Of a DNA stretch of 64,000 nt, positions 1-64,000 are shown piece by piece. The DNA lies in the NCBI GenBank assembly GCA_026387915.1, contig JAPLKS010000007.1, forward strand, positions 1-64,000. The letters run 5' to 3'. The translations under genes and the position numbers were made by a program. Positions within the stretch are counted from its first letter, which is position 1. Each line of letters begins with the position of its first letter. Below the pieces are notes generated by a model. The model did not search any database. It saw only the letters and a program-made list of their open reading frames with translations, and was not told the origin of the DNA. The DNA is from Gemmatimonadota bacterium (lineage in GTDB: Bacteria > Gemmatimonadota > Gemmatimonadetes > Gemmatimonadales > Gemmatimonadaceae).

Positions 1-239
1 TCGAGGTCAATCACCACCGCCTTGCTGGCGTGCGACACATAGAGCCGGCGCGCCACGGGGTCTACGAGGGCGTAGTCCCACCCGCCCTCCCCGCCGACGG
101 GGATCTTTTTGACCACGTGATAGCCGGCCGCGGTCTGGGCTGAGGCGGCACTGGCCAAGGAGAAAATGGCGGCGCCGAGCAGGGCGGCGCGTTGGTGGAA
201 TGGGCGCCTGTACGGGGTCCGGACGAGGGACGAAAACAA
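1..239 (-). CDS. Secreted beta-propeller (YVTN/YncE-like) protein, N-terminal part
   Basis: The gene runs off the left edge and about 79 residues are visible. An N-terminal signal peptide is seen (hydrophobic stretch ALLGAAIFSLASAASAQ). It is followed by a repeat-like segment, GGWDYALVDPVARRLYVSH, typical of YVTN/YncE-type beta-propeller proteins in which each blade has a W/D-YA-x-VD-x-xxRRLYV pattern. No ATG or GTG is available before the signal peptide. The only upstream start in frame is a TTG that lies inside the T-tract of a strong hairpin, so the start is uncertain. The protein is probably exported to the periplasm. The substrate is unknown. Confidence 0.6.
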   Translation of the reverse strand, partial: MFSSLVRTPYRRPFHQRAALLGAAIFSLASAASAQTAAGYHVVKKIPVGGEGGWDYALVDPVARRLYVSHASKAVVIDL

Positions 240-268
240 AATGGAGACCCCGGCGTCGGGGTCTCCAT
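233..268 (-). terminator. Strong rho-independent terminator-like hairpin
   Basis: A perfect 12-bp stem (ATGGAGACCCCG and its complement) with a 4-base loop is followed on the minus strand by TTTGTTTT. It would stop transcription coming from the tRNA-Lys side. The T-tract overlaps the only plausible start codon of the downstream beta-propeller gene. Confidence 0.75.
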
Positions 269-368
269 AGAATGTCCTGAGGGGATGTCAGGAGGATGAC
301 AGCCGCTTGTCACGGTTCCCCAGCATTATGCTGACCGTCGAAGCGAACCGATCGCCCAGTTTGAATAC

Positions 369-399
369 AAAAAGGACCCCGCTCAATGTGGCAGGGCCC
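369..399 (-). terminator. Terminator of tRNA-Lys
   Basis: A GC-rich 9-bp stem with two G-T wobbles (GGGCCCTGC against GCGGGGTCC, loop of 8) is followed by TTTTTG on the minus strand. It begins about 13 bases past the tRNA-Lys 3' end, the expected position for its transcription terminator. Confidence 0.7.
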
Positions 400-411
400 C
401 TCTCTGCTAAA

Positions 412-485
412 TGTCCCGACTGAGAATCGAACTCAGAACCTACGCATTAAAAGTGCGTTGCTCTAACCAATTGAGCTATCGGGAC
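412..485 (-). tRNA. tRNA-Lys (anticodon TTT)
   Basis: The cloverleaf folds by eye. The acceptor stem GTCCCGA pairs with TCGGGAC. The D arm contains TAGCTCAATTGGTTAGAGCA. The anticodon stem ACGCA/TGCGT encloses the loop CTTTTAA, which gives TTT. The T arm is CTGAG-TTCGATT-CTCAG. The discriminator is A, and CCA is not encoded. A terminator follows at once. Confidence 0.96.
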
Positions 486-524
486 GGACCATCCAAACCA
501 CGTCTGGAAGCTCCTCAATCCGTT

Positions 525-639
525 CTAAGGGGCAATCTACCCCTTAGAGGACCCAAGGGACCACCTAGCCCAAAACGGTCAAAACCTAAATAAGTTCCTA
601 ATGTTATTAGGCGTGTTCTTGCAAGTTCTTGCCTTGCAA
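525..639. repeat. Cluster of three perfect inverted repeats between the two tRNA-Lys sequences
   Basis: Three palindromic elements lie in 115 bases without a gene: CTAAGGGG-7-CCCCTTAG (525-547), CCTAAT-GTT-ATTAGG (597-611) and TTGCAAG-7-CTTGCAA (619-639). The last also carries a direct repeat of GTTCTTGC. None is followed by a T-run, so they are poor terminators. Protein-binding sites of a lost integrase or mobile element are one explanation. This is inference. Confidence 0.5.
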
Positions 640-660
640 CATTTTACAAGATGGCCCTAT

Positions 661-703
661 CGGATTAAAAGTCGGTTGCTCTACCATACTGAGCTACCGA
701 GTC
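661..703 (-). pseudogene. Truncated tRNA-Lys(TTT), 5' half only
   Basis: On the minus strand the 5' acceptor strand GACTCGG, a D arm TAGCTCAGTATGGTAGAGCA and the anticodon loop CTTTTAA are intact. The 3' anticodon strand no longer pairs and no T arm or 3' acceptor strand (CCGAGTC) follows. It is not a copy of the intact neighbour, because the stems differ. The remnant therefore came from a second lysine isogene broken near position 40. It sits 79 bases from the last gene of the glycan operon. Confidence 0.8.
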
Positions 704-781
704 AAAAATGAGCAGCCAACCACTCAACAATTCTAACAGATCGCAACACTAATGCGAAGCTGTATGGCCTGAGCCAACCCT

Positions 782-1783
782 CTATCGCGAGCCGGCGGTA
801 CCCGGGGGATCCTGACTCATTTGGGATTGAATCCAGTCGAAGGTCCGATGCATTCCGTCACGCAGCGAAATGCTGGGTGCCCACCCGAGTCGGGCCCGGA
901 TGAGAGCATTGTCGCTGGAGCGACCCCGAACCCCCTTCGGAGCGTCGAGACGATACGATCGCTTGAGCTTCACCCCTGCAATCGCTTCGACGGTGTCGAC
1001 GAGCTGATTGATCGAAACCATCTCATCGCTCCCCACGTTGATGGGTTCATCAACGTCACTGTCCATCAGCCGCAAAATGCCTTCGATACAATCATCGATG
1101 TACATAAAGGATCTGGTCTGCCCCCCATCACCCCAGATCTCGATGCTGTTGTCACCGGCGAGCTGAGACGCGATCACTTTTCGGCAAATCGCAGCCGGCG
1201 CCTTCTCTCGGCCACCGTCGTACGTACCGTACGGCCCGTAGACATTATGGAAGCGGGCGACTCTGCACGTGATGCCGAAATCCTCGCTAAAGTGGCGACA
1301 CATCCGCTCACCAAAGAGTTTTTCCCAGCCGTATCCATCTTCAGGATCAGCCGGATACGCATCCTCTTCCTTGAGCCCTGGGATCGTACTTTCTCGCTGC
1401 TTATAGCCGGCATACACACAGGCGCTCGACGCAAAGAAGTACTTCTCGACACCGACGGCCCGGCACGCCTCAAGCAAGTGTGTGTTAATGAGCACGCTCA
1501 ACATGCAGAGCGCTTTATTGTTCTCGATAAAGCCCATGCCACCCATGTCGGCGGCGAGGTTGAAGCAAACGTCCGCACCTTTCAGGGCAGTCAACGCGTC
1601 GTCGCGGAACTGCAAGTCGAGTGTGAGATTTTCTACGTCATCGAATTGCTGATACCACTCCGAGGCTGGTTTTCGGTCCACAGCGCGAAGCTTCCGGAAC
1701 CCTCGTTTCCGTAGTTCAGCAACCAGCGCGCCACCAATAAAACCACCGGCACCACACACCACAACGCTGCTCTTGGAATCCAT
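782..1783 (-). CDS. GDP-mannose 3,5-epimerase-like extended SDR
   Basis: An NAD-dependent sugar-nucleotide epimerase of about 333 residues. The Rossmann motif GAGGFIGG is at the N-terminus. The hallmarks of GDP-mannose 3,5-epimerase are all present: NLAADMGGMGFI, SSACVY (catalytic Cys), YGWEK (YxxxK) and GGREKAPAA (second catalytic Lys). The plant enzyme makes GDP-L-galactose/gulose from GDP-mannose. Here the neighbours make GDP-heptose, so a GDP-heptose substrate is possible. The ATG at the given start has a well-spaced GGAG; an upstream in-frame TTG would add 8 residues. Last gene of the long minus-strand operon. Confidence 0.85.
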   Translation of the reverse strand: MDSKSSVVVCGAGGFIGGALVAELRKRGFRKLRAVDRKPASEWYQQFDDVENLTLDLQFRDDALTALKGADVCFNLAADMGGMGFIENNKALCMLSVLINTHLLEACRAVGVEKYFFASSACVYAGYKQRESTIPGLKEEDAYPADPEDGYGWEKLFGERMCRHFSEDFGITCRVARFHNVYGPYGTYDGGREKAPAAICRKVIASQLAGDNSIEIWGDGGQTRSFMYIDDCIEGILRLMDSDVDEPINVGSDEMVSINQLVDTVEAIAGVKLKRSYRLDAPKGVRGRSSDNALIRARLGWAPSISLRDGMHRTFDWIQSQMSQDPPGTAGSR

Positions 1784-1882
1784 GAACACTCCAGTAATGC
1801 CGCTCAAGTCTGAGGCACCGCGCTCGAAAACCTCAAGCCCTTCACGGAGATAGTCTGTATCGTAATTGACTGTAGCGCTACG

Positions 1883-2830
1883 CTACCCGCGCACGCGACG
1901 GAGCAGGAGCGTGATACGCGTCAAGCCGTCTTCACCAACGAGCCGCCGCAAGCCAGCTTTGATCCCGTCTCTCACATTGCGCTGCACGCGCTGCCATGGC
2001 GTGTCCTGATCCGGCGAGCGGTCGCTGACGAAGTTAACCAAACGAGGATTGATGAATATACGGTACCCCAGATCACGTAGCTCTTGATGCAACGCAATGT
2101 GGTCTGAGACCTCTTCACCTTGGGACGAGAGTCCGCCGTACGACCCTCGCACAATCGCGTCTCGTCGGTAAACCGCCAAACCGCCAAACGCGGACTCAAC
2201 CTCAATCCAGGCTGCAGCTTCGGGAATCTCCACCATTCGTGAATAGACTGCAGCAGATTCCGCCTCCTCCTTCGAAACGCCAAATGCAGTCATAACACGA
2301 ACCTGCTCCCAGCAATCATTCGGGGACCAAAACGGATGCCTCAGCGTCCAAATGTCGTAATACGGACCACGCTGATTCGCACCGCAAACATCCCAGTCGT
2401 CGCGCTCCCAGCACGACGCGAGTCCAGCTGAGGTCAGCGCGCCAGTCAGGCCATCCAGATCAACGACCAAAACGTAATCCACTCCGCTGTATCGCGGAGC
2501 CGCCTTGATCTCGCTCAGGTACGTGTTGCGGCAATATGCCAAACGTTCAGTTCGAAGCGGAATGCGATCTCGAAGCGTACCAAGATGTCGAACCTCGAAC
2601 CGATCGATGCGTTTCGCAAGCCTGGCTAACTGTACCCGAGAATCGTCATCACTGTCAGACTCAACAAGAAGCCACTGAATATCCTTAAAACAGGAAAGTG
2701 CCGCTCGCAACTCCTCAATGGTTTTTGCGATCCATTTTCCGCAATTTCGCACGTTCCCCACAACAACAACGGAGCTTTCGGCAGGCGCCGAATGCTTCCG
2801 CGCAAATGGAGCTTCAACTAACTGAGACAT
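1883..2830 (-). CDS. Glycosyltransferase, Mnn9/CAP59-like
   Basis: A 315-residue cytoplasmic GT-A-type protein. It has a central VVDLDG segment matching a DxD metal and nucleotide-sugar site (about residues 124-129) and an upstream LVESDSDDDS stretch like that of Anp1/Mnn9 and CAP59/CMT1 transferases. The acceptor and donor cannot be told. Its start overlaps the end of the decayed methyltransferase by 17 bp, and the operon continues into the GDP-mannose epimerase homologue. The short basic C-terminus may help membrane association. Confidence 0.65.
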   Translation of the reverse strand: MSQLVEAPFARKHSAPAESSVVVVGNVRNCGKWIAKTIEELRAALSCFKDIQWLLVESDSDDDSRVQLARLAKRIDRFEVRHLGTLRDRIPLRTERLAYCRNTYLSEIKAAPRYSGVDYVLVVDLDGLTGALTSAGLASCWERDDWDVCGANQRGPYYDIWTLRHPFWSPNDCWEQVRVMTAFGVSKEEAESAAVYSRMVEIPEAAAWIEVESAFGGLAVYRRDAIVRGSYGGLSSQGEEVSDHIALHQELRDLGYRIFINPRLVNFVSDRSPDQDTPWQRVQRNVRDGIKAGLRRLVGEDGLTRITLLLRRVRG

Positions 2831-3552
2831 TCGTAACTGTTCCCAAGTCGAGGTACTCGTTATCCAAGGAACCCTTGGTCACAACATGTTCGAAACCAAG
2901 TTCCCCCAGGTTCTGGCCCAGCGCATGCGCCGTAAAGTAGCTACAGTCTCGCGGGAGAACGCCATCAGCGACCAGCGCCGGACAATTCACTCGCAGCACG
3001 CCACTTCATTAATACCGCCTCGACCGTTGCGCGAAGTTCCCGGCGACACGCCGTCGGATCCGCCTACGGATCGACGACGTGCCATAGAATGAAGAGGTCG
3101 GCCGGTCGGCCGAATGACTCTGGATCGAAAAAGCTGTGTATCAGGATGATTCCTGCTGATCAGACGTTGCGAACGGAGACAGACTAGGGCGAAGCCGCAC
3201 CCGCCGAAGTCCGCGTGCGTCGACGAGTGCCGCAGATAGTCTCCGTCGCCACAGTCGATCTCAACAACCTTCCGTTCTTCCAGGTCAAATCGGGTCGCGA
3301 CCCGCCCACCATCTCGCGAATCCGTTTCCCCACGGCTGGCGAAGGCTGCTGCGAGCTTTCGCAATCCACGAATGTATATTCCATCCGTGAGGGGTCGAAC
3401 GCAGAGACGAAAGTGAACGCGCGGCGATTGAGAATCGAAAATCGAGGTCACCTGCCGCTGCGTGTAGCGCCATATCCTGCGTGTCATGCCGCTCGAGGCT
3501 ATCCACCGGCATCGACTAGGGCGCAAAAAGATCCACAAGGTCGGTGAAACAT
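2814..3552 (-). pseudogene. Decayed class I SAM-dependent methyltransferase
   Basis: Pieces of one methyltransferase are found in different minus-strand frames. They are a motif-I-like segment KVVEIDCGDGDYLRH, then SFFDPESFGRPADLFILWHV ahead of a stop, then GVLRVNCPALVADG (the PGG-x-L region) directly after two stops. The last piece runs to a clean stop inside the next gene's start. Order and spacing fit a 240-residue enzyme broken by at least two frameshifts and two or three nonsense changes. No single open frame covers it. The original role was probably sugar methylation. Assembly errors could mimic part of this. Confidence 0.6.
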
Positions 3553-3577
3553 GACACGGGGAAAATTCTGGAGAGCA

Positions 3578-4288
3578 TCACCATGGAATGTGGTCACCTG
3601 AGTGAGTCAGAAACTTGCCGGATTGCTCTAGCCTGAGCGCCAGAATCAGATTCCCGAGAATCGGGACAACATCGTTGAGCTCGAGCGAGGCATGGGGACC
3701 GCCAATGTCAGTCTTAATCCAGCCAGGGTGAATAGCCGTCGCGACGAGCGACGGGAATTCGAGGCAGATAAGCCGCGTGAGCATGTTCAGCGCGCATTTG
3801 GACATCCGGTACCCGTACTGGTCCGCCGCGGCGGTCGTCAGCGCAAGCGACGCGGCACGTGATCCGATGTTTGCAATTGTTCCCCTCGGCGAATTCAGTA
3901 GGAGTGGAATAAGCGCACGCGTCACGCGCACGGTGCCCAGCACGTTGACGTCGAAACATTCGAGCACCTCGGCGTCAGTCGTGGTCAGAAGTCCGCCTGA
4001 TCGGTTCGTCAGGACACCCGCATTGTTGATTAGTACATCGATAGCGTGAATTTCTCGCCTCTCGAGCTCGCCGACGAGGCGCAACACACTCTCCGGCGCA
4101 GTGACGTCGAGCTCGAGCACGACAAGGCGCTCTGTGCGAGCCTGGGACAGTTCAACGGCGTCAGCGCTACCCAGCCTGCGATGGCACGCGATGACCCTGT
4201 GGCCAGCATCGAGAAACTGGTCGCAGAGCGCCATTCCAATTCCGCGACTAGCGCCGGTAATGAGGATGGTCCGAGTATCAGTGTACAT
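3578..4288 (-). CDS. Short-chain dehydrogenase/reductase
   Basis: A classical SDR of 236 residues: cofactor motif TGASRGIG (about residues 12-19), LDV, NNAG (about 88-91), a serine in NIGSRAAS, and catalytic YxxxK in YRMSK. The C-terminal HPGWIKTDIGG is typical of the C-factor/carbonyl-reductase-like group. It would reduce or oxidise a keto group with NAD(P)H in the cytoplasm. Its operon position suggests a sugar or lipid intermediate, but the substrate cannot be read from the sequence. Its start overlaps the preceding small ORF by 11 bp. Confidence 0.85.
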   Translation of the reverse strand: MYTDTRTILITGASRGIGMALCDQFLDAGHRVIACHRRLGSADAVELSQARTERLVVLELDVTAPESVLRLVGELERREIHAIDVLINNAGVLTNRSGGLLTTTDAEVLECFDVNVLGTVRVTRALIPLLLNSPRGTIANIGSRAASLALTTAAADQYGYRMSKCALNMLTRLICLEFPSLVATAIHPGWIKTDIGGPHASLELNDVVPILGNLILALRLEQSGKFLTHSGDHIPW

Positions 4289-4580
4289 AGGGCTGCCGCG
4301 ACCGTGACCAATTGTCTTTCGCCTTCCCGCGCCGGACTAATTGCACAGCGCATGACACCTTTGGGGAATCGCTACCTGCGGGGGCTCTAATCGGCGTCGA
4401 GTCATCCGGTACTTGCGTGCGAACTGAGCGTGGCGGAGAACTAATGCGACTGGCCTTGCAGATGGAATGTACTCCAGACTCTACGACCGGAGCGCACACC
4501 GTATTCAGCAGCTCGACCTCATTGCCTTTCAGCTGTCGATTTTCAAGTGCGTGTGGAATTGACACGTCAGGGGTTATCAT
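4278..4580 (-). CDS. Small hypothetical ORF bridging hddA and the SDR
   Basis: I do not recognise this 100-residue ORF. Its ATG overlaps the hddA stop as ATGA, and its stop overlaps the SDR start by 11 bp, so it fills the gap exactly, as a translationally coupled gene would. The first 45 residues look protein-like, with mixed hydrophobic and charged residues. The second half is rich in Ser, Pro and Arg, looks frame-shifted, and has no recognisable motif. It may be a small gene, or a decayed one like others in this operon. Confidence 0.35.
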   Translation of the reverse strand: MITPDVSIPHALENRQLKGNEVELLNTVCAPVVESGVHSICKASRISSPPRSVRTQVPDDSTPIRAPAGSDSPKVSCAVQLVRRGKAKDNWSRSRQPYVH

Positions 4581-5593
4581 TCCGGAACACGAGAAAGTAG
4601 GCGCGCTCCCCTCGGCTCATAGCTGACGCTAATGTCAACCATTTCCGGGAGTGCCGCGCGAACGGCGCCTTGCCGTTCTGGCGGCACCACTAAATAAAGG
4701 AAGCCGCCGCCGCCGGCGCCTGTGATCTTCCCGCCAAAGGCGCCAGCAGCGAGAGCCCGCTCGTAATAGACATCGATTTGCGAAGAGCTAATCGTACTTG
4801 CCAAACTTCTCTTGGCACGCCATCCCGAGTCGATCAGTGCGCCCAACCGCTCTGGATCGTTGGGATATTGCTGCAGGATATCTCGGCATTCCGTGGCCTG
4901 ATCGCGCATTCTGATAAGAGTGTCGCCCGTAACGGCGATGCGCGACTGTTGCTCCGCTAGAACCGCCCCTGCCTCGCGCTGCGTCCCAGTCCAAAACAAC
5001 ATACTGCTTTGGAACAACGCCTCGGCTCCGTTTCCAGCGAGCCAAATATGCTCAAGTTGCACGCGGCCGTTCGCCTGAAAGGTGATATAATTCAATCCCC
5101 CAAAGGCGGCGGCGTACTGATCTTGCTTTCCAATCGGTCGTTTTAACACGTCAATCTCGACATGACACGCCTCTTCAGCGAGTTGACCAGCGGAGACGTC
5201 CTCGCCCCGCATCGCATGTAGCGCGTAAAGTAGTCCAACAGCGAAACTGCTTGAGGATCCGAGTCCTGACGACGCAGGTACGTCCGCTGCGGTCGCAATT
5301 TGGAGGGGCGGCTCCACGTGTACCAATCGGAGGCACTCTCGTGCCACATCGTTTTCAATCGCATCGAGCGACTGCACATGTTCCGTCGTCGAGTAGTTTA
5401 GACGGTACGCTTCGTTGAATAGCGGGCTGTGTCTTTTCACGGTAACATAGATGTACTTGTCAATAGTGGCGCTGATCACGGCCCCTCCATGCACACTAAA
5501 CACCCCAGGAAGGTCAGTTCCGCCACCAGCAAAACTCACACGTTGCGGAGTGATGGTGGTAACAGCTCGAGGAAGCTTGGCGGCTCTTGGCAT
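4577..5593 (-). CDS. hddA: D-glycero-D-manno-heptose 7-phosphate kinase (GHMP family)
   Basis: A GHMP kinase of 338 residues. It has the N-terminal substrate motif RVSFAGGGTDLPG, the phosphate-binding loop PASSGLGSSSSFAVG (about residue 106) and the C-terminal motif KITGAGGGGF (about residue 290). FAGGGTDLP is typical of HddA, which phosphorylates the C1 OH of heptose 7-phosphate on the way to GDP-heptose. Adjacent genes supply the isomerase, guanylyltransferase and phosphatase of the same route. The ATG used gives the usual N-terminus; an open frame continues upstream into the previous gene. Confidence 0.85.
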   Translation of the reverse strand: MPRAAKLPRAVTTITPQRVSFAGGGTDLPGVFSVHGGAVISATIDKYIYVTVKRHSPLFNEAYRLNYSTTEHVQSLDAIENDVARECLRLVHVEPPLQIATAADVPASSGLGSSSSFAVGLLYALHAMRGEDVSAGQLAEEACHVEIDVLKRPIGKQDQYAAAFGGLNYITFQANGRVQLEHIWLAGNGAEALFQSSMLFWTGTQREAGAVLAEQQSRIAVTGDTLIRMRDQATECRDILQQYPNDPERLGALIDSGWRAKRSLASTISSSQIDVYYERALAAGAFGGKITGAGGGGFLYLVVPPERQGAVRAALPEMVDISVSYEPRGARLLSRVPE

Positions 5594-5664
5594 GCGACAG
5601 TACTCGTAGTGAGTTTGGGCAATGTGCCCGTGACGCACCGCAGTAGCGCGGCGCTGGCTCCCAA

Positions 5665-6909
5665 TCAAGGCATCGACTCCCACGCTTCGTATCGTGCAAT
5701 AATCCAACCCTCTATCTCTAACATGGATTCGGCGACACGGTCCGGCTGATCCATCCTTCCGTCGGCGCCATGGCGGTCAGGTCCAATGAGCACACTGCTG
5801 CAACAGGCATTGAACGCCGCTTGGCTGTCCCGTGGATCGTCGCCGATATAAATAGTACGATCGAGTCGAATTTGGTGCGCTTGTGAAGCCTGAAAAAAAA
5901 GGCCCGGCGCTGGCTTTCGGCATTCGCACCCAGCGTCCCAGTGGTGAGGACATACGTACGTGGCGAGGACATCGACGCCCCGCTCTCTCAGCGCCTCACA
6001 CATATGGGCGTTGATCTCTGCCACGGCGCTCGCCTCAACCGCGCCCCGCGCGATCCCGGCCTGATTTGACAGAACGATGAACCTGAATCCGTGAGCCGCC
6101 AACCGCTGCATGGCCTCGACGGTCGATTCGAGCCAACGAAAATCCGCCCATCGTCTCACGTATTCGGCGCGCCCGGGGCGGGCGTTGATAGTTCCGTCAC
6201 GGTCCATTAGAACGATTCGTTTGGGCGCGAGGTACCGCTCGGTTAGCCGCAGTCGATCCATATCCGAAATACTGTGGTAGGGATCTCGACTAACCAAGCC
6301 GAAGACGTTGCCGGCCGCTGCCAAACGGTGTAGCGCGGTCGACAAACTGACATCCTGAACATCCAGAAAACCGACCACCGCATCGCGCTCCACTATCATG
6401 TAGCCGATCTCGACAAATTCGAGGCCTGGCGCCGTTCGACTCGCATCATAGCGATCGACGCGCCCGGCGGCAGTCATTCGTATGTTCGGCCGTTCGCTAG
6501 GCTGCACGCTCAGTGTGATCGCCGCGCTCTGCAACCGGTGGAACTCCGCAAGCCGTTCTAATCGAAACGGCGCATAGTTGTCCGCGTAAAGCAACAGGAA
6601 CGTCGCGTCGAGCGCTGCCTTCGCTTCGCAGAGGCGGCGGCCGGTTTCCCACTCCGTTGGGCCCTTCGAGTACGTTATCTCGACGCCGAACGCCGTCCCA
6701 TCGCCGAAGAATTGTTGAATCGTCTCGCCGAGGTAGCCGGTGAGGAGCAGCACCCGGCGGACTCCCTGATCCTTCAACTGTTGCACGAGATACGAGAGAA
6801 ACGGCCGGCCATTTACGGGCGCCATCGGTTTCGGAATGGTACTGGTGAGCGGACGCAGCCGCGTCCCCAGCCCACCGCACAAAATGACTGCCTGCTCTGG
6901 CCTACTCAA
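5665..6909 (-). CDS. Fused heptose-1-phosphate guanylyltransferase and HAD phosphatase (HddC-GmhB)
   Basis: Two enzymes in one 414-residue chain. Residues 1-225 are a nucleotidyltransferase with GGLGTRLRPLT and KPMAPVNG. Residues 230-405 are a HAD-IIIA phosphatase with DRDGTI (about 233), SNQAGIARG (275), the GmhB zinc loop CPHHWDAGCECRKPAPG (about 318-330) and GDDPRDSQAAF (353). Known HddC activates heptose 1-phosphate to GDP-heptose, and GmhB removes the 7-phosphate. Fusion would couple the last two steps. The start is TTG, in a TTGA overlap with the preceding stop. Confidence 0.85.
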   Translation of the reverse strand: MSRPEQAVILCGGLGTRLRPLTSTIPKPMAPVNGRPFLSYLVQQLKDQGVRRVLLLTGYLGETIQQFFGDGTAFGVEITYSKGPTEWETGRRLCEAKAALDATFLLLYADNYAPFRLERLAEFHRLQSAAITLSVQPSERPNIRMTAAGRVDRYDASRTAPGLEFVEIGYMIVERDAVVGFLDVQDVSLSTALHRLAAAGNVFGLVSRDPYHSISDMDRLRLTERYLAPKRIVLMDRDGTINARPGRAEYVRRWADFRWLESTVEAMQRLAAHGFRFIVLSNQAGIARGAVEASAVAEINAHMCEALRERGVDVLATYVCPHHWDAGCECRKPAPGLFFQASQAHQIRLDRTIYIGDDPRDSQAAFNACCSSVLIGPDRHGADGRMDQPDRVAESMLEIEGWIIARYEAWESMP

Positions 6910-7775
6910 TGCGTCGCATCCATCTCGCGAAGCGTGGAGGCCAATCCCTCGTTCAAACCGATTTCCGGGCGCCAGCCCGTAGCGGCTGTAATGCGAGTTG
7001 AATCCGCCCAGAAACCGGATCCCGGCACGACAGTCGTTCGGGATGATGTAAGGCCGTAGTAGCGTTCCACGAGGTCCGCAATCTCATCTGCTGTCGACGG
7101 ATGACCGCTGCCAATATTGAACACGCCTGATGGTGCATCGCACTGAGCGAGCATAAATAGACCGCGGGCCACGTCATCGACATGCACAAAATCCTGCACG
7201 GCCCCTGGTGTGCGTAGGTCCGGCAACTGCCCAGCACGAGCGGCGGCACGTAAGTGGGGCACAAGCGAACTGGTCCGCTGCCCGGGGCCGTATGCAAAGA
7301 AAACGCGAGCCCAGCGGTATTCGAACCCAACTTCGCGCGACGTCGCGTCGAGCAAGGCACGACATGCATGCTTGGCGGCCGCAAACACGCCGTAGTCGAT
7401 GGGCAGCGCGTCCTCGCGCACGGCGCCTGACGCGCGTCCGTACTCCCAGCAACTCCCCGCCACAATAACGCGCGCGACTTTCGCCTGTACCAGCGCCTCG
7501 AGCAGTCCGATGCTGGCGTCCACGTTCGTCCGACAGTTGGCCAGCGAATAATCGGGAAGGCCAGACCAAGCCAAGTGAAAACACCAGTCGGGCGCAAATT
7601 CCGCGACCTCTGCCTGCCAGTTTCCATCGAGCGTGATATCCCCAGTCACTTCGCGCACATTTTGCGCATTGCTCTCGCCCGCGGTCCGCACCAGGCTCAT
7701 CACATCATGGCCGGTGAGTAGCGGGAGGAGCCGCCGTCCGAGAAAACCACGCCCCCCTGTCAGCAATATGCGCAC
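6906..7775 (-). CDS. NAD-dependent epimerase/reductase, extended SDR, with Phe at the catalytic Tyr site
   Basis: Extended SDR of 289 residues with the Rossmann motif TGGRGFLG, HLAWSG, and a DFVHVDDVA segment typical of nucleotide-sugar SDRs. The usual YxxxK reads FAAAK (in DYGVFAAAKHA), so the catalytic Tyr is replaced by Phe or displaced to a Tyr three residues earlier. It resembles the WcaG/fcl-like reductases found next to RfbC-like epimerases in modified-heptose clusters. Probable substrate is a GDP-keto-heptose (inference). GTG start; overlaps the fused guanylyltransferase gene by 4 bp. Confidence 0.75.
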   Translation of the reverse strand: MRILLTGGRGFLGRRLLPLLTGHDVMSLVRTAGESNAQNVREVTGDITLDGNWQAEVAEFAPDWCFHLAWSGLPDYSLANCRTNVDASIGLLEALVQAKVARVIVAGSCWEYGRASGAVREDALPIDYGVFAAAKHACRALLDATSREVGFEYRWARVFFAYGPGQRTSSLVPHLRAAARAGQLPDLRTPGAVQDFVHVDDVARGLFMLAQCDAPSGVFNIGSGHPSTADEIADLVERYYGLTSSRTTVVPGSGFWADSTRITAATGWRPEIGLNEGLASTLREMDATH

Positions 7776-7780
7776 TGGGT

Positions 7781-8329
7781 TTAGTCGGAGATGAGCGACG
7801 AAGGATCAAAATTCGGAAAATTCGCATCTCGCCTTGAGATGATAATCGGTTCTCGAGGCCATCGAAAACCGAACGCGGGGTCATTGTACCGCAAACCGCG
7901 ATCAGCATCCGAGCGGTAGGCAGCGCTCATGTAGTAGTGCACCAAGGTGTCCGGCGCGGTGGTCAGCCAAGCATTTGCGCAGCCAGCCGGCACATGGAGC
8001 ATCCGGCGGTCAGATGAGGAAACTTCTACAGATATCCACTGTCGGAACGTCTGCGACTCCGGCCGCAAGTCAAGCACGATGTCGAATAACGATCCCGTGA
8101 AGCACGTGAGGGTCTTCGCCTCCCCAAACGGCGCAGCTTGAAAGTGGAAGCCCCGCAAAGTTCCCTCGTGCGGATTTTCCGATACGTTACCCTGCACCGC
8201 GTCCGCGGCAAGGCCATGTGCGGCAAACTCCGCCGAACAGTACGTGCGTCGAAATGCACCCCGCTCGTCGCGGAACAACTCCGGTTCGATCAGCCAAACA
8301 CCGGCCAAACCCAGTTCAGTGAACTTCAT
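7781..8329 (-). CDS. RfbC-like sugar-nucleotide 3,5-epimerase
   Basis: A cupin-type epimerase of 182 residues. It contains the active-site His in GTLRGFHFQ, FDIVLDLR, and HVPAGCANAWLT followed by VHYYMSAAYRSDADRG, which match dTDP-4-dehydrorhamnose 3,5-epimerase. No rmlA/B/D is in the window. Its neighbours point instead to 3- and/or 5-epimerisation of a GDP-4-keto-heptose, as for the Cj1430 type of Campylobacter (inference). The ATG chosen overlaps the methyltransferase stop as ATGA and starts at the family's usual N-terminus. Confidence 0.8.
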   Translation of the reverse strand: MKFTELGLAGVWLIEPELFRDERGAFRRTYCSAEFAAHGLAADAVQGNVSENPHEGTLRGFHFQAAPFGEAKTLTCFTGSLFDIVLDLRPESQTFRQWISVEVSSSDRRMLHVPAGCANAWLTTAPDTLVHYYMSAAYRSDADRGLRYNDPAFGFRWPREPIIISRRDANFPNFDPSSLISD

Positions 8330-9570
8330 GCGAACGTCAACAGTTGAGGGTCGCCCGGCAACGGTACAATCACCTCGCCCGTCCACGAATGCTCGTCCCT
8401 GACTTGCGTAAGAATCTCCTCGCGGAAGTTCCACGCTAGCAACAACACCGAGTCCGGCTTTATGGCAAACGCACGTTCGGGCGGCACAATAAGAATGTCC
8501 GTCCCGGGAGTGTACAGATCATGTTTCAACTCCGAGCGGTCGGCCACTGCATCGAGCAGTGTGTGATCAATCCCGCAATAATTGAGCATCGTCGCGCTGC
8601 GCGCTGAGGCGCCGTAACCGATAATCCGCTTCCCTGCCTCGCGCTGCGCAGCAACCATGGCCCGGAGCTGGATGCGATGCCGCTCGCAGCGACGCGCGAA
8701 CTCCAGCCACGGCGCAGCGTCGCCAACCCCCAGCACATCTTCCTCGCGCATTGCGGAGCGGAACTCCGCACTTTGCTCCCTTTCCTTTTTAGAAAAGAAC
8801 ACCACGTACGAACCGCCGCTGATCGGGCTCGTCGCGACGTCGAACGGGCGCAAACCGTGCCGCGCGAGCATCCTCCCGATGCTGTGTAACGAATGAAAGT
8901 ACAAGTGCTCGTGATAGATCGAATCGTAGTGGAGTTCCCGCAGAATAATATCGGCGCGATGAAATTCGATCGCACCCGTTCCGTCGGCCTGCAGACAGTG
9001 CGCCATGCCAGCCACCACATCATTCGCGTTCGCGACGTGGGGAATGACGTTTCGGGCAAACACCACGTCGGCTTCGCCCTGGCGAGCGACGATATCGCGC
9101 GCCACAGCCAGCCCGAAAAACTCGGCCCGGGTGGTCACGCCGTCGGCCTCAGCCATTGCCGCTATATTCTGCGCAGGATCAACCCCCAGCACCTGATCGC
9201 CTCGAGCGAGAAACGGCTTGAGGAACGTGCCGTCGTTGCTTGCGACCTCCACGACCCGCAACCGGCCCGGGCGGACGCGCGCGACAATGCGGCTCGCGAA
9301 AACCGCAGCATACCGGCGTGCCCCTTCGGATGTTCCCGTGACCCACACGTAGTGTTTGAACAACACCTCCGGTGCGACGGTTTCCGTTAGTTGCACCGTT
9401 CCGCATTCGCCGCACCGGCAAATGATTAGCGGGAAACGCTGCAACTCCTCGTCGAGACTGCTACGAAGACTATTGGCGAGGGGTTGATTGCCGAGATTCA
9501 GTATCGTTTCGATGCGACGGCTGGCGCACACGCGGCAGCGGTCGATCGTACTGGAAAGTGGGCCCGTCAT
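8326..9570 (-). CDS. Zinc-binding sugar C-methyltransferase
   Basis: A 414-residue SAM-dependent methyltransferase of the TylC3/NovU type. The N-terminal zinc domain has CRVC (residues 12-15) and CRCGEC (about 51-56), and LGNQPLANS is diagnostic. A Rossmann core follows with VEVASNDGTFLKPF and ADVVFARNVIPHV. The C-terminal domain carries GYGASARSATMLNY. Known relatives methylate C3 of a 4-keto sugar nucleotide. Here it would give a branched heptose or deoxysugar. Both ends overlap neighbours by 4 bp, so it is translated with the adjacent epimerase genes. Confidence 0.85.
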   Translation of the reverse strand: MTGPLSSTIDRCRVCASRRIETILNLGNQPLANSLRSSLDEELQRFPLIICRCGECGTVQLTETVAPEVLFKHYVWVTGTSEGARRYAAVFASRIVARVRPGRLRVVEVASNDGTFLKPFLARGDQVLGVDPAQNIAAMAEADGVTTRAEFFGLAVARDIVARQGEADVVFARNVIPHVANANDVVAGMAHCLQADGTGAIEFHRADIILRELHYDSIYHEHLYFHSLHSIGRMLARHGLRPFDVATSPISGGSYVVFFSKKEREQSAEFRSAMREEDVLGVGDAAPWLEFARRCERHRIQLRAMVAAQREAGKRIIGYGASARSATMLNYCGIDHTLLDAVADRSELKHDLYTPGTDILIVPPERAFAIKPDSVLLLAWNFREEILTQVRDEHSWTGEVIVPLPGDPQLLTFA

Positions 9571-10610
9571 GTCCAGCGAAGTTCGGCGTCGAGCGCACCA
9601 CCGCCTCTCAGTTGTTTCAGCTGGGTGAGTCGGTTCGTCGCCGCGCCGCGAAATTGTTCGGCCGCAAACCCGGTGCGCTTAAACATCGCCACAAGGTCGG
9701 CCCCTCCGCGATCGAGCGTCCATTCGGGGCGATACCATTCCTTGAGTTCGGTCAGGATGCGCGCAAAACTCACTCGATATGAGCGCGCATCACCACCGTG
9801 CTCGCCCGTGTAAACGATTTCACTGCCAGGCGTCACGCGCCTAGCCGCCTCCGCCAAATCGCGCACGGTGAAGTTGCCGTCCGGAATTCCCACGTTGTAC
9901 GAACGCCCGCCCACGAGCGACACAGGTGCTTCGAGCCCTGCGATGAACGCCGAACTAACATCGCGCACGTGCACAACCGGTCGCCACGGTGTGCCGTCGC
10001 TCTTGATCTCGACACGCCCCGTGGTGTACGCGCAGGCCACCATGCTGTTGAACACAATGTCACAGCGAAGGCGTGGACTCGCACCGAACACTGTAGAGGG
10101 ACGAAAGCACACCACCGTAAACTCCGGCGTGGCCATCGCCTTCAGGGCCAGTTCTGCCTGCCACTTGGTCTTCGCGTAAGTTGTAATGGCGTTCTTCTCA
10201 CTGTCATCTTCGTCGAGTTCCGCATCCGTCGTCGAGATCCCGTACATGCTCTGCGATGACGCGTACACGAAACGCTTTACACCGGCCTCCCGTGCCGCAG
10301 ACGCGAGCCGGAGAGTTCCGCGCAGGTTAATAGCGGCCGTGAGATCCGGCGAAAACTCCCCAAGCGGATCATTGGACAGCGCCGCGAGGTGGATGATCGC
10401 GTCCACCCCCCGAAGCGATGCTGTTGTGATGTCACGAATATCACCGGCCTCGGACTTGTAAGTGTCGGCGGCGACATCCACGAGACAGTCGCGGTAGTAC
10501 CCGGCGTCCAACCCCGTGACCGTGAATCCCCGCTCCGCGAGCACGGTCGTCAACACGGACCCGATATACCCCTTGTCGCCGGTCACAAGAATATTCTGTA
10601 GTCGCGTCAC
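9567..10610 (-). CDS. NAD-dependent nucleotide-sugar epimerase/dehydratase (extended SDR)
   Basis: A 347-residue extended SDR with Rossmann motif TGDKGYIGS, HLAALSNDP, SSQSMYG and an intact YxxxK (YAKTK). A C-terminal ~35-residue extension is unusual for the family. The LSNDPLGEF motif is typical of SDRs that act beside C-methyltransferases in deoxysugar and heptose loci. It may oxidise or epimerise GDP-heptose at C4; that is inference. GTG start in a GTGA overlap with the SIS-domain gene. Confidence 0.8.
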   Translation of the reverse strand: MTRLQNILVTGDKGYIGSVLTTVLAERGFTVTGLDAGYYRDCLVDVAADTYKSEAGDIRDITTASLRGVDAIIHLAALSNDPLGEFSPDLTAAINLRGTLRLASAAREAGVKRFVYASSQSMYGISTTDAELDEDDSEKNAITTYAKTKWQAELALKAMATPEFTVVCFRPSTVFGASPRLRCDIVFNSMVACAYTTGRVEIKSDGTPWRPVVHVRDVSSAFIAGLEAPVSLVGGRSYNVGIPDGNFTVRDLAEAARRVTPGSEIVYTGEHGGDARSYRVSFARILTELKEWYRPEWTLDRGGADLVAMFKRTGFAAEQFRGAATNRLTQLKQLRGGGALDAELRWT

Positions 10611-11155
10611 GAGACAGGCTCCACGCCAGCAATCTGATCCACCGCCGATATCAGCCAGGACTGATGAGTGGTTTCAACGACGTTGTAGTTGCGGCTGTTG
10701 ACCCAGAGGTTAACCTCCCCGACGGTACGCAACGGATTCTCGGCGTCGAACCCCGACAGCGTCACCACACGTAGGCCTTTCTCTGTCGCGCGCCTTGCAC
10801 CATTGAGAATGTTGGGAGACCGTCCGCTGCTCGAAACAAACACCCCCACATCACCGGCATCCCCGTAGTAATCGATCGCCTTCTCGACCCACTGTTCGTA
10901 TCCGAAGTCGTTCCCGAAGCATGTAATCAGATCCGCATCATTGAACGTCATTGCGCGCAGGCCGGCCGCCTTTGTCAAGTCGACAGCGACATGGCTCGCG
11001 ATCGCGGCACTCCCGCCATTGCCGACCACGACGATCTTCCGACCACGCGAGCTTTTCAGAACATCACACAGGGACAGCAATTGAGCAGCGTTCGCGTCGG
11101 ACAGTCGCTGACCGAGCTCGCGGAAATACTCTTCGAAATAATTCATCATTGGCAT
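10607..11155 (-). CDS. SIS-domain phosphosugar isomerase, GmhA-like
   Basis: A single SIS domain of about 182 residues. It has GNGGSAAIASHVAVDL, the sugar-phosphate loop of sedoheptulose-7-phosphate isomerase (GmhA), and FVSSSGRSPN, the second phosphate-binding Ser cluster. GmhA converts sedoheptulose 7-phosphate to heptose 7-phosphate, the first committed step before HddA. The C-terminal region (VVETTHQSWLISAVD) differs from standard GmhA, so the exact sugar is not certain. The open frame extends upstream; the given ATG gives a normal N-terminus but lacks a strong ribosome site. Confidence 0.75.
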   Translation of the reverse strand: MPMMNYFEEYFRELGQRLSDANAAQLLSLCDVLKSSRGRKIVVVGNGGSAAIASHVAVDLTKAAGLRAMTFNDADLITCFGNDFGYEQWVEKAIDYYGDAGDVGVFVSSSGRSPNILNGARRATEKGLRVVTLSGFDAENPLRTVGEVNLWVNSRNYNVVETTHQSWLISAVDQIAGVEPVS

Positions 11156-11283
11156 GCGATCTATTTGAGATATTGGTCGTTCATCGAGTGAGAAACGATC
11201 ACAAACAGTGCTGTGATGTATGGCAGCGCACATTGTCTACGCACGGAACAACGCCAGTCCCATACCGACCGGCGATTACCCAA

Positions 11284-12267
11284 CTAAAGACCGGACTCGT
11301 CGTCGACGTTGAGCACGACCGGCGAATCGGCTCTCCATTCTGGCGATAGTGTTTCCCTAAATGCGCCAAGAATCACCTGCTCCTCCGTTCGAACGTCCAC
11401 GACCGGCATTGACGCGATGGCGGCCTGCCGGGCCAGTCCCGAGGCGTAGTTTAGCTGGCCTGAGGCATCCCGACCCTCTCGAAAACGCGACGGAAACAGC
11501 CACCGATGGTCCAATGATTCAACGATTGGAGCCGCCAGGTCGTTACGCACAAAGAACGCGTTGCACCCATGCATGTTGGTTCCGACACAGGTGTAGCCTT
11601 TTCGAGCAGCAAGTACAATAAGCGCTCGGATTGACGCCCCAAAATACAAGTTTGAATAGTGCGCTCGAGTGCGCTGAAAGTTCTCTGCGTACGGTACGGT
11701 AACGGACTGAATGTCGCCGAATAGCGCATTGTACTCGCACACGACAATCGCCGGTGTTACGACGTCGATGGCTTCCCACACCCAATAGTCGTTTCCGTCG
11801 ATGTCCACACTCAGGAGTCCGATGTCTCCGTGAAACCCTGCACCGGAGATAAGACCATTGATGTTTTCCCGCGTCACGAAAGCGCGTATCGCCTGCAAGT
11901 CGTACCGCCACGACAGGTCGTCTGCCCGAATCGCGGCGATATTCTCGTCCGATCCGTCGATTACGAGTCCCCTCCAGTTTCGAAGGGGCAGAAGGAGCCG
12001 CGAGTTTGACTCGCGGTAGTCATCAGCGCCGAATTCGACGAAGCTGGTCGGAGTGAATGGCAGCTGCGACACGAGCCAGTCGATGATGCCGTCCTCACCC
12101 CACTGCGAGTACGCGCAAAACTCAGCGTCGTGCAGTCCCGACAATCTTCTGCTTGTGCGATTACGCTGCGCGCAGGCCCGCGCTTGCAGCACCAGCTGCC
12201 GCTCCGCGAGTCGTTCCAGCCTATGGTTTCGTATGAGGCGCGACCGCATTTTCCCAAGCAGACTCAT
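11284..12267 (-). CDS. FkbM-like methyltransferase domain protein
   Basis: A 327-residue soluble protein with a Rossmann-like core: QWGEDGIIDWL, then SFVEFGADD (SAM-loop position), WRGLVIDGSDEN and a motif LLSVDIDGNDYWVWEA. These match a family often labelled FkbM-like in glycan loci. The C-terminal ~80 residues are not assigned. It probably O-methylates a sugar or an attached group, but activity has not been inferred from catalytic residues. Its start overlaps the upstream glycosyltransferase stop (ATGA). Confidence 0.55.
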   Translation of the reverse strand: MSLLGKMRSRLIRNHRLERLAERQLVLQARACAQRNRTSRRLSGLHDAEFCAYSQWGEDGIIDWLVSQLPFTPTSFVEFGADDYRESNSRLLLPLRNWRGLVIDGSDENIAAIRADDLSWRYDLQAIRAFVTRENINGLISGAGFHGDIGLLSVDIDGNDYWVWEAIDVVTPAIVVCEYNALFGDIQSVTVPYAENFQRTRAHYSNLYFGASIRALIVLAARKGYTCVGTNMHGCNAFFVRNDLAAPIVESLDHRWLFPSRFREGRDASGQLNYASGLARQAAIASMPVVDVRTEEQVILGAFRETLSPEWRADSPVVLNVDDESGL

Positions 12268-13202
12268 GGCGTGACTCCTCCGTCGCCGCTAGCCAGTGAC
12301 ACAGCGCGCAGTCGCCGCAGCCGAGACGCTACGCGACCATAGGTCGTTCGAAGATTCAGATCAGCCAGTACCATAAACAACCGCCAACGCGCGCCAAGCG
12401 GCCACGCAGAAGAACACGACATGGCGTAGGCACTGAACTGGAAGAACGGAAGTAAATACTCGATCCATCGCGTGCGCGACTGCCGATAAATCGTGTCGGA
12501 TGAACTGTGACCCTCCGCACCAAACACGGCGAGCCCCTTGCTGGTCCTGTGTACACCGCCGCGACTGAGCAAATACAGGTCATGAGCCCAGTCCAGCGCC
12601 AGATAGTGCCGAAGCGGAGGCGCGTCCAGCAGGACATCCCGCCGCGTCAAGGAATAGAATATTCCATGGGAACGCCAGCAGTTTCTATAACGCCGTCCAC
12701 CAATGATGGCCGGAGCAAAAAACGACGAGAATCGCTCCTCGACGGTCCCAACGGCGTTGAACGTGACGAGAAACTCCGCAGTCACCGGCTGCCCTTCCAT
12801 TACGTGTGGACTAGTGGACGCCACGTAGTCCCGGTTCATGTCGAGAAAAACTACATTCTCCGATAGAAACTCACTGGATCGGACGTCGTCGGCAGACGCC
12901 CACATGAAGTATCTACCGCGCGCCTGAGTTCGCACGAACTCGAAGTTAGCCACCGCTCCAATGTTGCGCGCCTGGCGGATGTATCGCACACGCCGATCGC
13001 GCGCCGCGTACTCCGCACAGACATCTGCGGTTCCGTCGGTCGAGTGATTATCCGAAATGATCAACTCGAAATCCGTGAACGTTTGAGACAGAATCGAATC
13101 AATCGCTCGATGGAGCGCATCACCACCATTGAATACGGGCATGCCGACAGAGACGACAGGGACGGCCGTGCACTTGCTCTCCAGCTCACGATCGTCACTC
13201 AT
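12264..13202 (-). CDS. Family 2 glycosyltransferase
   Basis: GT2 (GT-A fold) of 312 residues. It has SVGMPVFNGGDALHRAIDSI at the N-terminus, FELIISDNHSTDGT (nucleotide binding) and a DxD-like WASADDVRS. Residues 190-300 include two hydrophobic stretches that may associate with the membrane. It would add one sugar to a lipid-linked glycan on the inner face of the membrane. Donor and acceptor are unknown. It overlaps both neighbours by 4 bp. Confidence 0.88.
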   Translation of the reverse strand: MSDDRELESKCTAVPVVSVGMPVFNGGDALHRAIDSILSQTFTDFELIISDNHSTDGTADVCAEYAARDRRVRYIRQARNIGAVANFEFVRTQARGRYFMWASADDVRSSEFLSENVVFLDMNRDYVASTSPHVMEGQPVTAEFLVTFNAVGTVEERFSSFFAPAIIGGRRYRNCWRSHGIFYSLTRRDVLLDAPPLRHYLALDWAHDLYLLSRGGVHRTSKGLAVFGAEGHSSSDTIYRQSRTRWIEYLLPFFQFSAYAMSCSSAWPLGARWRLFMVLADLNLRTTYGRVASRLRRLRAVSLASGDGGVTP

Positions 13203-14845
13203 GCCTTGGCTGGAGACAGCGTCATACCGGCGCTCGACCGGATGTGCCGCTCGTCCATGCGAAAGTCGCCCGATTCAACGAAAGCCCTCAATGAATCCAA
13301 TAGCGCCTGATGACGTTCGGGCGTCCATTGTTCGAGCCATTCGCGGTAAACGGCCGGCGTGAACTGCCGCGCATAGCCGCCCAGACGGCGGATCGTATCA
13401 TCGTAGTGGGGTAGGAAGATATTGGTCGTGTTGTGGATGAACGCCATAAAGTAGTACTCGTACACCTGAGCTAGGTCGACAGGGTGAGAGAGCGTGTTGA
13501 GATGAAGTAGCAGCTGCCGGTAGTGTTCAACATCCACGGCGTGCACGTTGAAATCGTAGGCAATGTGGGGATTGTTCCGGGAGGCGTTGATCACGGTTAC
13601 CCCGAGGGCCGCATACTCAAATCCAATCGTACCGTGGACGGTTAGCGCAACGTCCAGCCCCTCTTCAATGATTTGGTGATGCGAGGAACTCGCGGGAAGA
13701 AGCGTCAGCCGAGGATAACGCGCCACGAAATCTTCCACCACTTTCCTGCTCCCCGGCAGAAAATCCGGGTGGGTCTTGATGTACCAGTCATAGTCAGTGT
13801 TATCTGTCATCTGCCCCAGAAATTCCATCCAATGATAGAAGTCGGGGAAAAGGTTGTTTCCATAGGAATGAGGACTATCGAAGAAACAGTGCGCCGCAAT
13901 CAGTACTTTTGTCCGGCCGGACTCTCGAAGCAGGCGCCCAGCGCTCCGCGAGCCGAAAGCCGATTTAGTAGAGTAGGACATGTCGACGCCGACTTCTCCT
14001 GAGAAGCGCCGATCTATCCGCTTCCTTGCCTCGACCACCCCTTCGGATCGCACCTCAGACGGCAGCGCTACGAACCGGTTTCGAAAATAATGAAAATCGG
14101 TGTAAGCAAACAAATGATTTGAGTCCAACCTGTACGCATGGGTCAGGTTGATTTGATACGCGGGGATGTTACGGCTGACTGCCACGCGCAGCGGAATGGC
14201 GTTCCTATACACACAGTGACTGACGTTGACCGCACGAACGTCGTGTGAGGTAAAGTACTCATCCCAAAAAACGTAACATTCAATCGACTCGCGAAGCGAA
14301 CGTGCGAACTCCGGAGATGACGTGACGATCGTCGGCTTGCTGAACTCGCGCAGATACGCATCGAATACCAGATCCCCTATCCACACGCCATTAACCTGAA
14401 TCGCCTCAACTTCGAGGGCCGTTCGGAGGCTCGAGAAAACCTTGGTAAAAAGGGCCTCCGCACTCTTCGCTTGCTTGCGGGTGAGCGTCGGCACCACCAA
14501 TTCCGTGGTACCAAAGGACGCATACGCCCCATACTCGCCATAATTTAGTGCACGCTTGACCCAACGCCGCAGGTCGCCTTGCCACGTCCGCGCCACTGAG
14601 GGAAGGTACCCCACAATGCGCGCCCCATACCGTTCCGAAAGAACATTCGCCAGATAGCTATACGCGATATGCGCGGAGTGCATCGCGTTCACTTCAAACA
14701 ACACCTCCGGTCTACGCGTACGGGCCGTAGCCGGCCAACGGAAGTGGCGCTCGTTATGCGACCTGAACTGCCGTAACGACCTCGATAGCCCTTTCGGAAG
14801 GACACGCCCGACGAGCGCTTGTAGCCATGACATCGACGCTCTCAT
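13199..14845 (-). CDS. Capsule/surface carbohydrate biosynthesis protein, GT-B-like
   Basis: A 548-residue protein with no signal peptide. The C-terminal half shows features of capsule-synthesis GT-B enzymes: a KTHPD motif in YIKTHPDFLPGS, and VHGTIGFEYAALGV followed by INAS, a donor-binding-like site. The N-terminal half has VNAMHSAHIAYSYLANVL, similar to surface-carbohydrate biosynthesis proteins. Function is probably transfer of a sugar or assembly of a capsule-like glycan. The exact family is not certain. Confidence 0.6.
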   Translation of the reverse strand: MRASMSWLQALVGRVLPKGLSRSLRQFRSHNERHFRWPATARTRRPEVLFEVNAMHSAHIAYSYLANVLSERYGARIVGYLPSVARTWQGDLRRWVKRALNYGEYGAYASFGTTELVVPTLTRKQAKSAEALFTKVFSSLRTALEVEAIQVNGVWIGDLVFDAYLREFSKPTIVTSSPEFARSLRESIECYVFWDEYFTSHDVRAVNVSHCVYRNAIPLRVAVSRNIPAYQINLTHAYRLDSNHLFAYTDFHYFRNRFVALPSEVRSEGVVEARKRIDRRFSGEVGVDMSYSTKSAFGSRSAGRLLRESGRTKVLIAAHCFFDSPHSYGNNLFPDFYHWMEFLGQMTDNTDYDWYIKTHPDFLPGSRKVVEDFVARYPRLTLLPASSSHHQIIEEGLDVALTVHGTIGFEYAALGVTVINASRNNPHIAYDFNVHAVDVEHYRQLLLHLNTLSHPVDLAQVYEYYFMAFIHNTTNIFLPHYDDTIRRLGGYARQFTPAVYREWLEQWTPERHQALLDSLRAFVESGDFRMDERHIRSSAGMTLSPAKA

Positions 14846-15762
14846 TCGGATACGCGGACTCCCTGCGGGGAGCCGTGTGTAACCAATAGATCTTGAAGAT
14901 GCTCAATCTCTCGGTGGGGCAACGCGCAGCGGTGACCTCCTGGCGGAATGCAGCTGACTACCCGTTTGCCGCCCAGCAGCGCCACCACCAACGCCATCGA
15001 TTCGCATCCGACGACCATATCGGCATCAGCGATTTCTGATACGAGCGCGCGAGAACCACCTTCTACAATTGGCAGACTGAATTCCGTGAGGGCCCAGCGA
15101 TACTTGCCTGCCGACTCCGCAGGATGCGAGCGTATCGTGATGCTTGAAATCCACGGATCCACGGCCGCCGAGTTGGACAGAAAGTAGCGTAACGAATCCT
15201 CTTCCGTGTACCCGAAGTAGCGTTCGTCGCCGAACTTCAACTTCCCATGTTCCCGGATTGGTTCAGTTACATAGAGGACAGAGGTTCCTGTCGTCCGCAA
15301 TGGTCCGCCTCCAGCGATCGCGAGAAATTCTTGTCGTACTTCTTGAAAATGCAGATTTGGCTCGAGCCGTACGACGGTACTAGGGAACGCGGCAACCGCT
15401 AGACGCTCAGCGTCCGAATCACCGACCCAGATTTCGTCCGGCAGACACAGCTGGCCATTTCGAACGAACCGCTCGGCGTAGTTCACCCAGTGATCGAGAA
15501 ATGCAACAGTGCGCATGCCCCGAGTTCGAAAGTGTGCGATGGCATCAATTTCGAGCGTCGACTGCCAACCCGTCCCGCATAGTAACTCGTCGGAGGTCTC
15601 CAAGGCGGCGCTAATCGTAGAGACCGTCAGGGGACCGAGCTTGCGCTCGAACACCTGACGCGCTGGGCCGCCGAGCACGTAGCACGAGGGAGCTGGGTGC
15701 GCGCGCACATAGCTACTGAGCACCTCAGCGCCGCCTGCATCGTGCGATACAATCGCGCGCAT
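14842..15762 (-). CDS. Unassigned Rossmann/GT-B-like protein (HDAGGAE motif)
   Basis: A 306-residue soluble protein. It begins with a glycine-rich motif SHDAGGAEVLSSYV and contains LLCGTGWQS, LDHWVNY, and a C-terminal VGCESMALVVALLGGKRVVS. The last resembles the donor site of GT-B enzymes and nucleotide-sugar hydrolases. It lies in the pseudaminic-type block beside the GNAT, where a PseG hydrolase would be expected, but the PseG signature (GTGHVMRC-like) is absent. Whether it replaces PseG or acts as a transferase is open. Confidence 0.4.
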   Translation of the reverse strand: MRAIVSHDAGGAEVLSSYVRAHPAPSCYVLGGPARQVFERKLGPLTVSTISAALETSDELLCGTGWQSTLEIDAIAHFRTRGMRTVAFLDHWVNYAERFVRNGQLCLPDEIWVGDSDAERLAVAAFPSTVVRLEPNLHFQEVRQEFLAIAGGGPLRTTGTSVLYVTEPIREHGKLKFGDERYFGYTEEDSLRYFLSNSAAVDPWISSITIRSHPAESAGKYRWALTEFSLPIVEGGSRALVSEIADADMVVGCESMALVVALLGGKRVVSCIPPGGHRCALPHREIEHLQDLLVTHGSPQGVRVSE

Positions 15763-16301
15763 CAGCTCGGGTCGCTCGTGAACTCGTCACGCTGAATACC
15801 AAAATCAACGACGTCTACCCGCGCACCCTCAAGGAAGATGTGCCCGCGTCGAGTGCCTTCGTGCGTCATACCCAACTTCTCGGCAAGCTTTCGCATTCCG
15901 ATATTAGTCGAAGCAGTAGAGCAGTAAATCCGGTAAAGGTCAATTTTACTGAACCCGTGATGCAATAAAACGCGGCCAGCTAGGAGTCCCAACCCTTGAC
16001 CCCAGTGGCGCTTGTCGCCAAGTAAGATGGCGAACTCCGCCGTACGATTGACAGCAGAAATGTCTTGCAAACTAACATTCCCGACGTGTCCGTCCTGCTT
16101 GTGGCAAACAGCCCAAACGATGCGACGCTCCTGCGCACTGGCAGCGACATAGTCCCGGTAGTACTCAATCGGATGACAGAATTTTCCGTGTGAGTTGTAT
16201 CGGCACACCTCCTGATCCTGAAACCACGTGGGGTACGATCCGAGGAGGTCAGCTTCCTCCAATGGTCTCACAAAATACGATTCGCCTATCTCGTAGATCA
16301 C
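15762..16301 (-). CDS. GNAT acetyltransferase, PseH-like
   Basis: A RimJ/RimL-type GNAT of about 180 residues. FVRPLEEADL is the N-terminal strand, HVGNVSLQDISAVNRTAEFA the core, and DKRHWGQGLGLLAGRVLL contains the acetyl-CoA (Q/R)xxGxG/A loop. RYNSHGK and the location with pseB, pseC and pseF suggest N-acetylation of UDP-4-amino-4,6-dideoxy-AltNAc (PseH step). A GTG start is preferred because it overlaps the upstream small-gene stop as GTGA; an in-frame ATG 24 bases upstream would overlap more. Confidence 0.75.
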   Translation of the reverse strand: MIYEIGESYFVRPLEEADLLGSYPTWFQDQEVCRYNSHGKFCHPIEYYRDYVAASAQERRIVWAVCHKQDGHVGNVSLQDISAVNRTAEFAILLGDKRHWGQGLGLLAGRVLLHHGFSKIDLYRIYCSTASTNIGMRKLAEKLGMTHEGTRRGHIFLEGARVDVVDFGIQRDEFTSDPS

Positions 16302-16569
16302 TCGAGGACCTCCAGGTGACTCCATTGTTCATGATACGTAGCGGCGATTGAATCCACCTCACGGTCTATCAGCTTGCCATCGCACATAAACAAGGCCGAT
16401 ATCTGCTCCGAACTCAACTCACCGACGAACCGCGCTGACCTAGCCCAGCAATCAGACGAAGAAATACTAGATGAGATGCCGACGTCTCTGCAGTGTGCCC
16501 GCAGCGCGAGATCAAGCCTTCGCCGAAGAACCCCGCTCAGACTTCATCCCGTTCTGTTTGCAAGTTCAT
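16298..16569 (-). pseudogene. Frameshifted small gene between pseF and the GNAT gene
   Basis: An ATG overlapping the pseF stop (ATGA) opens only 10 codons (MNLQTERDEV) before TGA. Another frame carries 80 plausible codons from about 16540, ending SIAATYHEQWSHLEVLE with a TGA that overlaps the GNAT start as GTGA. Joining the two frames with one indel near 16540 gives a protein of about 90 residues with normal coupling at both ends. I do not recognise it. It is either a real mutation or a sequence error in an intact small gene. Confidence 0.55.
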
Positions 16570-17333
16570 TTTGGATCCACTGCTCGAGAAGCGGCGGGAG
16601 TCGCGTTTGTCACGACCGACGGATGAACGAGCCGCATTTCAGTTAGCCTGAAGATCTCCTCTGCCCGGGCCCAATCTTCGAGCGAGTCGACGTCTTGAAC
16701 TCGACTATGCGGCATGAGGTGCATTCGGCTTCGTTCCGTATAGACGGGCTTTTCAGCCAACCATGATTCGCGGCGTCCGATATAGAACTGCCCCGCGTCG
16801 TGAAAGGCGAGTTCCAGATCCTGCGTACGACTGGCAGCGAACTGAGGTGCTATCATCTCGCAGCCCCCCGCAGGAAGCTGGCGGAGGGCGCGCTGTATGG
16901 GATGATGGAAATCGGTCGCCGTGAAAACGTAATCGATTCGTTCGTCCTCGCTAAGTACACGAATGGCGTTCGCATAATCTGCCGGTGCCACAAAGACGGC
17001 TCCCGGATAAACACACGCTATGAGCGGTGCACTCACACCCTCGGCCTCACAAGCCTCGACGGCATGGGCCATGACGGCTGATGTTCCGGTGCGGTCGTCG
17101 GCGAGCGAAGGGGGCCTGCGCCACAGGTATTCCGCGCCGGCCGCGACCGAGACTCGAGCGATTTCGTCGTCATCGGTCGACACCACGATGCGATCAAATT
17201 GCTCCGACTCCAAGACGAGCCCAATCGCGCGCGCCACTAGGGGCACACCAAACATTAAGCGCACGTTCTTTCGCGGTATTCGCTTGCTCCCTCCCCTGGC
17301 CGTGATCACGGCAATCGCTCGATTCGATTTCAC
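16566..17333 (-). CDS. pseF: Pseudaminic acid-type cytidylyltransferase
   Basis: A CMP-sugar synthetase of 255 residues. AVITARGGSKRIPRKNVR is the CTP-binding signature of NeuA/PseF. VVSTDDDEIARV and RRPPSLADDRTGTSAVM are typical, and the PseF-like QDLELAFHDAGQFYIG is near the C-terminal end. It would activate a nonulosonic acid with CTP. The GTG used overlaps the pseC stop (GTGA) and starts right before the catalytic loop; longer frames would overlap pseC by 80 bases. Confidence 0.88.
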   Translation of the reverse strand: MKSNRAIAVITARGGSKRIPRKNVRLMFGVPLVARAIGLVLESEQFDRIVVSTDDDEIARVSVAAGAEYLWRRPPSLADDRTGTSAVMAHAVEACEAEGVSAPLIACVYPGAVFVAPADYANAIRVLSEDERIDYVFTATDFHHPIQRALRQLPAGGCEMIAPQFAASRTQDLELAFHDAGQFYIGRRESWLAEKPVYTERSRMHLMPHSRVQDVDSLEDWARAEEIFRLTEMRLVHPSVVTNATPAASRAVDPK

Positions 17334-18487
17334 GCGACCAACCCCGAATGCCCCAACGCTATACGAACGCAGTCGATGACGCGATCGCAGTCGGGCGATG
17401 TAAGCCCGTGCCACATCGGCAAGGACAGCAATGACGCGTACGCCGACTCGGTCACTGGGCAGAGCCCTCGCGCATAACCAAGCGATTCGTAGCTAGAGTG
17501 CCAGTAGACAGGTCGATAATGTACGTTGACGCCTATTTTATGTCGGCGCAAATCATCATAAAGAGCCGCACGCGCTTCAGACGGACCATCCGTGATGAGT
17601 CGCACAGGATACAGGTGATATGCGTGCGTGCGATCCGGAGGCACAACTGGAAGTGAGAGGGGCAACCCTGCCAGGCCCGCGGAATATCGCGACGCTATCG
17701 CCCGACGGTGCCCAAGCCATCGCGATGCATGCTTCAATTGCGACAGGCCAAGGGCGCTCTGAAGATCGCTCAGTCGATAATTGAAGCCGAGCATGGTCTG
17801 GTCGTATTCCCAAGTACCCAACTCTTCACGTTGCCTGTGATCCGTCGTGATGCCGTGATTCCGAAGTATGCGAATTTTGGCGGCCAGTTTCGGATCGTTG
17901 GCGGTCACCATGCCACCTTCCGCCGTGGTGAAGTGTTTTACCGGGTGAAAACTGAACGTTGTCAAGTCGGCGATGCCGCCAACCTTCCTTCCCCGGTACT
18001 CAGCTCCCGGCGCATGGCACGCGTCCTCAACTAGGAAAAGTCCATGCCGATCACAAATGGCGCGCAAGGCATCGAGATCGGATGGCAACCCCGCGTAGTC
18101 GACTGCGACAATCGCTTTGGTGCGAGGCGTCACCAGGGAAGCCACAAGTGCTGTGTCTATGGTAAGCGTATCCTGCCGCACATCGGCGAAAACCACGGTC
18201 CCACCCACGTAGCGCACGCAGTTCGCGCTTGCCGCGAACGTCAACGCGGGCACGATAACTTCGTCGCCGACGCCGACCCCCGCGGCCAACATACAGAGGT
18301 GCAATGCCGCAGTTCCACTTGACACTGCAATGGCGTTTTCCGCGCCAACATATTCAGCAAATGCCGTTTCGAACCTTGCGACAGTCGGACCGGTCGTCAG
18401 CCAGTCACCGCGCAATACCTCCATGACAGCGGCGACGTCGTCATCGTCAATCTCTTGTCTACCGTACGGGATAAACCGCTCGGTCAC
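17330..18487 (-). CDS. pseC: UDP-4-keto sugar aminotransferase (PseC, DegT family)
   Basis: A PLP-dependent aminotransferase of 385 residues. It has the N-terminal PYGRQEID...LTTGP signature, VSSGTAALHLCMLA, EDACHAPGAEYRG, and the PLP-lysine in FSFHPVKHFTTAEGG. HPVKHFTTAEGG and GFNYRLSDLQSALGLSQL fit PseC, which makes UDP-4-amino-4,6-dideoxy-AltNAc from the PseB product using glutamate. GTG start overlapping the pseB stop (GTGA). Confidence 0.9.
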   Translation of the reverse strand: MTERFIPYGRQEIDDDDVAAVMEVLRGDWLTTGPTVARFETAFAEYVGAENAIAVSSGTAALHLCMLAAGVGVGDEVIVPALTFAASANCVRYVGGTVVFADVRQDTLTIDTALVASLVTPRTKAIVAVDYAGLPSDLDALRAICDRHGLFLVEDACHAPGAEYRGRKVGGIADLTTFSFHPVKHFTTAEGGMVTANDPKLAAKIRILRNHGITTDHRQREELGTWEYDQTMLGFNYRLSDLQSALGLSQLKHASRWLGHRRAIASRYSAGLAGLPLSLPVVPPDRTHAYHLYPVRLITDGPSEARAALYDDLRRHKIGVNVHYRPVYWHSSYESLGYARGLCPVTESAYASLLSLPMWHGLTSPDCDRVIDCVRIALGHSGLVA

Positions 18488-19521
18488 TGGGGCAACTCCA
18501 CCTGACACTCGCGCGAAATAAGTTCACGCAACTCAGCCACCGAGAGGAAGCGCTCGTTATTTGCGCTGTTATAACTGAACCCTGGCGCGCACCGCCACCC
18601 GGCCTGCGTAGCGCTCTCGGCAACAAATTGTTCAACGTCCCACAGGGGCGTCGACGGGAGTATCACGAAGTGGCCGGCAAACTCGATCGTGGCCAATGAA
18701 TCCGTGCTTGTGACCATCTCTTCGTGCAGCTTTTCGCCTGGCCGAATGCCGACTACGTGATGGGTAGCACTCGGCGCAATTGCTCGTGCGACGTCCGTGA
18801 TTCGATAACTCGGAATCTTTGGCACGAACAGCTCCCCACCCCACAATCGACCCAGCGCTCCGAGAACCAGATCCACGCCTTCCTGCAGCGTGATATTGAA
18901 TCGCGTCATCGCGGAGTCGGTAATCGGCAGCACCCCAGACGAACGGCGTTTCAAGAAGAACGGTACGACAGAGCCGCGGCTACCGAGAACGTTACCGTAG
19001 CGCACGACACTAAAACGAATATCGCGATCACCACGATGGTTGTTGGCGGCAATGAAAAGTTTGTCCGACGCAAGCTTGCTCGCGCCGTACAGGTTAATCG
19101 GCGCGGCTGCCTTGTCCGTACTGAGCGCGATCACCCGCCGCACACTCGGGCTACCGAGCGCGGCCTCCACGACATTCTGAGCACCAAGAATATTCGTCTT
19201 GATGCACTCGAAAGGATTGTACTCGGCAGCGGGGACCTGCTTGAGCGCCGCCGCGTGAATCACGACATCCACGCGCTCCATGGCCTTGCGAAGGCGCGCC
19301 TCGTCTCGCACGTCGCCAATGAAATAGCGCATGATGTCCGCGTGCTGCGCAAACGGTTCAGCATTTTGCATGTCGAACTGCTTCAGCTCGTCTCGACTGA
19401 ACACTATGAGTCTGGCTGGCCGAAACCGTTCCAACACCGTTTTGCAAAACCGCTGGCCAAATGAGCCCGTGCCACCGGTCACAAGGACGTGCGCGCCATC
19501 GAGCGAGAAGGGTTCAGTCAC
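18484..19521 (-). CDS. pseB: UDP-GlcNAc 4,6-dehydratase (5-inverting)
   Basis: A soluble SDR-type dehydratase of 345 residues. It has the Rossmann motif TGGTGSFGQ, FSRDELKQFDMQ, AAALKQVPAAEYNPFE, LSTDKAAAPINLYGASK (catalytic Tyr and Lys) and GNVLGSRGSVVPFF. These are diagnostic for PseB/FlaA1. It is the first step of pseudaminic acid synthesis from UDP-GlcNAc. Its start overlaps the ABC flippase stop (ATGA), so flippase and precursor synthesis are co-translated. Confidence 0.93.
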   Translation of the reverse strand: MTEPFSLDGAHVLVTGGTGSFGQRFCKTVLERFRPARLIVFSRDELKQFDMQNAEPFAQHADIMRYFIGDVRDEARLRKAMERVDVVIHAAALKQVPAAEYNPFECIKTNILGAQNVVEAALGSPSVRRVIALSTDKAAAPINLYGASKLASDKLFIAANNHRGDRDIRFSVVRYGNVLGSRGSVVPFFLKRRSSGVLPITDSAMTRFNITLQEGVDLVLGALGRLWGGELFVPKIPSYRITDVARAIAPSATHHVVGIRPGEKLHEEMVTSTDSLATIEFAGHFVILPSTPLWDVEQFVAESATQAGWRCAPGFSYNSANNERFLSVAELRELISRECQVELPQ

Positions 19522-21377
19522 GACATAGCCTCAGGAGACACGGCCTGGAGAGGGTGAGCGTCCACAGATACTGGCCGCCGAAGCAAAGATTGGAACTCCA
19601 CCGACGAGTGCACCAAATCAGCATACGGGCCATCCGCTACGATTCGGCCCGCATCAAGCACCACGATTCTGTCGCACGCTTCGACCGTGCGCAGTCGGTG
19701 CGCGACGAGGACCACCGTACGCTCTTTCGACAGCCCCCGAACGGCGTCCATCACGGCTTCTTCCGTCATGCCGTCCAGTGCGCTCGTCGCTTCGTCAAAC
19801 ACCAGCACCGCCGGATTACGATACAGAGCGCGGGCGATGCCCAAACGCTGGCGCTGGCCGCCGGACAAACGCACCCCGCGCTCCCCAACTATCGTATCGT
19901 ATCCGTTGGCGAGCTGGATAATAAACTCCTCGGCCTGCGCCATCTGCGCGGCGCGGAACACCGCTTCGGCATCAATCAAATCGGCACGGATACCGAACGC
20001 GATATTGTCTCGCACCGAGGCGTTTGCCAAGAAGATGCTTTGCGGCACATACCCGACGAACCGGCGCCACGACCGCACGTTTTTCGCGTTGAGCGCAACG
20101 CCATCCACGCAGATAGATCCAATCTCTGGCACGTAGAGTCCGAGGAGGAGATCGGCGAGCGTACTTTTCCCCGCTCCCGTTCGCCCGACAAGTCCGATGC
20201 TTTCCTTGCGGGAAATCTTTAACTCGATATTGCGGAGGGCGGGGCGCGGCGCGTTAGCGTACGTGAACGTCACGCCGGAAACGGAAAGTTCTCGCTCAAA
20301 CGGCAACGCTCTCGCGGCCTCGCCGTCAAGCTCCTCACCATTGTCGCGGGATCGCACGCGAGTAAGGTCGCGTTCAAGCGACGTCACGGAGGCTTCGTTG
20401 AACCGAAGACTGATCGCGGTGGAGTAGAGCTGCTGGAGCGCCGGCATCAGACGGTAGCCCGCCAGCGAGTACAGCGCCAACGTTGGAATAGCGGTGCGCA
20501 CATCGCCGACTGCGAGCAGCACGAGTGTAATAGCGACAACGCCGCCGAACGCGACAACTTCGATCAGAGATTTTGGTAGCTGCGTCATGAACGTGCTCGC
20601 CGCGTGCGCCCTCCCGAAGCGATCGAACGCGAGATGAAACAGTCGCACTGGCTCATCCTCTCGACCGAGCACGCGCAGTTCCTTGACTCCCGCCAATCCC
20701 TCAAGGCCGATGCGCTGACGCTCGAGCGAGGCCGCGTTCACGATCTGACCGTGCCGACTTTGCCGGACGCGCACGTAACGATACACAATGAAATAGCTGC
20801 CACCCAGCAAGACAGACGTGGCAAAGGCCACGACTGGATCACGCGTGACCACGAGCCCAAGGAGCAGAACCGCCACCAGCCCCTTTGAAATGGCATGGAG
20901 CAACGGCGTCAGGAAACTACCCAGCGCCACTTCGATATCGTCAAACATGACCTTGACGAGCGACGCGGAATCACGTTCCACATGAAACGCATAGGGCATT
21001 CGCATATAACCACCGAACAGTTCCGTCGAAAGCGCTGTGCGCGCACCCATGAGAAAGCGTTGCTGCACCCAGACGTTGACCGCCGTCGCCGCATTCCCCA
21101 ATCCCAATACAGCGATGGTCGCGACACCGATGAGCATCGTGGCACGAGCCGGCGAGTCCGCGCCTATCCAGACGAGGAGATCAGCAACGGGCCCATAGCG
21201 CTGGATTGCCGTCGGATCCATCACAACGGCCATAAACGGAAGAATGGAAGCGACACCTAACGTCTCGAACACGGCAGTCACAAAACTTGACACCACCACG
21301 AGGACGAGGGCCCGCTGTTCAGTCGGTGCCAGTAGCCCGATCATTCGAGCTAACGGCGTGCGGCGACGCTCAGTCAT
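19518..21377 (-). CDS. ABC transporter, PglK-like glycolipid flippase (TM + ATPase)
   Basis: A fused half-transporter of about 619 residues. About six hydrophobic segments lie in residues 15-300. The ATPase domain (about 370-590) has Walker A GRTGAGKST, signature LSGGQRQRLGIARAL, Walker B VLVFDEATSALD and the H-loop VLVAHRL. Its nearest known type is PglK/MsbA-like export of lipid-linked oligosaccharides. No wzx, wza or wzc gene was seen, so this is the likely flippase of the island. The second in-frame ATG, 8 bases into the NusG stop overlap, is preferred. Confidence 0.85.
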   Translation of the reverse strand: MTERRRTPLARMIGLLAPTEQRALVLVVVSSFVTAVFETLGVASILPFMAVVMDPTAIQRYGPVADLLVWIGADSPARATMLIGVATIAVLGLGNAATAVNVWVQQRFLMGARTALSTELFGGYMRMPYAFHVERDSASLVKVMFDDIEVALGSFLTPLLHAISKGLVAVLLLGLVVTRDPVVAFATSVLLGGSYFIVYRYVRVRQSRHGQIVNAASLERQRIGLEGLAGVKELRVLGREDEPVRLFHLAFDRFGRAHAASTFMTQLPKSLIEVVAFGGVVAITLVLLAVGDVRTAIPTLALYSLAGYRLMPALQQLYSTAISLRFNEASVTSLERDLTRVRSRDNGEELDGEAARALPFERELSVSGVTFTYANAPRPALRNIELKISRKESIGLVGRTGAGKSTLADLLLGLYVPEIGSICVDGVALNAKNVRSWRRFVGYVPQSIFLANASVRDNIAFGIRADLIDAEAVFRAAQMAQAEEFIIQLANGYDTIVGERGVRLSGGQRQRLGIARALYRNPAVLVFDEATSALDGMTEEAVMDAVRGLSKERTVVLVAHRLRTVEACDRIVVLDAGRIVADGPYADLVHSSVEFQSLLRRPVSVDAHPLQAVSPEAMS

Positions 21378-21891
21378 GTGCGGGCAACACCTTCGCCATT
21401 CCAATGGTGCAAAGCATCCCCTTGCCTATGGCTTCCACCCAGATCAACAGTCGTCTGGCACCACGAACTTCAACCACACTTCCTCTTGCGCCCGCCAGCG
21501 GCCCTTCTTGGACGATTACTTCATCTCCAGGGGAAACGCCAAGAGGCAGTGACTCAACGGGCTCGGGTAGGCCCTCAGGAGCCGCGACGATCGAACGCAG
21601 TTGCTCGACAAAATCGTCGTGTAGAACCGCTGGAATGCCTCCCTGCTTTACGAGCGTCAGAACCCCAGGAGTCTGCAACAATTCCCTCCAACCACCGTTC
21701 GCCGTCTTCGCGAAGAGATATCCCGGGAACAGCGGCAACACGACCTCCTTCCATCGGTCACTCCAACGCCGCTTAGTCGTATAAGTCGGAAGCCATACCT
21801 GATCGCCCCGCGCTGCGATACGCGAAGCCACCTTCTTCTCCGCGCGCGGCGCGGCCCAAATCACGTACCAACCGACTGCATTTGCGACCAT
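21370..21891 (-). CDS. NusG-like antiterminator (UpxY/RfaH type)
   Basis: A specialised NusG paralogue of 173 residues. The NGN domain has WYVIWAAPRAEKKVASRI and LPLFPGYLFAK. A KOW-like domain is near residues 115-165 (GDEVIVQEGPLAGARGSVVEV). Such proteins let RNA polymerase read through long polysaccharide operons. It is the first enzyme-independent gene at the operon head, just after the EPS regulator, and the 20-kb operon below would need it. No E. coli ops sequence was seen upstream. The ATG chosen removes an N-terminal extension of 17 residues. Confidence 0.85.
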   Translation of the reverse strand: MVANAVGWYVIWAAPRAEKKVASRIAARGDQVWLPTYTTKRRWSDRWKEVVLPLFPGYLFAKTANGGWRELLQTPGVLTLVKQGGIPAVLHDDFVEQLRSIVAAPEGLPEPVESLPLGVSPGDEVIVQEGPLAGARGSVVEVRGARRLLIWVEAIGKGMLCTIGMAKVLPAHD

Positions 21892-22032
21892 CGAGACTCG
21901 CACTCTCCTGTGTACCGGGCACACGCCAGCATGGTCAGTCACAGAGCGTGAGAGACCGACACCGGTGCGAACATCCCGTAAGTTACGCTCATCACAGCAG
22001 TTACAACAGCAAGGGCCGATCTAGCTGATCTC

Positions 22033-22353
22033 CTACTCTCCGGCCTCACGACGCAACACTTCCAGCTCTGCCGTCAACGCATCGTACTCGTGCATCTTCC
22101 GAACCAAAAAACGCCGCGCCATCTCGCCCTTGGCGGCAATCCCGCTAGGTGTCAGGATGTACAGATAGGCTGCTTTATTCTGGCTTGTGCGGTAGTTCTC
22201 GGCCTTGACCAAGCCGCGGCCAATCAACCCGCGAAGGCAGTAATTTGCTTTCCCCAAGCTCACGCCCAGCAGCTGCGAGAGCTGCCGTTGCGTATGCACG
22301 GGATGTGCTTCTAGGAGTCGAATCAGCTCGAGCTGGGTACTATCGGAAGGAAT
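22033..22353 (-). CDS. MarR-type EPS-associated transcriptional regulator
   Basis: About 106 residues. A winged HTH includes RQLSQLLGVSLGKANYCLRG and KAAYLYILTPSGIAAK, followed by MARRFLVRKMHEYDAL and a C-terminal helix. This fits the EPS-associated MarR family seen at exopolysaccharide loci. The first helix (STQLELIRLLEAHP) lies upstream of the first GTG, and no ATG/GTG/TTG precedes it in frame before TAG. The best start is ATT, 7 bases after an AGGA ribosome site. An operator-like palindrome and promoter lie just upstream, so it is probably autoregulated. Start codon is uncertain. Confidence 0.75.
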   Translation of the reverse strand: MPSDSTQLELIRLLEAHPVHTQRQLSQLLGVSLGKANYCLRGLIGRGLVKAENYRTSQNKAAYLYILTPSGIAAKGEMARRFLVRKMHEYDALTAELEVLRREAGE

Positions 22354-22371
22354 GGACGTATCCTAGTATAT

Positions 22372-22412
22372 GTTCAATGCTTGAACGTACTGAGTTTCCG
22401 CGAGGCAGTCAA
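22372..22412 (-). promoter_or_regulatory. Promoter with palindromic operator for the EPS operon
   Basis: On the minus strand TTGACT (22412-22407), 17 bases, then TACGTT (22389-22384) fit a sigma70-type promoter. The perfect palindrome GTTCAAGCATTGAAC (22372-22386) overlaps the -10 and the expected +1. A repressor bound here would block initiation. The MarR-type regulator is encoded immediately downstream. Promoter elements were read by eye. Confidence 0.5.
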
Positions 22413-22544
22413 CCATCCAAAAGCCGCTCAGTCATTGCCCCCTAGACTGGGCCGTATACCGTTGATACACTGGAACTTACAGAATGTTTCCACCGTGCAC
22501 ATCAACCGCCCTAATCCGCTCCCGACCTTGGACAGAATCGGCGC

Positions 22545-23471
22545 ATGAAACGCAAAGTCATTGTTCGGCTACGTGGCGGCCTTGGCAACCAACTTTTCGG
22601 CTACGCTGCGGGTAGGTCGCTCGCCATCCGAAATGATGCCGAGTTAGTGCTCGATACCATTTCCGACTTTGCCGTCGATCACACCTATCAACGCACATTC
22701 GCATTGGGCGCGTTCAATATTGCGGGCCGTCCAGCAACGTCCGGCGAGCGTTTGGAGCCCCTAGGCTATTGGCGACGCCGCGCCGCGCGCTGGGTCGCCA
22801 GGCGCAGCATGTTCGAACATCGGCGATACGTTGTGGAGGATCACAGAGGCTGGAACCCAAGCTTCCTCGAACTACCGGCGGACGGAACGATCACTCTCGA
22901 CGGCTATTGGCAAAGCGAGAGGTATTTTCAGGCTATCGAAGGAATTCTGCGGTCGGAGCTGCGGCCGTCAACTGGACATGGGTTTCAACGTGAGTTGCTC
23001 CCTTCACCACACGAGGGCAACCGGGCTCCGGAGCCGTCGAACGCTTCGACGCAGCCACTGATCGCAGTTCACTTTCGCTGGTTCGGGGACCACCTACCGG
23101 ACTCCCTCGAGAACATTCCGGTCTCGTACTACGAGCAGGCCGTCGCGCTATGTGAGACGAAGTTTTCGTCGCCACTCTACGCCCTGTTTTCTGACGACAT
23201 TGAGCTGGCAAAGGCGCGTCTTCCTTTCCTGCCGAAGGCGCGGACCATCGTTGCATCTACTCCGGCGTCAGATCCAACCGGGGTAAGGGAACTCCTCCTT
23301 ATGAGCGCCTGCCATCACTTCGTCATCGCAAACAGTACGTTCAGTTGGTGGGGGGCATGGCTGGGGTGCGCACAAGACAAGGTTGTCATCGCTCCGCACC
23401 CCCGCAGGCTTCATAGTGGGAGCTTCTGGCGGGCGCCTGAGCTTCTGCCACCAAAGTGGATATTGCTCTAG
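22545..23471 (+). CDS. Alpha-1,2-fucosyltransferase-like glycosyltransferase (GT11)
   Basis: A 308-residue GT11 family protein. It has the N-terminal loop GGLGNQLFGYA, the central motif LIAVHFRWFGDHL and the C-terminal SACHHFVIANSTFSWWGAWL, all typical of bacterial alpha-1,2-fucosyltransferases. The central donor motif is usually HxRRGD-like; here it is HFRWFGD, so substrate choice may differ. No GDP-fucose genes (gmd, fcl) were seen, though the GME homologue and SDRs might supply a related GDP-sugar. Divergent to the regulator. Confidence 0.85.
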   Translation: MKRKVIVRLRGGLGNQLFGYAAGRSLAIRNDAELVLDTISDFAVDHTYQRTFALGAFNIAGRPATSGERLEPLGYWRRRAARWVARRSMFEHRRYVVEDHRGWNPSFLELPADGTITLDGYWQSERYFQAIEGILRSELRPSTGHGFQRELLPSPHEGNRAPEPSNASTQPLIAVHFRWFGDHLPDSLENIPVSYYEQAVALCETKFSSPLYALFSDDIELAKARLPFLPKARTIVASTPASDPTGVRELLLMSACHHFVIANSTFSWWGAWLGCAQDKVVIAPHPRRLHSGSFWRAPELLPPKWILL

Positions 23472-23526
23472 CGAGACAGAGCGACGCTTGGTGGGAGCGG
23501 GATCGCCGCCCCCCTACGATCCCAAG

Positions 23527-24030
23527 TCAGCGGAACTGCACCTGTACGATGTAGGCATTTGGTGCACCGAATGCGGCAGAGAACTTCCATGACTTCGACG
23601 CCTCAAGCAAGCACTCATCCACGAGCCCACCCGCTCGTGACGTCCACGTGCTCTCTTCGACACGAATGACGTCGGACCCCACGACTGACATATTAATCCA
23701 GAAACTCACCGTGCCGGCGAGGTAGGGATCGAACTTCTTCCCCCGCTCAAAGCAGCCGTGTTTAGGGTCACGGGCCAACAACGCAACGGTATCGCGGAGC
23801 GTCACACTCCCAACCTCGTATTTTTGCCCGAGCTTCTCGGCCACTTTCTTCGCATTAGGCACCGACTGCAGTACCGAGTCGGCAAAGGCCGCCTGCTTTC
23901 TCTTGTATGCCTCCACATCAACAGGCTTCGGCTTGGCGTCGTCGTCACCGTTCGACTTGTCCTTTCGACAAGCGCCTACGAATAACACGGTCAGTCCGAG
24001 CGCCATCACACTAAGTGTTTGCAGTCGCAT
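23527..24030 (-). CDS. Hypothetical lipoprotein
   Basis: A signal peptide (MRLQTLSVMALGLTVLFVGAC) with lipobox VGAC predicts a lipoprotein anchored by the Cys. The mature part is about 145 residues, Lys/Asp-rich at its start. The C-terminus reads ECLLEASKSWKFSA...AYIVQVQFR, like the end of TonB-C-type or AgmX-like domains, but this is weak. An ATG 12 bases upstream is also in frame. The gene lies alone between the fucosyltransferase and wecB. No function is assigned. Confidence 0.65.
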   Translation of the reverse strand: MRLQTLSVMALGLTVLFVGACRKDKSNGDDDAKPKPVDVEAYKRKQAAFADSVLQSVPNAKKVAEKLGQKYEVGSVTLRDTVALLARDPKHGCFERGKKFDPYLAGTVSFWINMSVVGSDVIRVEESTWTSRAGGLVDECLLEASKSWKFSAAFGAPNAYIVQVQFR

Positions 24031-24168
24031 AAAGATTGACATCCTGTAGAAAGTCCAACGACAAGTTTAACTTACCATACTCCGTTCGGGAACTCGCTGG
24101 GGCGACCTTCCGGCCAAGTGTCCTGCTCGCAGAAGCGGTGCCCGCCGGCGCAAGCGCTCGACGGGGCC

Positions 24169-25236
24169 TTACCGAGAGATTCCCGCGATATGTCCAGCAA
24201 CCCTCTGCGCCGCAGCCCCATCGCCGTAAAGTGGTATCTTGGCCGGCAACGCATCGCGTAGGGCCCCTTCGTAAGCACTGACAATCGCATCTGACCGCTC
24301 AGGATCGGCAAGCCGGTTCCAACCCGCTTCGACAAGTTCCACCCACTCCGTCTCCCGCCGTATCGTCACACAGGGGACTCCTTGGAAAAACGCTTCTTTT
24401 TGCACGCCGCCGGAGTCAGTCAGAATGACAGCGGCATCGCGCTCTAATCGTAACATCTCCAGATAACCGACGGGCTTGAGAATCTGAATCCCCTCTACCA
24501 GCGCCGGATTACCTTCAATTCGAGCTCGGGTGCGAGGATGGAGCGGTAGGATGACGGCACACGAACGAGCGATCGTTCGCAATGCATCCAAGATGGCTGA
24601 GAGCCGGCTGGGATCGTCTGTGTTTTCAGCCCGGTGGATCGTGGCGAGCACATACGGAGCGGCGATGTATCTCGATGGGCTGACTCGTTCCCTAAACGAG
24701 AGCGCCGCATCGTACATCACGTCGCCAACCTCAAGAACCCTCGGCGCCAATATCCCCTCCGCCGCGAGGTTCTCGACAGCACGAGAGGTGGGTGCGTACA
24801 AGACGCTCGCCAACGTATCAGCGACCACCCGATTCACCTCTTCCGGCATCGCCCGGTTGAAGGAACGCAATCCAGCTTCGACGTGCAGCAGTGGCACTCC
24901 GAGCTTCGCCGCCGCCAGCGCACCGGCAAGAGTGGAGTTCGTGTCACCGTACACCAGAACCGCCCGAGGGTCAGCGTCGACGATCGCCCGCTCAATCGCT
25001 ACCAGCATTTGCCCCGTCTGCGCTCCGTGCGAGCCCGACCCAATCTGCAGGTTCAGGTCGGGTTCACGAATTCCGAGTTCCCGAAAAAACACACTGCTCA
25101 TGTTGTCGTCGTAGTGTTGGCCAGTATGTACCAACACTTCTTCGACGCCGCCGAACGCCGAAAGCGCCCTGGATACCATGGCTGCCTTGACGAACTGCGG
25201 ACGCGCGCCAACAATAGTGAGTATACGATTGGGCAA
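24169..25236 (-). CDS. wecB: UDP-N-acetylglucosamine 2-epimerase (non-hydrolysing)
   Basis: 355 residues of the GT-B-like epimerase family. It has TIVGARPQFVKAAMVSRAL at the N-terminus, HTGQHYDDNMSSVFF, VYGDTNSTLAGALAA, HVEAGLRSF, ATIHRAENTD and TDSGGVQKEAFF. It interconverts UDP-GlcNAc and UDP-ManNAc in the cytoplasm. No wecC is present, so the product may feed another route. TTG start with GGAG about 10 bases upstream. Confidence 0.93.
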   Translation of the reverse strand: MPNRILTIVGARPQFVKAAMVSRALSAFGGVEEVLVHTGQHYDDNMSSVFFRELGIREPDLNLQIGSGSHGAQTGQMLVAIERAIVDADPRAVLVYGDTNSTLAGALAAAKLGVPLLHVEAGLRSFNRAMPEEVNRVVADTLASVLYAPTSRAVENLAAEGILAPRVLEVGDVMYDAALSFRERVSPSRYIAAPYVLATIHRAENTDDPSRLSAILDALRTIARSCAVILPLHPRTRARIEGNPALVEGIQILKPVGYLEMLRLERDAAVILTDSGGVQKEAFFQGVPCVTIRRETEWVELVEAGWNRLADPERSDAIVSAYEGALRDALPAKIPLYGDGAAAQRVAGHIAGISR

Positions 25237-25456
25237 GACGGGATCTCCTCAAATCGATGCCTGCAGATCGCCACAACAGCACCGGACGGCCTGCACGCCC
25301 AGCATTATATTCTCTGCCGGGGATCAAACTCGGCAACCGCTCGCATTTTGCCGACCTCGGTTGCAATACTATACCACAAATCGACGCCGGAGTGCCCCTC
25401 CAGCATAACGCGTCGCTTTCCGCAACGTCCGTTCGTTTTTGCCCACTGGAGTAGGC

Positions 25457-26698
25457 ATGGCCCTGAACATCTGGATGCTGTGTATCGGAGAGCCCCTTCC
25501 CCTAGGGCCCGTCCGAGAAAACCGCACCTCGCTCCTCAGCCGAGCACTACTGGGGCGCGGTCACTCCGTGCTCTGGTGGACCAGCGCCTTTGACCACTTT
25601 TCCAAGTCCTGGCATTTCCCCGAAGACACGCGCGTAGCCGTTGGGGACAAATGGTCCCTTTTTGCACTCCATGGGTGCGGCTATCAGCGAAATGTGTCGC
25701 TTCGGCGATTCGTCGACCACCGCCTGATCGCACGAAAATTTGCCAAGCTGGCGCTTGAAGAACCGGTGCCAGACCTCATCATTGCTTCGCTTCCCGCCCA
25801 CGACCTCGCGTACGAAGCGTCGCGTTACGCCACGAAACACGGCGTCCCCCTGATCTTGGATTTGCGCGATCAGTGGCCAGACCTTATCATCGACGCCCTG
25901 CCGTCGGCCGTGCGCTGGCTTGGGAAAATCGCACTATATAAGGACGCTCGGATGACCGCGGTCAGCGTCCAAGATGCCACCTCTGTAACGTCCATGTTGC
26001 CGTCCGTACTCGAGTGGGGACAGCAGCGCGGCAAGCGCGCTCCGACTCCGCTGGATCGCGTCTTCTACCTCGGAGCCGAGGAAGCACAGGCCACCGACGC
26101 ACCCGATGCGCCGAAACTCCGCGAGATTGCCGACCTGCCGAAACGTCCGATCGTCGCCTTCATCGGAACCTTTGGCCGTTATTATCACCCAGAGATCCTC
26201 GCTCGGGTCGCAAGACGGATGGCGGATACCGACGCGCTATTCGTCCTCGGCGGAGACGGCGAGTTCATGCCGCAGGTCACGGAAGCCTGCCGCGGGCTTC
26301 AAAATGTGATTACGCCAGGATGGATGACAAACCGCGACATCGGCTGGCTACTGGCGCGCAGTACCGTCGGTGTGATTCCCTGCAACATCGACGCGGATGC
26401 CCTCCCGAACAAATTCTTCACGTACATCTCCGGCGGTGTGCCGATCGTCAGTAGTCTCGACGGAGAGGCGCGACGCCTGCTGGAGCACGAGGGACTCGGC
26501 CGGTACTACCGCACGGGAGATGAGCAAGGACTGGAGGCCGCACTTCGATCACTGCTCTCATCGCCCGAGGAGCTGGTCGCGATGAGCCAACGGGCGCGCG
26601 CCTTCTTTGACGCGAACCTGCGGAGTGACATCATCTACGGGGACTTTGCCCGCCACGCCGAGCAGGTGGCGACGCTCCGAAACTCGGCGGCGAAGTAA
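25457..26698 (+). CDS. Glycosyltransferase, GT4-like (GT-B)
   Basis: A 413-residue GT-B protein with an N-terminal WMLCIGEPLPL and a donor domain with VAFIGTFGRYYHPEIL, VLGGDGEF and FFTYISGGVPIVSSLDGEA. These resemble GT4 enzymes that add a sugar to a lipid-linked glycan. The ATG given follows a good GGAG site; the open frame begins 18 bases upstream at TTG. Divergent from wecB, with a gap of about 220 bases that shows no clear element. The donor sugar is unknown. Confidence 0.85.
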   Translation: MALNIWMLCIGEPLPLGPVRENRTSLLSRALLGRGHSVLWWTSAFDHFSKSWHFPEDTRVAVGDKWSLFALHGCGYQRNVSLRRFVDHRLIARKFAKLALEEPVPDLIIASLPAHDLAYEASRYATKHGVPLILDLRDQWPDLIIDALPSAVRWLGKIALYKDARMTAVSVQDATSVTSMLPSVLEWGQQRGKRAPTPLDRVFYLGAEEAQATDAPDAPKLREIADLPKRPIVAFIGTFGRYYHPEILARVARRMADTDALFVLGGDGEFMPQVTEACRGLQNVITPGWMTNRDIGWLLARSTVGVIPCNIDADALPNKFFTYISGGVPIVSSLDGEARRLLEHEGLGRYYRTGDEQGLEAALRSLLSSPEELVAMSQRARAFFDANLRSDIIYGDFARHAEQVATLRNSAAK

Positions 26699-26704
26699 AT
26701 CACC

Positions 26705-28114
26705 TTAGGGTTGTCGTTCAATAATCCATAAACGGTGCGTGACTGCGGCCGAGCTCAGCTCGCGCCCGTACGCCATCGGCGCCAGGTAAACAAACACCAC
26801 CGCCATTAGTCCCACGGTACCCCAGTAGCCGAACCGACTCCTAGGAGAACGAAACCCCCACGCGCCGGGTTCCGAGGCACACCATCCCACCAGAGGCCCC
26901 GCGCCGATACCCGCAATTAAGAGACTGAAAGTCAGCGGCGTCAGGTAGTGGTAGAGGTACATCGGCCGATGGATCAGCGCGAAAGGCGCAAAGGCTATGA
27001 CGTACCCTGCAAGAAGCAACGCGAGCGCCCGTCGACTCCCCTGCAGCTCACGCTTGCGACGCAAGACGGCAATCATCGCCGCTGCCATACCGAGTACCGC
27101 GCCAAACCAAACGACGGGATTCCCGAACATCAGAATCCAACGCTGGCGCGGCGCGACTAATCCATCAGGGGCCCACATCACAATCGAATGCTTGGCAATC
27201 GGCCACGTGTACCACGGAGAGGCCGGAACGCTTTCCTGTTTTCCGATCGCGACGTTCATGTCTGACATTGCGTGGTGGATGTCTTGAAGTGAGCGCCAGA
27301 ACGAGAGACGCGCACCGTGAACATGATTCACACTCCCCTCAAGGGTCTTCGTGAACGGTTCGCTCATCCAGCCGTCACCCGGCCCCGAGTCGGTCAAGAT
27401 CGCGAAGTGCAGCCAAAACGACCCGCAGTAGACAAGCGTAGCGACCCCCGCGAATCCGACGCCGTCGCGTACCACCGACCAGATGGTCCGTTCGCGCATG
27501 ACGAGTGCAACCAAGCGCCGCACTCCAATCAGCCCGAGCGCAGAAAGGCCAGTCCATTTGATGCTGACGGCGATTCCCGCCCCCAGCGCCGCTCCCAGTA
27601 GCCAGAACCACCGAGCACGGGCAGACTCAGCCGTATCACTCTGTAAGTCGCAAAGTACCGCCGTAAAAACCGCCAGCAATAGGGCGCTATCGGTAAGAGC
27701 GAAGCGCGATTGCACCAGCAGTGCATGGTCGAGCAGCAATGCGGCCGCAACCAGCGCGGCCACGGGGCGGCTTCCACCCAGCGCGCGCGCCAGTGCGTAG
27801 ACCACCGGCACAATCAAAGCGCCCAGAATCGCGGGCACGATACGCACGAGCGGCGCCGCCGTACGCTCCCAGAGCGCGGTGCCATTGTACCCAAAGAGCT
27901 TGGCCGTCGCAGCGAGCATCAATCGACCGAGCGGCGGATGCACGTCCACGATATACGTGCCATTCAGGTATGCACCCATGAAGTACGTGTAGTGGTGTTC
28001 ATCCCACACCACGACCGCCGGATAGGTGACGGACCAGAGCCGAGTCAGTAGCGCCAGCACAGTCAGCACGACGATTTCCGGGCGCCGGCTCATCGTTTGG
28101 AGTAGCTGGCGCAT
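26705..28114 (-). CDS. PMT-family (GT39) protein O-mannosyltransferase-like membrane protein
   Basis: An integral membrane protein of 469 residues with 9-11 hydrophobic segments. The first outer loop has the catalytic WDEHHY (Asp-Glu) and VDVHPPLGR motifs of Dol-P-Man:protein mannosyltransferases. A large soluble loop (about 240-320) follows. PMT proteins transfer mannose from a polyprenyl phosphate to Ser/Thr of exported proteins. No lipid-phosphate mannose synthase was seen. The start is the second in-frame ATG; a TTG 18 bases upstream is possible. Convergent with the GT4 gene. Confidence 0.88.
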   Translation of the reverse strand: MRQLLQTMSRRPEIVVLTVLALLTRLWSVTYPAVVVWDEHHYTYFMGAYLNGTYIVDVHPPLGRLMLAATAKLFGYNGTALWERTAAPLVRIVPAILGALIVPVVYALARALGGSRPVAALVAAALLLDHALLVQSRFALTDSALLLAVFTAVLCDLQSDTAESARARWFWLLGAALGAGIAVSIKWTGLSALGLIGVRRLVALVMRERTIWSVVRDGVGFAGVATLVYCGSFWLHFAILTDSGPGDGWMSEPFTKTLEGSVNHVHGARLSFWRSLQDIHHAMSDMNVAIGKQESVPASPWYTWPIAKHSIVMWAPDGLVAPRQRWILMFGNPVVWFGAVLGMAAAMIAVLRRKRELQGSRRALALLLAGYVIAFAPFALIHRPMYLYHYLTPLTFSLLIAGIGAGPLVGWCASEPGAWGFRSPRSRFGYWGTVGLMAVVFVYLAPMAYGRELSSAAVTHRLWIIERQP

Positions 28115-28151
28115 CACGCCCGGAATCCGCAAACGCGATCGAAGACCGGCG

Positions 28152-30038
28152 TCACGACGCCGTCGACTGCGGCACCGGCCCGAGTTCTGGGATGACGCGG
28201 TGCAAGAGTTTCACGAGCCGCTCGTCAGATTCTCCGTCGGACAAGAGCGATTCGAGCTGCGCTAATGCCGCGGCATCTCCGAGTGCGGCGTCGGTGAGAC
28301 GGACGACATTGATACTGGAGTGCGCCGTCGCCTCAAGTGCTTCGGTCTCTGCAATGAGAGCCTCATGCAGTTTCTCGCCAGGACGCGTTCCAGTAAAAAC
28401 AATCTGCACATCATCATCAGGAGTCATTCCGCTTAAGCGAACGAGATCTCGTGCGAGGTCCACGATCTTGATCGGGTTTCCCATGTTGAGCACAAAGAGC
28501 TCTCCCCCTCGACTCAACACAGACGCTTGCAACACCAGTTCCACGGCCTCAGAAGTTGCCATGAAGAACCGCGTCATCTCGGGATGCGTCACGGTAATGC
28601 GGCGCTGCGTCTGAATCTGTTCGAGAAACAAAGGCACCACGGACCCGCGAGAGCCCAGTACATTGCCGAACCGCACGGCCGAGTAGACCGTGCGAGACTT
28701 TCCTGCGCGCTGCCACATCAGCAGTTCGGTGAGGCGCTTGGTCGCCCCCATGACGCTCGACGGGTGAACCGCCTTGTCGCTCGAAATGATCACAACGCGC
28801 GGCACGCCGAGCGATTCGCACAGCGTGAGGAGCGCTAGGGTCCCGCCGACATTGTTCACAAGGGCGGCAACCGGATTCTGTTCCATCAGAGGAACATGCT
28901 TGTACGCAGCCGCGTGATAAACGACGTCTGGGATGAGGCCAGCAAGCTGCGCGCGCAGGAGCTTAGCGTCGCGTACATCTGCGACGATCGGCACCACATG
29001 AAGCGATGGATAGCTCGCTAGGAGCCGGCGCTGCACCTGGTACATCCCATCTTCGTTGTGATCCACCAGCACCAAATGCGCCGGTTCGCAACGCGCACAC
29101 TGACGCGCCAGCTCTGAGCCGATCGATCCGCCCGCTCCCGTTACCATCACCGTCTTACCGCCGACCAACGCCTGTACGGCCGCTAGGTCGCTTTCTACCC
29201 TCGGCCGGCGCAGCAAGTCGTCGATATCAACCGTCCGCAACGCCTGCATCACCTTTGTCCCGGCGGCAATCTCACTCGGAGCAGGCATCAACTTCGCCAC
29301 AACCCCGGCTGCCGATGTCGCCGCCAGAATGCGCCGGACCAGCGCCCCATTCGGGTTGCGAATGGCGATGATCACCAACTCGGCCTTGTGTTCGCCAATA
29401 AGAGCTGGCAGCGAATCGACTCCGCCGAGCACGGGCACCCCGCCAAGGGATCGTGCGTGCTTCGAGGCGTCGTCATCGACGAAGCCCGCGACATCAATCG
29501 TGGTACTAGCGGTCCGGAGATCCTGCAGCAACAGTTGCCCCAGACGCCCAGCTCCAACGATCAACGTCCCGCCCGATCCTCCAGCTCGACTCGCGGCACC
29601 CGCGTTCACAAGGCGACGCCAAAGCCGAGGCGCCACCACCGCAGTAACCGCAAACGCGCAGTCCATGAAAATGATCGCTAACGGAAGTCGCCGTCCGAAC
29701 CCCGGCGGGATAAACCGAACGAGCAACCCGCCGTGTAACAAGCAAAGAGCAGATGCGACAGAAACGGCAATGAGCAGACGGCTCACATCCACCGCACTCG
29801 CATAGTTCCAGAGCGCCTTGTACGCACCTCCCCGCCAGTTCGCGACCAAACGGATAACGAGAGCACCCAGCGTGTACTTCAAGTAGAGCGCAAACACGTC
29901 TGGCGGCAGCGTGAGCGACTCCACTCTCACTCCAAACGCCAAGTACGGTGTCGTGATCAATAAAAGCACGTCCAGCGCCAAGTAACTCAACGCTGAACGG
30001 GTCTCACGAGGCTGCGCTGATGCGTGCGTGTCGAGCAT
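28152..30038 (-). CDS. Membrane nucleoside-diphosphate-sugar dehydratase (WbpM/PglF type)
   Basis: A 628-residue polysaccharide biosynthesis protein. Residues 15-120 hold four hydrophobic helices. A CoA-binding-like Rossmann region follows, then the catalytic SDR domain (from about residue 285) with TGAGGSIGSELARQC, YHAAAYKHVPLMEQNP, SSDKAVHPSSVMGATKR and GNVLGSRGSVVPLF. The Met in place of catalytic Tyr is normal for this long WbpM/PglF form. It would make a UDP-4-keto-6-deoxy-HexNAc. PseB makes a related keto sugar, so this locus has two dehydratases. Divergent from the sugar transferase. Confidence 0.9.
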   Translation of the reverse strand: MLDTHASAQPRETRSALSYLALDVLLLITTPYLAFGVRVESLTLPPDVFALYLKYTLGALVIRLVANWRGGAYKALWNYASAVDVSRLLIAVSVASALCLLHGGLLVRFIPPGFGRRLPLAIIFMDCAFAVTAVVAPRLWRRLVNAGAASRAGGSGGTLIVGAGRLGQLLLQDLRTASTTIDVAGFVDDDASKHARSLGGVPVLGGVDSLPALIGEHKAELVIIAIRNPNGALVRRILAATSAAGVVAKLMPAPSEIAAGTKVMQALRTVDIDDLLRRPRVESDLAAVQALVGGKTVMVTGAGGSIGSELARQCARCEPAHLVLVDHNEDGMYQVQRRLLASYPSLHVVPIVADVRDAKLLRAQLAGLIPDVVYHAAAYKHVPLMEQNPVAALVNNVGGTLALLTLCESLGVPRVVIISSDKAVHPSSVMGATKRLTELLMWQRAGKSRTVYSAVRFGNVLGSRGSVVPLFLEQIQTQRRITVTHPEMTRFFMATSEAVELVLQASVLSRGGELFVLNMGNPIKIVDLARDLVRLSGMTPDDDVQIVFTGTRPGEKLHEALIAETEALEATAHSSINVVRLTDAALGDAAALAQLESLLSDGESDERLVKLLHRVIPELGPVPQSTAS

Positions 30039-30213
30039 CTCGATCCGGTGGTTGATCGTATGGGGCAGACCCAGCGCGCGGATCGGATTGCGCCCCCGAC
30101 CGCACTGGTGCTAATTTATACGCAAGTTACTCTCCTGCCAATACTTACGGGAACTTTGCGGGGGACTTCTTGGCGGCACACGAACCATCACCGCAGACTC
30201 CCAGAGACACCCT

Positions 30214-30855
30214 GTGAAGCGGACTTTTGACCTGGCCGCGGCCGCCCTCGGCCTCATCGTCCTCTCCCCACTGTTCCTGCTCCTCGCCCTCTGGATAAAG
30301 CGCGACTCCCCAGGCCCCGTCTTCTACCGCGGCGTCCGCGGCGCCCGCGGCGGCGGCTCCTTCCGCATCTTCAAGTTCCGCTCGATGGTCCAGAACGCCG
30401 ACAAAACCGGCCAGAGCTCGAGCGGCTCCGACGACGCCCGCGTCACCCCCAGCGGCCACTTTATTCGCCGCTTCAAGTTCGACGAGTTCGCCCAGCTCAT
30501 CAATGTGTTCCTCGGCGACATGAGCCTCGTCGGCCCCCGGCCCGAAGTGCTCAAATACACCGAGAATTACACGGGCGAGTTCCGCGAGATCCTCACCGCG
30601 CGCCCCGGCATCACCGACTGGGCCAGCATTTGGAACAACGACGAAGGGGCGGTGTTGGCAGGGTATCCCGATGCCGATCTCGCCTATGAACAGCTCATCC
30701 AGCCCACCAAATTACAGCTCCAGCTCCGCTATGTGCGCCACCGCACCTTCGGGGGCGACATCAAGATTTTGTTCAGCACGGTGTGGGTGCTCGTGAACCG
30801 CGATTTCTATCCGCGCGAACTGCAAAGCACGCCCCGCCTTAAAAAGCGTTTCTAG
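30214..30855 (+). CDS. Initiating sugar-phosphate transferase
   Basis: A 213-residue bacterial sugar transferase (short PssY/PglC form). It has a single N-terminal membrane segment (residues 5-27: DLAAAALGLIVLSPLFLLLAL), then SPGPVFYRGVRG, FKFRSMV, the catalytic LRR/DEF region (RRFKFDEFAQLINVFLGDMS) and LVGPRPE. It transfers a sugar phosphate from a UDP-sugar to undecaprenyl phosphate, the first step of glycan assembly. GTG start. Codon and base use here are more GC-rich than the flanking genes. Confidence 0.92.
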   Translation: MKRTFDLAAAALGLIVLSPLFLLLALWIKRDSPGPVFYRGVRGARGGGSFRIFKFRSMVQNADKTGQSSSGSDDARVTPSGHFIRRFKFDEFAQLINVFLGDMSLVGPRPEVLKYTENYTGEFREILTARPGITDWASIWNNDEGAVLAGYPDADLAYEQLIQPTKLQLQLRYVRHRTFGGDIKILFSTVWVLVNRDFYPRELQSTPRLKKRF

Positions 30856-30913
30856 CTCGCACCACGCTCCGCCACACCGTCGCAGACGCCACGCCTTCAC
30901 TCTACGCACTCCC

Positions 30914-32012
30914 ATGACCGCCACTCGCGAAATCCCGTTCTTCAACTACCGCGGCACCTTCGCCGCCATTGAGCAGGAACTCACCAGCACGTTCCACGAT
31001 GTGCTCTCGCGTGGCGCGTTCATCATGCAAAAAGATCTGCGTGACTTCGAAACCGCCTGCGCCGAATACCTCGGCGTCAAACACGCGTTTGGGGTGGGCA
31101 ATGCCACCGACGGCCTCCACATCGCGCTGCGCGCCGCTGGCATTCAACCAGGAGACGAAGTCATTCTCCCTGCGCACACTATGATCGCAACGCCAGCCGC
31201 CGTGCACTTCGCGGGCGGCGTCCCCGTCGCAGTGGACATCGGCCCCGATCACATGATGGACGCCGCGACCATTGAACCGGCCATCACCAAGCGCACCAAG
31301 TTCATCATGCCCGTGCAGGTGAACGGCCGCACCTGCGACATGGACGCCATTGGCGCCGTCGCCAAAAAGCACAATCTCACTATTGTCGAAGACGCCGCGC
31401 AGGCGCTCGGCTCCCGCTTCAAAGGCAAACTCGCCGGCACCTTCGGCGCTGCGAGCGCCTTCAGCTTCTACCCGGCCAAAGTGCTCGGCTGCCTCGGCGA
31501 CGGCGGCCTCGTGGCCACCCGACAAGCTCCACGGCCTCCGCGACCACGGCCGCGACCGCGACGGCGAAATCACGGCGTGGGGAATGAACACGCGCCTCGA
31601 CAACCTGCAAGCCGCTTTCCTGCACTTGCAGCTCAAGACGTACCAGAACGTCATCGACTACCGCCGCGACATTGCCAAGGCCTACCACGAAGAACTCGGC
31701 ACCCTCGCCGAAGTGACGCTGCCGCCGGCGCCCGATGCCGACCCGCGCCACTTTGATGTGTATCAGAACTTTGAGATGGAAGCCGACAAGCGCGACGCGT
31801 TGCAGCTGCACCTCAAGGCCAATGGCATTGGCTCGCTGGTGCAGTGGAGCGGACGCGCCATTCACCAGCACCCCAAGCTCGGCCTCAAGGCTCACGCGCC
31901 GGTGACCGACAAGTTCTTCACGCGTTGCGTGATGATCCCCATGAATGTGCTCGTGACGCGCAGCGACGTCGCATACATCTCGCAGGTGATTCGCGGGTTC
32001 TACGGCAAGTGA
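30914..32012 (+). pseudogene. DegT/DnrJ/EryC1-type sugar aminotransferase with a frameshift
   Basis: The N-terminal half (30914 to about 31520) carries VGNATDGLHIALRAAG, EDAAQALGSRFKGK and FSFYPAKVLGCLGDGGLVAT, including the PLP-lysine. The sequence then continues in another frame as DKLHGLRDHGRDRDGEITAWGMNTRLDNLQAAFL and runs to GFYGK with a normal stop. The shift is at about 31520-31525. Without it the enzyme would have the usual length of about 365 residues. The downstream E1 gene overlaps its stop (GTGA), so the gene was recently intact or is a sequencing error. Confidence 0.85.
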
Positions 32013-33043
32013 ACCAGTCGCTCACTTCTCTCGCCGACGCCAAGGCGCATCACGAACCCATTGCGTTCGGCGATGCCGATCCGGTGCCGTTTGTGCAGGC
32101 GCTGCATCGCATGGTGCGCATCCGCCGCGCCGAGGAGCGCATTGCGGAGAATGTGGCGACTGGGGTGATCAAGTGCCCCTGCCACCTCGCCATTGGGCAG
32201 GAAGCGGCTGCAGTGGGCGTGGCGATGCATCTGCGCAGCACCGACCGCGCCTTTGGCGCGCACCGCTCGCACGCGCACTTCTTGGCAATGGGCGGCAGTC
32301 TCGACGGCCTCTTTGCCGAAGTACTCGGCCGCGACACCGGCGTGTCGCGCGGCATGGGTGGCTCCATGCACCTCGCCGCCAAGGAAGTCGGCTTCTACGG
32401 CTCTGTGCCCATTGTTGGCGCGAGCATTCCGATTGCCGTCGGCGCCGGGCTCGCCGCGCAGATGGACAAAAAAGGTGACGTTGGCGTCAGCTTTTTCGGC
32501 GACGGCGCAGCGGAAGAGGGGAGCTTTCACGAGTCCATGAACCTCGCGTCGGTGATGAACCTCCCCGTGTTGTTTGTGTGCGAGAACAACATGTTCGCGA
32601 GTCACCTGCACATCAGCTTGCGCCAGCCTAAGAATGTGGTGGCACGCTACGCCGTGGCGCACGCCATGCCGCACGCGACAGTGGACGGCAATGACGTCGT
32701 GGCCGTGTGGAGCGCCCTCAACGCCGCCGCGGCCGCCTGGCGCGCCGGCACCGGCGGGCCCTTCTTCCTCGAGGCCGTCACATACCGTTGGCTCGGGCAT
32801 GTGGGCCACCGCGACGACCAAGACGTAGGCGTCGCCCGCAAGGACGACCTCAGCGATTGGAAGGGACGCGACCCCGTGCGCCGACTCGCCGAGTCGCTCG
32901 CAACGGTGGGCGTGCTCAGCCCCAAGGAATTCGCCGCTATGGAAAGTGCCATCAGCGACGAAGTGTCCACCTCATGGGCCAAGGCACTCACGCAGCCCTT
33001 CCCCGAGCCCAACGCCCTCCTCAACCGAGTGTGGGCCAAGTGA
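32009..33043 (+). CDS. Thiamine-diphosphate dehydrogenase E1 component, alpha subunit
   Basis: A 344-residue E1-alpha with the ThDP-binding motif GDGAAEEGSFHESMNLAS...VCENN (about residues 165-195), GMGGSMHL and CHLAIGQEAAAVGVAM. In pyruvate or branched-chain dehydrogenases this subunit decarboxylates a 2-keto acid with E1-beta. No E2 or E3 gene is near, and the gene is coupled (GTGA) to a sugar aminotransferase. A role in adding a 2-keto-acid-derived unit to a sugar is one reading (inference). Confidence 0.88.
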   Translation: MNQSLTSLADAKAHHEPIAFGDADPVPFVQALHRMVRIRRAEERIAENVATGVIKCPCHLAIGQEAAAVGVAMHLRSTDRAFGAHRSHAHFLAMGGSLDGLFAEVLGRDTGVSRGMGGSMHLAAKEVGFYGSVPIVGASIPIAVGAGLAAQMDKKGDVGVSFFGDGAAEEGSFHESMNLASVMNLPVLFVCENNMFASHLHISLRQPKNVVARYAVAHAMPHATVDGNDVVAVWSALNAAAAAWRAGTGGPFFLEAVTYRWLGHVGHRDDQDVGVARKDDLSDWKGRDPVRRLAESLATVGVLSPKEFAAMESAISDEVSTSWAKALTQPFPEPNALLNRVWAK

Positions 33044-34029
33044 CCGCCACCGTGAAGACCTCATACGGCGTTGCCATTCGCGATGGCTTTGCGCATTTGC
33101 TCGCCAAGCACCCAAAGGCCTTTGTGATGGGTCAGGGCCTTTGGAGCCCGTGGTACGTGGGCAACTCCATGACGAACCTCGAGATTGAGTTCGGCAAGGA
33201 GCGGGTGATTGATGTGCCCGTGAGTGAAGTGGCCACGACTGGCGCAGGCATTGGCGCCGCGCTCAGCGGCTACCGCCCCATTGTGGTGCACCCGCGTGTG
33301 GACTTCATGATGCTTGCGGTGGACCAGATTGTGACGCAAGCCGCCAAGTGGCGTTCGATGTTCGGCGGCGACGTGAGTGTGCCGCTGGTGATTCGCGGCA
33401 TTATCAATCGTGGCGGCGAGCAGGGCGCGCAGCACTCGCAGAGCTTGCAGAGCTGGTTCGCGCACATCCCAGGGCTTCACGTGCTGATGCCCGCCACGCC
33501 ACGCGACGCGCGCGACATGCTCATTGCCGCCACGCTCTGCGACGACCCCGTGCTCTACATGGACGACCGTTGGTGCTACGAGTTGGAGGAGGAACTGCCG
33601 CCAGCTGCGGATGTGAGCATCAACGACATTGCTCCGCTGCGTCGTCGCACGGGCAAGGACATCACGCTCGTGGGCTGTGGCTACACCACCAAGCTCAACC
33701 TCGAGGCCGCCGAGTTGCTCGCCGCGCTGGGGATTGAGGCCGACGTGATTGATTTGCGGTTGCTGAATCCGCTCAAGCCCGCGCTGGTGCACGAGTCTGC
33801 GGCCAAAACCGGACGCATGTTGGTAGTAGATGGCGACTGGCGGTCGTGCGGCCTCGCGGCTGAGATCATTGCTGGCGTGGCTGAACGGCCCGAGCTTCGT
33901 GCCGGCGTGCACTGCGCGCGCATTACACACCCCGATGCGCCGGCGCCGACCAGCAAGCCGCTTGAGCAGGCGTTTTACTTTACGGCCGCGGACATTGTGC
34001 GTGAGGCCCGCACCCTTTGCGGGCGCTGA
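33040..34029 (+). CDS. Thiamine-diphosphate dehydrogenase E1 component, beta subunit
   Basis: A 329-residue transketolase-like E1-beta. It has the pyrimidine-binding DVPVSEVATTGAGIGAAL, RPIVVHPRVDFMMLAVDQI and a C-terminal transketolase domain with LVGCGYTTKLNLEAAELL and VVDGDWRSCG. It pairs with the preceding alpha subunit and is translated by a GTGA overlap. The downstream glycosyltransferase starts 9 bases after the stop. Only E1 subunits are present, so a non-oxidative reaction is possible. Confidence 0.88.
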   Translation: MTATVKTSYGVAIRDGFAHLLAKHPKAFVMGQGLWSPWYVGNSMTNLEIEFGKERVIDVPVSEVATTGAGIGAALSGYRPIVVHPRVDFMMLAVDQIVTQAAKWRSMFGGDVSVPLVIRGIINRGGEQGAQHSQSLQSWFAHIPGLHVLMPATPRDARDMLIAATLCDDPVLYMDDRWCYELEEELPPAADVSINDIAPLRRRTGKDITLVGCGYTTKLNLEAAELLAALGIEADVIDLRLLNPLKPALVHESAAKTGRMLVVDGDWRSCGLAAEIIAGVAERPELRAGVHCARITHPDAPAPTSKPLEQAFYFTAADIVREARTLCGR

Positions 34030-34037
34030 AGACACGT

Positions 34038-35159
34038 ATGCGACTTCTGTTTCTCGCCCCCGCCAACTCGGTCCACAGCGCACGCTGGATTCGGTGGTTT
34101 GCGGGGGCCGGTCACGAGGTCACGTGGATCTCTGCGCATCCAGCTGAGGTCGCCATTCCCGCGAACGTAACGCTGCACGTCCTCCCGCAGGACGCGAAGG
34201 TCACGCGATGGCCGCGCTGGCTGTTGAATGTTCGCCGGATTATTCGAGCGGCAAATCCGGAGGTCGTACACGTGCATTCGCTTGGCACCTACGCCCTTCT
34301 CGCCTTCGGCGTACCGAATGGAATCCCGATGGTTGCGACACCTTGGGGCTCTGACATCATTCTTGATGCGAACAGCTGGTGGCGCCGCGCGATTGTACGA
34401 CGCACCCTGCACCGTTCATCGATATACACCTGCGATGCGCAGCATATGGGACCGCGACTCGTAGAGTTCGGAGTTGACGCAAAGCGCATACGCTTTATCA
34501 ACTTCGGAATCGAGTCCGAGCGGTTCACTCCACTTGCGGCGACGCGCTTCGAAAAGGCAGGGCCGGTTGAACCGACTGAGCGACTCGCCGACGCGACACC
34601 GCTACGAGTACTCAGTCTCCGTAATCTGGAACCAGTTTACGATGTCGCCACATTGATTCACGCAGCCGCGATTCTCGACTCCGAAAAACTGCCCGTCGCC
34701 GTGTCCATTTACGGAGGCGGGTCGCTACGAGCCGAGCTCGAAGCGTTGGTTCGGGAGCGAGGCCTTGAACACTGCGTCAGTTTTGGTGGCCGTTACTCCC
34801 ACGAAACGCTACCTGGAATCTTGGAAGCGGCCGAGGTTTATGTGTCGACCTCTACGTCCGATGCCGGGATTGCCGCTAGCACGGCGGAGGCAATGGCGGC
34901 CGGGCTACCGGTAATCGTCTCAGACTCCGGCGAGAATGCCATATGGATCACAGACGGTGTGAACGGCCGCTTATTCCAGGTCGGGGACGCCGCGGCGCTC
35001 GCCAAGGCCCTCGCGGAGGCCTCCCAGAGCCCCGCCAAACGCCGAGGATGGGCGGAAAGGGGGATGCGCACGGTGCTCGACCGCAACGACTACCGAACCG
35101 AAATGGGCAAGGTGGAGTCGCTGTACCGATCGGTTTCGGGGGCTCCGCATGACCGCTAG
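34038..35159 (+). CDS. Family 4 glycosyltransferase
   Basis: GT-B enzyme of 373 residues. The N-terminal domain begins MRLLFLAPANSVHSARWIR. The C-terminal donor domain has SIYGGGSLRAELEAL, VSFGGRYSHETLP, VYVSTSTSDAGIAASTAEAMAAGLPV and ENAIWITDGVNGRLF, matching GT4 EX7E-type sites. It is likely a retaining transferase for surface glycan. The ATG given gives a normal N-terminus; an open frame begins 21 bases upstream. The stop overlaps the methyltransferase start. Confidence 0.9.
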   Translation: MRLLFLAPANSVHSARWIRWFAGAGHEVTWISAHPAEVAIPANVTLHVLPQDAKVTRWPRWLLNVRRIIRAANPEVVHVHSLGTYALLAFGVPNGIPMVATPWGSDIILDANSWWRRAIVRRTLHRSSIYTCDAQHMGPRLVEFGVDAKRIRFINFGIESERFTPLAATRFEKAGPVEPTERLADATPLRVLSLRNLEPVYDVATLIHAAAILDSEKLPVAVSIYGGGSLRAELEALVRERGLEHCVSFGGRYSHETLPGILEAAEVYVSTSTSDAGIAASTAEAMAAGLPVIVSDSGENAIWITDGVNGRLFQVGDAAALAKALAEASQSPAKRRGWAERGMRTVLDRNDYRTEMGKVESLYRSVSGAPHDR

Positions 35160-35841
35160 GCACCTCCTGCGGATTGCCTTTCGACGACTCCCCGGTCGCC
35201 AGATTCTCCGGACTTTCGCGTTTCGCAGTGGGGCTATCAAATGGTGGTGGCGATACCGGCATTTCCTCGACGGTTCCTATCGCGAAGCGCCTCCACTTGA
35301 TGATGCTGTAGCGCCCCATCGGCACCAGCTTTGGTCGCTGATCTCACCGCTCTCGGCCACTAGCTTGATCGAAGTTGGCTGTGGAGACGGTGGCAATCTC
35401 GCCCTCTTCGCTTCGCACAGCCAGCAGATGCGGCTGTGGGCAGTCGACGTGAACCCTTTAGCCCTCGGAATTGCAGAACAGCGGGTGCGTCGTCAGGGAG
35501 GAGCTACCGGAGAATTTCGCGTGGCGCCGGCTAATCATTTACCGATGCCGTCTTCATGTGTCGACATCGCACTGTCGGACGCGGTCTTTATGTACCTTCC
35601 TCAGAGCGTGGCAACTGCCGCGCTCCGCGAGATGCGTCGCGTCGCGCGCAAAGCGATCATCGTGCACACGTTTGCAGATATGTCCCTAGCTGAGAGCGCC
35701 GTGATCGGCGGGAACTGGGTACACAACATCCCCGTCCTCATACTGCGTGCCATTCCTGGGGCCACCGTGACCCAGCACAAGTCGCGCGTAGATCACGGCC
35801 AGTGGGCCGAGTACGGCACGGTCTTCACCATCACATGGTAA
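35149..35841 (+). CDS. Class I SAM-dependent methyltransferase
   Basis: A 230-residue methyltransferase with motif I LIEVGCGDGGNLALFA (about residues 70-85), LWAVDVNPLALGIAEQRV, and DIALSDAVFMYLP at motif IV. Methyltransf_11-type fold. It may methylate a sugar or lipid precursor; the substrate is unknown. ATG start lies inside the end of the upstream glycosyltransferase gene, and the stop overlaps the start of the next gene. Confidence 0.85.
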   Translation: MTARHLLRIAFRRLPGRQILRTFAFRSGAIKWWWRYRHFLDGSYREAPPLDDAVAPHRHQLWSLISPLSATSLIEVGCGDGGNLALFASHSQQMRLWAVDVNPLALGIAEQRVRRQGGATGEFRVAPANHLPMPSSCVDIALSDAVFMYLPQSVATAALREMRRVARKAIIVHTFADMSLAESAVIGGNWVHNIPVLILRAIPGATVTQHKSRVDHGQWAEYGTVFTITW

Positions 35842-37214
35842 ACGCCACCACGGGGTCCAGTACTCGCGCGACACCCGGCATCGGTCGGCGGCGCCTCCTT
35901 GTCATTGCGGACCTGCGCCACGCATCGCCACGCTGGCCCGCGTTGCTGGGAGGACTTATGCTACGTGGTTGGGAGGTCGTCGTGGTAACGGCCCCCCTCG
36001 GCCCAGACGCAAACGAAGCATTAGGATTCCCTCGCATCTTCACCGAGCGCGCGAGGATCGTCGAATGCGGGCCGGCCTCGGACGTGTTGGAGCCAATCCG
36101 CCGGTTACTCTGGCTACTTGGTCTTCGGCGGAATCGTAGTCTGACGGAACAAATCAAGGCGCAGCTCCCTGCATCCGGCTCCCGTACCGCCTTCGAGCGA
36201 GCGTTCCAGACGCTCATCGCCATCATTGGCTGGCCAGATCTCCAAGCGCCGTGGAAGCGAGCCGCAGTGCGTGCCGCCGAGGCTTTGCTGACGGAACAGC
36301 ACTTCGACGGTATGGTCAGCTCTTCCCCGTATCCAACCTCACACTTAGTGGCTGCCATTCTTAAAGACCGCCACCCCTCACTTCGGTGGGTGGCCGATTT
36401 TCGCGATCTCTGGGCCGACAATCATAGCAATCAAACGCCCGCGTGGCGGCAGTGGATTGATCGCCGTTGGGAGCATCGGATACTGCGCTGCGCCGACGCA
36501 CTCACCAGCCCAACCGAGAAATGGGCGGAGCAGCTCGCCCGCCTTCACGGCAAGCCGGGATTTTGCGTTCCCAATGGATTTGTCGATTACGAAACAGAGG
36601 AATCAACAGCACCCGCCTTGTCGCGCAAATTCGAGCTGCTGTATACTGGTGTGCGCTACCCGAAGCAGCAGTCCATTCGCCCTCTGCTCGAAGCGATCGC
36701 ATCGTTACAGGCGGAGCGCTTCATCGACCCATCGTCGTTTCGGTTCCGATGGATAGGACCGTTTGATTCCGAAACATCGCTGATGGTCAGCGAACTCGGC
36801 ATAGCCTCCCTCGTCAGCCAAGAGTCCTCCGTCGGCCGACGAGAAGCGAGAAAAGCACAGGCGAATGCTCACGCCGTCCTCTTCCTGCAATGGGAGGACG
36901 CTCGCACGGATTGGAGCAGTTCGTTAAAGTTGCATGAATACGTCGGGTGCGGTCGCCCAATTCTCGCCCTCGGCGGCCATCCAGAATCCAACGTGTCCGC
37001 GCTATTGCGCTCCACCGGTCGCTCGGTACTCGCCGTTACCGCTGACGAAGCAGCCACAGCACTCAGGCAATGGGTGGGAGAGCTACGTATTACCGGAAGC
37101 ATTCCTGTTTCCGAGGACTGGAGGTCCATGGCACGCACGCTCAGCGGGATTAGCCGCGGAATGGCGCGACTCGAAAGCCTGTTCGATTCCGTTCCTAGCC
37201 CTGGAAGCCTCTAG
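35835..37214 (+). CDS. Glycosyltransferase (GT-B/GT4-like)
   Basis: A 459-residue protein with N-terminal RRLLVIADLRHASPRWPALL and a GT-B C-terminal domain. The latter has KFELLYTGVRYPKQQSIRPLLEAI, HAVLFLQWEDARTDWSSSLKLHEY and VGCGRPILALGG, like GT4 family transferases. WVADFRDLWADNHSNQ recalls the N-terminal acceptor domain of wall teichoic or LPS transferases. The start overlaps the methyltransferase stop, and an in-frame ATG 33 bases upstream exists. Its stop overlaps the convergent ligase-like gene by 4 bases. Confidence 0.8.
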   Translation: MVNATTGSSTRATPGIGRRRLLVIADLRHASPRWPALLGGLMLRGWEVVVVTAPLGPDANEALGFPRIFTERARIVECGPASDVLEPIRRLLWLLGLRRNRSLTEQIKAQLPASGSRTAFERAFQTLIAIIGWPDLQAPWKRAAVRAAEALLTEQHFDGMVSSSPYPTSHLVAAILKDRHPSLRWVADFRDLWADNHSNQTPAWRQWIDRRWEHRILRCADALTSPTEKWAEQLARLHGKPGFCVPNGFVDYETEESTAPALSRKFELLYTGVRYPKQQSIRPLLEAIASLQAERFIDPSSFRFRWIGPFDSETSLMVSELGIASLVSQESSVGRREARKAQANAHAVLFLQWEDARTDWSSSLKLHEYVGCGRPILALGGHPESNVSALLRSTGRSVLAVTADEAATALRQWVGELRITGSIPVSEDWRSMARTLSGISRGMARLESLFDSVPSPGSL

Positions 37215-39151
37215 TTTCTCCAGTTCATCCGACGGCCCATGACCACCACACCCCGCCCCAGCCGGTCGTGAAGCAGGTGCATGGAATCCACGGAAACTCC
37301 GTACATCACTCCGAGCGAATCAACGTGCGAGCCGGCCGAGCGTAACCGGACCGAATCTCGTACCCACTCCGCTGTAATCTGACGCAGCAGGCCGAGGGCA
37401 AGGGATCTAGGGAATTGCTCGGCCAGCGTATCGTACTGCGCCATAGCGGTTTGGGCGCTCCCATGCGTCAACTCAACTTGTGCGTACAGGTCCCTCAGTC
37501 GCATTGCTCTCGGCTTGCGGCGTAGGCCAGCCTGCAACACACGCGCCGATCGTTCCACATCTCCGTTGGTCGCAGACGCATACGCAATCCGCTCAAGCCA
37601 CTCGTAGTCGTTCGGCCGACGATCAGCGAGAGGTTCAAGTTTGGCGAGAGCCACCCTTGTTGCGACACGATACCGAACTGCCGCCGCCGTAGCATCTAAC
37701 TCACTGGCCGTGTTCCACAGGCGAGTGAACTGCACCTCAGTCACAATACGAGGCATAATCACCCACGTGGCGACTGCCATGATGAGAAGAACGCCGCTCC
37801 AGTGGCCTCGGCCAGCCCGCGAAACGTCAAAGGGGGCAACACCTGTCCCAGGGCTGGAACTTCGCTCCACGCCACGCTCTAGCGCACCAGCTAGCAGTAT
37901 GCCGGCGCAAATCCAGCCCCATAGGCTTACCGCCGCAGAATACGGCGAGAAATTATCCTGTAAAGCATATACAAACCAGCCCGCCGCAGCGGCGCGCTCA
38001 GCTGCCCGTCCTCGGGCGAGCGCCACGAAAGCCAGTGGAAGAATCGCCGCGAATGCACCGACGTACAGAAGAAAGCCTACCAAACCACTTTCAGCAGCCT
38101 GCTGCAATGGACCACTATGCACCTCATCGACGAGTCGGAAAACATCGCCCATTGCATCGCGAGCCGTCTGATATGCCTGCCAGTGGTATGGCACTTGCGA
38201 CACCCCCACCCCGTGCAGAGGATTGGCGATCGCCATCTTGACCGCCGTGCTCCACATGGCGACTCGATCGCTTGCACCGTGGTCAACCAACACAAACCAC
38301 ACTGAGGCTCCCAGAGCTCCCAATACCATGGCCGCCAAACCGAGGCTCTCCTGCCACTGCGCCAGCGCTCCCTGGCGCCACCGCGAGTAGCCAAAGCTCA
38401 GCCCCGCGATCAGCACAACGCATGCGAGTAGAAACTCCCCCTGCCGGCTCGTGTGGTTCGCGGTGCGAAGGCACAAGGCGATCATTATGACCGCTAATCC
38501 AGCATCCACCCAGAAGGCCCAGTTCCGGTTCTTCCACCGATCCACGTCCACCACCTGCGTGGCCATCATACTGGCAGCAAGCGCAAAGAATGAACTAGCC
38601 TGATTCACGTTTCCGAATGTAGCTACGTAGCGAGTATCAACATCCCAACTCACCATATCTATGCCAAATGCCTGCATCGTTGCGTAGACGCCGACGAGCA
38701 GGGCGGAGAACCGCACCGCTCGCATAAACGATCTACCGCTCTGAAGTGGTGGGAAGAGGGCGCAAGACAACCCCATCCCAATGATGGCAGCTCTACTGAA
38801 CAGGCCATTGCCACGGCTGCTATTGCCCCACAGCGCCTCGTAACGGTCCGCCTGTGGCCCTGAAAGGATTAGCAACGCCTGCCAGAGGAGAAAGGCTCCA
38901 GCGAATGCATAGGCAGACTTCACAAGGACAGGGGCACGGCGCAGCGGATCCCATGCACGTGGGCCCAGGTGGTTCCACTGCACGCACAGGAGAGCGACAG
39001 CCCCAATGATGGTACCCAGCTGCTTAGGGGGAACGCTCGGCCACGGCGACATAAACGGGAGAAACGCAACCGCAACCCATATCACAGTGGATACGAGCAC
39101 CCAATCGGCCGTGCTCGTGCCGCGTATGACAGGGGAAGGGAAGTCTGACAC
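37211..39151 (-). CDS. O-antigen ligase/polymerase-like membrane protein with TPR-like C-terminus
   Basis: About 646 residues. Residues 15-450 contain 10-12 hydrophobic segments and a large outer loop with GNVNQASSFFALAA and HNPLHGVGV-like text (AIANPLHGVGVSQVPY), typical of the Wzy_C superfamily of ligases and O-oligosaccharyltransferases. After the membrane part (about 490-646), ARVLQAGLRRKPRAMRLRDL looks like TPR helices. It may transfer the island's glycan to lipid A core or to a protein. The GTG start immediately follows the stop of a lipoprotein gene. Confidence 0.82.
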   Translation of the reverse strand: MSDFPSPVIRGTSTADWVLVSTVIWVAVAFLPFMSPWPSVPPKQLGTIIGAVALLCVQWNHLGPRAWDPLRRAPVLVKSAYAFAGAFLLWQALLILSGPQADRYEALWGNSSRGNGLFSRAAIIGMGLSCALFPPLQSGRSFMRAVRFSALLVGVYATMQAFGIDMVSWDVDTRYVATFGNVNQASSFFALAASMMATQVVDVDRWKNRNWAFWVDAGLAVIMIALCLRTANHTSRQGEFLLACVVLIAGLSFGYSRWRQGALAQWQESLGLAAMVLGALGASVWFVLVDHGASDRVAMWSTAVKMAIANPLHGVGVSQVPYHWQAYQTARDAMGDVFRLVDEVHSGPLQQAAESGLVGFLLYVGAFAAILPLAFVALARGRAAERAAAAGWFVYALQDNFSPYSAAVSLWGWICAGILLAGALERGVERSSSPGTGVAPFDVSRAGRGHWSGVLLIMAVATWVIMPRIVTEVQFTRLWNTASELDATAAAVRYRVATRVALAKLEPLADRRPNDYEWLERIAYASATNGDVERSARVLQAGLRRKPRAMRLRDLYAQVELTHGSAQTAMAQYDTLAEQFPRSLALGLLRQITAEWVRDSVRLRSAGSHVDSLGVMYGVSVDSMHLLHDRLGRGVVVMGRRMNWRN

Positions 39152-39646
39152 TTATGGCTTCTTGGCGGCAGGCGGGACTGGAAGCGCCATCATCTGTTCC
39201 AATCCAAGGCGCCAGCCAACCTTCTTCAGGTTCCAGATTGCCTTGAATGCGAGTACCGTGTCACGCTGCGTCTTTTCGTCCTTATTGAGCAACGTGAACT
39301 GTACGATTCCCGTATCCGTGAGCATCGCTTTCTCCAACGTTGAGCCGACGATCTTGTGTCGGATGGAAGTTATGCGGGCTCCCTTCCCTACCTCGGACCA
39401 AGTCTTGATGGCACGGTCCAGTCCGCTTACCTCGACGCTGTCGAGCTTCAGGTACACCGAGTCGTCTACCAGCGAGAGCAGAACCACTCCCGCACCTACG
39501 TGACCGGTCTCGGAGAGCAGGTCGTAACCCATCTTGCGTGTGTCTTCACTCGGTGCCGGCGGCGCAGTCTTGCAAGCACTAACCACTCCGGCCGATAGCA
39601 CGGCTGCAACAACCCATTTCTTCGTTTTCATAAACGTTCTCTTCAT
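39152..39646 (-). CDS. Hypothetical lipoprotein
   Basis: Lipobox VVSAC follows a short hydrophobic stretch (WVVAAVLSAGVVSAC), so this is a predicted lipoprotein with about 140 mature residues. It contains repeated beta-strand-like text (GAGVVLLSLVDDSVYLKLDSVEV; LAFKAIWNLKKVGWRLGLEQM). No family is recognised. It lies directly before the ligase-like gene (adjacent stop and GTG) and after the Ig-like lipoprotein, so it may belong to the same surface system. Confidence 0.7.
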   Translation of the reverse strand: MKRTFMKTKKWVVAAVLSAGVVSACKTAPPAPSEDTRKMGYDLLSETGHVGAGVVLLSLVDDSVYLKLDSVEVSGLDRAIKTWSEVGKGARITSIRHKIVGSTLEKAMLTDTGIVQFTLLNKDEKTQRDTVLAFKAIWNLKKVGWRLGLEQMMALPVPPAAKKP

Positions 39647-39680
39647 TTTCTGGCGTTTTTAGTGAGGTCATGGTGATGTA

Positions 39681-39722
39681 CTTGGGGGAGGGACCGGGCA
39701 TTTGCCCAGTCCCTCCCCCAAG
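39681..39722 (-). terminator. Long GC-rich stem-loop after the Ig-like gene
   Basis: A near-perfect inverted repeat with arms of about 19 bases, CTTGGGGGAGGGAC...GTCCCTCCCCCAAG, has a 4-base loop and one mismatch. It lies 38 bases beyond the stop of the Ig-like gene on the minus strand. No clear T-run follows, so termination may be weak or the hairpin may stabilise RNA ends. Confidence 0.6.
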
Positions 39723-39759
39723 AATACCTCACCCAGCTGTTACAAGATCCAGCGAAATA

Positions 39760-42700
39760 CTACTTGAGGTCGACAAACGGTCCGGCCTTCACAGCAGCCT
39801 GACCCGACGCGCCCTGAATCACGAACAGGAGCTGACCGTTGGACCAGTTGGTCGCCGGAGTACGCGCCGACACCGACCAAGTCATCGTGTAGGTGCGCGT
39901 ATCCGTGTCGTCGCAGAAGCCGCTCGTGTTTGCGTTGCCAACAGTGTTCGAGTTGGACATCGTGCCCACGTAGCCCCACGAGGCGCCACCGACCAGCGGA
40001 GCGTAAACCATCACCGTCGGAGCAACGTTCGAAGCCGGGACGCGGGTGCTCGTGATCTGGCTACCAGCAGCCATGACCGATTCCGTCGTGCCGTCGGCCG
40101 CAATCACGTACGTCACGCCAGTGGAAGCGTTGGTTCCGCAATAGTTATTCGCCTGCTTGTAGGCCAAGGCGCGAACCATGTGTCCGGTCTTGTCCTGATA
40201 GCGGAACATCTTGATGTCGACGCGGAGCGCCTTCGTCCGGGTGTAGCCGGCGTTGGCGGTAGCAGCCGCATCCGTTGTCGCAACCTTGACCACCGAGCTG
40301 GCAAGCGCGCCAGTCGTGCCAGCATCAGCCGTCGTAACGTCCGAGGCATTGATGAGGCCGTTGCCGACCAACGCGAAGCGCGAGGCCGTGCCGAACGTGG
40401 AAACCGAGTCAATGATCGTGCTGGCTGCGTACGAGCTAAGCGCATTGTTACCAACCTGATCGTAACCGCGGAATGCGAACTTCGTGCGGAAACCGTTGAT
40501 CAGCCCAAGGCCGTCGTCGCCGGAGTTACCCGACGTCGTGCTGTGGACGTTATTCAGCGCGAGCGTGTCGCCATTCGCCGCCAACGGATAGAGATACTCG
40601 TTGGCCGTTGAGCCAGACACCGCAACGTTGAAGAACCGCGAGGCAACCGGCACGCCGATCGACGTGTTGAGTACCGTCGGGGCTTCTTCAAGAACAGCCG
40701 CAATGCGGGTAGACGTGGACTGCGTCACAGGCAACGTGAGGAAACCGGCGCCCGAAGTGTATCCGACGCCCGTCATCGTGAGCGCATTGGCTCGCACGTC
40801 AACGAGATCGGAGATGTAACCAGCCGGAGCCTGAGTTGCACCAAGCGTCGTGCTAACCGACGTCGGCGTGCTGACCGTAGGCGCAACGTTGTCAACCAAC
40901 ACGTACTTCGTCAGAACCGCCGACGCAAAGCCAGCAGCGTCCGTCGTCTTGACATCAATCTTGTACACGCCGTTGGCCGTGATCGCAGCCTGGGCCCACT
41001 TCACAGCGGCCGTCGAGATGCCGTTGGCGACGCCGGAGTATGTGGCGTACGGGACGTACGTGTCGCAAGCCGTGGTCGTGGTGGTGGCCAGCGAGTTGTA
41101 GTTCGCCGGGACAACCGCGTTACCAGACGTCGAGTAGTAGCAGACCTTCACCGAGATCGTGCCGCTGCTGTTTGCTTCCGTCAGCGTCCACTTGAGGTCG
41201 GCGTCCTGAGCAACGCTAGCGACGGCCGTATCAGTCTGCGTGAAGTTCGTCGACTGCCACGTGAAGACCGGCGCCGTGTTGTCGATCGAGGCAACCTGCT
41301 GGCCCGTCGCCGTCGTGCAACCCTTGGCGACGATCGTACCAGCGGCGTTCACGAAGCTGTCCTGGTTGTTCACCGAGACGTTGCCCAGCGCGTCATACGC
41401 GCGGAGCTGCAAGCAGTACGAGCCCGTTTCGGCAAGCGTCGAGAGGCTCGTGCCAGCCGCGATTTCCGTCGTGGCGAGCAGGGTATCCGTGGCGGAGACG
41501 GCGGTGCCGCCAGCGTTACGGAAGGCCTTGAACGTCATGCCGTTCGGAACGGTCAACGTAGCGCCAGACGAGACGCCGATGTCAAGCGGAACCGTATTGA
41601 TGAGCTTGCCCGAGTCAGCAACCGCGCTGAGCGAGGTCAGCGTCGGACGCGACGCGAACGACACAACACCGCGCATCACCGAGATGCTGGCGTTGAACGC
41701 CGGGTTCGACATAGCCGGCTGCGCCGGGCCCTGGTTGTCCGGGCGGATCGCAAGAGCGGTGGCGTTCGCGAAAGCGGCGCCAGCGATGCTCGAACCATCC
41801 GTGAAGTTTACAGTCACGGTCGGCGCAATGCCGTCCGCAATCTTGTTCGTGGTCGAGCCAGCCACAAACGCATGGTCAAACAGACCGAAGGTGGCCGTGT
41901 ACGGCGCGGAACCGGTCACAACCTTCGTGAGGGCGGTGTCCTTGCCAGACGGAAGCGCCACGCACGAGGTGCTCGGAGTAACCGGGCAATACGCGGACGT
42001 CGCGTTGATGTAACCAACCGTCGCGCTGACCGTGCTGCCGAAAGCCACGGAAACCGACGAAGCCGTCTTACCGTTGTACGAAACCGGCGTGACCTTCAGC
42101 GAATAAACGCCGCCGCCGAGACCCTGCCACTGATAACCGAGGTTATCCGTAGCGTTGACAACCGTCGACGGGTTCGTCCAAGCGCCGTACACGGCATCCG
42201 TGTTGTTCAGCGTGATCGATGAGGCATAGGAAGCCGTCGACGTAGCCGTCGTGGCGCCCGTCACCCAAAGCTCAGCCTTGATCGACTGGCCAGCGGCGTT
42301 CGTGAACGTCGCGACACCCGTCGTGGCATTGTACGCAGCCGTGTTGGCCGTCAGCACAACCGTCGGCTGGGACACATCCTTCGAGACGCCAGCCAGATCG
42401 GCGGCATAACGAAGCGCGGCCGACTGAGCCGCCGAGAAGACCTGCGAGTCAGCGCGAACGCTACCGACCAACAGCACAACGCGCTGCACAACCTGCGTGC
42501 CCGGGTTGATGTTGACCTGAGCGAAGATCGTGCCGCTCACGTTCGTCGGAGTCACCGGGGTGGTGAGGTTCGTCTGGAACACACCAGCGATCGAAGCCGT
42601 CGCCGGCACCGTCGCCGAGGCAGCCGTCACGACAACCGCGCCGCAACCCTTCTTGCCCGTGTCAACAGTCGACGTGGCGCAGATCGAAACGCCAGGCGTC

Positions 42701-43017
42701 GCCTTCACAGCCGTCACGACGCCAGCGGTCGAAACCGTGGCGAGCGTGGCATCGCTCGTCGACCACGTCACCGTGGTGGCGAGGCCGGCGTCCGCGCTAA
42801 CAGCGGCCGTCAGCGTGATGGTCTGACCAACAGTCAGCGTCGCCGTCGCCGGCGTCACCGTGACCGAATTGACCTTCGGCGTAGCCGTGGCCGTGGCCGT
42901 CGCGGTGGACGTTACAGTCGTCGTCGTGTTGACCGGCGCCTGAACGTTCACCTTGTCACCGCACGCAGCGACTACAGTCGCGACGACAGCAACGAGAGTT
43001 GAACGAAAGATCTTCAT
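39760..43017 (-). CDS. Large Ig-like (BIG2) surface lipoprotein
   Basis: A 1085-residue exported lipoprotein. The signal peptide ends in lipobox VVAAC. A Thr/Ala-rich linker (TTTTVTSTATATATATPK) leads to a BIG2-like domain of about 80 residues (TLTVGQTITLTAAVSADAGL; ATVSTAGVVTAVKA). Later come Ala/Ser/Thr-rich beta domains, including DNTAPVFTWQSTNF of Ig-like repeats. High Thr and Ser content makes it a plausible glycan carrier. Its gene is preceded by a structured untranslated region and followed by a long stem-loop. Probably a major surface protein, but its binding function is unknown. Confidence 0.85.
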   Translation of the reverse strand: MKIFRSTLVAVVATVVAACGDKVNVQAPVNTTTTVTSTATATATATPKVNSVTVTPATATLTVGQTITLTAAVSADAGLATTVTWSTSDATLATVSTAGVVTAVKATPGVSICATSTVDTGKKGCGAVVVTAASATVPATASIAGVFQTNLTTPVTPTNVSGTIFAQVNINPGTQVVQRVVLLVGSVRADSQVFSAAQSAALRYAADLAGVSKDVSQPTVVLTANTAAYNATTGVATFTNAAGQSIKAELWVTGATTATSTASYASSITLNNTDAVYGAWTNPSTVVNATDNLGYQWQGLGGGVYSLKVTPVSYNGKTASSVSVAFGSTVSATVGYINATSAYCPVTPSTSCVALPSGKDTALTKVVTGSAPYTATFGLFDHAFVAGSTTNKIADGIAPTVTVNFTDGSSIAGAAFANATALAIRPDNQGPAQPAMSNPAFNASISVMRGVVSFASRPTLTSLSAVADSGKLINTVPLDIGVSSGATLTVPNGMTFKAFRNAGGTAVSATDTLLATTEIAAGTSLSTLAETGSYCLQLRAYDALGNVSVNNQDSFVNAAGTIVAKGCTTATGQQVASIDNTAPVFTWQSTNFTQTDTAVASVAQDADLKWTLTEANSSGTISVKVCYYSTSGNAVVPANYNSLATTTTTACDTYVPYATYSGVANGISTAAVKWAQAAITANGVYKIDVKTTDAAGFASAVLTKYVLVDNVAPTVSTPTSVSTTLGATQAPAGYISDLVDVRANALTMTGVGYTSGAGFLTLPVTQSTSTRIAAVLEEAPTVLNTSIGVPVASRFFNVAVSGSTANEYLYPLAANGDTLALNNVHSTTSGNSGDDGLGLINGFRTKFAFRGYDQVGNNALSSYAASTIIDSVSTFGTASRFALVGNGLINASDVTTADAGTTGALASSVVKVATTDAAATANAGYTRTKALRVDIKMFRYQDKTGHMVRALAYKQANNYCGTNASTGVTYVIAADGTTESVMAAGSQITSTRVPASNVAPTVMVYAPLVGGASWGYVGTMSNSNTVGNANTSGFCDDTDTRTYTMTWSVSARTPATNWSNGQLLFVIQGASGQAAVKAGPFVDLK

Positions 43018-43149
43018 GAACGCTCCAAAAAGAGAGAAAAGTTACCTACCACCTGCCAATACACCTACAGAATACGACCCTGCAAATATCGCAACGGCAG
43101 AGACGGTGCGCAACCCCTTCCCTCAGGGTCGCAATACACCGCTGCCGAG

Positions 43150-43290
43150 CGATACTCAGGTTCATATTATCCCCCCACCACAAAACCCTGTGGCGGGACC
43201 CGTTAACATAGGCAGAGCGCTAACGGGTTCGCAAGAGTCGGAGCCCCCGATTCTGCGAGAGGGTCCCGGTGCAAGACGAACAGCCTCGGG
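43150..43290 (-). promoter_or_regulatory. Structured leader candidate upstream of the Ig-like gene
   Basis: The 306-base gap before the Ig-like gene holds several pairings: CCACCAC-8-GTGGCGG (43175-43196), a perfect 8-bp stem ACCCGTTA-15-TAACGGGT (43198-43228) and an 11-bp stem with one bulge (43230-43257). CGGGAC (43194-43199) could pair with GTCCCG (43263-43268) to close a three-way junction, sharing two bases with a hairpin. No match to a known riboswitch core was recognised. A regulatory RNA or a rnhB terminator region is possible. Confidence 0.4.
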
Positions 43291-43323
43291 AGGGGTAACG
43301 GAGGGGCGCCTTGGCACCCTTCT

Positions 43324-43947
43324 TTAAAGAGGGCGCGTCTTTTCCAGCGCCGACCGGCAGAATGCTACGCGGTGGTGCGACGTAAGCCCATGTTCCACAA
43401 TCGCTTGGATGTGCTTTGGAGTGCCATACCCGGCGTTCTGAGGCCAGCCGTACGCGGGATACCGCTCCGCCAGCGCCGTCATCAGCCGGTCCCGGGCCAC
43501 CTTGGCCACAATCGACGCACAGGCAATGGCATAGACCTTAGAATCCCCCCCAACCACGGCCTGGTGGGGGTAGCCGAGGGTCCGAATGGGCTTCCCATCC
43601 ACCAAAATGGCGTCCGGAGAGGCCCGTAGACGCCCGATCGCCCGACGCATGGCTAGGGAGGTAGCCTGATAAATATTCAATTTTGCTATCTCGGCCACGC
43701 TCGCGGCCCCAAGCGCCACACTCACCGCCTCGGCGCGAATCAGCACCGCCAGCCGCTCCCGCTCCGCCTTCTTGAGCTTCTTGGAGTCGGCCACCCCGTC
43801 AATCTCCTCGCCGCCAGCGGGCATAATCACCGCACATGCGACAACGGGGCCCGCTAAGGGGCCCCGTCCGACTTCATCGACTCCAGCAATGCTCTGCGCA
43901 CCCGCGGCGCGCAACGTCTGCTCGATGTCGCTCCAGCGACTGTCCAC
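43324..43947 (-). CDS. rnhB: Ribonuclease HII
   Basis: A 207-residue RNase HII. It has the family signature GVDEVGRGPLAGPVV with catalytic Asp-Glu, DSKKLKKAERE, VDGKPIRTLGYP, and KVYAIACASIVAKVARDR with the later catalytic Asp. It removes RNA primers and misincorporated ribonucleotides from DNA. Last gene of the conserved rpsP-rimM-trmD-rplS block on this strand. Confidence 0.96.
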   Translation of the reverse strand: MDSRWSDIEQTLRAAGAQSIAGVDEVGRGPLAGPVVACAVIMPAGGEEIDGVADSKKLKKAERERLAVLIRAEAVSVALGAASVAEIAKLNIYQATSLAMRRAIGRLRASPDAILVDGKPIRTLGYPHQAVVGGDSKVYAIACASIVAKVARDRLMTALAERYPAYGWPQNAGYGTPKHIQAIVEHGLTSHHRVAFCRSALEKTRPL

Positions 43948-43984
43948 GCGCGTCAGCGTCTCGCTGCGCGGCCGTGTGCGCTGA

Positions 43985-44359
43985 TTACTCAGCCGAGCCG
44001 GTCACCGGCACCGCGACGCGCACCTTGCGCTCCTTGATGCGGGCCGACTTACCAGTCACGCCACGGAGATAGAACAGCTTGGCGCGACGCACGCGACCAC
44101 GACGCACGACGGCAATGCTCTCGAGCATCGGCGAGTGGTCGGGGAAGATGCGCTCAACACCCACGCCATTGGAGATCTTGCGCACGGTGAAGGTTGCGCT
44201 GACACCGGCTCCACGACGCGCAATGCACACGCCCTCGAATGCCTGAATGCGTTCCTTCTCGCCTTCCTTGACGCGCACGTTGACACGCAGCGTGTCGCCG
44301 GCACGGAAGGGGGGAACAGTCTTCATCCACTCTTTCTGGGTTTCGATGAACGGGTGCAT
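43985..44359 (-). CDS. rplS: Ribosomal protein bL19
   Basis: A 124-residue bL19: [30 protein letters not shown] at the N-terminus, then [24 protein letters not shown] and [20 protein letters not shown]. Normal family length. It lies between trmD and rnhB, as in many bacteria. It sits at the 30S-50S interface. Confidence 0.98.
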
Positions 44360-44469
44360 AAGCTACTCCGGGCTAGGGACGCCCGATTTGAGGGTCTGGT
44401 GGTGAGCCTTCAAAGCTATCTGGCTTTTGGGGTTGGGGCAAGGGCTTGGGGACGGCAACTGCAGTAGGC

Positions 44470-44590
44470 GGTTTACCGTTGTCGGTTGTCCGTTGCCAGC
44501 AGGCTGGGGGTACAACTTCGGCGCGGGTGGGCAGGTGCGGTTGTACGCCTTGCCTGCTTGCAACGGAAAACGGCTAACGGAAAACCGTCT
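44470..44590. repeat. Degenerate GGTTAACGG/CGGTTGTCGG-type repeats
   Basis: In the gap between rplS and trmD, short variants such as CGGTTTACCG, CGGTTGTCCG, CAACGGAAAACGG and CTAACGGAAAACCG are repeated on both strands. A similar tract lies upstream of rpsP (about 46235-46290: GTTAACAGTAATCGGTTATCGGTTGACCG). No coding sense is seen. They may be a small intergenic repeat family. Confidence 0.5.
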
Positions 44591-45245
44591 ACTCGCCTTT
44601 CCCCTTCGTCAACCGCCCCCCTTCTTCTTCCCGCCACTTCTCAATCGCCGCGTGGTTCCCCGACAGCAACACTTCCGGCACCGGAAACCCTCTGAACTCC
44701 GGCGGCCGCGTGTAGCTCGGCGCCGAGAGCCCGCGATTGTAGAACGAATCCGTGCGCGCACTCTCGAGATCGCTCATCGCGCCGGGCAGCAACCGCACTA
44801 CCGCGTCAATAATCGCGAGTGCCGCGGGTTCGCCGCCGCTCAAAACAAAATCGCCGAGCGAGAGTTCTTCGGTGGCGCAGTGATCGGCCACGCGTTGATC
44901 CACATCTTTGTAATGCCCGCAGAGCAGCGTGAACTCTTCGAGTGCCGCGAGGCGCTCGGCGTCGGCGTGGCCAAAGCGACGGCCGCGCGGCGAGAGAAGA
45001 ATGATCGGCGCCTTAGCGCCAATATCTTCAACCGCTTCGAAGAACGGCCCGGGCTTCATCACCATGCCTGGGCCGCCGCCGTAGGGGGCGTCGTCTACGG
45101 TGCGGTGTTTGTCGTGTGTGTAGTCGCGCAGATCTACGAGCTGATAGCGCACGAGCTCTGCGGCAGCAGCGCGCGCGGGAATGGAGAGACCGAGCGGGCC
45201 GTGAAAGAATTGCGGAAAGATTGAGACGACGCGGATGGTGAGCAT
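44589..45245 (-). CDS. trmD: tRNA (guanine37-N1)-methyltransferase
   Basis: A 218-residue SPOUT enzyme. The start is MLTIRVVSIFPQFFHGPLGLSI. It has LVDLRDYTHDKHRTVDDAPYGGGPGMVMK, LLCGHYKDVDQRV and LGDFVLSGGEPAALAIIDAV, the trefoil-knot SAM site. It methylates G37 of tRNAs that read CNN/GGN codons, preventing frameshifting. The start abuts the rimM stop. Confidence 0.97.
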   Translation of the reverse strand: MLTIRVVSIFPQFFHGPLGLSIPARAAAAELVRYQLVDLRDYTHDKHRTVDDAPYGGGPGMVMKPGPFFEAVEDIGAKAPIILLSPRGRRFGHADAERLAALEEFTLLCGHYKDVDQRVADHCATEELSLGDFVLSGGEPAALAIIDAVVRLLPGAMSDLESARTDSFYNRGLSAPSYTRPPEFRGFPVPEVLLSGNHAAIEKWREEEGGRLTKGKGE

Positions 45246-45802
45246 TAGGCGCCGCGCTCGAAAAATTCTTCAGGGATGTCCACCGTTATGGTGCGCGTCG
45301 CACGATCCACGCGCACCACAAACCTTTCACTGAACGGCACCGACACAATTCCGCGCGCGGTGTTCACATCGAGCAACAATCCCTGCGGCAACCGATACCA
45401 CGCGGTCACGGCGCCGAGTGATTCGCCGTTGGTGTTGACCACGGCGAGCCCTTCGAGTTCGTGTTCGTACACTTCGCCGTCGTCGGGCAATTCGAGTTCA
45501 CTCACGGGCACCAGCAACGTGTGATTGCGCCAGTGTTCGGCGAGCGAGCGATCGGTGATCGCGTCGAAGATCACGAGCATGCCATCTTGAAATGGCCGCG
45601 ACTTGGTGACGGTGAGCGTGAGGGTTGCGCCGGTGTGTGCGTCGTGCCATTCGTCGCCGACGACGGTGCCCACGAAAACGCGACGGCCGGGCGCGAAGGT
45701 CGCGTCCGGCGCGTCGGTCATCGTTTCGACTACGACTTCGCCACGGATGCCGTGCGGCTTGCGAATGCGGCCGACGGCGAGCAGGCGGGGCGTGTCAGTC
45801 AC
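45245..45802 (-). CDS. rimM: 16S rRNA processing protein RimM
   Basis: A 185-residue RimM. The N-terminal domain begins LLAVGRIRKPHGIRGEVVVE, with FQDGMLVIFDAITDRSLAEHWRNH. The PRC-type C-terminal domain has GLLLDVNTARGIVSVPFSERFV. It helps assemble the 30S head with S19. Downstream of rpsP and coupled to trmD. Confidence 0.95.
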   Translation of the reverse strand: MTDTPRLLAVGRIRKPHGIRGEVVVETMTDAPDATFAPGRRVFVGTVVGDEWHDAHTGATLTLTVTKSRPFQDGMLVIFDAITDRSLAEHWRNHTLLVPVSELELPDDGEVYEHELEGLAVVNTNGESLGAVTAWYRLPQGLLLDVNTARGIVSVPFSERFVVRVDRATRTITVDIPEEFFERGA

Positions 45803-45833
45803 GCGAGCTCCGCGTGAACGTCGTGCAGACGGC

Positions 45834-46142
45834 TCAGCCTTCGGCGAGCGGCACGGCGTTGGCCGTGAGCTTCGCGGCGAGGCGCTGCTCGTGACGCGAC
45901 TTCAGGACGCCGGCCTTCCGGAGCAACGAGCGCACGGTGTCGGACGGCTGCGCGCCGTTGTCGAGCCAGTAGTTGGCGCGATCAACTTTGAGATTCAGCG
46001 CAGCATCACCCGTGCGGGGCATGTACTGGCCGATGATCTCAATGAACTTGCCTTCACGCGGGGCACGCGAATCGGCGACGACAATACGGTACGTCGGCGA
46101 CTTGGTGCGGCCGGTGCGGCGGAGGCGGATACGAACTGCCAT
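45834..46142 (-). CDS. rpsP: Ribosomal protein bS16
   Basis: A 102-residue bS16. The N-terminus MAVRIRLRRTGRTKSPTYRI is diagnostic, followed by ADSRAPREGKFIEIIGQYMP and ALNLKVDRANYWLDNGAQPS. The ATG given has a GGGAG ribosome site 7 bases upstream; a longer open frame upstream is not coding. First of the ribosomal block downstream of ffh. Confidence 0.98.
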   Translation of the reverse strand: MAVRIRLRRTGRTKSPTYRIVVADSRAPREGKFIEIIGQYMPRTGDAALNLKVDRANYWLDNGAQPSDTVRSLLRKAGVLKSRHEQRLAAKLTANAVPLAEG

Positions 46143-46336
46143 GTGATGCTCCCGAAATGGGGTGATGGGGACTGCGCCGAGCTCATCGCTTGACCGGAGG
46201 ATCCGGACAGCACTCGGGGACTGCAACCGCTACTGACGTTAACAGTAATCGGTTATCGGTTGACCGTTAACTGAAAACTGAATACTGCACACGACTGACA
46301 ACGCTTGCACTGACTGCGACCGTGGAGCGTCGCAGG

Positions 46337-47665
46337 TCAGCGCATTCCAAACATCCCCGGCGGCATTCTCCCTCCGCCAGCGGTCATCTTCTTCATCATC
46401 TTCTGCATATCGCGGAACTGATCGAGCAGCTTAGTGACTTCGTTGATCGGTCGTCCGCTGCCCTTGGCCACGCGCAAACGGCGCGGGCCGTTCATGATGT
46501 CGGGCTTCTTGCGTTCGGCGGCGGTCATCGAGAGGACAATCGCTTCGACGTGCCGCATGCGGCGCGGGTCGGCGTTGGCCTGCTTGAGCATTTTGCTGTT
46601 GACGCCGGGGAGCATCTTGAGCACGCCTTCGAGCGGCCCGAGGCGCTGAATCTGCTTCATGGCGGAAAGGAAATCATTCAGGTCCATGCCTTCTTTGCGG
46701 ACCTTCTTCTCCATCTTTTTTGCTTCGTCGGTGTCGAACGCTTCTTGCGCTTTTTCGACGAGCGAGAGGACGTCGCCCTGCTGGAGAATTCGTCCGGCCA
46801 TACGGTCGGGATAGAACTCTTCGAGTGCGTCGGTCTTTTCGCCCACACCGATGTACTTGATGGGCTTCTTGAGCACACCGTAGATCGAGAGGGCGGCGCC
46901 ACCGCGCGCGTCACCGTCGAGCTTGGTGAGAATGACGCCGGTCACATTGAGTGCGGCGTCAAAGCCCTGTGCAATTTTCACTGCGTCCTGGCCGGTCATG
47001 CCGTCGGCCACGAGGAGGATTTCGTCGGGGCGCACCGCGTCCTTCAGGCGGCGCAGCTCGTTCATCATCTCGTCGTCAATCTGCAAACGGCCGGCGGTAT
47101 CAATCAGCACCACACGGTCGCGCTCGTGCCGCGCTACTTCGAGTCCGGCGCGCGCGATCTTCACCACATCGGTCGTGGTACGATCGGCGAATACGGGAAT
47201 GTCGAGTTCGCGGCCGAGTGTTTCGAGCTGATCGATGGCAGCGGGCCTGTACACGTCCGCCGCAATCAATCGCACCTGTCGCCCTTCGCCCTTGAGTTTG
47301 CGGGCGAGCTTGGCGGCGGTGGTGGTTTTGCCGGAGCCCTGCAAGCCGACCATCAGCACCACGGTGGGCGGCACGCTCGAGAGCTTGAGCCCTTCGCGCC
47401 GTTCGCCGAGCATGGCGGTGAGTTCGTCGTAGACAATCTTGACGAGCTGCTGCGCCGGCGAGACGGATTTGATCTGGCTGACGCCGACGGCTTTTTTCTC
47501 AACGCGTTCGAGGAACTCGCGCGTGAGCTCGAAGTTGACGTCGGCTTCGAGGAGTACGCGACGCACCTCGCGTAAGCCGTCCTTGATGTCGGCTTCGCTG
47601 AGGGTGCCACGTCCGCGGAGCTTCGCGAAGGCGGCTTCGAGTTTCTCGGAGAGTTCGTCGAACAT
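46337..47665 (-). CDS. ffh: Signal recognition particle protein Ffh
   Basis: A 442-residue SRP54. The N domain is followed by a G domain with GLQGSGKTTTAAKLARKLK (P-loop), DVYRPAAIDQLE, LIDTAGRLQ and TKLDGDARGG. The Met-rich M domain (KKMEKKVRKEGMDLNDFLSAM; MPPGMFGMR) binds signal peptides and 4.5S RNA. It targets nascent membrane proteins to FtsY and SecYEG. The 110-base gap to rpsP contains the GTTAACGG-type repeats. Confidence 0.98.
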   Translation of the reverse strand: MFDELSEKLEAAFAKLRGRGTLSEADIKDGLREVRRVLLEADVNFELTREFLERVEKKAVGVSQIKSVSPAQQLVKIVYDELTAMLGERREGLKLSSVPPTVVLMVGLQGSGKTTTAAKLARKLKGEGRQVRLIAADVYRPAAIDQLETLGRELDIPVFADRTTTDVVKIARAGLEVARHERDRVVLIDTAGRLQIDDEMMNELRRLKDAVRPDEILLVADGMTGQDAVKIAQGFDAALNVTGVILTKLDGDARGGAALSIYGVLKKPIKYIGVGEKTDALEEFYPDRMAGRILQQGDVLSLVEKAQEAFDTDEAKKMEKKVRKEGMDLNDFLSAMKQIQRLGPLEGVLKMLPGVNSKMLKQANADPRRMRHVEAIVLSMTAAERKKPDIMNGPRRLRVAKGSGRPINEVTKLLDQFRDMQKMMKKMTAGGGRMPPGMFGMR

Positions 47666-47736
47666 AGAGCCTTAGAAGATAGGCAGTTGGGGGGTGGAAA
47701 CCAAGGCGGTGGGGTGGGTTTGGCCCCTCGGTTGCG

Positions 47737-47759
47737 AAGCTAGCCAGACTAGCTAGCTT
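47737..47759. promoter_or_regulatory. Palindromic operator candidate of the toxin-antitoxin operon
   Basis: A perfect inverted repeat, AAGCTAGC-CAGACTA-GCTAGCTT, lies 45 bases before the antitoxin GTG. Type II antitoxins commonly bind such palindromes to repress their own operon. Confidence 0.55.
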
Positions 47760-47803
47760 ACCTCTGGTGGCGATTGGAAGCTGAGCCTGACCCGGAGGCA
47801 CCC

Positions 47804-48091
47804 GTGACGCAGTGGACGCTGGAGAAGGCGAAGAACGGCTTCAGTGAGGTCGTGCGGCGTGCCCTGGCACACGAGCCGCAGGTGGTGACGCGCGGGGCCC
47901 GCGCCGAGGATGCGGTGGTGGTGATCGCTCGCTCTGATTACGAGCGGTTGGTGGCACCACGTCCGCTGACGGCCTATTTGGCGGCGTCGCCACTCGCGAA
48001 GGCAGTGGCGGAGGGGGCGTTCGGCGCGAGCGATGAGGCGGAGCTCTTTCCGCGATCGCGCGAGATGGGTCGCGACGTTGACCTCGGCTAA
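47804..48091 (+). CDS. Type II antitoxin, Phd/YefM family
   Basis: A 95-residue antitoxin. TLEKAKNGFSEVVRRAL and QVVTRGARAEDAVVVIARSDYERL match the Phd/YefM DNA-binding fold. The disordered C-terminus (about residues 60-95) would neutralise the toxin. The GTG start has a GGAGG site 8 bases upstream. It precedes a PIN-domain toxin by 17 bases and lies close to lon, whose product degrades such antitoxins. Confidence 0.85.
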   Translation: MTQWTLEKAKNGFSEVVRRALAHEPQVVTRGARAEDAVVVIARSDYERLVAPRPLTAYLAASPLAKAVAEGAFGASDEAELFPRSREMGRDVDLG

Positions 48092-48108
48092 GCGGCACGC
48101 GCGCTGAC

Positions 48109-48543
48109 GTGAGGTATCTCCTCGACACGAACGTGCTCTCGGAGCTCGTGAAGCCGAGCCCATCCGGTCGCGTGGCGGCGTGGGTGGACGCACAGTCGCC
48201 GTTGGATTTTGCGGTGAGCGTGCTCTCGCTGGGAGAAATCGAGAAAGCGATTGCGCGACTGCCGGAGGGGAAACGTCGCTCCGCACTTTTGCTTTGGGCG
48301 CAGCGAGAACTGCCGACGCAATTCGTGGGGCGTGTGCTCAGCGTCAATACGGCCGCGGCGGTGGCGTGGGGGGCGCTCCGTGCGAGTGGTGAGCGCGCGG
48401 GGCGACCGTTGCCGGTGGTGGACGGGCTGTTGCTTGGTACGGCGCAGGCGCACGGGCTGACGCTGGTGACGCGCAACGTGGCGGATTGTGCAGGGCGCGG
48501 GGTCGCTGTATTTGATCCTTGGCAGGGAATGCTGCATGACTGA
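48109..48543 (+). CDS. PIN-domain toxin (VapC/FitB-like ribonuclease)
   Basis: A 144-residue PIN protein. YLLDTNVLSEL holds the first catalytic Asp, SLGEIEKAIARLP a catalytic Glu, VVDGLLLGTAQAHGL the third acidic residue and LVTRNVADC the last motif. These toxins cleave RNA (often tRNA) when free of antitoxin. GTG start. The stop is 33 bases before lon. Confidence 0.88.
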   Translation: MRYLLDTNVLSELVKPSPSGRVAAWVDAQSPLDFAVSVLSLGEIEKAIARLPEGKRRSALLLWAQRELPTQFVGRVLSVNTAAAVAWGALRASGERAGRPLPVVDGLLLGTAQAHGLTLVTRNVADCAGRGVAVFDPWQGMLHD

Positions 48544-48576
48544 CGGCCTTGTGACGCTCACGCTAACTTCTCCCCT

Positions 48577-51009
48577 GTGACGACGCCCGAACTGCCCACG
48601 GAGCTCCCGCTACTCGCGTTGCGGAGCACGATCGTCTTCCCTCACGGCACGATTGCCGTGCAGATGGGCGCCCCCGAGAATCTCGCGCTGCTCAAAGAGC
48701 ACCCGGAGCCGGGGAGTTGCGTGGTGCTGGCGATTGCCATGGGCGAGGATGCCGCCGACTGCTCTCGCCTGATAGGGCGCGTGGGGATCCTGGCGCGTAT
48801 CAAAGACCGTTCGGATCCTGCCACGGGCACGGCGCAAGTCACGCTCGCGGGACTGCAGCGCGTGCGGCTCGACGCTCTCACGCAGCGGGTGCCGTATCCG
48901 GTGGTGTCGGTGAGCGCGGTTGAGGAGCTTTCGCCAACAGTGCCGCAGGCGTCCGAGATGCTCGAGCGAATTCTCAGTGCGGCGGAGACGTTGGTTGAGC
49001 TGAGCGAGCAGTTCCCTGCCGAAGTGCCTGGACTGCTGCGCCGTCAGGCGCGCGACCCATCACGCTTTGCTGATCTCGCGGCGGCCCAAGGGCAACTGCG
49101 CATTGCCGAACGCGATGAAGTGCTGCAGCAGCTCGACGTGCTCGCGCGGCTCGGCGCCGTGGCGCTCAAGTTCGAGAAGGAAGTAGAGCGCGCGCGCGTG
49201 CTCGAAGATGTGCGGCAGCGTACCGAGGTGAAGGTCGAGCAGCATCATCGCGAGTTCTATCTGCGTCAGCAGTTGCAGGCGATTCGCTCAGAGCTTGGCG
49301 AGCGCGATCCGTCGGAGAATGAAGCCGAGGAGATGGCGCGGCAGATCGACGCGGCCTCACTGCCGGCGAATGTGGCGCAGGAAGCGCGGCGCGAGTTGTC
49401 GCGACTGCGGGCGCTTTCCACCGCGTCGAGCGAATACCACGTATTGCGCAGCTATCTCGAGTGGGTGGTGGCGTTGCCTTGGCAACGGCGCAGTGGCGAT
49501 GAAGACATTGCGATTGACCGCGTGGAAGCCGCGCTCGAGGACCGACACTACGGACTCGAAGAAGCCAAGGAGCGCATTCTCGAGTATCTCTCGGTGCGCA
49601 AGCTTTTGCAGCAGCACGGTGGCGATTCGCACGGCCCGATTCTCTGCTTTGTGGGGCCGCCAGGCACCGGCAAAACATCGCTCGGCGAAGCGATTGCGCG
49701 GAGCATTGGGCGCGAGTTTTATCGCATCTCCGTGGGTGGCGTGCGCGACGAAGCGGAGATTCGCGGGCACCGTCGCACCTATGTGGGATCACTCCCCGGA
49801 CTCGTACTGCAAGCGCTGCGGCGCGTTCAGGTGAATGACCCGGTGCTGATGATTGACGAAATCGACAAGATGACGGGCGGTGGTCCGAGCGGTGATCCGC
49901 TCGCGGCGATGCTCGAGGTGCTCGATCCGCAGCAGAACAAGAGTTTTGTGGATCACTATCTCAACTTGCCTTTTGATTTGTCGAGCGCGCTGTTCATTTG
50001 CACGGCCAACAATCTGCTCGACATTCCGCCGGCGCTGCGCGACCGCATGGAAGTGATTCGCATTGCGGGCTACACCGTCGAGGAGAAAGTGGAGATCGCG
50101 TGGCGCTATTTGCTGCCGCGGCTCTTTACGGAGCATGGCATTACGGATCTCGATTTGCAGTTCACCGACGAAGCATTGGGCACCATCTCGAGCCGTTACT
50201 CGCGCGAGGCTGGGCTGCGCAACTTTGAGCGGAATCTTGCGGCACTCATGCGCAAGCGCGCGCGCCGCAAAGCGCAGGGCGAGTTGGGGGCGTGGATTGT
50301 AGACGGTGCGCGCATTGAAGAAGCGCTGGGTTCGCCGCGTTATGCCGCTGAGGAAGCGGAGATGGCGCCGGAGATCGGCACGGTTACCGGGCTGGCTTGG
50401 ACGGCGACGGGTGGCGAGCTGATGACGATTGAAGCGCTGCGGATGCCAGGCTCGGGGAAACTGACGGTGACGGGGCAGCTGGGCGATGTGATGCGTGAAT
50501 CTGTGGACGCGGCGGTCTCGTATGTACGATCACGGGCACAGTCGTTGCGCGTGGCGGATGCGGAACTGCGGGGGACGGATTTGCACATTCACTTCCCCGC
50601 TGGTGCCGTACCCAAGGACGGACCGAGCGCGGGAGTGGCGGTGACGCTAGCGATTGCGAGTGTGATGAGCCGACGTGCGGTACGACGTGACATTGCGGTC
50701 ACGGGCGAAGTGACGCTGCGCGGCCGCGTGCTTGAGATTGGCGGGGTGAAGGAAAAAGTGCTCGCGGCGTATAGAGCGGGCCTGCGGGAAGTGATGTTGC
50801 CCGCCGCCAACGAGAAGGATTTGCGCGAGGTGCCGGAGACGGTGCGTGCGGGCGTGCGCTTTTCCTTTGTGGCGACCATGGACGACGCGCTCGACGTGAT
50901 GCTCCTGCCGGCCGTCACGGCGGGGCTGGCCGATGCGGCGCCGATGATGGCGGATGCCGCCCTGGAAGTCCGACCACGCGACGACGACGCACCCAGCGCA
51001 CGTGATTGA
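48577..51009 (+). CDS. lon: ATP-dependent protease Lon
   Basis: An 810-residue Lon. The substrate-binding N domain (1-200) is followed by AAA+ with Walker A GPPGTGKTS (about residue 358), Walker B VLMIDEIDKM, and a protease domain with the Ser-Lys dyad: KDGPSAGVAV (Ser about 683) and GGVKEKVLAAYRAG (Lys about 726). It degrades misfolded and regulatory proteins. Normal full length. GTG start. The DUF445 gene overlaps its stop. Confidence 0.97.
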   Translation: MTTPELPTELPLLALRSTIVFPHGTIAVQMGAPENLALLKEHPEPGSCVVLAIAMGEDAADCSRLIGRVGILARIKDRSDPATGTAQVTLAGLQRVRLDALTQRVPYPVVSVSAVEELSPTVPQASEMLERILSAAETLVELSEQFPAEVPGLLRRQARDPSRFADLAAAQGQLRIAERDEVLQQLDVLARLGAVALKFEKEVERARVLEDVRQRTEVKVEQHHREFYLRQQLQAIRSELGERDPSENEAEEMARQIDAASLPANVAQEARRELSRLRALSTASSEYHVLRSYLEWVVALPWQRRSGDEDIAIDRVEAALEDRHYGLEEAKERILEYLSVRKLLQQHGGDSHGPILCFVGPPGTGKTSLGEAIARSIGREFYRISVGGVRDEAEIRGHRRTYVGSLPGLVLQALRRVQVNDPVLMIDEIDKMTGGGPSGDPLAAMLEVLDPQQNKSFVDHYLNLPFDLSSALFICTANNLLDIPPALRDRMEVIRIAGYTVEEKVEIAWRYLLPRLFTEHGITDLDLQFTDEALGTISSRYSREAGLRNFERNLAALMRKRARRKAQGELGAWIVDGARIEEALGSPRYAAEEAEMAPEIGTVTGLAWTATGGELMTIEALRMPGSGKLTVTGQLGDVMRESVDAAVSYVRSRAQSLRVADAELRGTDLHIHFPAGAVPKDGPSAGVAVTLAIASVMSRRAVRRDIAVTGEVTLRGRVLEIGGVKEKVLAAYRAGLREVMLPAANEKDLREVPETVRAGVRFSFVATMDDALDVMLLPAVTAGLADAAPMMADAALEVRPRDDDAPSARD

Positions 51010-51961
51010 CCTGACGGGGCACTGGACGCGTCTGGGGCTCGACGTGGTGCTGGGGTCGGTGGCGGGCGGCGTCACCAGCTGGGTGGCGGTGGTGCTGATG
51101 TTCCGGCCATACGAGCGGATGTTTGGCCTGCACGGCGCGATTCCCAAAAACAAAGCGCGACTCGCAAAAACCATTGGCAAAACCGTTGGTGAGCGACTGC
51201 TTACTACCGAAGACATTCTCGACGAGCTTCGCCGCTCGGGGCTGCGCGAGTCCATTGAACGCAAACTCGCCGAGCTGGCAGTGGAGTTGCTCGATACCGA
51301 GCGTGGATCGCTGCGAGAACTCTTGCCGCCCGCGATGGCGAGCGAGCTCGAGCAGGCGTTACGCACGGCCGGGCCTGAGGCTGGTGAAGCCTACGCGGCG
51401 TATGTGGCGCGCGAGGAGTTCGAGGCAATAGCGCGCGCGTTCGTGACGCGCTCGCGCGACGAGCTGAGCCGTACGCCGACTGCTGGTCACGCGGTCGACC
51501 TTCCGGCGGAGCGTCGCACCGGCATCGCGGCGCGCGCCTCGGGGATGGCGAGTGGCTTTATCAACGACGTGCTGGCGCGCTGGGTGGTGAAGGCGGCGCG
51601 TTCGCAACGCGCGCAGGCGATGGCGGCCGAAGCGGTGCGTGGGGGCGGGACGGCACTGCTCGACCGTCCGCTCGGCCGACTGAGTCGCTGGCTACCGGCC
51701 GACGCGCCGCGGCGTTTGGCTGAGGCCGCGGGACCCGCGGTGTGGGATCAAATTGAAGCGCAACTCCCCGCTCTGCTCGAGACCGTGGACATTCCCGGCA
51801 TGGTCGAGCGAAAAGTGCTCGGCTTTAGCACGCAGCGCGTAGAAGAAATTGTGCGCGGCGTGACGCAACGCGAGCTCAACTTGATTGTGCAGTTGGGCTA
51901 CGTGCTCGGCGGATTGATTGGCGCCGTGCAGTTTGTCGTGGAGATGGCGTTTACGAAGTAA
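51002..51961 (+). CDS. DUF445 family membrane-associated protein
   Basis: About 319 residues. VLGSVAGGVTSWVAVVLMFRPYE is an N-terminal membrane segment with the DUF445 motif. The middle (LAKTIGKTVGERLLTTEDI) is helical and coiled-coil-like. The C-terminus ends with a second hydrophobic segment (LGYVLGGLIGAVQFVVEMAF). Function unknown; relatives are inner-membrane proteins. The GTG overlaps the end of lon by 8 bases; an ATG 48 bases upstream inside lon is less likely. Confidence 0.82.
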   Translation: MIDLTGHWTRLGLDVVLGSVAGGVTSWVAVVLMFRPYERMFGLHGAIPKNKARLAKTIGKTVGERLLTTEDILDELRRSGLRESIERKLAELAVELLDTERGSLRELLPPAMASELEQALRTAGPEAGEAYAAYVAREEFEAIARAFVTRSRDELSRTPTAGHAVDLPAERRTGIAARASGMASGFINDVLARWVVKAARSQRAQAMAAEAVRGGGTALLDRPLGRLSRWLPADAPRRLAEAAGPAVWDQIEAQLPALLETVDIPGMVERKVLGFSTQRVEEIVRGVTQRELNLIVQLGYVLGGLIGAVQFVVEMAFTK

Positions 51962-51976
51962 GGTCGGGACTGCGCG

Positions 51977-52885
51977 TCAGTACTTGAACGACGTGACGTT
52001 GAAGCCGCTCCCTTTTCCGCCCCCGTCGCCCGTGCCGGTGAGCACGCCGCTGAACACGCGTGGCGGCCGGCCCTTCACGTTCACCGTCACCACGTAGTTT
52101 GTGGTCACACTCGTGCAACTCGACCAGTAATCCACGCGCACGATGTACTCTCCGCGCGGCGCGACGAGGCCGGTGGCCCAGAATATATTTTCCGCGCGCG
52201 GCCCATCAGAGGCGCACCCGGCATTGGAATCGAGGTCGAGTTGACCGCCGGTGGCTGACGAACGCCCGGCCCAGTAAATCTCCGCGCCGGAAGGATCGAG
52301 TACGTGCAGGTCAACGTCGGCCTTGGAATCCCACGTAATGTTCACTTGCACTTCGCCTGTGCCAACGGTGATCACGTTCACGCCGGTGGCCTGCACCGCG
52401 CCGTACGCGCCACCGGAGGAGCCGGCAAAGCGGAGTTCGAATGCGTTCTTGGGAATGTCCTGCGCAAAGACAATCAACAGCGGTGCGCTCGTAGTGGCGG
52501 CGGGAAGGGTGAGTTCCCAGTAGTCCGCGACGCCCGGTACCGCGATGACAACTTTTGTAAATGGCGTGGTGGAGGTCGCCGTTACTTGGATGGTACCACC
52601 GAGGAGGACGATGTCGGGAATGGGCGCAGTGACGACCGGGCCGCTCCCTGGCGCCGGGGTACCGGTGTGGAGCACAGCGATCGCGCTACCGGTGGGTGTC
52701 TGCACCGCCGCTACGTAGCGCGTGATCGTGAGGTCTTCGGCGGCAGTGGGCTGCTTCCACTCAATACACGCGGTTGTGGCGAGCACCACGGGCGCGCATA
52801 GCGCGAGCAGTGAGCGACGCGCGGCGACGGCGAGTGCTACGACTGCGGGACGACTGGCGTAATGGCGCGACCGGGGGGAGCGCAT
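51977..52885 (-). CDS. Secreted lipoprotein with DUF2135-like domain
   Basis: A 302-residue predicted lipoprotein. A basic signal region leads to lipobox TTAC (VVLATTAC). Near residues 205-300 it has NITWDSKADVDLHVLDPSG and DGPRAENIFWATG, which match DUF2135, a beta-sandwich found in exported proteins. The start is placed at the ATG with a GAGG site; an ATG overlapping the upstream stop (TAATG) would lengthen the signal region. Last of a four-gene minus-strand set. Confidence 0.75.
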   Translation of the reverse strand: MRSPRSRHYASRPAVVALAVAARRSLLALCAPVVLATTACIEWKQPTAAEDLTITRYVAAVQTPTGSAIAVLHTGTPAPGSGPVVTAPIPDIVLLGGTIQVTATSTTPFTKVVIAVPGVADYWELTLPAATTSAPLLIVFAQDIPKNAFELRFAGSSGGAYGAVQATGVNVITVGTGEVQVNITWDSKADVDLHVLDPSGAEIYWAGRSSATGGQLDLDSNAGCASDGPRAENIFWATGLVAPRGEYIVRVDYWSSCTSVTTNYVVTVNVKGRPPRVFSGVLTGTGDGGGKGSGFNVTSFKY

Positions 52886-52920
52886 GAAGAGGCCCTCAAC
52901 ACGTTCAGAGTACACGAGCA

Positions 52921-54180
52921 TTACTTACTGACTTTCACCTGCGAGAGGTCGATAACGCGGGTGGATGCCCCTGCTGGCACGTCGACAAAGAGGACGGCGG
53001 GATAACCGCCGACAGTTACCGCGGTGAGTTCAAGCTGGCGTCCCTTGCCGACAAAGCGGCGCGAGGTGCCTGTGCCGCCACTACCGTGTGGAGTGGCGAA
53101 ACGCTTTTCGATGCTCTGCTCCATGAGGTCGCGGAAATCTGCGGCGTCGAAGGGCGTATCCCAGAGGGTGAGCCAGGCAACGCCTGCGCCCTGCGGCGTG
53201 TTGACCACATCAAAACGATCGCCGCCCCAGCCGGCCGCGCCGCGTGCGGCGCTGCTGACATCGCCGAGGTGCTGAAAGAGATAGAGCCGCGTTTCGAATT
53301 CGCCGAGGCCATTGGCATAGGTGAGCGTGGCGCCGATGGGCTTGGGCAACTCCACGTGCAATGGCGCGTCGACAGCGTCAAGCAACTTTTCTGGATGCAG
53401 CACCTGCTCGGTGGAGAGCGGCATCTGCGTAAAGGGCGCGGCACCGTTGCGCTTTTCCTTGAACCGCCGCACAAACTCGGCGCCGCTCAAGTACGGAAAG
53501 AGCAACGTCTCCTGAATGAGCATTGGCGCGTTGGCGAACACGGGCATGGCGTGCTGTGATTCGCGAATGGTCTCGCGCACTCGCTCCCAGCCACCGGGGA
53601 GATTCATGGCAAAGTTGCCGCCGCCGAGCATGGCGCTTAGTTGCTCGAAGGTGGCTTGCCCTTCCATCACGGCCTGCCCTGCGGCTTGGCGATCGTTGTC
53701 GCCGCGCTGCTTGGCGAGCGAATCGAGGTTCAGGTACTGGTCTTGCAGCGCGTGCACGAGTTCGTGCGTGATGGTGATGTTCAGCATGTCCGACGACGGC
53801 GCGCCCTTGGCGTTGCTTCCGCCATTCACCACATAGAGCACCTTCGTGGCGGGGTCGTAATAGCCAATCACCTGCTCCGCGAGGAGGGTGAGCATGAACT
53901 TGCGCAGGTCGAGCGAGTCGGGGAGCAGGCCGAGCAGTTTGTACGCGCGTTCCGCACCCGCGAGTTCGAGGGCCGGTTGGTCTTCGTCGAATTTCTTTTG
54001 GAGAAAGGCGCGCACGTCATCCTTGGAGCGCGTTTCCACCTTGGGCGGCGCCTTGAACGTGAGCCCCACCGAGCGTTCGATGGCCGGCACCGCGGTCGCG
54101 ACTTCGCGCGCATACGGCGCGCCGCTATCCTGCTGACAGGCGGCGAGTGGCAACGCGAGCAGTACGGAGAAAATGCGCAT
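52921..54180 (-). CDS. Lipoprotein with HExxH metalloprotease-like motif
   Basis: A 419-residue lipoprotein. Signal MRIFSVLLALPLAAC with a typical lipobox (LAAC). A helix at about residues 135-150 has ITITHELVHALQDQY, the zinc HExxH of metallopeptidases, preceded by EQVIGYYDPATKVLYVV. Later EGQATFEQL gives a possible third ligand Glu. The family is unnamed to me. It may process or inspect surface proteins. Coupled to the prepilin peptidase gene. Confidence 0.8.
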   Translation of the reverse strand: MRIFSVLLALPLAACQQDSGAPYAREVATAVPAIERSVGLTFKAPPKVETRSKDDVRAFLQKKFDEDQPALELAGAERAYKLLGLLPDSLDLRKFMLTLLAEQVIGYYDPATKVLYVVNGGSNAKGAPSSDMLNITITHELVHALQDQYLNLDSLAKQRGDNDRQAAGQAVMEGQATFEQLSAMLGGGNFAMNLPGGWERVRETIRESQHAMPVFANAPMLIQETLLFPYLSGAEFVRRFKEKRNGAAPFTQMPLSTEQVLHPEKLLDAVDAPLHVELPKPIGATLTYANGLGEFETRLYLFQHLGDVSSAARGAAGWGGDRFDVVNTPQGAGVAWLTLWDTPFDAADFRDLMEQSIEKRFATPHGSGGTGTSRRFVGKGRQLELTAVTVGGYPAVLFVDVPAGASTRVIDLSQVKVSK

Positions 54181-55001
54181 TAGCGGAGGAACCGGTCGAG
54201 GTACCAGTTGAGCATTGGGTAGCCGGCCACGAGCGTGATCAATGCGGCGGGTGCGAGAAAAACACCGAACGGCACCAGCGGCGCCTCGAATGGCACACCG
54301 CGGCGCCGTGCGCGATAAGACCCAAGAGGATACACGATCAGAAGAAAGACGACGGCAGCGAGCAACGCGGCCACAAAAATCGTGAGCAGTGCTCTCGCGG
54401 AACCGAGCGATGCACCAGCCATTGCCATGAGCGTGGAGTCACCAAAGCCCATGGCCTCGCGCTTGAGCGCGACTTCACCGAGCCATCCGATAATGGTGAT
54501 GGCACCCGCACCCACGCACGCACCGAGTATGGCGTCCACGGGGCCCGCAAAGGGGCCAGATTCGCCAATCCACGCGCCCGCCACCGCACCGATGGCGGCG
54601 AGGACGAGTCCGCTCACGGTGAAGCCGTCGGGAATGAGATAGTGCTTGAGGTCGGTGACAGCGATGCCAAAGAGGATCGTGGCCAAGAGCGCCACGCGCA
54701 GGCCCGTGAGGCTCGCCCCAAACACGGCGATGCTCGCCACCCAAAGAAGCGCGACCGTGAGTTCGACGGTCGGGTAAATAGCGGAGATGGGTTCCCCGCA
54801 TCCACGGCAGCGACCGCGGAGCGTGAGCCACGAAGCGATGGGAATGTTGTCGAACCAGGCGATGCCGGCGCCGCACTTGGGGCAGCGGGAGCGCGGGCGC
54901 ACGACCGATTCGTCGTTGGGCCAGCGCGCAATGCACACGTTCAAGAACGACCCCACGGCGGAGCCGATCGCGAAGGTGAACGCCGCAATGAAGGGGCTCA
55001 T
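54180..55001 (-). CDS. Type IV prepilin peptidase
   Basis: A 273-residue membrane peptidase of family A24. N-terminal methylase-type region with VGSFLNVCIARWP and two CxxC pairs (CPKCGAG; CRGCGEP). Catalytic Asp residues are in AVTDLKHYLIPD and GFGDSTLM, in 7-8 membrane segments. It cleaves and N-methylates type IV pilin or type II secretion pseudopilin precursors. No pilin gene is near. The ATG overlaps the rRNA methyltransferase stop (ATGA). Confidence 0.9.
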   Translation of the reverse strand: MSPFIAAFTFAIGSAVGSFLNVCIARWPNDESVVRPRSRCPKCGAGIAWFDNIPIASWLTLRGRCRGCGEPISAIYPTVELTVALLWVASIAVFGASLTGLRVALLATILFGIAVTDLKHYLIPDGFTVSGLVLAAIGAVAGAWIGESGPFAGPVDAILGACVGAGAITIIGWLGEVALKREAMGFGDSTLMAMAGASLGSARALLTIFVAALLAAVVFLLIVYPLGSYRARRRGVPFEAPLVPFGVFLAPAALITLVAGYPMLNWYLDRFLR

Positions 55002-55765
55002 GGGCGCAGTGCGTAGAGGGTGATGCCCGCGGCGACCGCGACGTTGAGTGATTCCACGCCGGCCGCCATCGGGAGTGCGATCAGACGCGAGCATGCCGCC
55101 CGCACATCATCACTGAGGCCGGCGCCTTCGTTGCCAACGGCAATCGCGAGGCGCGCGCACTTCGGCGCGGCACCCACGTCCTCGCCGTCGGCGGCGGTGC
55201 CCCACAGCTCCATGTTCGAGGCGCCTATCCAGGCCAAAAACTCTGCGCTCTCGGCGTGGAGGGCGGGCACTCGGAACTGCGCGCCGACGGCGCTGCGGAC
55301 GGCCTTGGCGTTCCACAGGTCAGCAGTGCCTGGGAGCGCGATAACCGCGCAGGCACCCATCGCAGCCGCGGTGCGCACCAACGTGCCGACGTTGCCAGGA
55401 TCTTGGATGCCGTCGAGCACTAATAGGCGCGCGGTCGCCGGTACGGTCAGCTCGGCGAGCGTAAGCGACGGAGCCTCAGCGATGGCAAGTATCCCCTGCG
55501 GGTGTTCGGTATCGGCGGCGGTGACAAAGTCCTGCTCCGTCACCTCCAACAGTTCAACACCACGCGCCACACACGCCTCGCGCAGGGCGGACCCGCGCGG
55601 GGTGCGTCCGAGCGCCACAGACACGACGGCGCCCCGCACCGTCAGCGACGACTGCAGCAACTCTTCGACCGTGCGCACGCCTTCGGCGACGAAGAGCGAT
55701 TGACGCTCCCTCGCCTTGCGACGTTGTAAGTCTCTCGCTAGGGTCAACAAACGCACGGCAGTCAC
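54998..55765 (-). CDS. SpoU/TrmH-family RNA 2'-O-methyltransferase
   Basis: A 255-residue SPOUT enzyme. An N-terminal substrate domain (RKARERQSLFVAEGVRTVEELL) is followed by the knot: LLVLDGIQDPGNVGTLVRTAAAMG, AIAVGNEGAGL and ALPMAAGVESLNVAVAAGITLY. It methylates a ribose in 23S rRNA or tRNA. GTG start chosen by the family N-terminus; the divergent M48 gene starts 54 bases away. Confidence 0.92.
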   Translation of the reverse strand: MTAVRLLTLARDLQRRKARERQSLFVAEGVRTVEELLQSSLTVRGAVVSVALGRTPRGSALREACVARGVELLEVTEQDFVTAADTEHPQGILAIAEAPSLTLAELTVPATARLLVLDGIQDPGNVGTLVRTAAAMGACAVIALPGTADLWNAKAVRSAVGAQFRVPALHAESAEFLAWIGASNMELWGTAADGEDVGAAPKCARLAIAVGNEGAGLSDDVRAACSRLIALPMAAGVESLNVAVAAGITLYALRP

Positions 55766-55818
55766 CCCGATTTCACAGGCACAGCTAATCGATGTCGATC
55801 CCACATAGGGCCATTCGT

Positions 55819-56637
55819 ATGAGGACGAGCAGGTGTGCCGTCACGTTTCTAGCCACCTCCGCGCTGGCCGTGACCCTGGCGGGTTGCGCCATCAACCAGG
55901 CGCAGGAAGTGGACATGGGGAAGAACTATTCCACCCAGATCGCCAAGCAGCTTCGGCTGGTGCAGGACCCCGACATCACGGCGTATATCAACTTCTTGGG
56001 CGACTCGCTGGCTCGGCTCACGGAGCGCCGAGACCTGGAGTGGCACTTTGAGGTGGTGGACGATGTGGACGTCAACGCCTTCGCTGTGCCCGGGGGCTAC
56101 ATCTACGTGAATCGGGGGCTCATTGAGCGCTCCAAGACGATGGCGCAGGTGGCCGGCGTTATTGGCCACGAGATTGGCCACGTGGTACGGCGTCACTCGG
56201 TGAAGCAGATGCAAAAGGCGCAGGGCGCCAATCTGGTGGTGACGGCGGGTTGCCTGCTGAGCCGTGTCTGCGACGGCAGCGTAGGACAGACGGCCATTCA
56301 GCTGGGCGGCGGTTTGGTGTTCTCCAAGTTCAGCCGCGATGACGAAGCCGAAGCAGACGCCGAGGGCGTGCGCCTGATGGTGCGCGCGCGCATTGACCCG
56401 CACGGCATTCCGGAGATGTTCCGCATTCTGCTCGATGAGCGAAAGCAGACGCCCGGCGTGACTGAGTCGTTCTTTGCCTCGCACCCGCTCGAGGAAAACC
56501 GCATCGCAGCCTCGTCGGCGCTGATCGCCACCTATCCGGCAGGCGACCTCAAAGGGCTCGCGACCGACTCGCCGTTCTTTCAGGCGTTCAAGAAAAAACT
56601 CGCGGCGCTCCCGCCTCCGCCCAAGAAAAAGAGTTGA
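55819..56637 (+). CDS. M48-family metalloprotease lipoprotein
   Basis: About 272 residues. Signal with lipobox LAGC (VTLAGC). The zinc motif HEIGHVVRRHS is at about residue 120, with EAEADAEGVRLM downstream supplying the third ligand. Matches BepA/LoiP-like outer-membrane M48 proteases, which help fold or degrade outer-membrane proteins. The ATG chosen sits before the signal; an upstream in-frame ATG adds 9 residues. Confidence 0.9.
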   Translation: MRTSRCAVTFLATSALAVTLAGCAINQAQEVDMGKNYSTQIAKQLRLVQDPDITAYINFLGDSLARLTERRDLEWHFEVVDDVDVNAFAVPGGYIYVNRGLIERSKTMAQVAGVIGHEIGHVVRRHSVKQMQKAQGANLVVTAGCLLSRVCDGSVGQTAIQLGGGLVFSKFSRDDEAEADAEGVRLMVRARIDPHGIPEMFRILLDERKQTPGVTESFFASHPLEENRIAASSALIATYPAGDLKGLATDSPFFQAFKKKLAALPPPPKKKS

Positions 56638-56653
56638 GCGGAGGGAAACGGCG

Positions 56654-57478
56654 CTAGAGCTTGGCGATAAACGCCGTGACGAGGTTGGCGAAGCGACCGG
56701 CGGCCTGCTTTCCGACCTCTACGACATCCGCGTGACTAATCGCGTCTGCGGTGATCCCCGACGCGAGGTTGGTAATGAGGCTCACGCCGGCGACTTCCAT
56801 ACCGAGTGCCGCGGCAACAATCACCTCTGGCACAGTGGACATGCCCGTGGCATCGGCGCCGAGCTTCTCGAGCATCCGCACTTCAGCGGGCGTCTCGTAC
56901 GTTGGGCCGAGCAAGCCTGCATAGACGCCGGCCGCAAGCGGCACGCCGGTTTCCTTGGCGCTCGCCTGCAGCAAGGCAATCAATCGCGGCGAGTACGGTG
57001 CGGACATGTCGGGGAAGCGTGTGTCGCCGTCTTCCACTGGCCCAATGAGCGGATTGCGGAACATCAGGTTGATGTGATCTTCGATCAACATCAGGTCGCC
57101 GGGCTTAAAGGTGCGCCGCACGCCGCCAGCCGCATTGGATACAAAAAGCACCTTGGCGCCGAGCGCACGCGCGACCCGTACGGGAAATGCCGAGACGCGC
57201 GCTTCGTGCCCTTCGTACATGTGAAAGCGCCCAGCGAGCGCGAGGATTTCTTTGCCGCCGAGGAATCCGCGAATGAGTTCGCCTTTGTGCCCCTCAACGT
57301 GCGTGGAGAAGAACCCCGGGATTTCGGAGTAGTTCGCGCGCGTGGGCTGCTCGATGCGATCGGCCAGCTCACCGAGGCCCGAGCCGAGGATGATCGCGGC
57401 GACCGGCGCCTGCACGCCAAGTCGATCAGACACAGACCTCGCCGCGGCCTTGGCCGCCGCACTGCCATGCAAGTTCAC
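56654..57478 (-). CDS. Purine nucleoside phosphorylase
   Basis: A 274-residue trimeric-type PNP. It has AIILGSGLGELADRI (phosphate site), GLLGPTYETPAEVRMLEKLGADATGMSTVPE (purine-binding loop, family signature) and NLASGITADAISHADV. It splits inosine or guanosine to hypoxanthine or guanine plus ribose 1-phosphate. GTG start overlapping the adenosine deaminase stop (GTGA). Last gene of the purine salvage set. Confidence 0.94.
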   Translation of the reverse strand: MNLHGSAAAKAAARSVSDRLGVQAPVAAIILGSGLGELADRIEQPTRANYSEIPGFFSTHVEGHKGELIRGFLGGKEILALAGRFHMYEGHEARVSAFPVRVARALGAKVLFVSNAAGGVRRTFKPGDLMLIEDHINLMFRNPLIGPVEDGDTRFPDMSAPYSPRLIALLQASAKETGVPLAAGVYAGLLGPTYETPAEVRMLEKLGADATGMSTVPEVIVAAALGMEVAGVSLITNLASGITADAISHADVVEVGKQAAGRFANLVTAFIAKL

Positions 57479-58521
57479 GGTGCTACCTCAGAACGGAGAA
57501 CGGCGAACTCGCGGTCGACGCGTTCGAGCAGCTGACGTTTTTCGTCGGGCTCCAAGAAGGCGGCGTCGAAACCCATACGAGCCAGCCGGCACAACTCATC
57601 AAAACTGAAATGCAAATCCTGCGCGGCGTGTGCGTATTCGTCGGTGAGCGTGACGCCGCTCATGAGCCGGTTATCGGTGTTCAGGGTGACCTGGAGCCCG
57701 CGGTCGAAATACGCGCGCAGCGGATGCGAGGCGTAGTCCTTGGCGGCGCGCGTCTGCACGTTGCTCGTGAGGCAGGCCTCAATGACAATGCCTTTTTCGC
57801 CGAGTTCGTCGGTGAGGCGTTCGTCCTCGATGAGCCGCGTGCCGTGCCCGATGCGCTGGGCGCCGCACACGTGCACCGCCTCGCGCACCGATTCCGCGCC
57901 GGCACCCTCGCCCGCGTGACAGGTGCAGAACATACCGTGCTCGCTCGCGTGGCGAAATGCAGCCTGATGGAGCGCGGCTGGATGCCCTGCCTCGCCCCCG
58001 GCGAGATCAAAACCCACCACGCCTTGTCCGCGCCAGCGCGCGGCCAAGTGTGCGAGCTCCAACGACACACTTGGGGACAAATGGCGCAGCGAACAAATGA
58101 TGAGCCGGCCCTGAATGTTGTGCGCATTTCGCGCGCGCTCGAGGCCGCGGAGTGGGGCGTCCACGGTTTCGTCGAGCGTGAGTCCCCACTGCTGATTGAG
58201 CACCGGCGCGTAGCGAATCTCGATATAGCGCACGCCGTCGGCCGCCGCATCTTCGGCGAGTTCGTAGGTAATGCGTTCGAGCGATGCGGCGCTCTGCATC
58301 ACGGAGAGCGTGGTGTCGAAGCGCGTGAGGTAATCCTCGAGGTGCCGCGCGTCGCGCACGTACATATGATGGGCCAGCGCCTCAGGGGTGGTGGCGGGCA
58401 TTGGCACGTCATGTTCGCGCGCGAGTTCGAGCAACGTTGAGGCGCGGACTGAACCGTCGAGGTGACAGTGCAGTTCGGCTTTGGGAATACGGCGCAGCAG
58501 TTCCGGGGGGAGTGCCGTCAC
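57475..58521 (-). CDS. add: Adenosine deaminase
   Basis: A 348-residue metal-dependent deaminase. ELHCHLDGSVRASTLLEL holds the N-terminal HxH metal ligands, TCHAGEGAGAESV the catalytic His and Glu, and LNTDNRLMSGVTLTDEY a metal Asp. It turns adenosine into inosine, the substrate of the next gene's phosphorylase. GTG start overlapping the small-protein gene stop. Confidence 0.94.
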   Translation of the reverse strand: MTALPPELLRRIPKAELHCHLDGSVRASTLLELAREHDVPMPATTPEALAHHMYVRDARHLEDYLTRFDTTLSVMQSAASLERITYELAEDAAADGVRYIEIRYAPVLNQQWGLTLDETVDAPLRGLERARNAHNIQGRLIICSLRHLSPSVSLELAHLAARWRGQGVVGFDLAGGEAGHPAALHQAAFRHASEHGMFCTCHAGEGAGAESVREAVHVCGAQRIGHGTRLIEDERLTDELGEKGIVIEACLTSNVQTRAAKDYASHPLRAYFDRGLQVTLNTDNRLMSGVTLTDEYAHAAQDLHFSFDELCRLARMGFDAAFLEPDEKRQLLERVDREFAVLRSEVAP

Positions 58522-58760
58522 GACGCGTCCTGCTCGCGGAGCGACCGCGCGGAGACAATGCGATACACCGCGCCGCCCGTGGCGAGGCTGTCGACCGCTA
58601 CTGGCAGACCACGACTGTCGGTCATGGCGCGGTCACCGGCCACCACGGCGTCGGCGACGGCGGCATCGTGCGCGCGCACGGCGTCGAGGGCGGTGGCGCC
58701 GCGCGCGAGCGACACGGTGGCGCCGTTCACGAACGCGGTAATCACGTCTGGTTCAGTCAT
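58518..58760 (-). CDS. Small hypothetical protein in purine salvage operon (beta-grasp-like?)
   Basis: An 80-residue protein. ITAFVNGATVSLARGATALDA resembles the N-terminal strands of ThiS/MoaD beta-grasp folds, but there is no C-terminal Gly-Gly. I do not recognise the family. Both ends overlap neighbours by 4 bases, so it is translated with the nucleotidase and adenosine deaminase genes. This makes it likely real. A role in the pathway is unknown. Confidence 0.7.
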   Translation of the reverse strand: MTEPDVITAFVNGATVSLARGATALDAVRAHDAAVADAVVAGDRAMTDSRGLPVAVDSLATGGAVYRIVSARSLREQDAS

Positions 58761-61700
58761 GGGGCAACGGAGATGAGGCGCGGAGCAGCGTCGGCGGTCA
58801 CGGTACCGCCCGGACGAGAGGACAAATATGCGATGAGCGCGTCGAGATCGATCACGCCAGGCGTTTCGGTTGCGGTCGCGGCTTTGGCGAGCGCCACGTA
58901 GTCCGCGTTGTCGGAGACGAAGATATCGGGAAAGACGAGCGTGTACGAGCGATCGTCATCGAGCAACTCCGCAGCGACGCGGGCTTCCACAATGCGAGCG
59001 CCGGCGGGTTTGGACTTGTCGTAGCGCACCGTCACACCACTCACGTGATTGCGCGGCGCGTCACCGCGCACGAGCGACTCGAGATACACGCGCAGTGCGC
59101 GCCCGGGCACGCGGAGCTTCACGAGCTGATTGGCGAACGGTTGAATCTCAAAGAGCGCGCCGTAGGTGGCCGGCCCTGCCGCGAGGTTCGCGCGAATGCC
59201 ACCGTTGTTCATCAACCCAATATCAGCGTTGGTGGCCGCACGTTCGGCGTCGGCAATGAGATTCCCGAGCGCGTACTGCGCGCCGGTGCGCTCCATGGCC
59301 GTGGCCACCGTAACGATAGGGCGCGAGACGAGCGGCGCCACGGCCGCCAGCGCGCTCTTCAACAGCGCGGCAACCGCAGGGTCTGGGGTAATGGAATCGC
59401 TGGTGACGGTCCACACATCGTGCTTCATCTGCGTGGCGCGCGCCGCACGATCCACGGGGAGATCAATCACGGCGAGCGAGCGGCCGCTCGACCGTGCCTG
59501 CACGATGGGCACGCCGTTCACCTCGGTATTCACCAACGAATGCGTGTGGCCGCTGACAATCGCATCCACCGGTTCGGTGATCTCGCGCGCGAGGTCGAGA
59601 ATCTCGCCCGCGCAGCCCGTGTCGCGACTGCAGAAGGCCCCCGCGTGCGCGACCACCACCACCACATCCGCGCCACGCGCACGAAGCGAGCGCGCACTCG
59701 CATTCACCGATGCGGCCGGCGGATCGAAGCGTAGCCCAGCGACGTTGCTCTTTTTGCTCATCGACGGCGTGGCCGGCGTCGCCACACCGATAATGCCAAT
59801 CTTGAGACCACCGCGTTCGACGATGGTATCAGCACGAATCCACGACACGGCGCTGCCGTCCGTGTTGCGTACGTTCGCGGCGAGGATAGCGAACCGCGCG
59901 CCCTTGATGCGTGCGCGAAGCGAATCCTGCCCCCAATCAAACTCGTGATTGCCGAGCGCGGTGGCCGCGTAGCCGAGTGCGTTGTAGAGGGTGACGATCG
60001 GCCGGCCGAAGGCGAGGTTCGACGCCGGGGTGCCTTGAAAGAGGTCGCCGCCGTCGACGAGAATGGACACGCAGTTTGCAGCGCAATCGACTTCGGCTTT
60101 GTGAATGAGCGCCGCCACTTGGGCGGCGCCGCCGCGAAGTCCGTTATTGCCGTCGGGGCGCGGTTCGAGCGCGCCGTGAAAATCGTTGGTGGAGATAATG
60201 CGCAAGATGGCGGGCCGGCCCGCGCGCGACGGCGCCGCTGGCGACGCCGCGGGCGACGAAGCCGTCGCCGGTGCTGCCGGCTTTGCGGGCCGCACCGCCT
60301 CAAAGTCACCAGCGCCCGTAATCGCGCGGAGCGCCTGCGCCGCGAGCGCTGCAGGAGTCACGGACCAGTTGCGCACGAAATAGTCCGACGGCCGCAGGGT
60401 GCCGCGGCGTGTGACTTCGTCGATGAGCAGTTGGCGGATTTCGAGTTGTTTGTCGTGCACCACCGGCGCGCCGTTGAGCATCGCGTAGCCACCAGCGCCC
60501 CCCGCACGGTAATTCGAGAGCGCGATGGTAAACGAATCGCCGTCGCGCACCGGCTTGCCGCGCACGCTGAGCCCCGCGACGCGCGCGCCTGCGGGCTTGG
60601 TGAGATCGATTTGATAGTCCGCGCCGGCGACCATTTCGAAGTTGTAGCCCGGGATCTTCGGATTGGGGCGCACTTGGAGCGCGTCTCCGGAACCGGTGAC
60701 GTCGAAGTAACTCGCGCTTTGTTCGAGATATGCACGCAACTGCGCTCCAGAAATGCGCAACGATTTGAGCGTGTTGTCGTAGGGATACAACTGTGCGAGT
60801 TGCGCGACGGTAATCGGCCCTGCCGCGATTTTGACATCGAGCGAGAATGCCGCGGCTGATGCGAGATCGGCGCCCGCGGCCTTGCGCATGGTTTCGAGCA
60901 CAAAGTCCATGATCGGTGTGTCGGCCACTCGGGCAGAATCGGCGCGCCACGTGATCTCCGTGCGCCCCGCAACTGTACCGGCGTATCGGCGCGCGGCGTC
61001 GTGGGCCTTTGCGACAACGGCGATCAGCGCCGGCTGTTCGGCGTGCCCCGCCGCCTGAACAATCGACGCATGTTTGCCAATGGGACGCCAGGTGGCGCCG
61101 CGAATCTCAAACTGCAAATGCGCCACCGACACACTCGTGGCCCAGTTGCGCGGCTGCGTGAGTAACACGCCATTGATCGACGTGTCGGCGACCTCGCGGT
61201 GCGAATGGCCGTATACGATCGCATCGATGCCCGGCACATCCTGTGCGAGCCGAGCCACTGGATTCTCCGCGGTGAGCCCCGTCGAGACCGTGTCATCGCC
61301 CGTGTCACCAGACAGCCCAGCATGCACGACCACCACCACCACATCCGCGCCGCCGTTTCGCGCTTCGTCCACCGCCTGTCGCACCTCGGCGATGATGTCG
61401 CCGATGGTGAGCCGCCCAACGAGTTGCTCACGGTCCCACACCATTGAGCCGGGCGTCGTCGCGCCAACAATCGCGATTTTGAGACCACTTCGTTCCACGA
61501 CGGTGAAGGCCGACCAGGCACGCTTGCCGTCAGGCGTACGAACATTGGCGGCCAGAAACGGAAACGTTGCCCCGGCCATCGCGCGGCGAAGCGTCGGGAG
61601 CCCGTAGTTGAACTCGTGATTGCCCACCGCCGCGGCGTCGTAGCGCATGGCGTTCATCGCCGCGATCACCGGATGCACGCCAGTGGTATCGATGCGCGCA

Positions 61701-61975
61701 GCGGCGTAGGTGAGCGGATTGCCCTGCAGCAGGTCGCCGGCGTCTACCAGAATCACCCGACCCGGGTTCGCGGCACGGACCGAATCGACGATCGTCGCGG
61801 CGCGCGTGAGTCCGCGGGCGGCTTCGGCGGTGTCGGCGTAGTAGTCCCAGCCGCGTAACCGGCCGTGGACGTCCGTGGTCGAGGCGACAATGATGTCGAC
61901 GGGGAGCCCTTGCGCCGGCAACTGGACGGCGAGAGCCAAGAAGAGGGCGCCAAGCGCCGCACGGGTGCGTTCCAT
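58757..61975 (-). CDS. Tandem (YfkN-like) 2',3'-cyclic phosphodiesterase/5'-nucleotidase
   Basis: A 1072-residue exported protein with a signal peptide (MERTRAALGALFLALAVQLPAQG). It contains two complete metallophosphatase-plus-C-domain units. Unit 1 (about 25-520) has STTDVHGRLRG, DAGDLLQGNP, GNHEFNYG, GHSHREV and YPYDNTLKSLR, which is CpdB-like. Unit 2 (about 590-1070) has STNDFHGALEP, DGGDLFQGTP, GNHEFDWG, GHTHSLV and QPFANQLVKLR, which is UshA-like. The order matches YfkN of Bacillus. It releases nucleosides from periplasmic nucleotides for the salvage genes downstream. Confidence 0.92.
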   Translation of the reverse strand: MERTRAALGALFLALAVQLPAQGLPVDIIVASTTDVHGRLRGWDYYADTAEAARGLTRAATIVDSVRAANPGRVILVDAGDLLQGNPLTYAAARIDTTGVHPVIAAMNAMRYDAAAVGNHEFNYGLPTLRRAMAGATFPFLAANVRTPDGKRAWSAFTVVERSGLKIAIVGATTPGSMVWDREQLVGRLTIGDIIAEVRQAVDEARNGGADVVVVVVHAGLSGDTGDDTVSTGLTAENPVARLAQDVPGIDAIVYGHSHREVADTSINGVLLTQPRNWATSVSVAHLQFEIRGATWRPIGKHASIVQAAGHAEQPALIAVVAKAHDAARRYAGTVAGRTEITWRADSARVADTPIMDFVLETMRKAAGADLASAAAFSLDVKIAAGPITVAQLAQLYPYDNTLKSLRISGAQLRAYLEQSASYFDVTGSGDALQVRPNPKIPGYNFEMVAGADYQIDLTKPAGARVAGLSVRGKPVRDGDSFTIALSNYRAGGAGGYAMLNGAPVVHDKQLEIRQLLIDEVTRRGTLRPSDYFVRNWSVTPAALAAQALRAITGAGDFEAVRPAKPAAPATASSPAASPAAPSRAGRPAILRIISTNDFHGALEPRPDGNNGLRGGAAQVAALIHKAEVDCAANCVSILVDGGDLFQGTPASNLAFGRPIVTLYNALGYAATALGNHEFDWGQDSLRARIKGARFAILAANVRNTDGSAVSWIRADTIVERGGLKIGIIGVATPATPSMSKKSNVAGLRFDPPAASVNASARSLRARGADVVVVVAHAGAFCSRDTGCAGEILDLAREITEPVDAIVSGHTHSLVNTEVNGVPIVQARSSGRSLAVIDLPVDRAARATQMKHDVWTVTSDSITPDPAVAALLKSALAAVAPLVSRPIVTVATAMERTGAQYALGNLIADAERAATNADIGLMNNGGIRANLAAGPATYGALFEIQPFANQLVKLRVPGRALRVYLESLVRGDAPRNHVSGVTVRYDKSKPAGARIVEARVAAELLDDDRSYTLVFPDIFVSDNADYVALAKAATATETPGVIDLDALIAYLSSRPGGTVTADAAPRLISVAP

Positions 61976-62140
61976 AGGCTAAACCTATGCTGGACACCCG
62001 TTTGGAGGGAGTGTGCCGAGGGCGTCCGGAGGTACGCGTGCTGGCCGGGGTGCGATACAGAACCGTGACAGCCCCTTCCTTCTCTTTCCTCCTTGCAAAC
62101 CTGAGATTTGTAACGAAGGGTTCAAGGGCATATTTACAGT

Positions 62141-62767
62141 ATGAAACCTCTGATTATTGGCATCGCTGGCGGGTCTGGATCGGGGAAGTCCACCGTAGCG
62201 CGGAAGATTGCCGATTCGATCACGCCGGCATCGGTCGCGTTTATCGATATGGATGCGTACTACCGCAACCATGTGGAGCTGACGCTCGACGAACGGCGCC
62301 ATCTGAACTGGGATCACCCGGACGCGTTCGACCTCGACTTGCTGGCGCAACATCTCGATGCGCTGTCGCGCGGCGAGCCGATCCAGAAGCCGGTATACGA
62401 TTTTGTCACGCACCTGCGCGACGATCGCACGGTGCGGGTCGCGGCCGCAGATGTGATTGTGCTCGACGGCATTCTGCTCTTTGTAGATGAGCGGGTGCGC
62501 GCGCGCTGTGATGTGAAGGTGTTTGTGGATACCGATGCCGACGTGCGGCTCATCCGGCGCATTCGCCGCGACATGGCGAAGCGGGGTCGGCCACTGGATG
62601 AGATTCTCGAGCAATACCTCACGACGGTGCAGCCCATGCACCTGCAGTTCGTAGAACCCAGCAAGCGGTACGCTGACATCATTGTTCCGCGAGGCGGCCA
62701 CAATACCGTGGCCATCGACTTGATCATCTCGACCATCCTGCGACGCATGGGTAGTGCACCCTCATGA
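62141..62767 (+). CDS. udk: Uridine kinase
   Basis: A 208-residue P-loop kinase: IGIAGGSGSGKSTVARKI (Walker A), FIDMDAYYRNHVEL, NWDHPDAFDLDLLAQHL and RRIRRDMAKRGRPLDEILEQY. It phosphorylates uridine/cytidine with GTP or ATP in pyrimidine salvage. The ribosome site is weak. The response-regulator start overlaps the stop (ATGA), tying udk to the two-component genes. Confidence 0.96.
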   Translation: MKPLIIGIAGGSGSGKSTVARKIADSITPASVAFIDMDAYYRNHVELTLDERRHLNWDHPDAFDLDLLAQHLDALSRGEPIQKPVYDFVTHLRDDRTVRVAAADVIVLDGILLFVDERVRARCDVKVFVDTDADVRLIRRIRRDMAKRGRPLDEILEQYLTTVQPMHLQFVEPSKRYADIIVPRGGHNTVAIDLIISTILRRMGSAPS

Positions 62768-63495
62768 ACGCCGAAGCAACCGCTGCTGACCGCATTCTCG
62801 TGGTGGACGATGAGCCCGACATCGTCGCCCTCGTGGTCTACCATCTGGCCAAGGCGGGCTACAAAGTTTCGTCGGCACAAACGGGGCCGGACGCGCTCGC
62901 CATCGCGCGACGCGAACGACCGGCGTTGGTGATTCTCGACCTCATGCTCCCCGGCCTTTCGGGGTTTGAAGTCCTTGAGCAGCTGCGTGCCGACCGCGCC
63001 ACAAAGCACGTCGCCGTCCTCATGCTCACGGCGCGGCGCGAAGAGCCCGATCGCATTCGCGGTCTCACTTTGGGCGCGGACGACTACCTCACCAAACCGT
63101 TCAGCCCGCAAGAACTCGTGTTGCGGATTAGCGCCATTCTCCGTCGCACCTCCGGCGGGATGCCCACCGCCGATGTGATCACCATCGACACCATTGCCAT
63201 TGATCGATCGGCCCACCGCGTCACGCGCGACGGCGCTGAGATTGAGCTGACGCCCACGGAGTTCAAGCTCTTGCTCACGCTCGCCGAGCGGCGTGGGCGC
63301 GTACAGTCGCGCGGGCACTTGCTCGAAACCGTTTGGGAAGCGGCGCCCGACATTCAGACGCGCACCGTGGACATGCATGTGCAGCGCCTCCGCTCCAAAC
63401 TGGGCGACGAAGGCGAACTCATTGAGACGGTGCGCGGCTTTGGGTATCGCCTGCGGTCGCCGGACGGCACACCCCCTAGCAAGCTCGCGCGGTAG
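62764..63495 (+). CDS. OmpR/PhoB-type response regulator
   Basis: 243 residues. The receiver domain begins ILVVDDEPDIVALV, with acceptor Asp in LVILDLMLPGLSG, MLTARREEPDRI and DDYLTKPFSPQEL (Lys). The winged-helix output domain has ELTPTEFKLLLTLAERRGRVQSR and RTVDMHVQRLRSKLGD. PhoB-like regulators control phosphate or envelope genes. It is translationally coupled to udk and precedes a kinase by 11 bases. Confidence 0.95.
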   Translation: MNAEATAADRILVVDDEPDIVALVVYHLAKAGYKVSSAQTGPDALAIARRERPALVILDLMLPGLSGFEVLEQLRADRATKHVAVLMLTARREEPDRIRGLTLGADDYLTKPFSPQELVLRISAILRRTSGGMPTADVITIDTIAIDRSAHRVTRDGAEIELTPTEFKLLLTLAERRGRVQSRGHLLETVWEAAPDIQTRTVDMHVQRLRSKLGDEGELIETVRGFGYRLRSPDGTPPSKLAR

Positions 63496-63506
63496 CGGCA
63501 CCTTCT

Positions 63507-64000
63507 ATGCGACTTCCCACTCGGCTCCTGCTCGGCGCCCTGACCATCGTCGGTGTGCTCGCGTTGTTTCTCACGCTCGTTGTGGATCAAAAGTTCTACG
63601 ATCGACTCTCGGTGATGGCGACCGAGGGGTTGGCGCGTGAAGCGCAACTCGTGGCGGCGGAATGGACGCCGAATGTGAACGCCGAGGAGTTGGCGGCACG
63701 AGCCGCGCGCGCGAGCGGCCATCGCGTGACGCTCATCGATTCCACGGGTCGCGTGATTGGCGACTCTGAGTTTCGCGGTGCGTTGTTGCAGCAGTTGGAA
63801 AATCACGCATCCCGTCCCGAAGTGGTACAGGCGCGCGCGACCGGTCAGGGATCGGCGCGCCGCCAGAGTCCGTCGGCGGGCGACTCTGAGCTGTATGTCG
63901 CCGTGCGGTCGCCGCTGGGCACGGCTCGTGTTTCGCTTGCCACGGTGACACTTGACGCGATTATTGCATCGGCGCGGCGCGACGTGGCCGTGGCGAGCGG
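63507..64000 (+). CDS. Sensor histidine kinase, N-terminal part
   Basis: The gene runs off the right edge; 164 residues are seen. One N-terminal membrane segment (LLLGALTIVGVLALFLTLVV) is followed by a periplasmic region with RVTLIDSTGRVIGDSEF, like the sensor part of PhoR-type kinases. The catalytic domain lies beyond the window. It presumably pairs with the preceding PhoB-type regulator. Confidence 0.85.
   Translation, partial: MRLPTRLLLGALTIVGVLALFLTLVVDQKFYDRLSVMATEGLAREAQLVAAEWTPNVNAEELAARAARASGHRVTLIDSTGRVIGDSEFRGALLQQLENHASRPEVVQARATGQGSARRQSPSAGDSELYVAVRSPLGTARVSLATVTLDAIIASARRDVAVAS

Follow-up and report, generated by a model that had tools for sequence, protein, structure and literature searches.

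The window, by which we mean the whole stretch of 64,000 nucleotides analysed here (contig JAPLKS010000007.1 of the Gemmatimonadota assembly GCA_026387915.1, forward strand), contains a glycan island in which a DegT aminotransferase gene is followed by a pair of E1-like ThDP subunit genes. An O-antigen-ligase-like protein also flanks this cassette. The features are listed below.

25439-26698, + strand: GT4-family glycosyltransferase (Glyco_trans_1_4), of a cluster that recurs by the cassette in other phyla (46/85 loci)
28152-30038, - strand: CapD/PglF-type NDP-HexNAc 4,6-dehydratase (Polysacc_synt_2; PF02719, 352 bits), cluster in 33/85 loci
30214-30855, + strand: small initiating phosphoglycosyltransferase (PF02397), cluster in 75/85 loci, directly 3' of E1-beta in 52
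30914-31518, + strand: 5' part of the DegT aminotransferase, residues 1 to about 202, with the PLP lysine region SFYPAK inside
31519-32012, + strand: 3' part of the DegT aminotransferase, its frame shifted by a 17-bp deletion at about 31518/31519
32009-33043, + strand: E1-alpha-like ThDP subunit (PF00676, 217.5 bits) with a GDG...ENN motif; its GTG start overlaps the DegT stop
33040-34029, + strand: E1-beta-like ThDP subunit (PF02779 and PF02780) with Glu63 and His132 kept and HPRxDF at 84-89
34038-35159, + strand: downstream GT4 glycosyltransferase of the same island (Pfam), start set at the in-frame ATG at 34038
35149-35841, + strand: SAM methyltransferase; a gene of this kind usually lies close to the cassette and comes from several unrelated clusters

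Both E1 genes are complete, and the significant Pfam families of the pair are E1_dh and Transket_pyr/Transketolase_C. The first-pass annotation had described two complete E1 genes joined by GTGA overlaps, and the coordinates bear this out: the overlap at 32009-32012 forms the DegT/E1-alpha junction and that at 33040-33043 the E1-alpha/E1-beta junction, with each E1 gene starting at the GTG of its overlap. In alignments, the ThDP-binding and catalytic residues are intact in the separate subunits: E1-alpha retains the GDG...NN motif, and E1-beta retains Glu63 and His132 of its active site. The setting had also been described correctly as a glycan island without E2 or E3, since Pfam annotation reveals no E2 in the window and no E2/E3 partner in the locus. 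The genome encodes three E2 proteins, on contigs C14 and C17. One of these E2 genes is part of a complete PDH operon (E1a-E1b-E2-E3), which lies separate from the window at C17:508.7-513.6 kb.

The DegT protein belongs to PF01041 and carries the PLP lysine, Lys189, which is invariant in the DegT alignment. In the window its reading frame is interrupted, with residues 1-203 encoded in one frame and 201-371 in another. A near-identical relative (genome G007) has an intact DegT of 371 residues, encoded by a gene 17 bp longer than the window copy. The two proteins are identical except for six residues lost in the window, and the genes differ by 16 synonymous and 0 non-synonymous changes; the break must therefore be recent, if it is real. 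As G007 holds the same gene unbroken and 17 bp longer, the 280-residue open reading frame ending at 31756 is a frameshift product. Contig C10 of the same assembly stops inside another copy of DegT codons 1-44, which makes the assembly near the break doubtful, and over its first 7 kb C10 is similar to the neighbouring genes as they occur in G007. The assembler may have mixed two strains or two copies at DegT. The data do not distinguish a genuine deletion from an artefact of assembly or strain mixing. With its DegT broken as assembled, the window copy may be inactive.

The whole window copy could also be a decaying, non-functional cassette, with a DegT pseudogene and an E1 pair on its way out. 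The frameshifting 17-bp deletion is consistent with such decay, as are breaks in other members (DegT of locus L168, E1-alpha of locus L085), but both E1 genes are intact and differ from those of G007 mostly at synonymous positions (46 synonymous and 16 non-synonymous base differences in E1-alpha, 49 and 5 in E1-beta), and the deletion itself falls where the assembly is in doubt. We regard decay of this copy as a substantial possibility, somewhat short of an even chance, and as compatible with the explanation of the family proposed below. Decay of the window copy leaves the function of the intact family unaffected.

A search for the cassette in glycan loci, as proposed in the first-pass annotation, found the E1 pair and its cassette, with DegT or a reductase, in loci of at least 16 phyla. 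Scanning GTDB genomes recovered 172 relatives, with 53-98% identity among the best 80, and the loci include members from Pelagibacteraceae/SAR11, Prochlorococcus and Chloroflexota. The nearest named records are Gemmatimonadota MAGs. The clade is well set apart within the phylum, where the E1-beta of 13 among 395 genomes scores 416-745 bits and the next one scores 266 bits. In a plasmid search, no named cassette member was found above 44% identity; the same search returned other islands with E1 and DegT.

Neighbouring genes were clustered over 93 loci, recurrent clusters were named by Pfam, and counts were made over 85 non-redundant loci. The recurrent clusters comprise GT4, three alternative SAM-methyltransferase clusters, DegT or an aldo-keto reductase (AKR, PF00248), E1-alpha, E1-beta, the sugar transferase and the CapD-type dehydratase. 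The consensus order is GT4, methyltransferase, DegT or AKR, E1-alpha, E1-beta and initiating sugar transferase, often accompanied by the dehydratase. The gene directly 5' of E1-alpha is DegT in 52/85 loci and AKR in 10/85, and the sugar transferase is directly 3' of E1-beta in 52/85. The CapD gene was seen in just 33/85 loci, though many of the 85 loci have cut flanks. Because the three-gene association recurs in dozens of loci across many phyla, it is far beyond chance. The observation of the first-pass annotation is partly confirmed: the association is real, and the DegT frame is broken as assembled in the window.

To place the E1 pair, trees were built from concatenated E1-alpha and E1-beta sequences. 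The cassette E1 clade is monophyletic, and a 100/100 branch separates it, together with three actinobacterial deoxysugar pairs and three other DegT-linked pairs, from all E2-linked and canonical E1 pairs. The same division is visible in individual residues. An H-x-R-x-D motif in E1-beta (window residues 84-88), standing in place of I/F-M-T-x-N, is present in 20/20 sugar-side rows and 0/22 others, and the sugar-side E1-alpha sequences have further changes in common (P56, H84, N227, W260 and V264). The serine beside the E1-alpha loop histidine, found in 20/20 compared canonical E1s, is valine throughout the cassette clade.

These observations bear on whether the pair could simply serve as E1 in an ordinary 2-oxoacid dehydrogenase complex, with E2 and E3 encoded elsewhere in the genome. 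The conservation of all E1 ThDP and catalytic residues and the presence of three E2 genes on other contigs are what such a complex would call for. However, the complete PDH operon has an E1 pair of its own, the window pair groups with sugar E1s that lack an E2, the canonical serine is replaced in the whole clade, and the neighbourhood is glycan-only in loci of many phyla. The window E1 genes are neither encoded in an operon that contains an E2 nor grouped in the tree with E1s of such operons. We reject membership of the PDH complex on the grounds of the separate PDH operon and the tree, and we judge the broader dehydrogenase interpretation to be very improbable.

Related E1 pairs occur among actinobacteria. 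The cassette E1s are only ~40% identical to Streptomyces carboligases, and the two best E1-beta matches to the clade profile in 296 Streptomyces genomes (296 and 290 bits) both sit in deoxysugar clusters without E2. One of them (L178) contains elongation factor G, an MFS transporter, the E1 pair, a sugar 3,5-epimerase, an NDP-hexose 2,3-dehydratase, an EryCIII-like glycosyltransferase and an ADIC-synthase-like gene. This set of genes, rather than a name, identifies it as paulomycin-type, and it matches the pau cluster (PMC4425429). The other Streptomyces locus (L179) has RmlA/RmlB beside the E1 pair and a type II-like ketosynthase, and in another actinobacterium (L202/L203) RmlA/RmlB directly follow the E1 pair. 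Holding the cassette and actinobacterial E1s together gave a p-AU of 0.171, a grouping neither supported nor rejected. The cassette clade is a relative of the Streptomyces carboligases, not nested within them.

E1-like pairs of this kind have been described or proposed to attach a pyruvate-derived two-carbon branch to sugars, namely AviB1/AviB2, Pau11/Pau12, Plm8/Plm9 and EvdU5/EvdS3, in papers on paulomycin and everninomicin (PMC4425429, PMC4802897, PMC10338323). A 2025 review names the class alphaKADH2 and counts ~120 clusters, with examples in aldgamycin (knockout and feeding), kibdelomycin (KbDH-alpha/beta, in vitro), kosinostatin, paulomycin and avilamycin (PMC12247030). KbDH-alpha/beta couples pyruvate to ketones in vitro, members of the class can branch sugars at C-3 or C-4, and the ketone of the resulting branch is open to reduction or transamination (PMC12247030). 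The review assigns alphaKADH2 enzymes to secondary metabolites and YerE-like enzymes to LPS (PMC12247030). The proposal that the E1 pair acts as an acyl-anion carboligase on a keto-sugar is largely supported, by phylogeny, signature residues and neighbourhood; the suggestion that this would be a new use of E1 enzymes is contradicted by the precedents in avilamycin, aldgamycin, paulomycin and kibdelomycin (PMC12247030).

The gene upstream of the E1 pair offers a clue to what may follow the proposed carboligation. Within four genes of the pair, DegT alone is found in 59 of the 85 loci, AKR alone in 14, both in 4 and neither in 8. The two replace each other with a Fisher p of 1.6e-7, a statistic that ignores relatedness, and the E1-pair tree requires at least 11 changes between them, 8 of which are forced by well-supported branches. 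Several of the loci with neither gene are cut contigs; in others the DegT is broken (L168) or ORF calling overlooked an AKR (L079). Two methyltransferase clusters differ between these loci: cluster MT5 occurs in 27/59 DegT loci and 0/14 AKR-only loci (p 0.001), and cluster c6 is commoner with AKR (8/14 versus 8/59 DegT loci, p 0.001). The repeated swapping of a transaminase and a ketone reductase beside a constant carboligase suggests that DegT and AKR both act on the carbonyl left by the carboligase. In paulomycin biosynthesis, an acetyl branch is reduced by the AKR Pau7 (PMC4753412). The cassette AKRs are nearest to YhdN/IolS-like enzymes and have no match within the paulomycin-type cluster L178, leaving orthology with Pau7 unsupported. 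As they belong to another AKR group, the parallel with Pau7 is one of analogy, not orthology.

The same exchange weighs against the idea that DegT makes an amino sugar whose nitrogen or oxygen is then acylated by the E1 pair from a 2-oxoacid. DegT does adjoin E1 in most loci, as this idea would lead one to expect. But at least 14 loci have an AKR in its place with the same E1 pair, so an amine is unnecessary; N-acylation would moreover require an oxidant or an acyl carrier, neither of which is encoded, and the precedent enzymes form C-C bonds. We therefore consider acylation improbable, and N-acylation in particular is disfavoured by the exchange. Of the two products that the first-pass annotation had envisaged, a branched or an acylated sugar, the branched one is favoured.

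Which ketone DegT acts on is less clear-cut. Among solved aminotransferases, cassette DegT is nearest by profile to DesV/QdtB/WbpE-type entries (286-317 bits), and the entries taken as PglE score 116-132 bits. Its structure model (mean pLDDT 73) has the same nearest structures as found by sequence and leaves the substrate undecided. We note that identification as PglE or PseC was considered and rejected, as no NCBIfam equivalog cut-off was reached and both are remote by profile. In sequence and predicted fold alike, DegT is nearest to the C-3 ring aminotransferases DesV, QdtB, WbpE and WlaRG. This affinity would fit a scheme in which the E1 pair branches the sugar and DegT or AKR acts, before or after, on a ring ketone at C-3 or C-4 to give a ring amine or hydroxyl, and the capacity of the enzyme class to branch either C-3 or C-4 is in keeping with it (PMC12247030). 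On the other hand, once a 4-keto sugar is branched, the branch carries the sole remaining ketone; the clusters that recur near the cassette include no conspicuous 3,4-ketoisomerase or 2,3-dehydratase; and transamination of the branch has a precedent in kibdelomycin. We think action on a ring ketone unlikely, at perhaps one chance in a handful. Because of the DegT profile and predicted fold, amination of the ring stays a live alternative, as does branching at C-3 of the kind known from kibdelomycin.

Taken together, we propose that the E1 pair is an alphaKADH2-type carboligase that branches an NDP-keto-sugar, after which DegT or a reductase converts the branch ketone, the product being the first sugar of a glycan; we give this reading a probability of about 0.65. 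Counting against it are the low identity to the Streptomyces carboligases and the position of the clade outside them, the likeness of DegT to ring aminotransferases, the separate AKR group, and the absence of a visible CapD gene from many loci. The CapD-type dehydratase likely supplies a 4-keto-6-deoxy sugar. The E1 pair would work as a stand-alone ThDP carboligase of the Pau11/12 and KbDH kind, decarboxylating pyruvate and adding the resulting acetyl anion to a ketone of an NDP-6-deoxy-sugar, which would yield an acetyl-branched tertiary alcohol. The neighbouring dehydratase would make UDP-4-keto-6-deoxy-HexNAc, whose C-4 ketone is the most likely acceptor. DegT would then turn the branch ketone into a 1-aminoethyl group, and in sister cassettes the aldo-keto reductase would turn it into a 1-hydroxyethyl group. 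The methyltransferase may modify the branched product, which the small sugar transferase would then attach to undecaprenyl phosphate to begin a surface glycan. The analysis itself demonstrates the gene content and its conservation, the swapping of DegT and AKR, the phylogeny, the signature and catalytic residues and the lack of an E2 in the locus. We infer from two neighbours, the CapD-type dehydratase and the PglC-like transferase, that the acceptor is UDP-4-keto-6-deoxy-HexNAc; pyruvate as the donor, C-4 rather than C-3 as the branching position and the branch ketone as the target of DegT or AKR are likewise our deductions.

Open-access literature searches turned up nothing relevant on E1 genes located in clusters for O-antigen or LPS, nor on polysaccharides that contain aminoethyl-branched sugars, and among the Coxiella virenose papers listed, a possible lead, no mention of 'pyruvate dehydrogenase E1' was found. 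Within this literature, neither the occurrence in surface-glycan loci nor the exchange of DegT and reductase appears to have been described. That the cassettes represent a widespread surface-glycan pathway, spread over at least 16 phyla including SAR11 and Prochlorococcus, in which an E1-made C-branched first sugar is finished by transamination or reduction, is in our view an evenly balanced proposition. If it is true, branched aminoethyl and hydroxyethyl sugars would be common in bacterial surface glycans instead of being rarities confined to antibiotics and some O-antigens, and a single gene pair would forecast such sugars from sequence. It would also explain why many glycan loci carry orphan genes that automatic annotation misnames 'pyruvate dehydrogenase E1', provide many new ThDP enzymes for chiral tertiary alcohols, and open a direct route to testing which finishing enzyme sets the charge of the sugar.

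The cassette can be compared with several known systems. PdhA/PdhB have the same fold, ThDP motif and catalytic Glu and His, whereas the cassette E1s have no E2/E3 in the locus, belong to another clade and carry altered substrate-side residues. The bacillosamine module PglF-PglE-PglC resembles the cassette in its CapD/PglF-like dehydratase, DegT aminotransferase and small PglC-like initiating transferase. Unlike that module, the cassette has a DegT remote from PglE-like entries and nearer DesV/QdtB/WbpE, no consistent PglD-like acetyltransferase, and an added E1 alpha/beta pair. YerE, acting in the synthesis of yersiniose A in O-antigens, likewise places an acetyl branch from pyruvate onto a keto-deoxysugar of a surface polysaccharide. 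As the first-pass annotation had stated, it belongs to another ThDP family: YerE is a single-chain enzyme of the acetolactate-synthase type, whereas the window proteins are of the two-gene E1/transketolase type by Pfam.

The alphaKADH2 enzymes (Pau11/12, Plm8/9, AviB1/B2, EvdU5/S3 and KbDH) are two-subunit E1-type proteins without E2/E3, encoded among NDP-deoxysugar genes; they fall on the same side of the E1 tree and have the HxRxD motif and other signature residues in common with the cassette. In contrast to these enzymes, which are listed for actinobacterial secondary metabolites, the cassette E1s form a separate clade, reside in surface-glycan loci of many phyla and are coupled to an initiating sugar transferase. 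In kibdelomycin, a pyruvate-derived branch is attached and its ketone transaminated (PMC12247030), the same two-step logic as we propose for the cassette, although there the branch is at C-3 and the product is an antibiotic.

Some E1 alpha/beta pairs lie outside the surface-glycan cassette of the window (features in the coordinates of each locus):

L172, Solidesulfovibrio magneticus plasmid pDMC1, 7955-13860: distinct E1 alpha/beta pair, DegT of ~400 aa, NAD-dependent epimerase-type gene
L173, Azospirillum thermophilum plasmid, 7995-12192: the same arrangement
L086, genome G062, 7152-11424: intermediate E1 pair (266 bits), then two DegT genes
L171, Streptomyces griseofuscus plasmid pSGRIFU1, 7977-10023: E1 alpha/beta pair belonging to the clade of actinobacterial sugar-branching enzymes

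The type of pair found in L172 and L173 carries the HxRxD signature and falls in the E1 tree on the side of the sugar-type pairs. The trees place the pair of L086 with the actinobacterial branching enzymes. No sugar genes are annotated within 9 kb of the Streptomyces pair, and its neighbours include gamma-butyrolactone-type regulators and a condensation-domain protein.

Broken genes were also found in other cassettes:

L168, Puniceicoccales MAG, 6413-6989: frameshifted DegT
L085, Gemmatimonadota genome, 9988-11332: split E1-alpha

Three methyltransferase clusters are found close to the cassette (for example in L146, L114, and L152). Among the cassette loci compared, one is absent from those with only the aldo-keto reductase; another occurs chiefly alongside this reductase.

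Contig C10 of the same genome (1-7000, L205) breaks off within another copy of DegT codons 1-44. The protein of this 44-codon fragment is 100% identical to that of window 30914-31046, and the upstream PGT, GT4, CapD, and PMT genes are in a version like that of G007, the near-identical relative. This copy may reflect either a further locus or the presence of another strain in the assembly.

The window also contains a row of consecutive genes:

15762-19521: GNAT acetyltransferase, CTP-transferase, second DegT, short CapD-type dehydratase

This row resembles a pseudaminic- or legionaminic-acid gene set.
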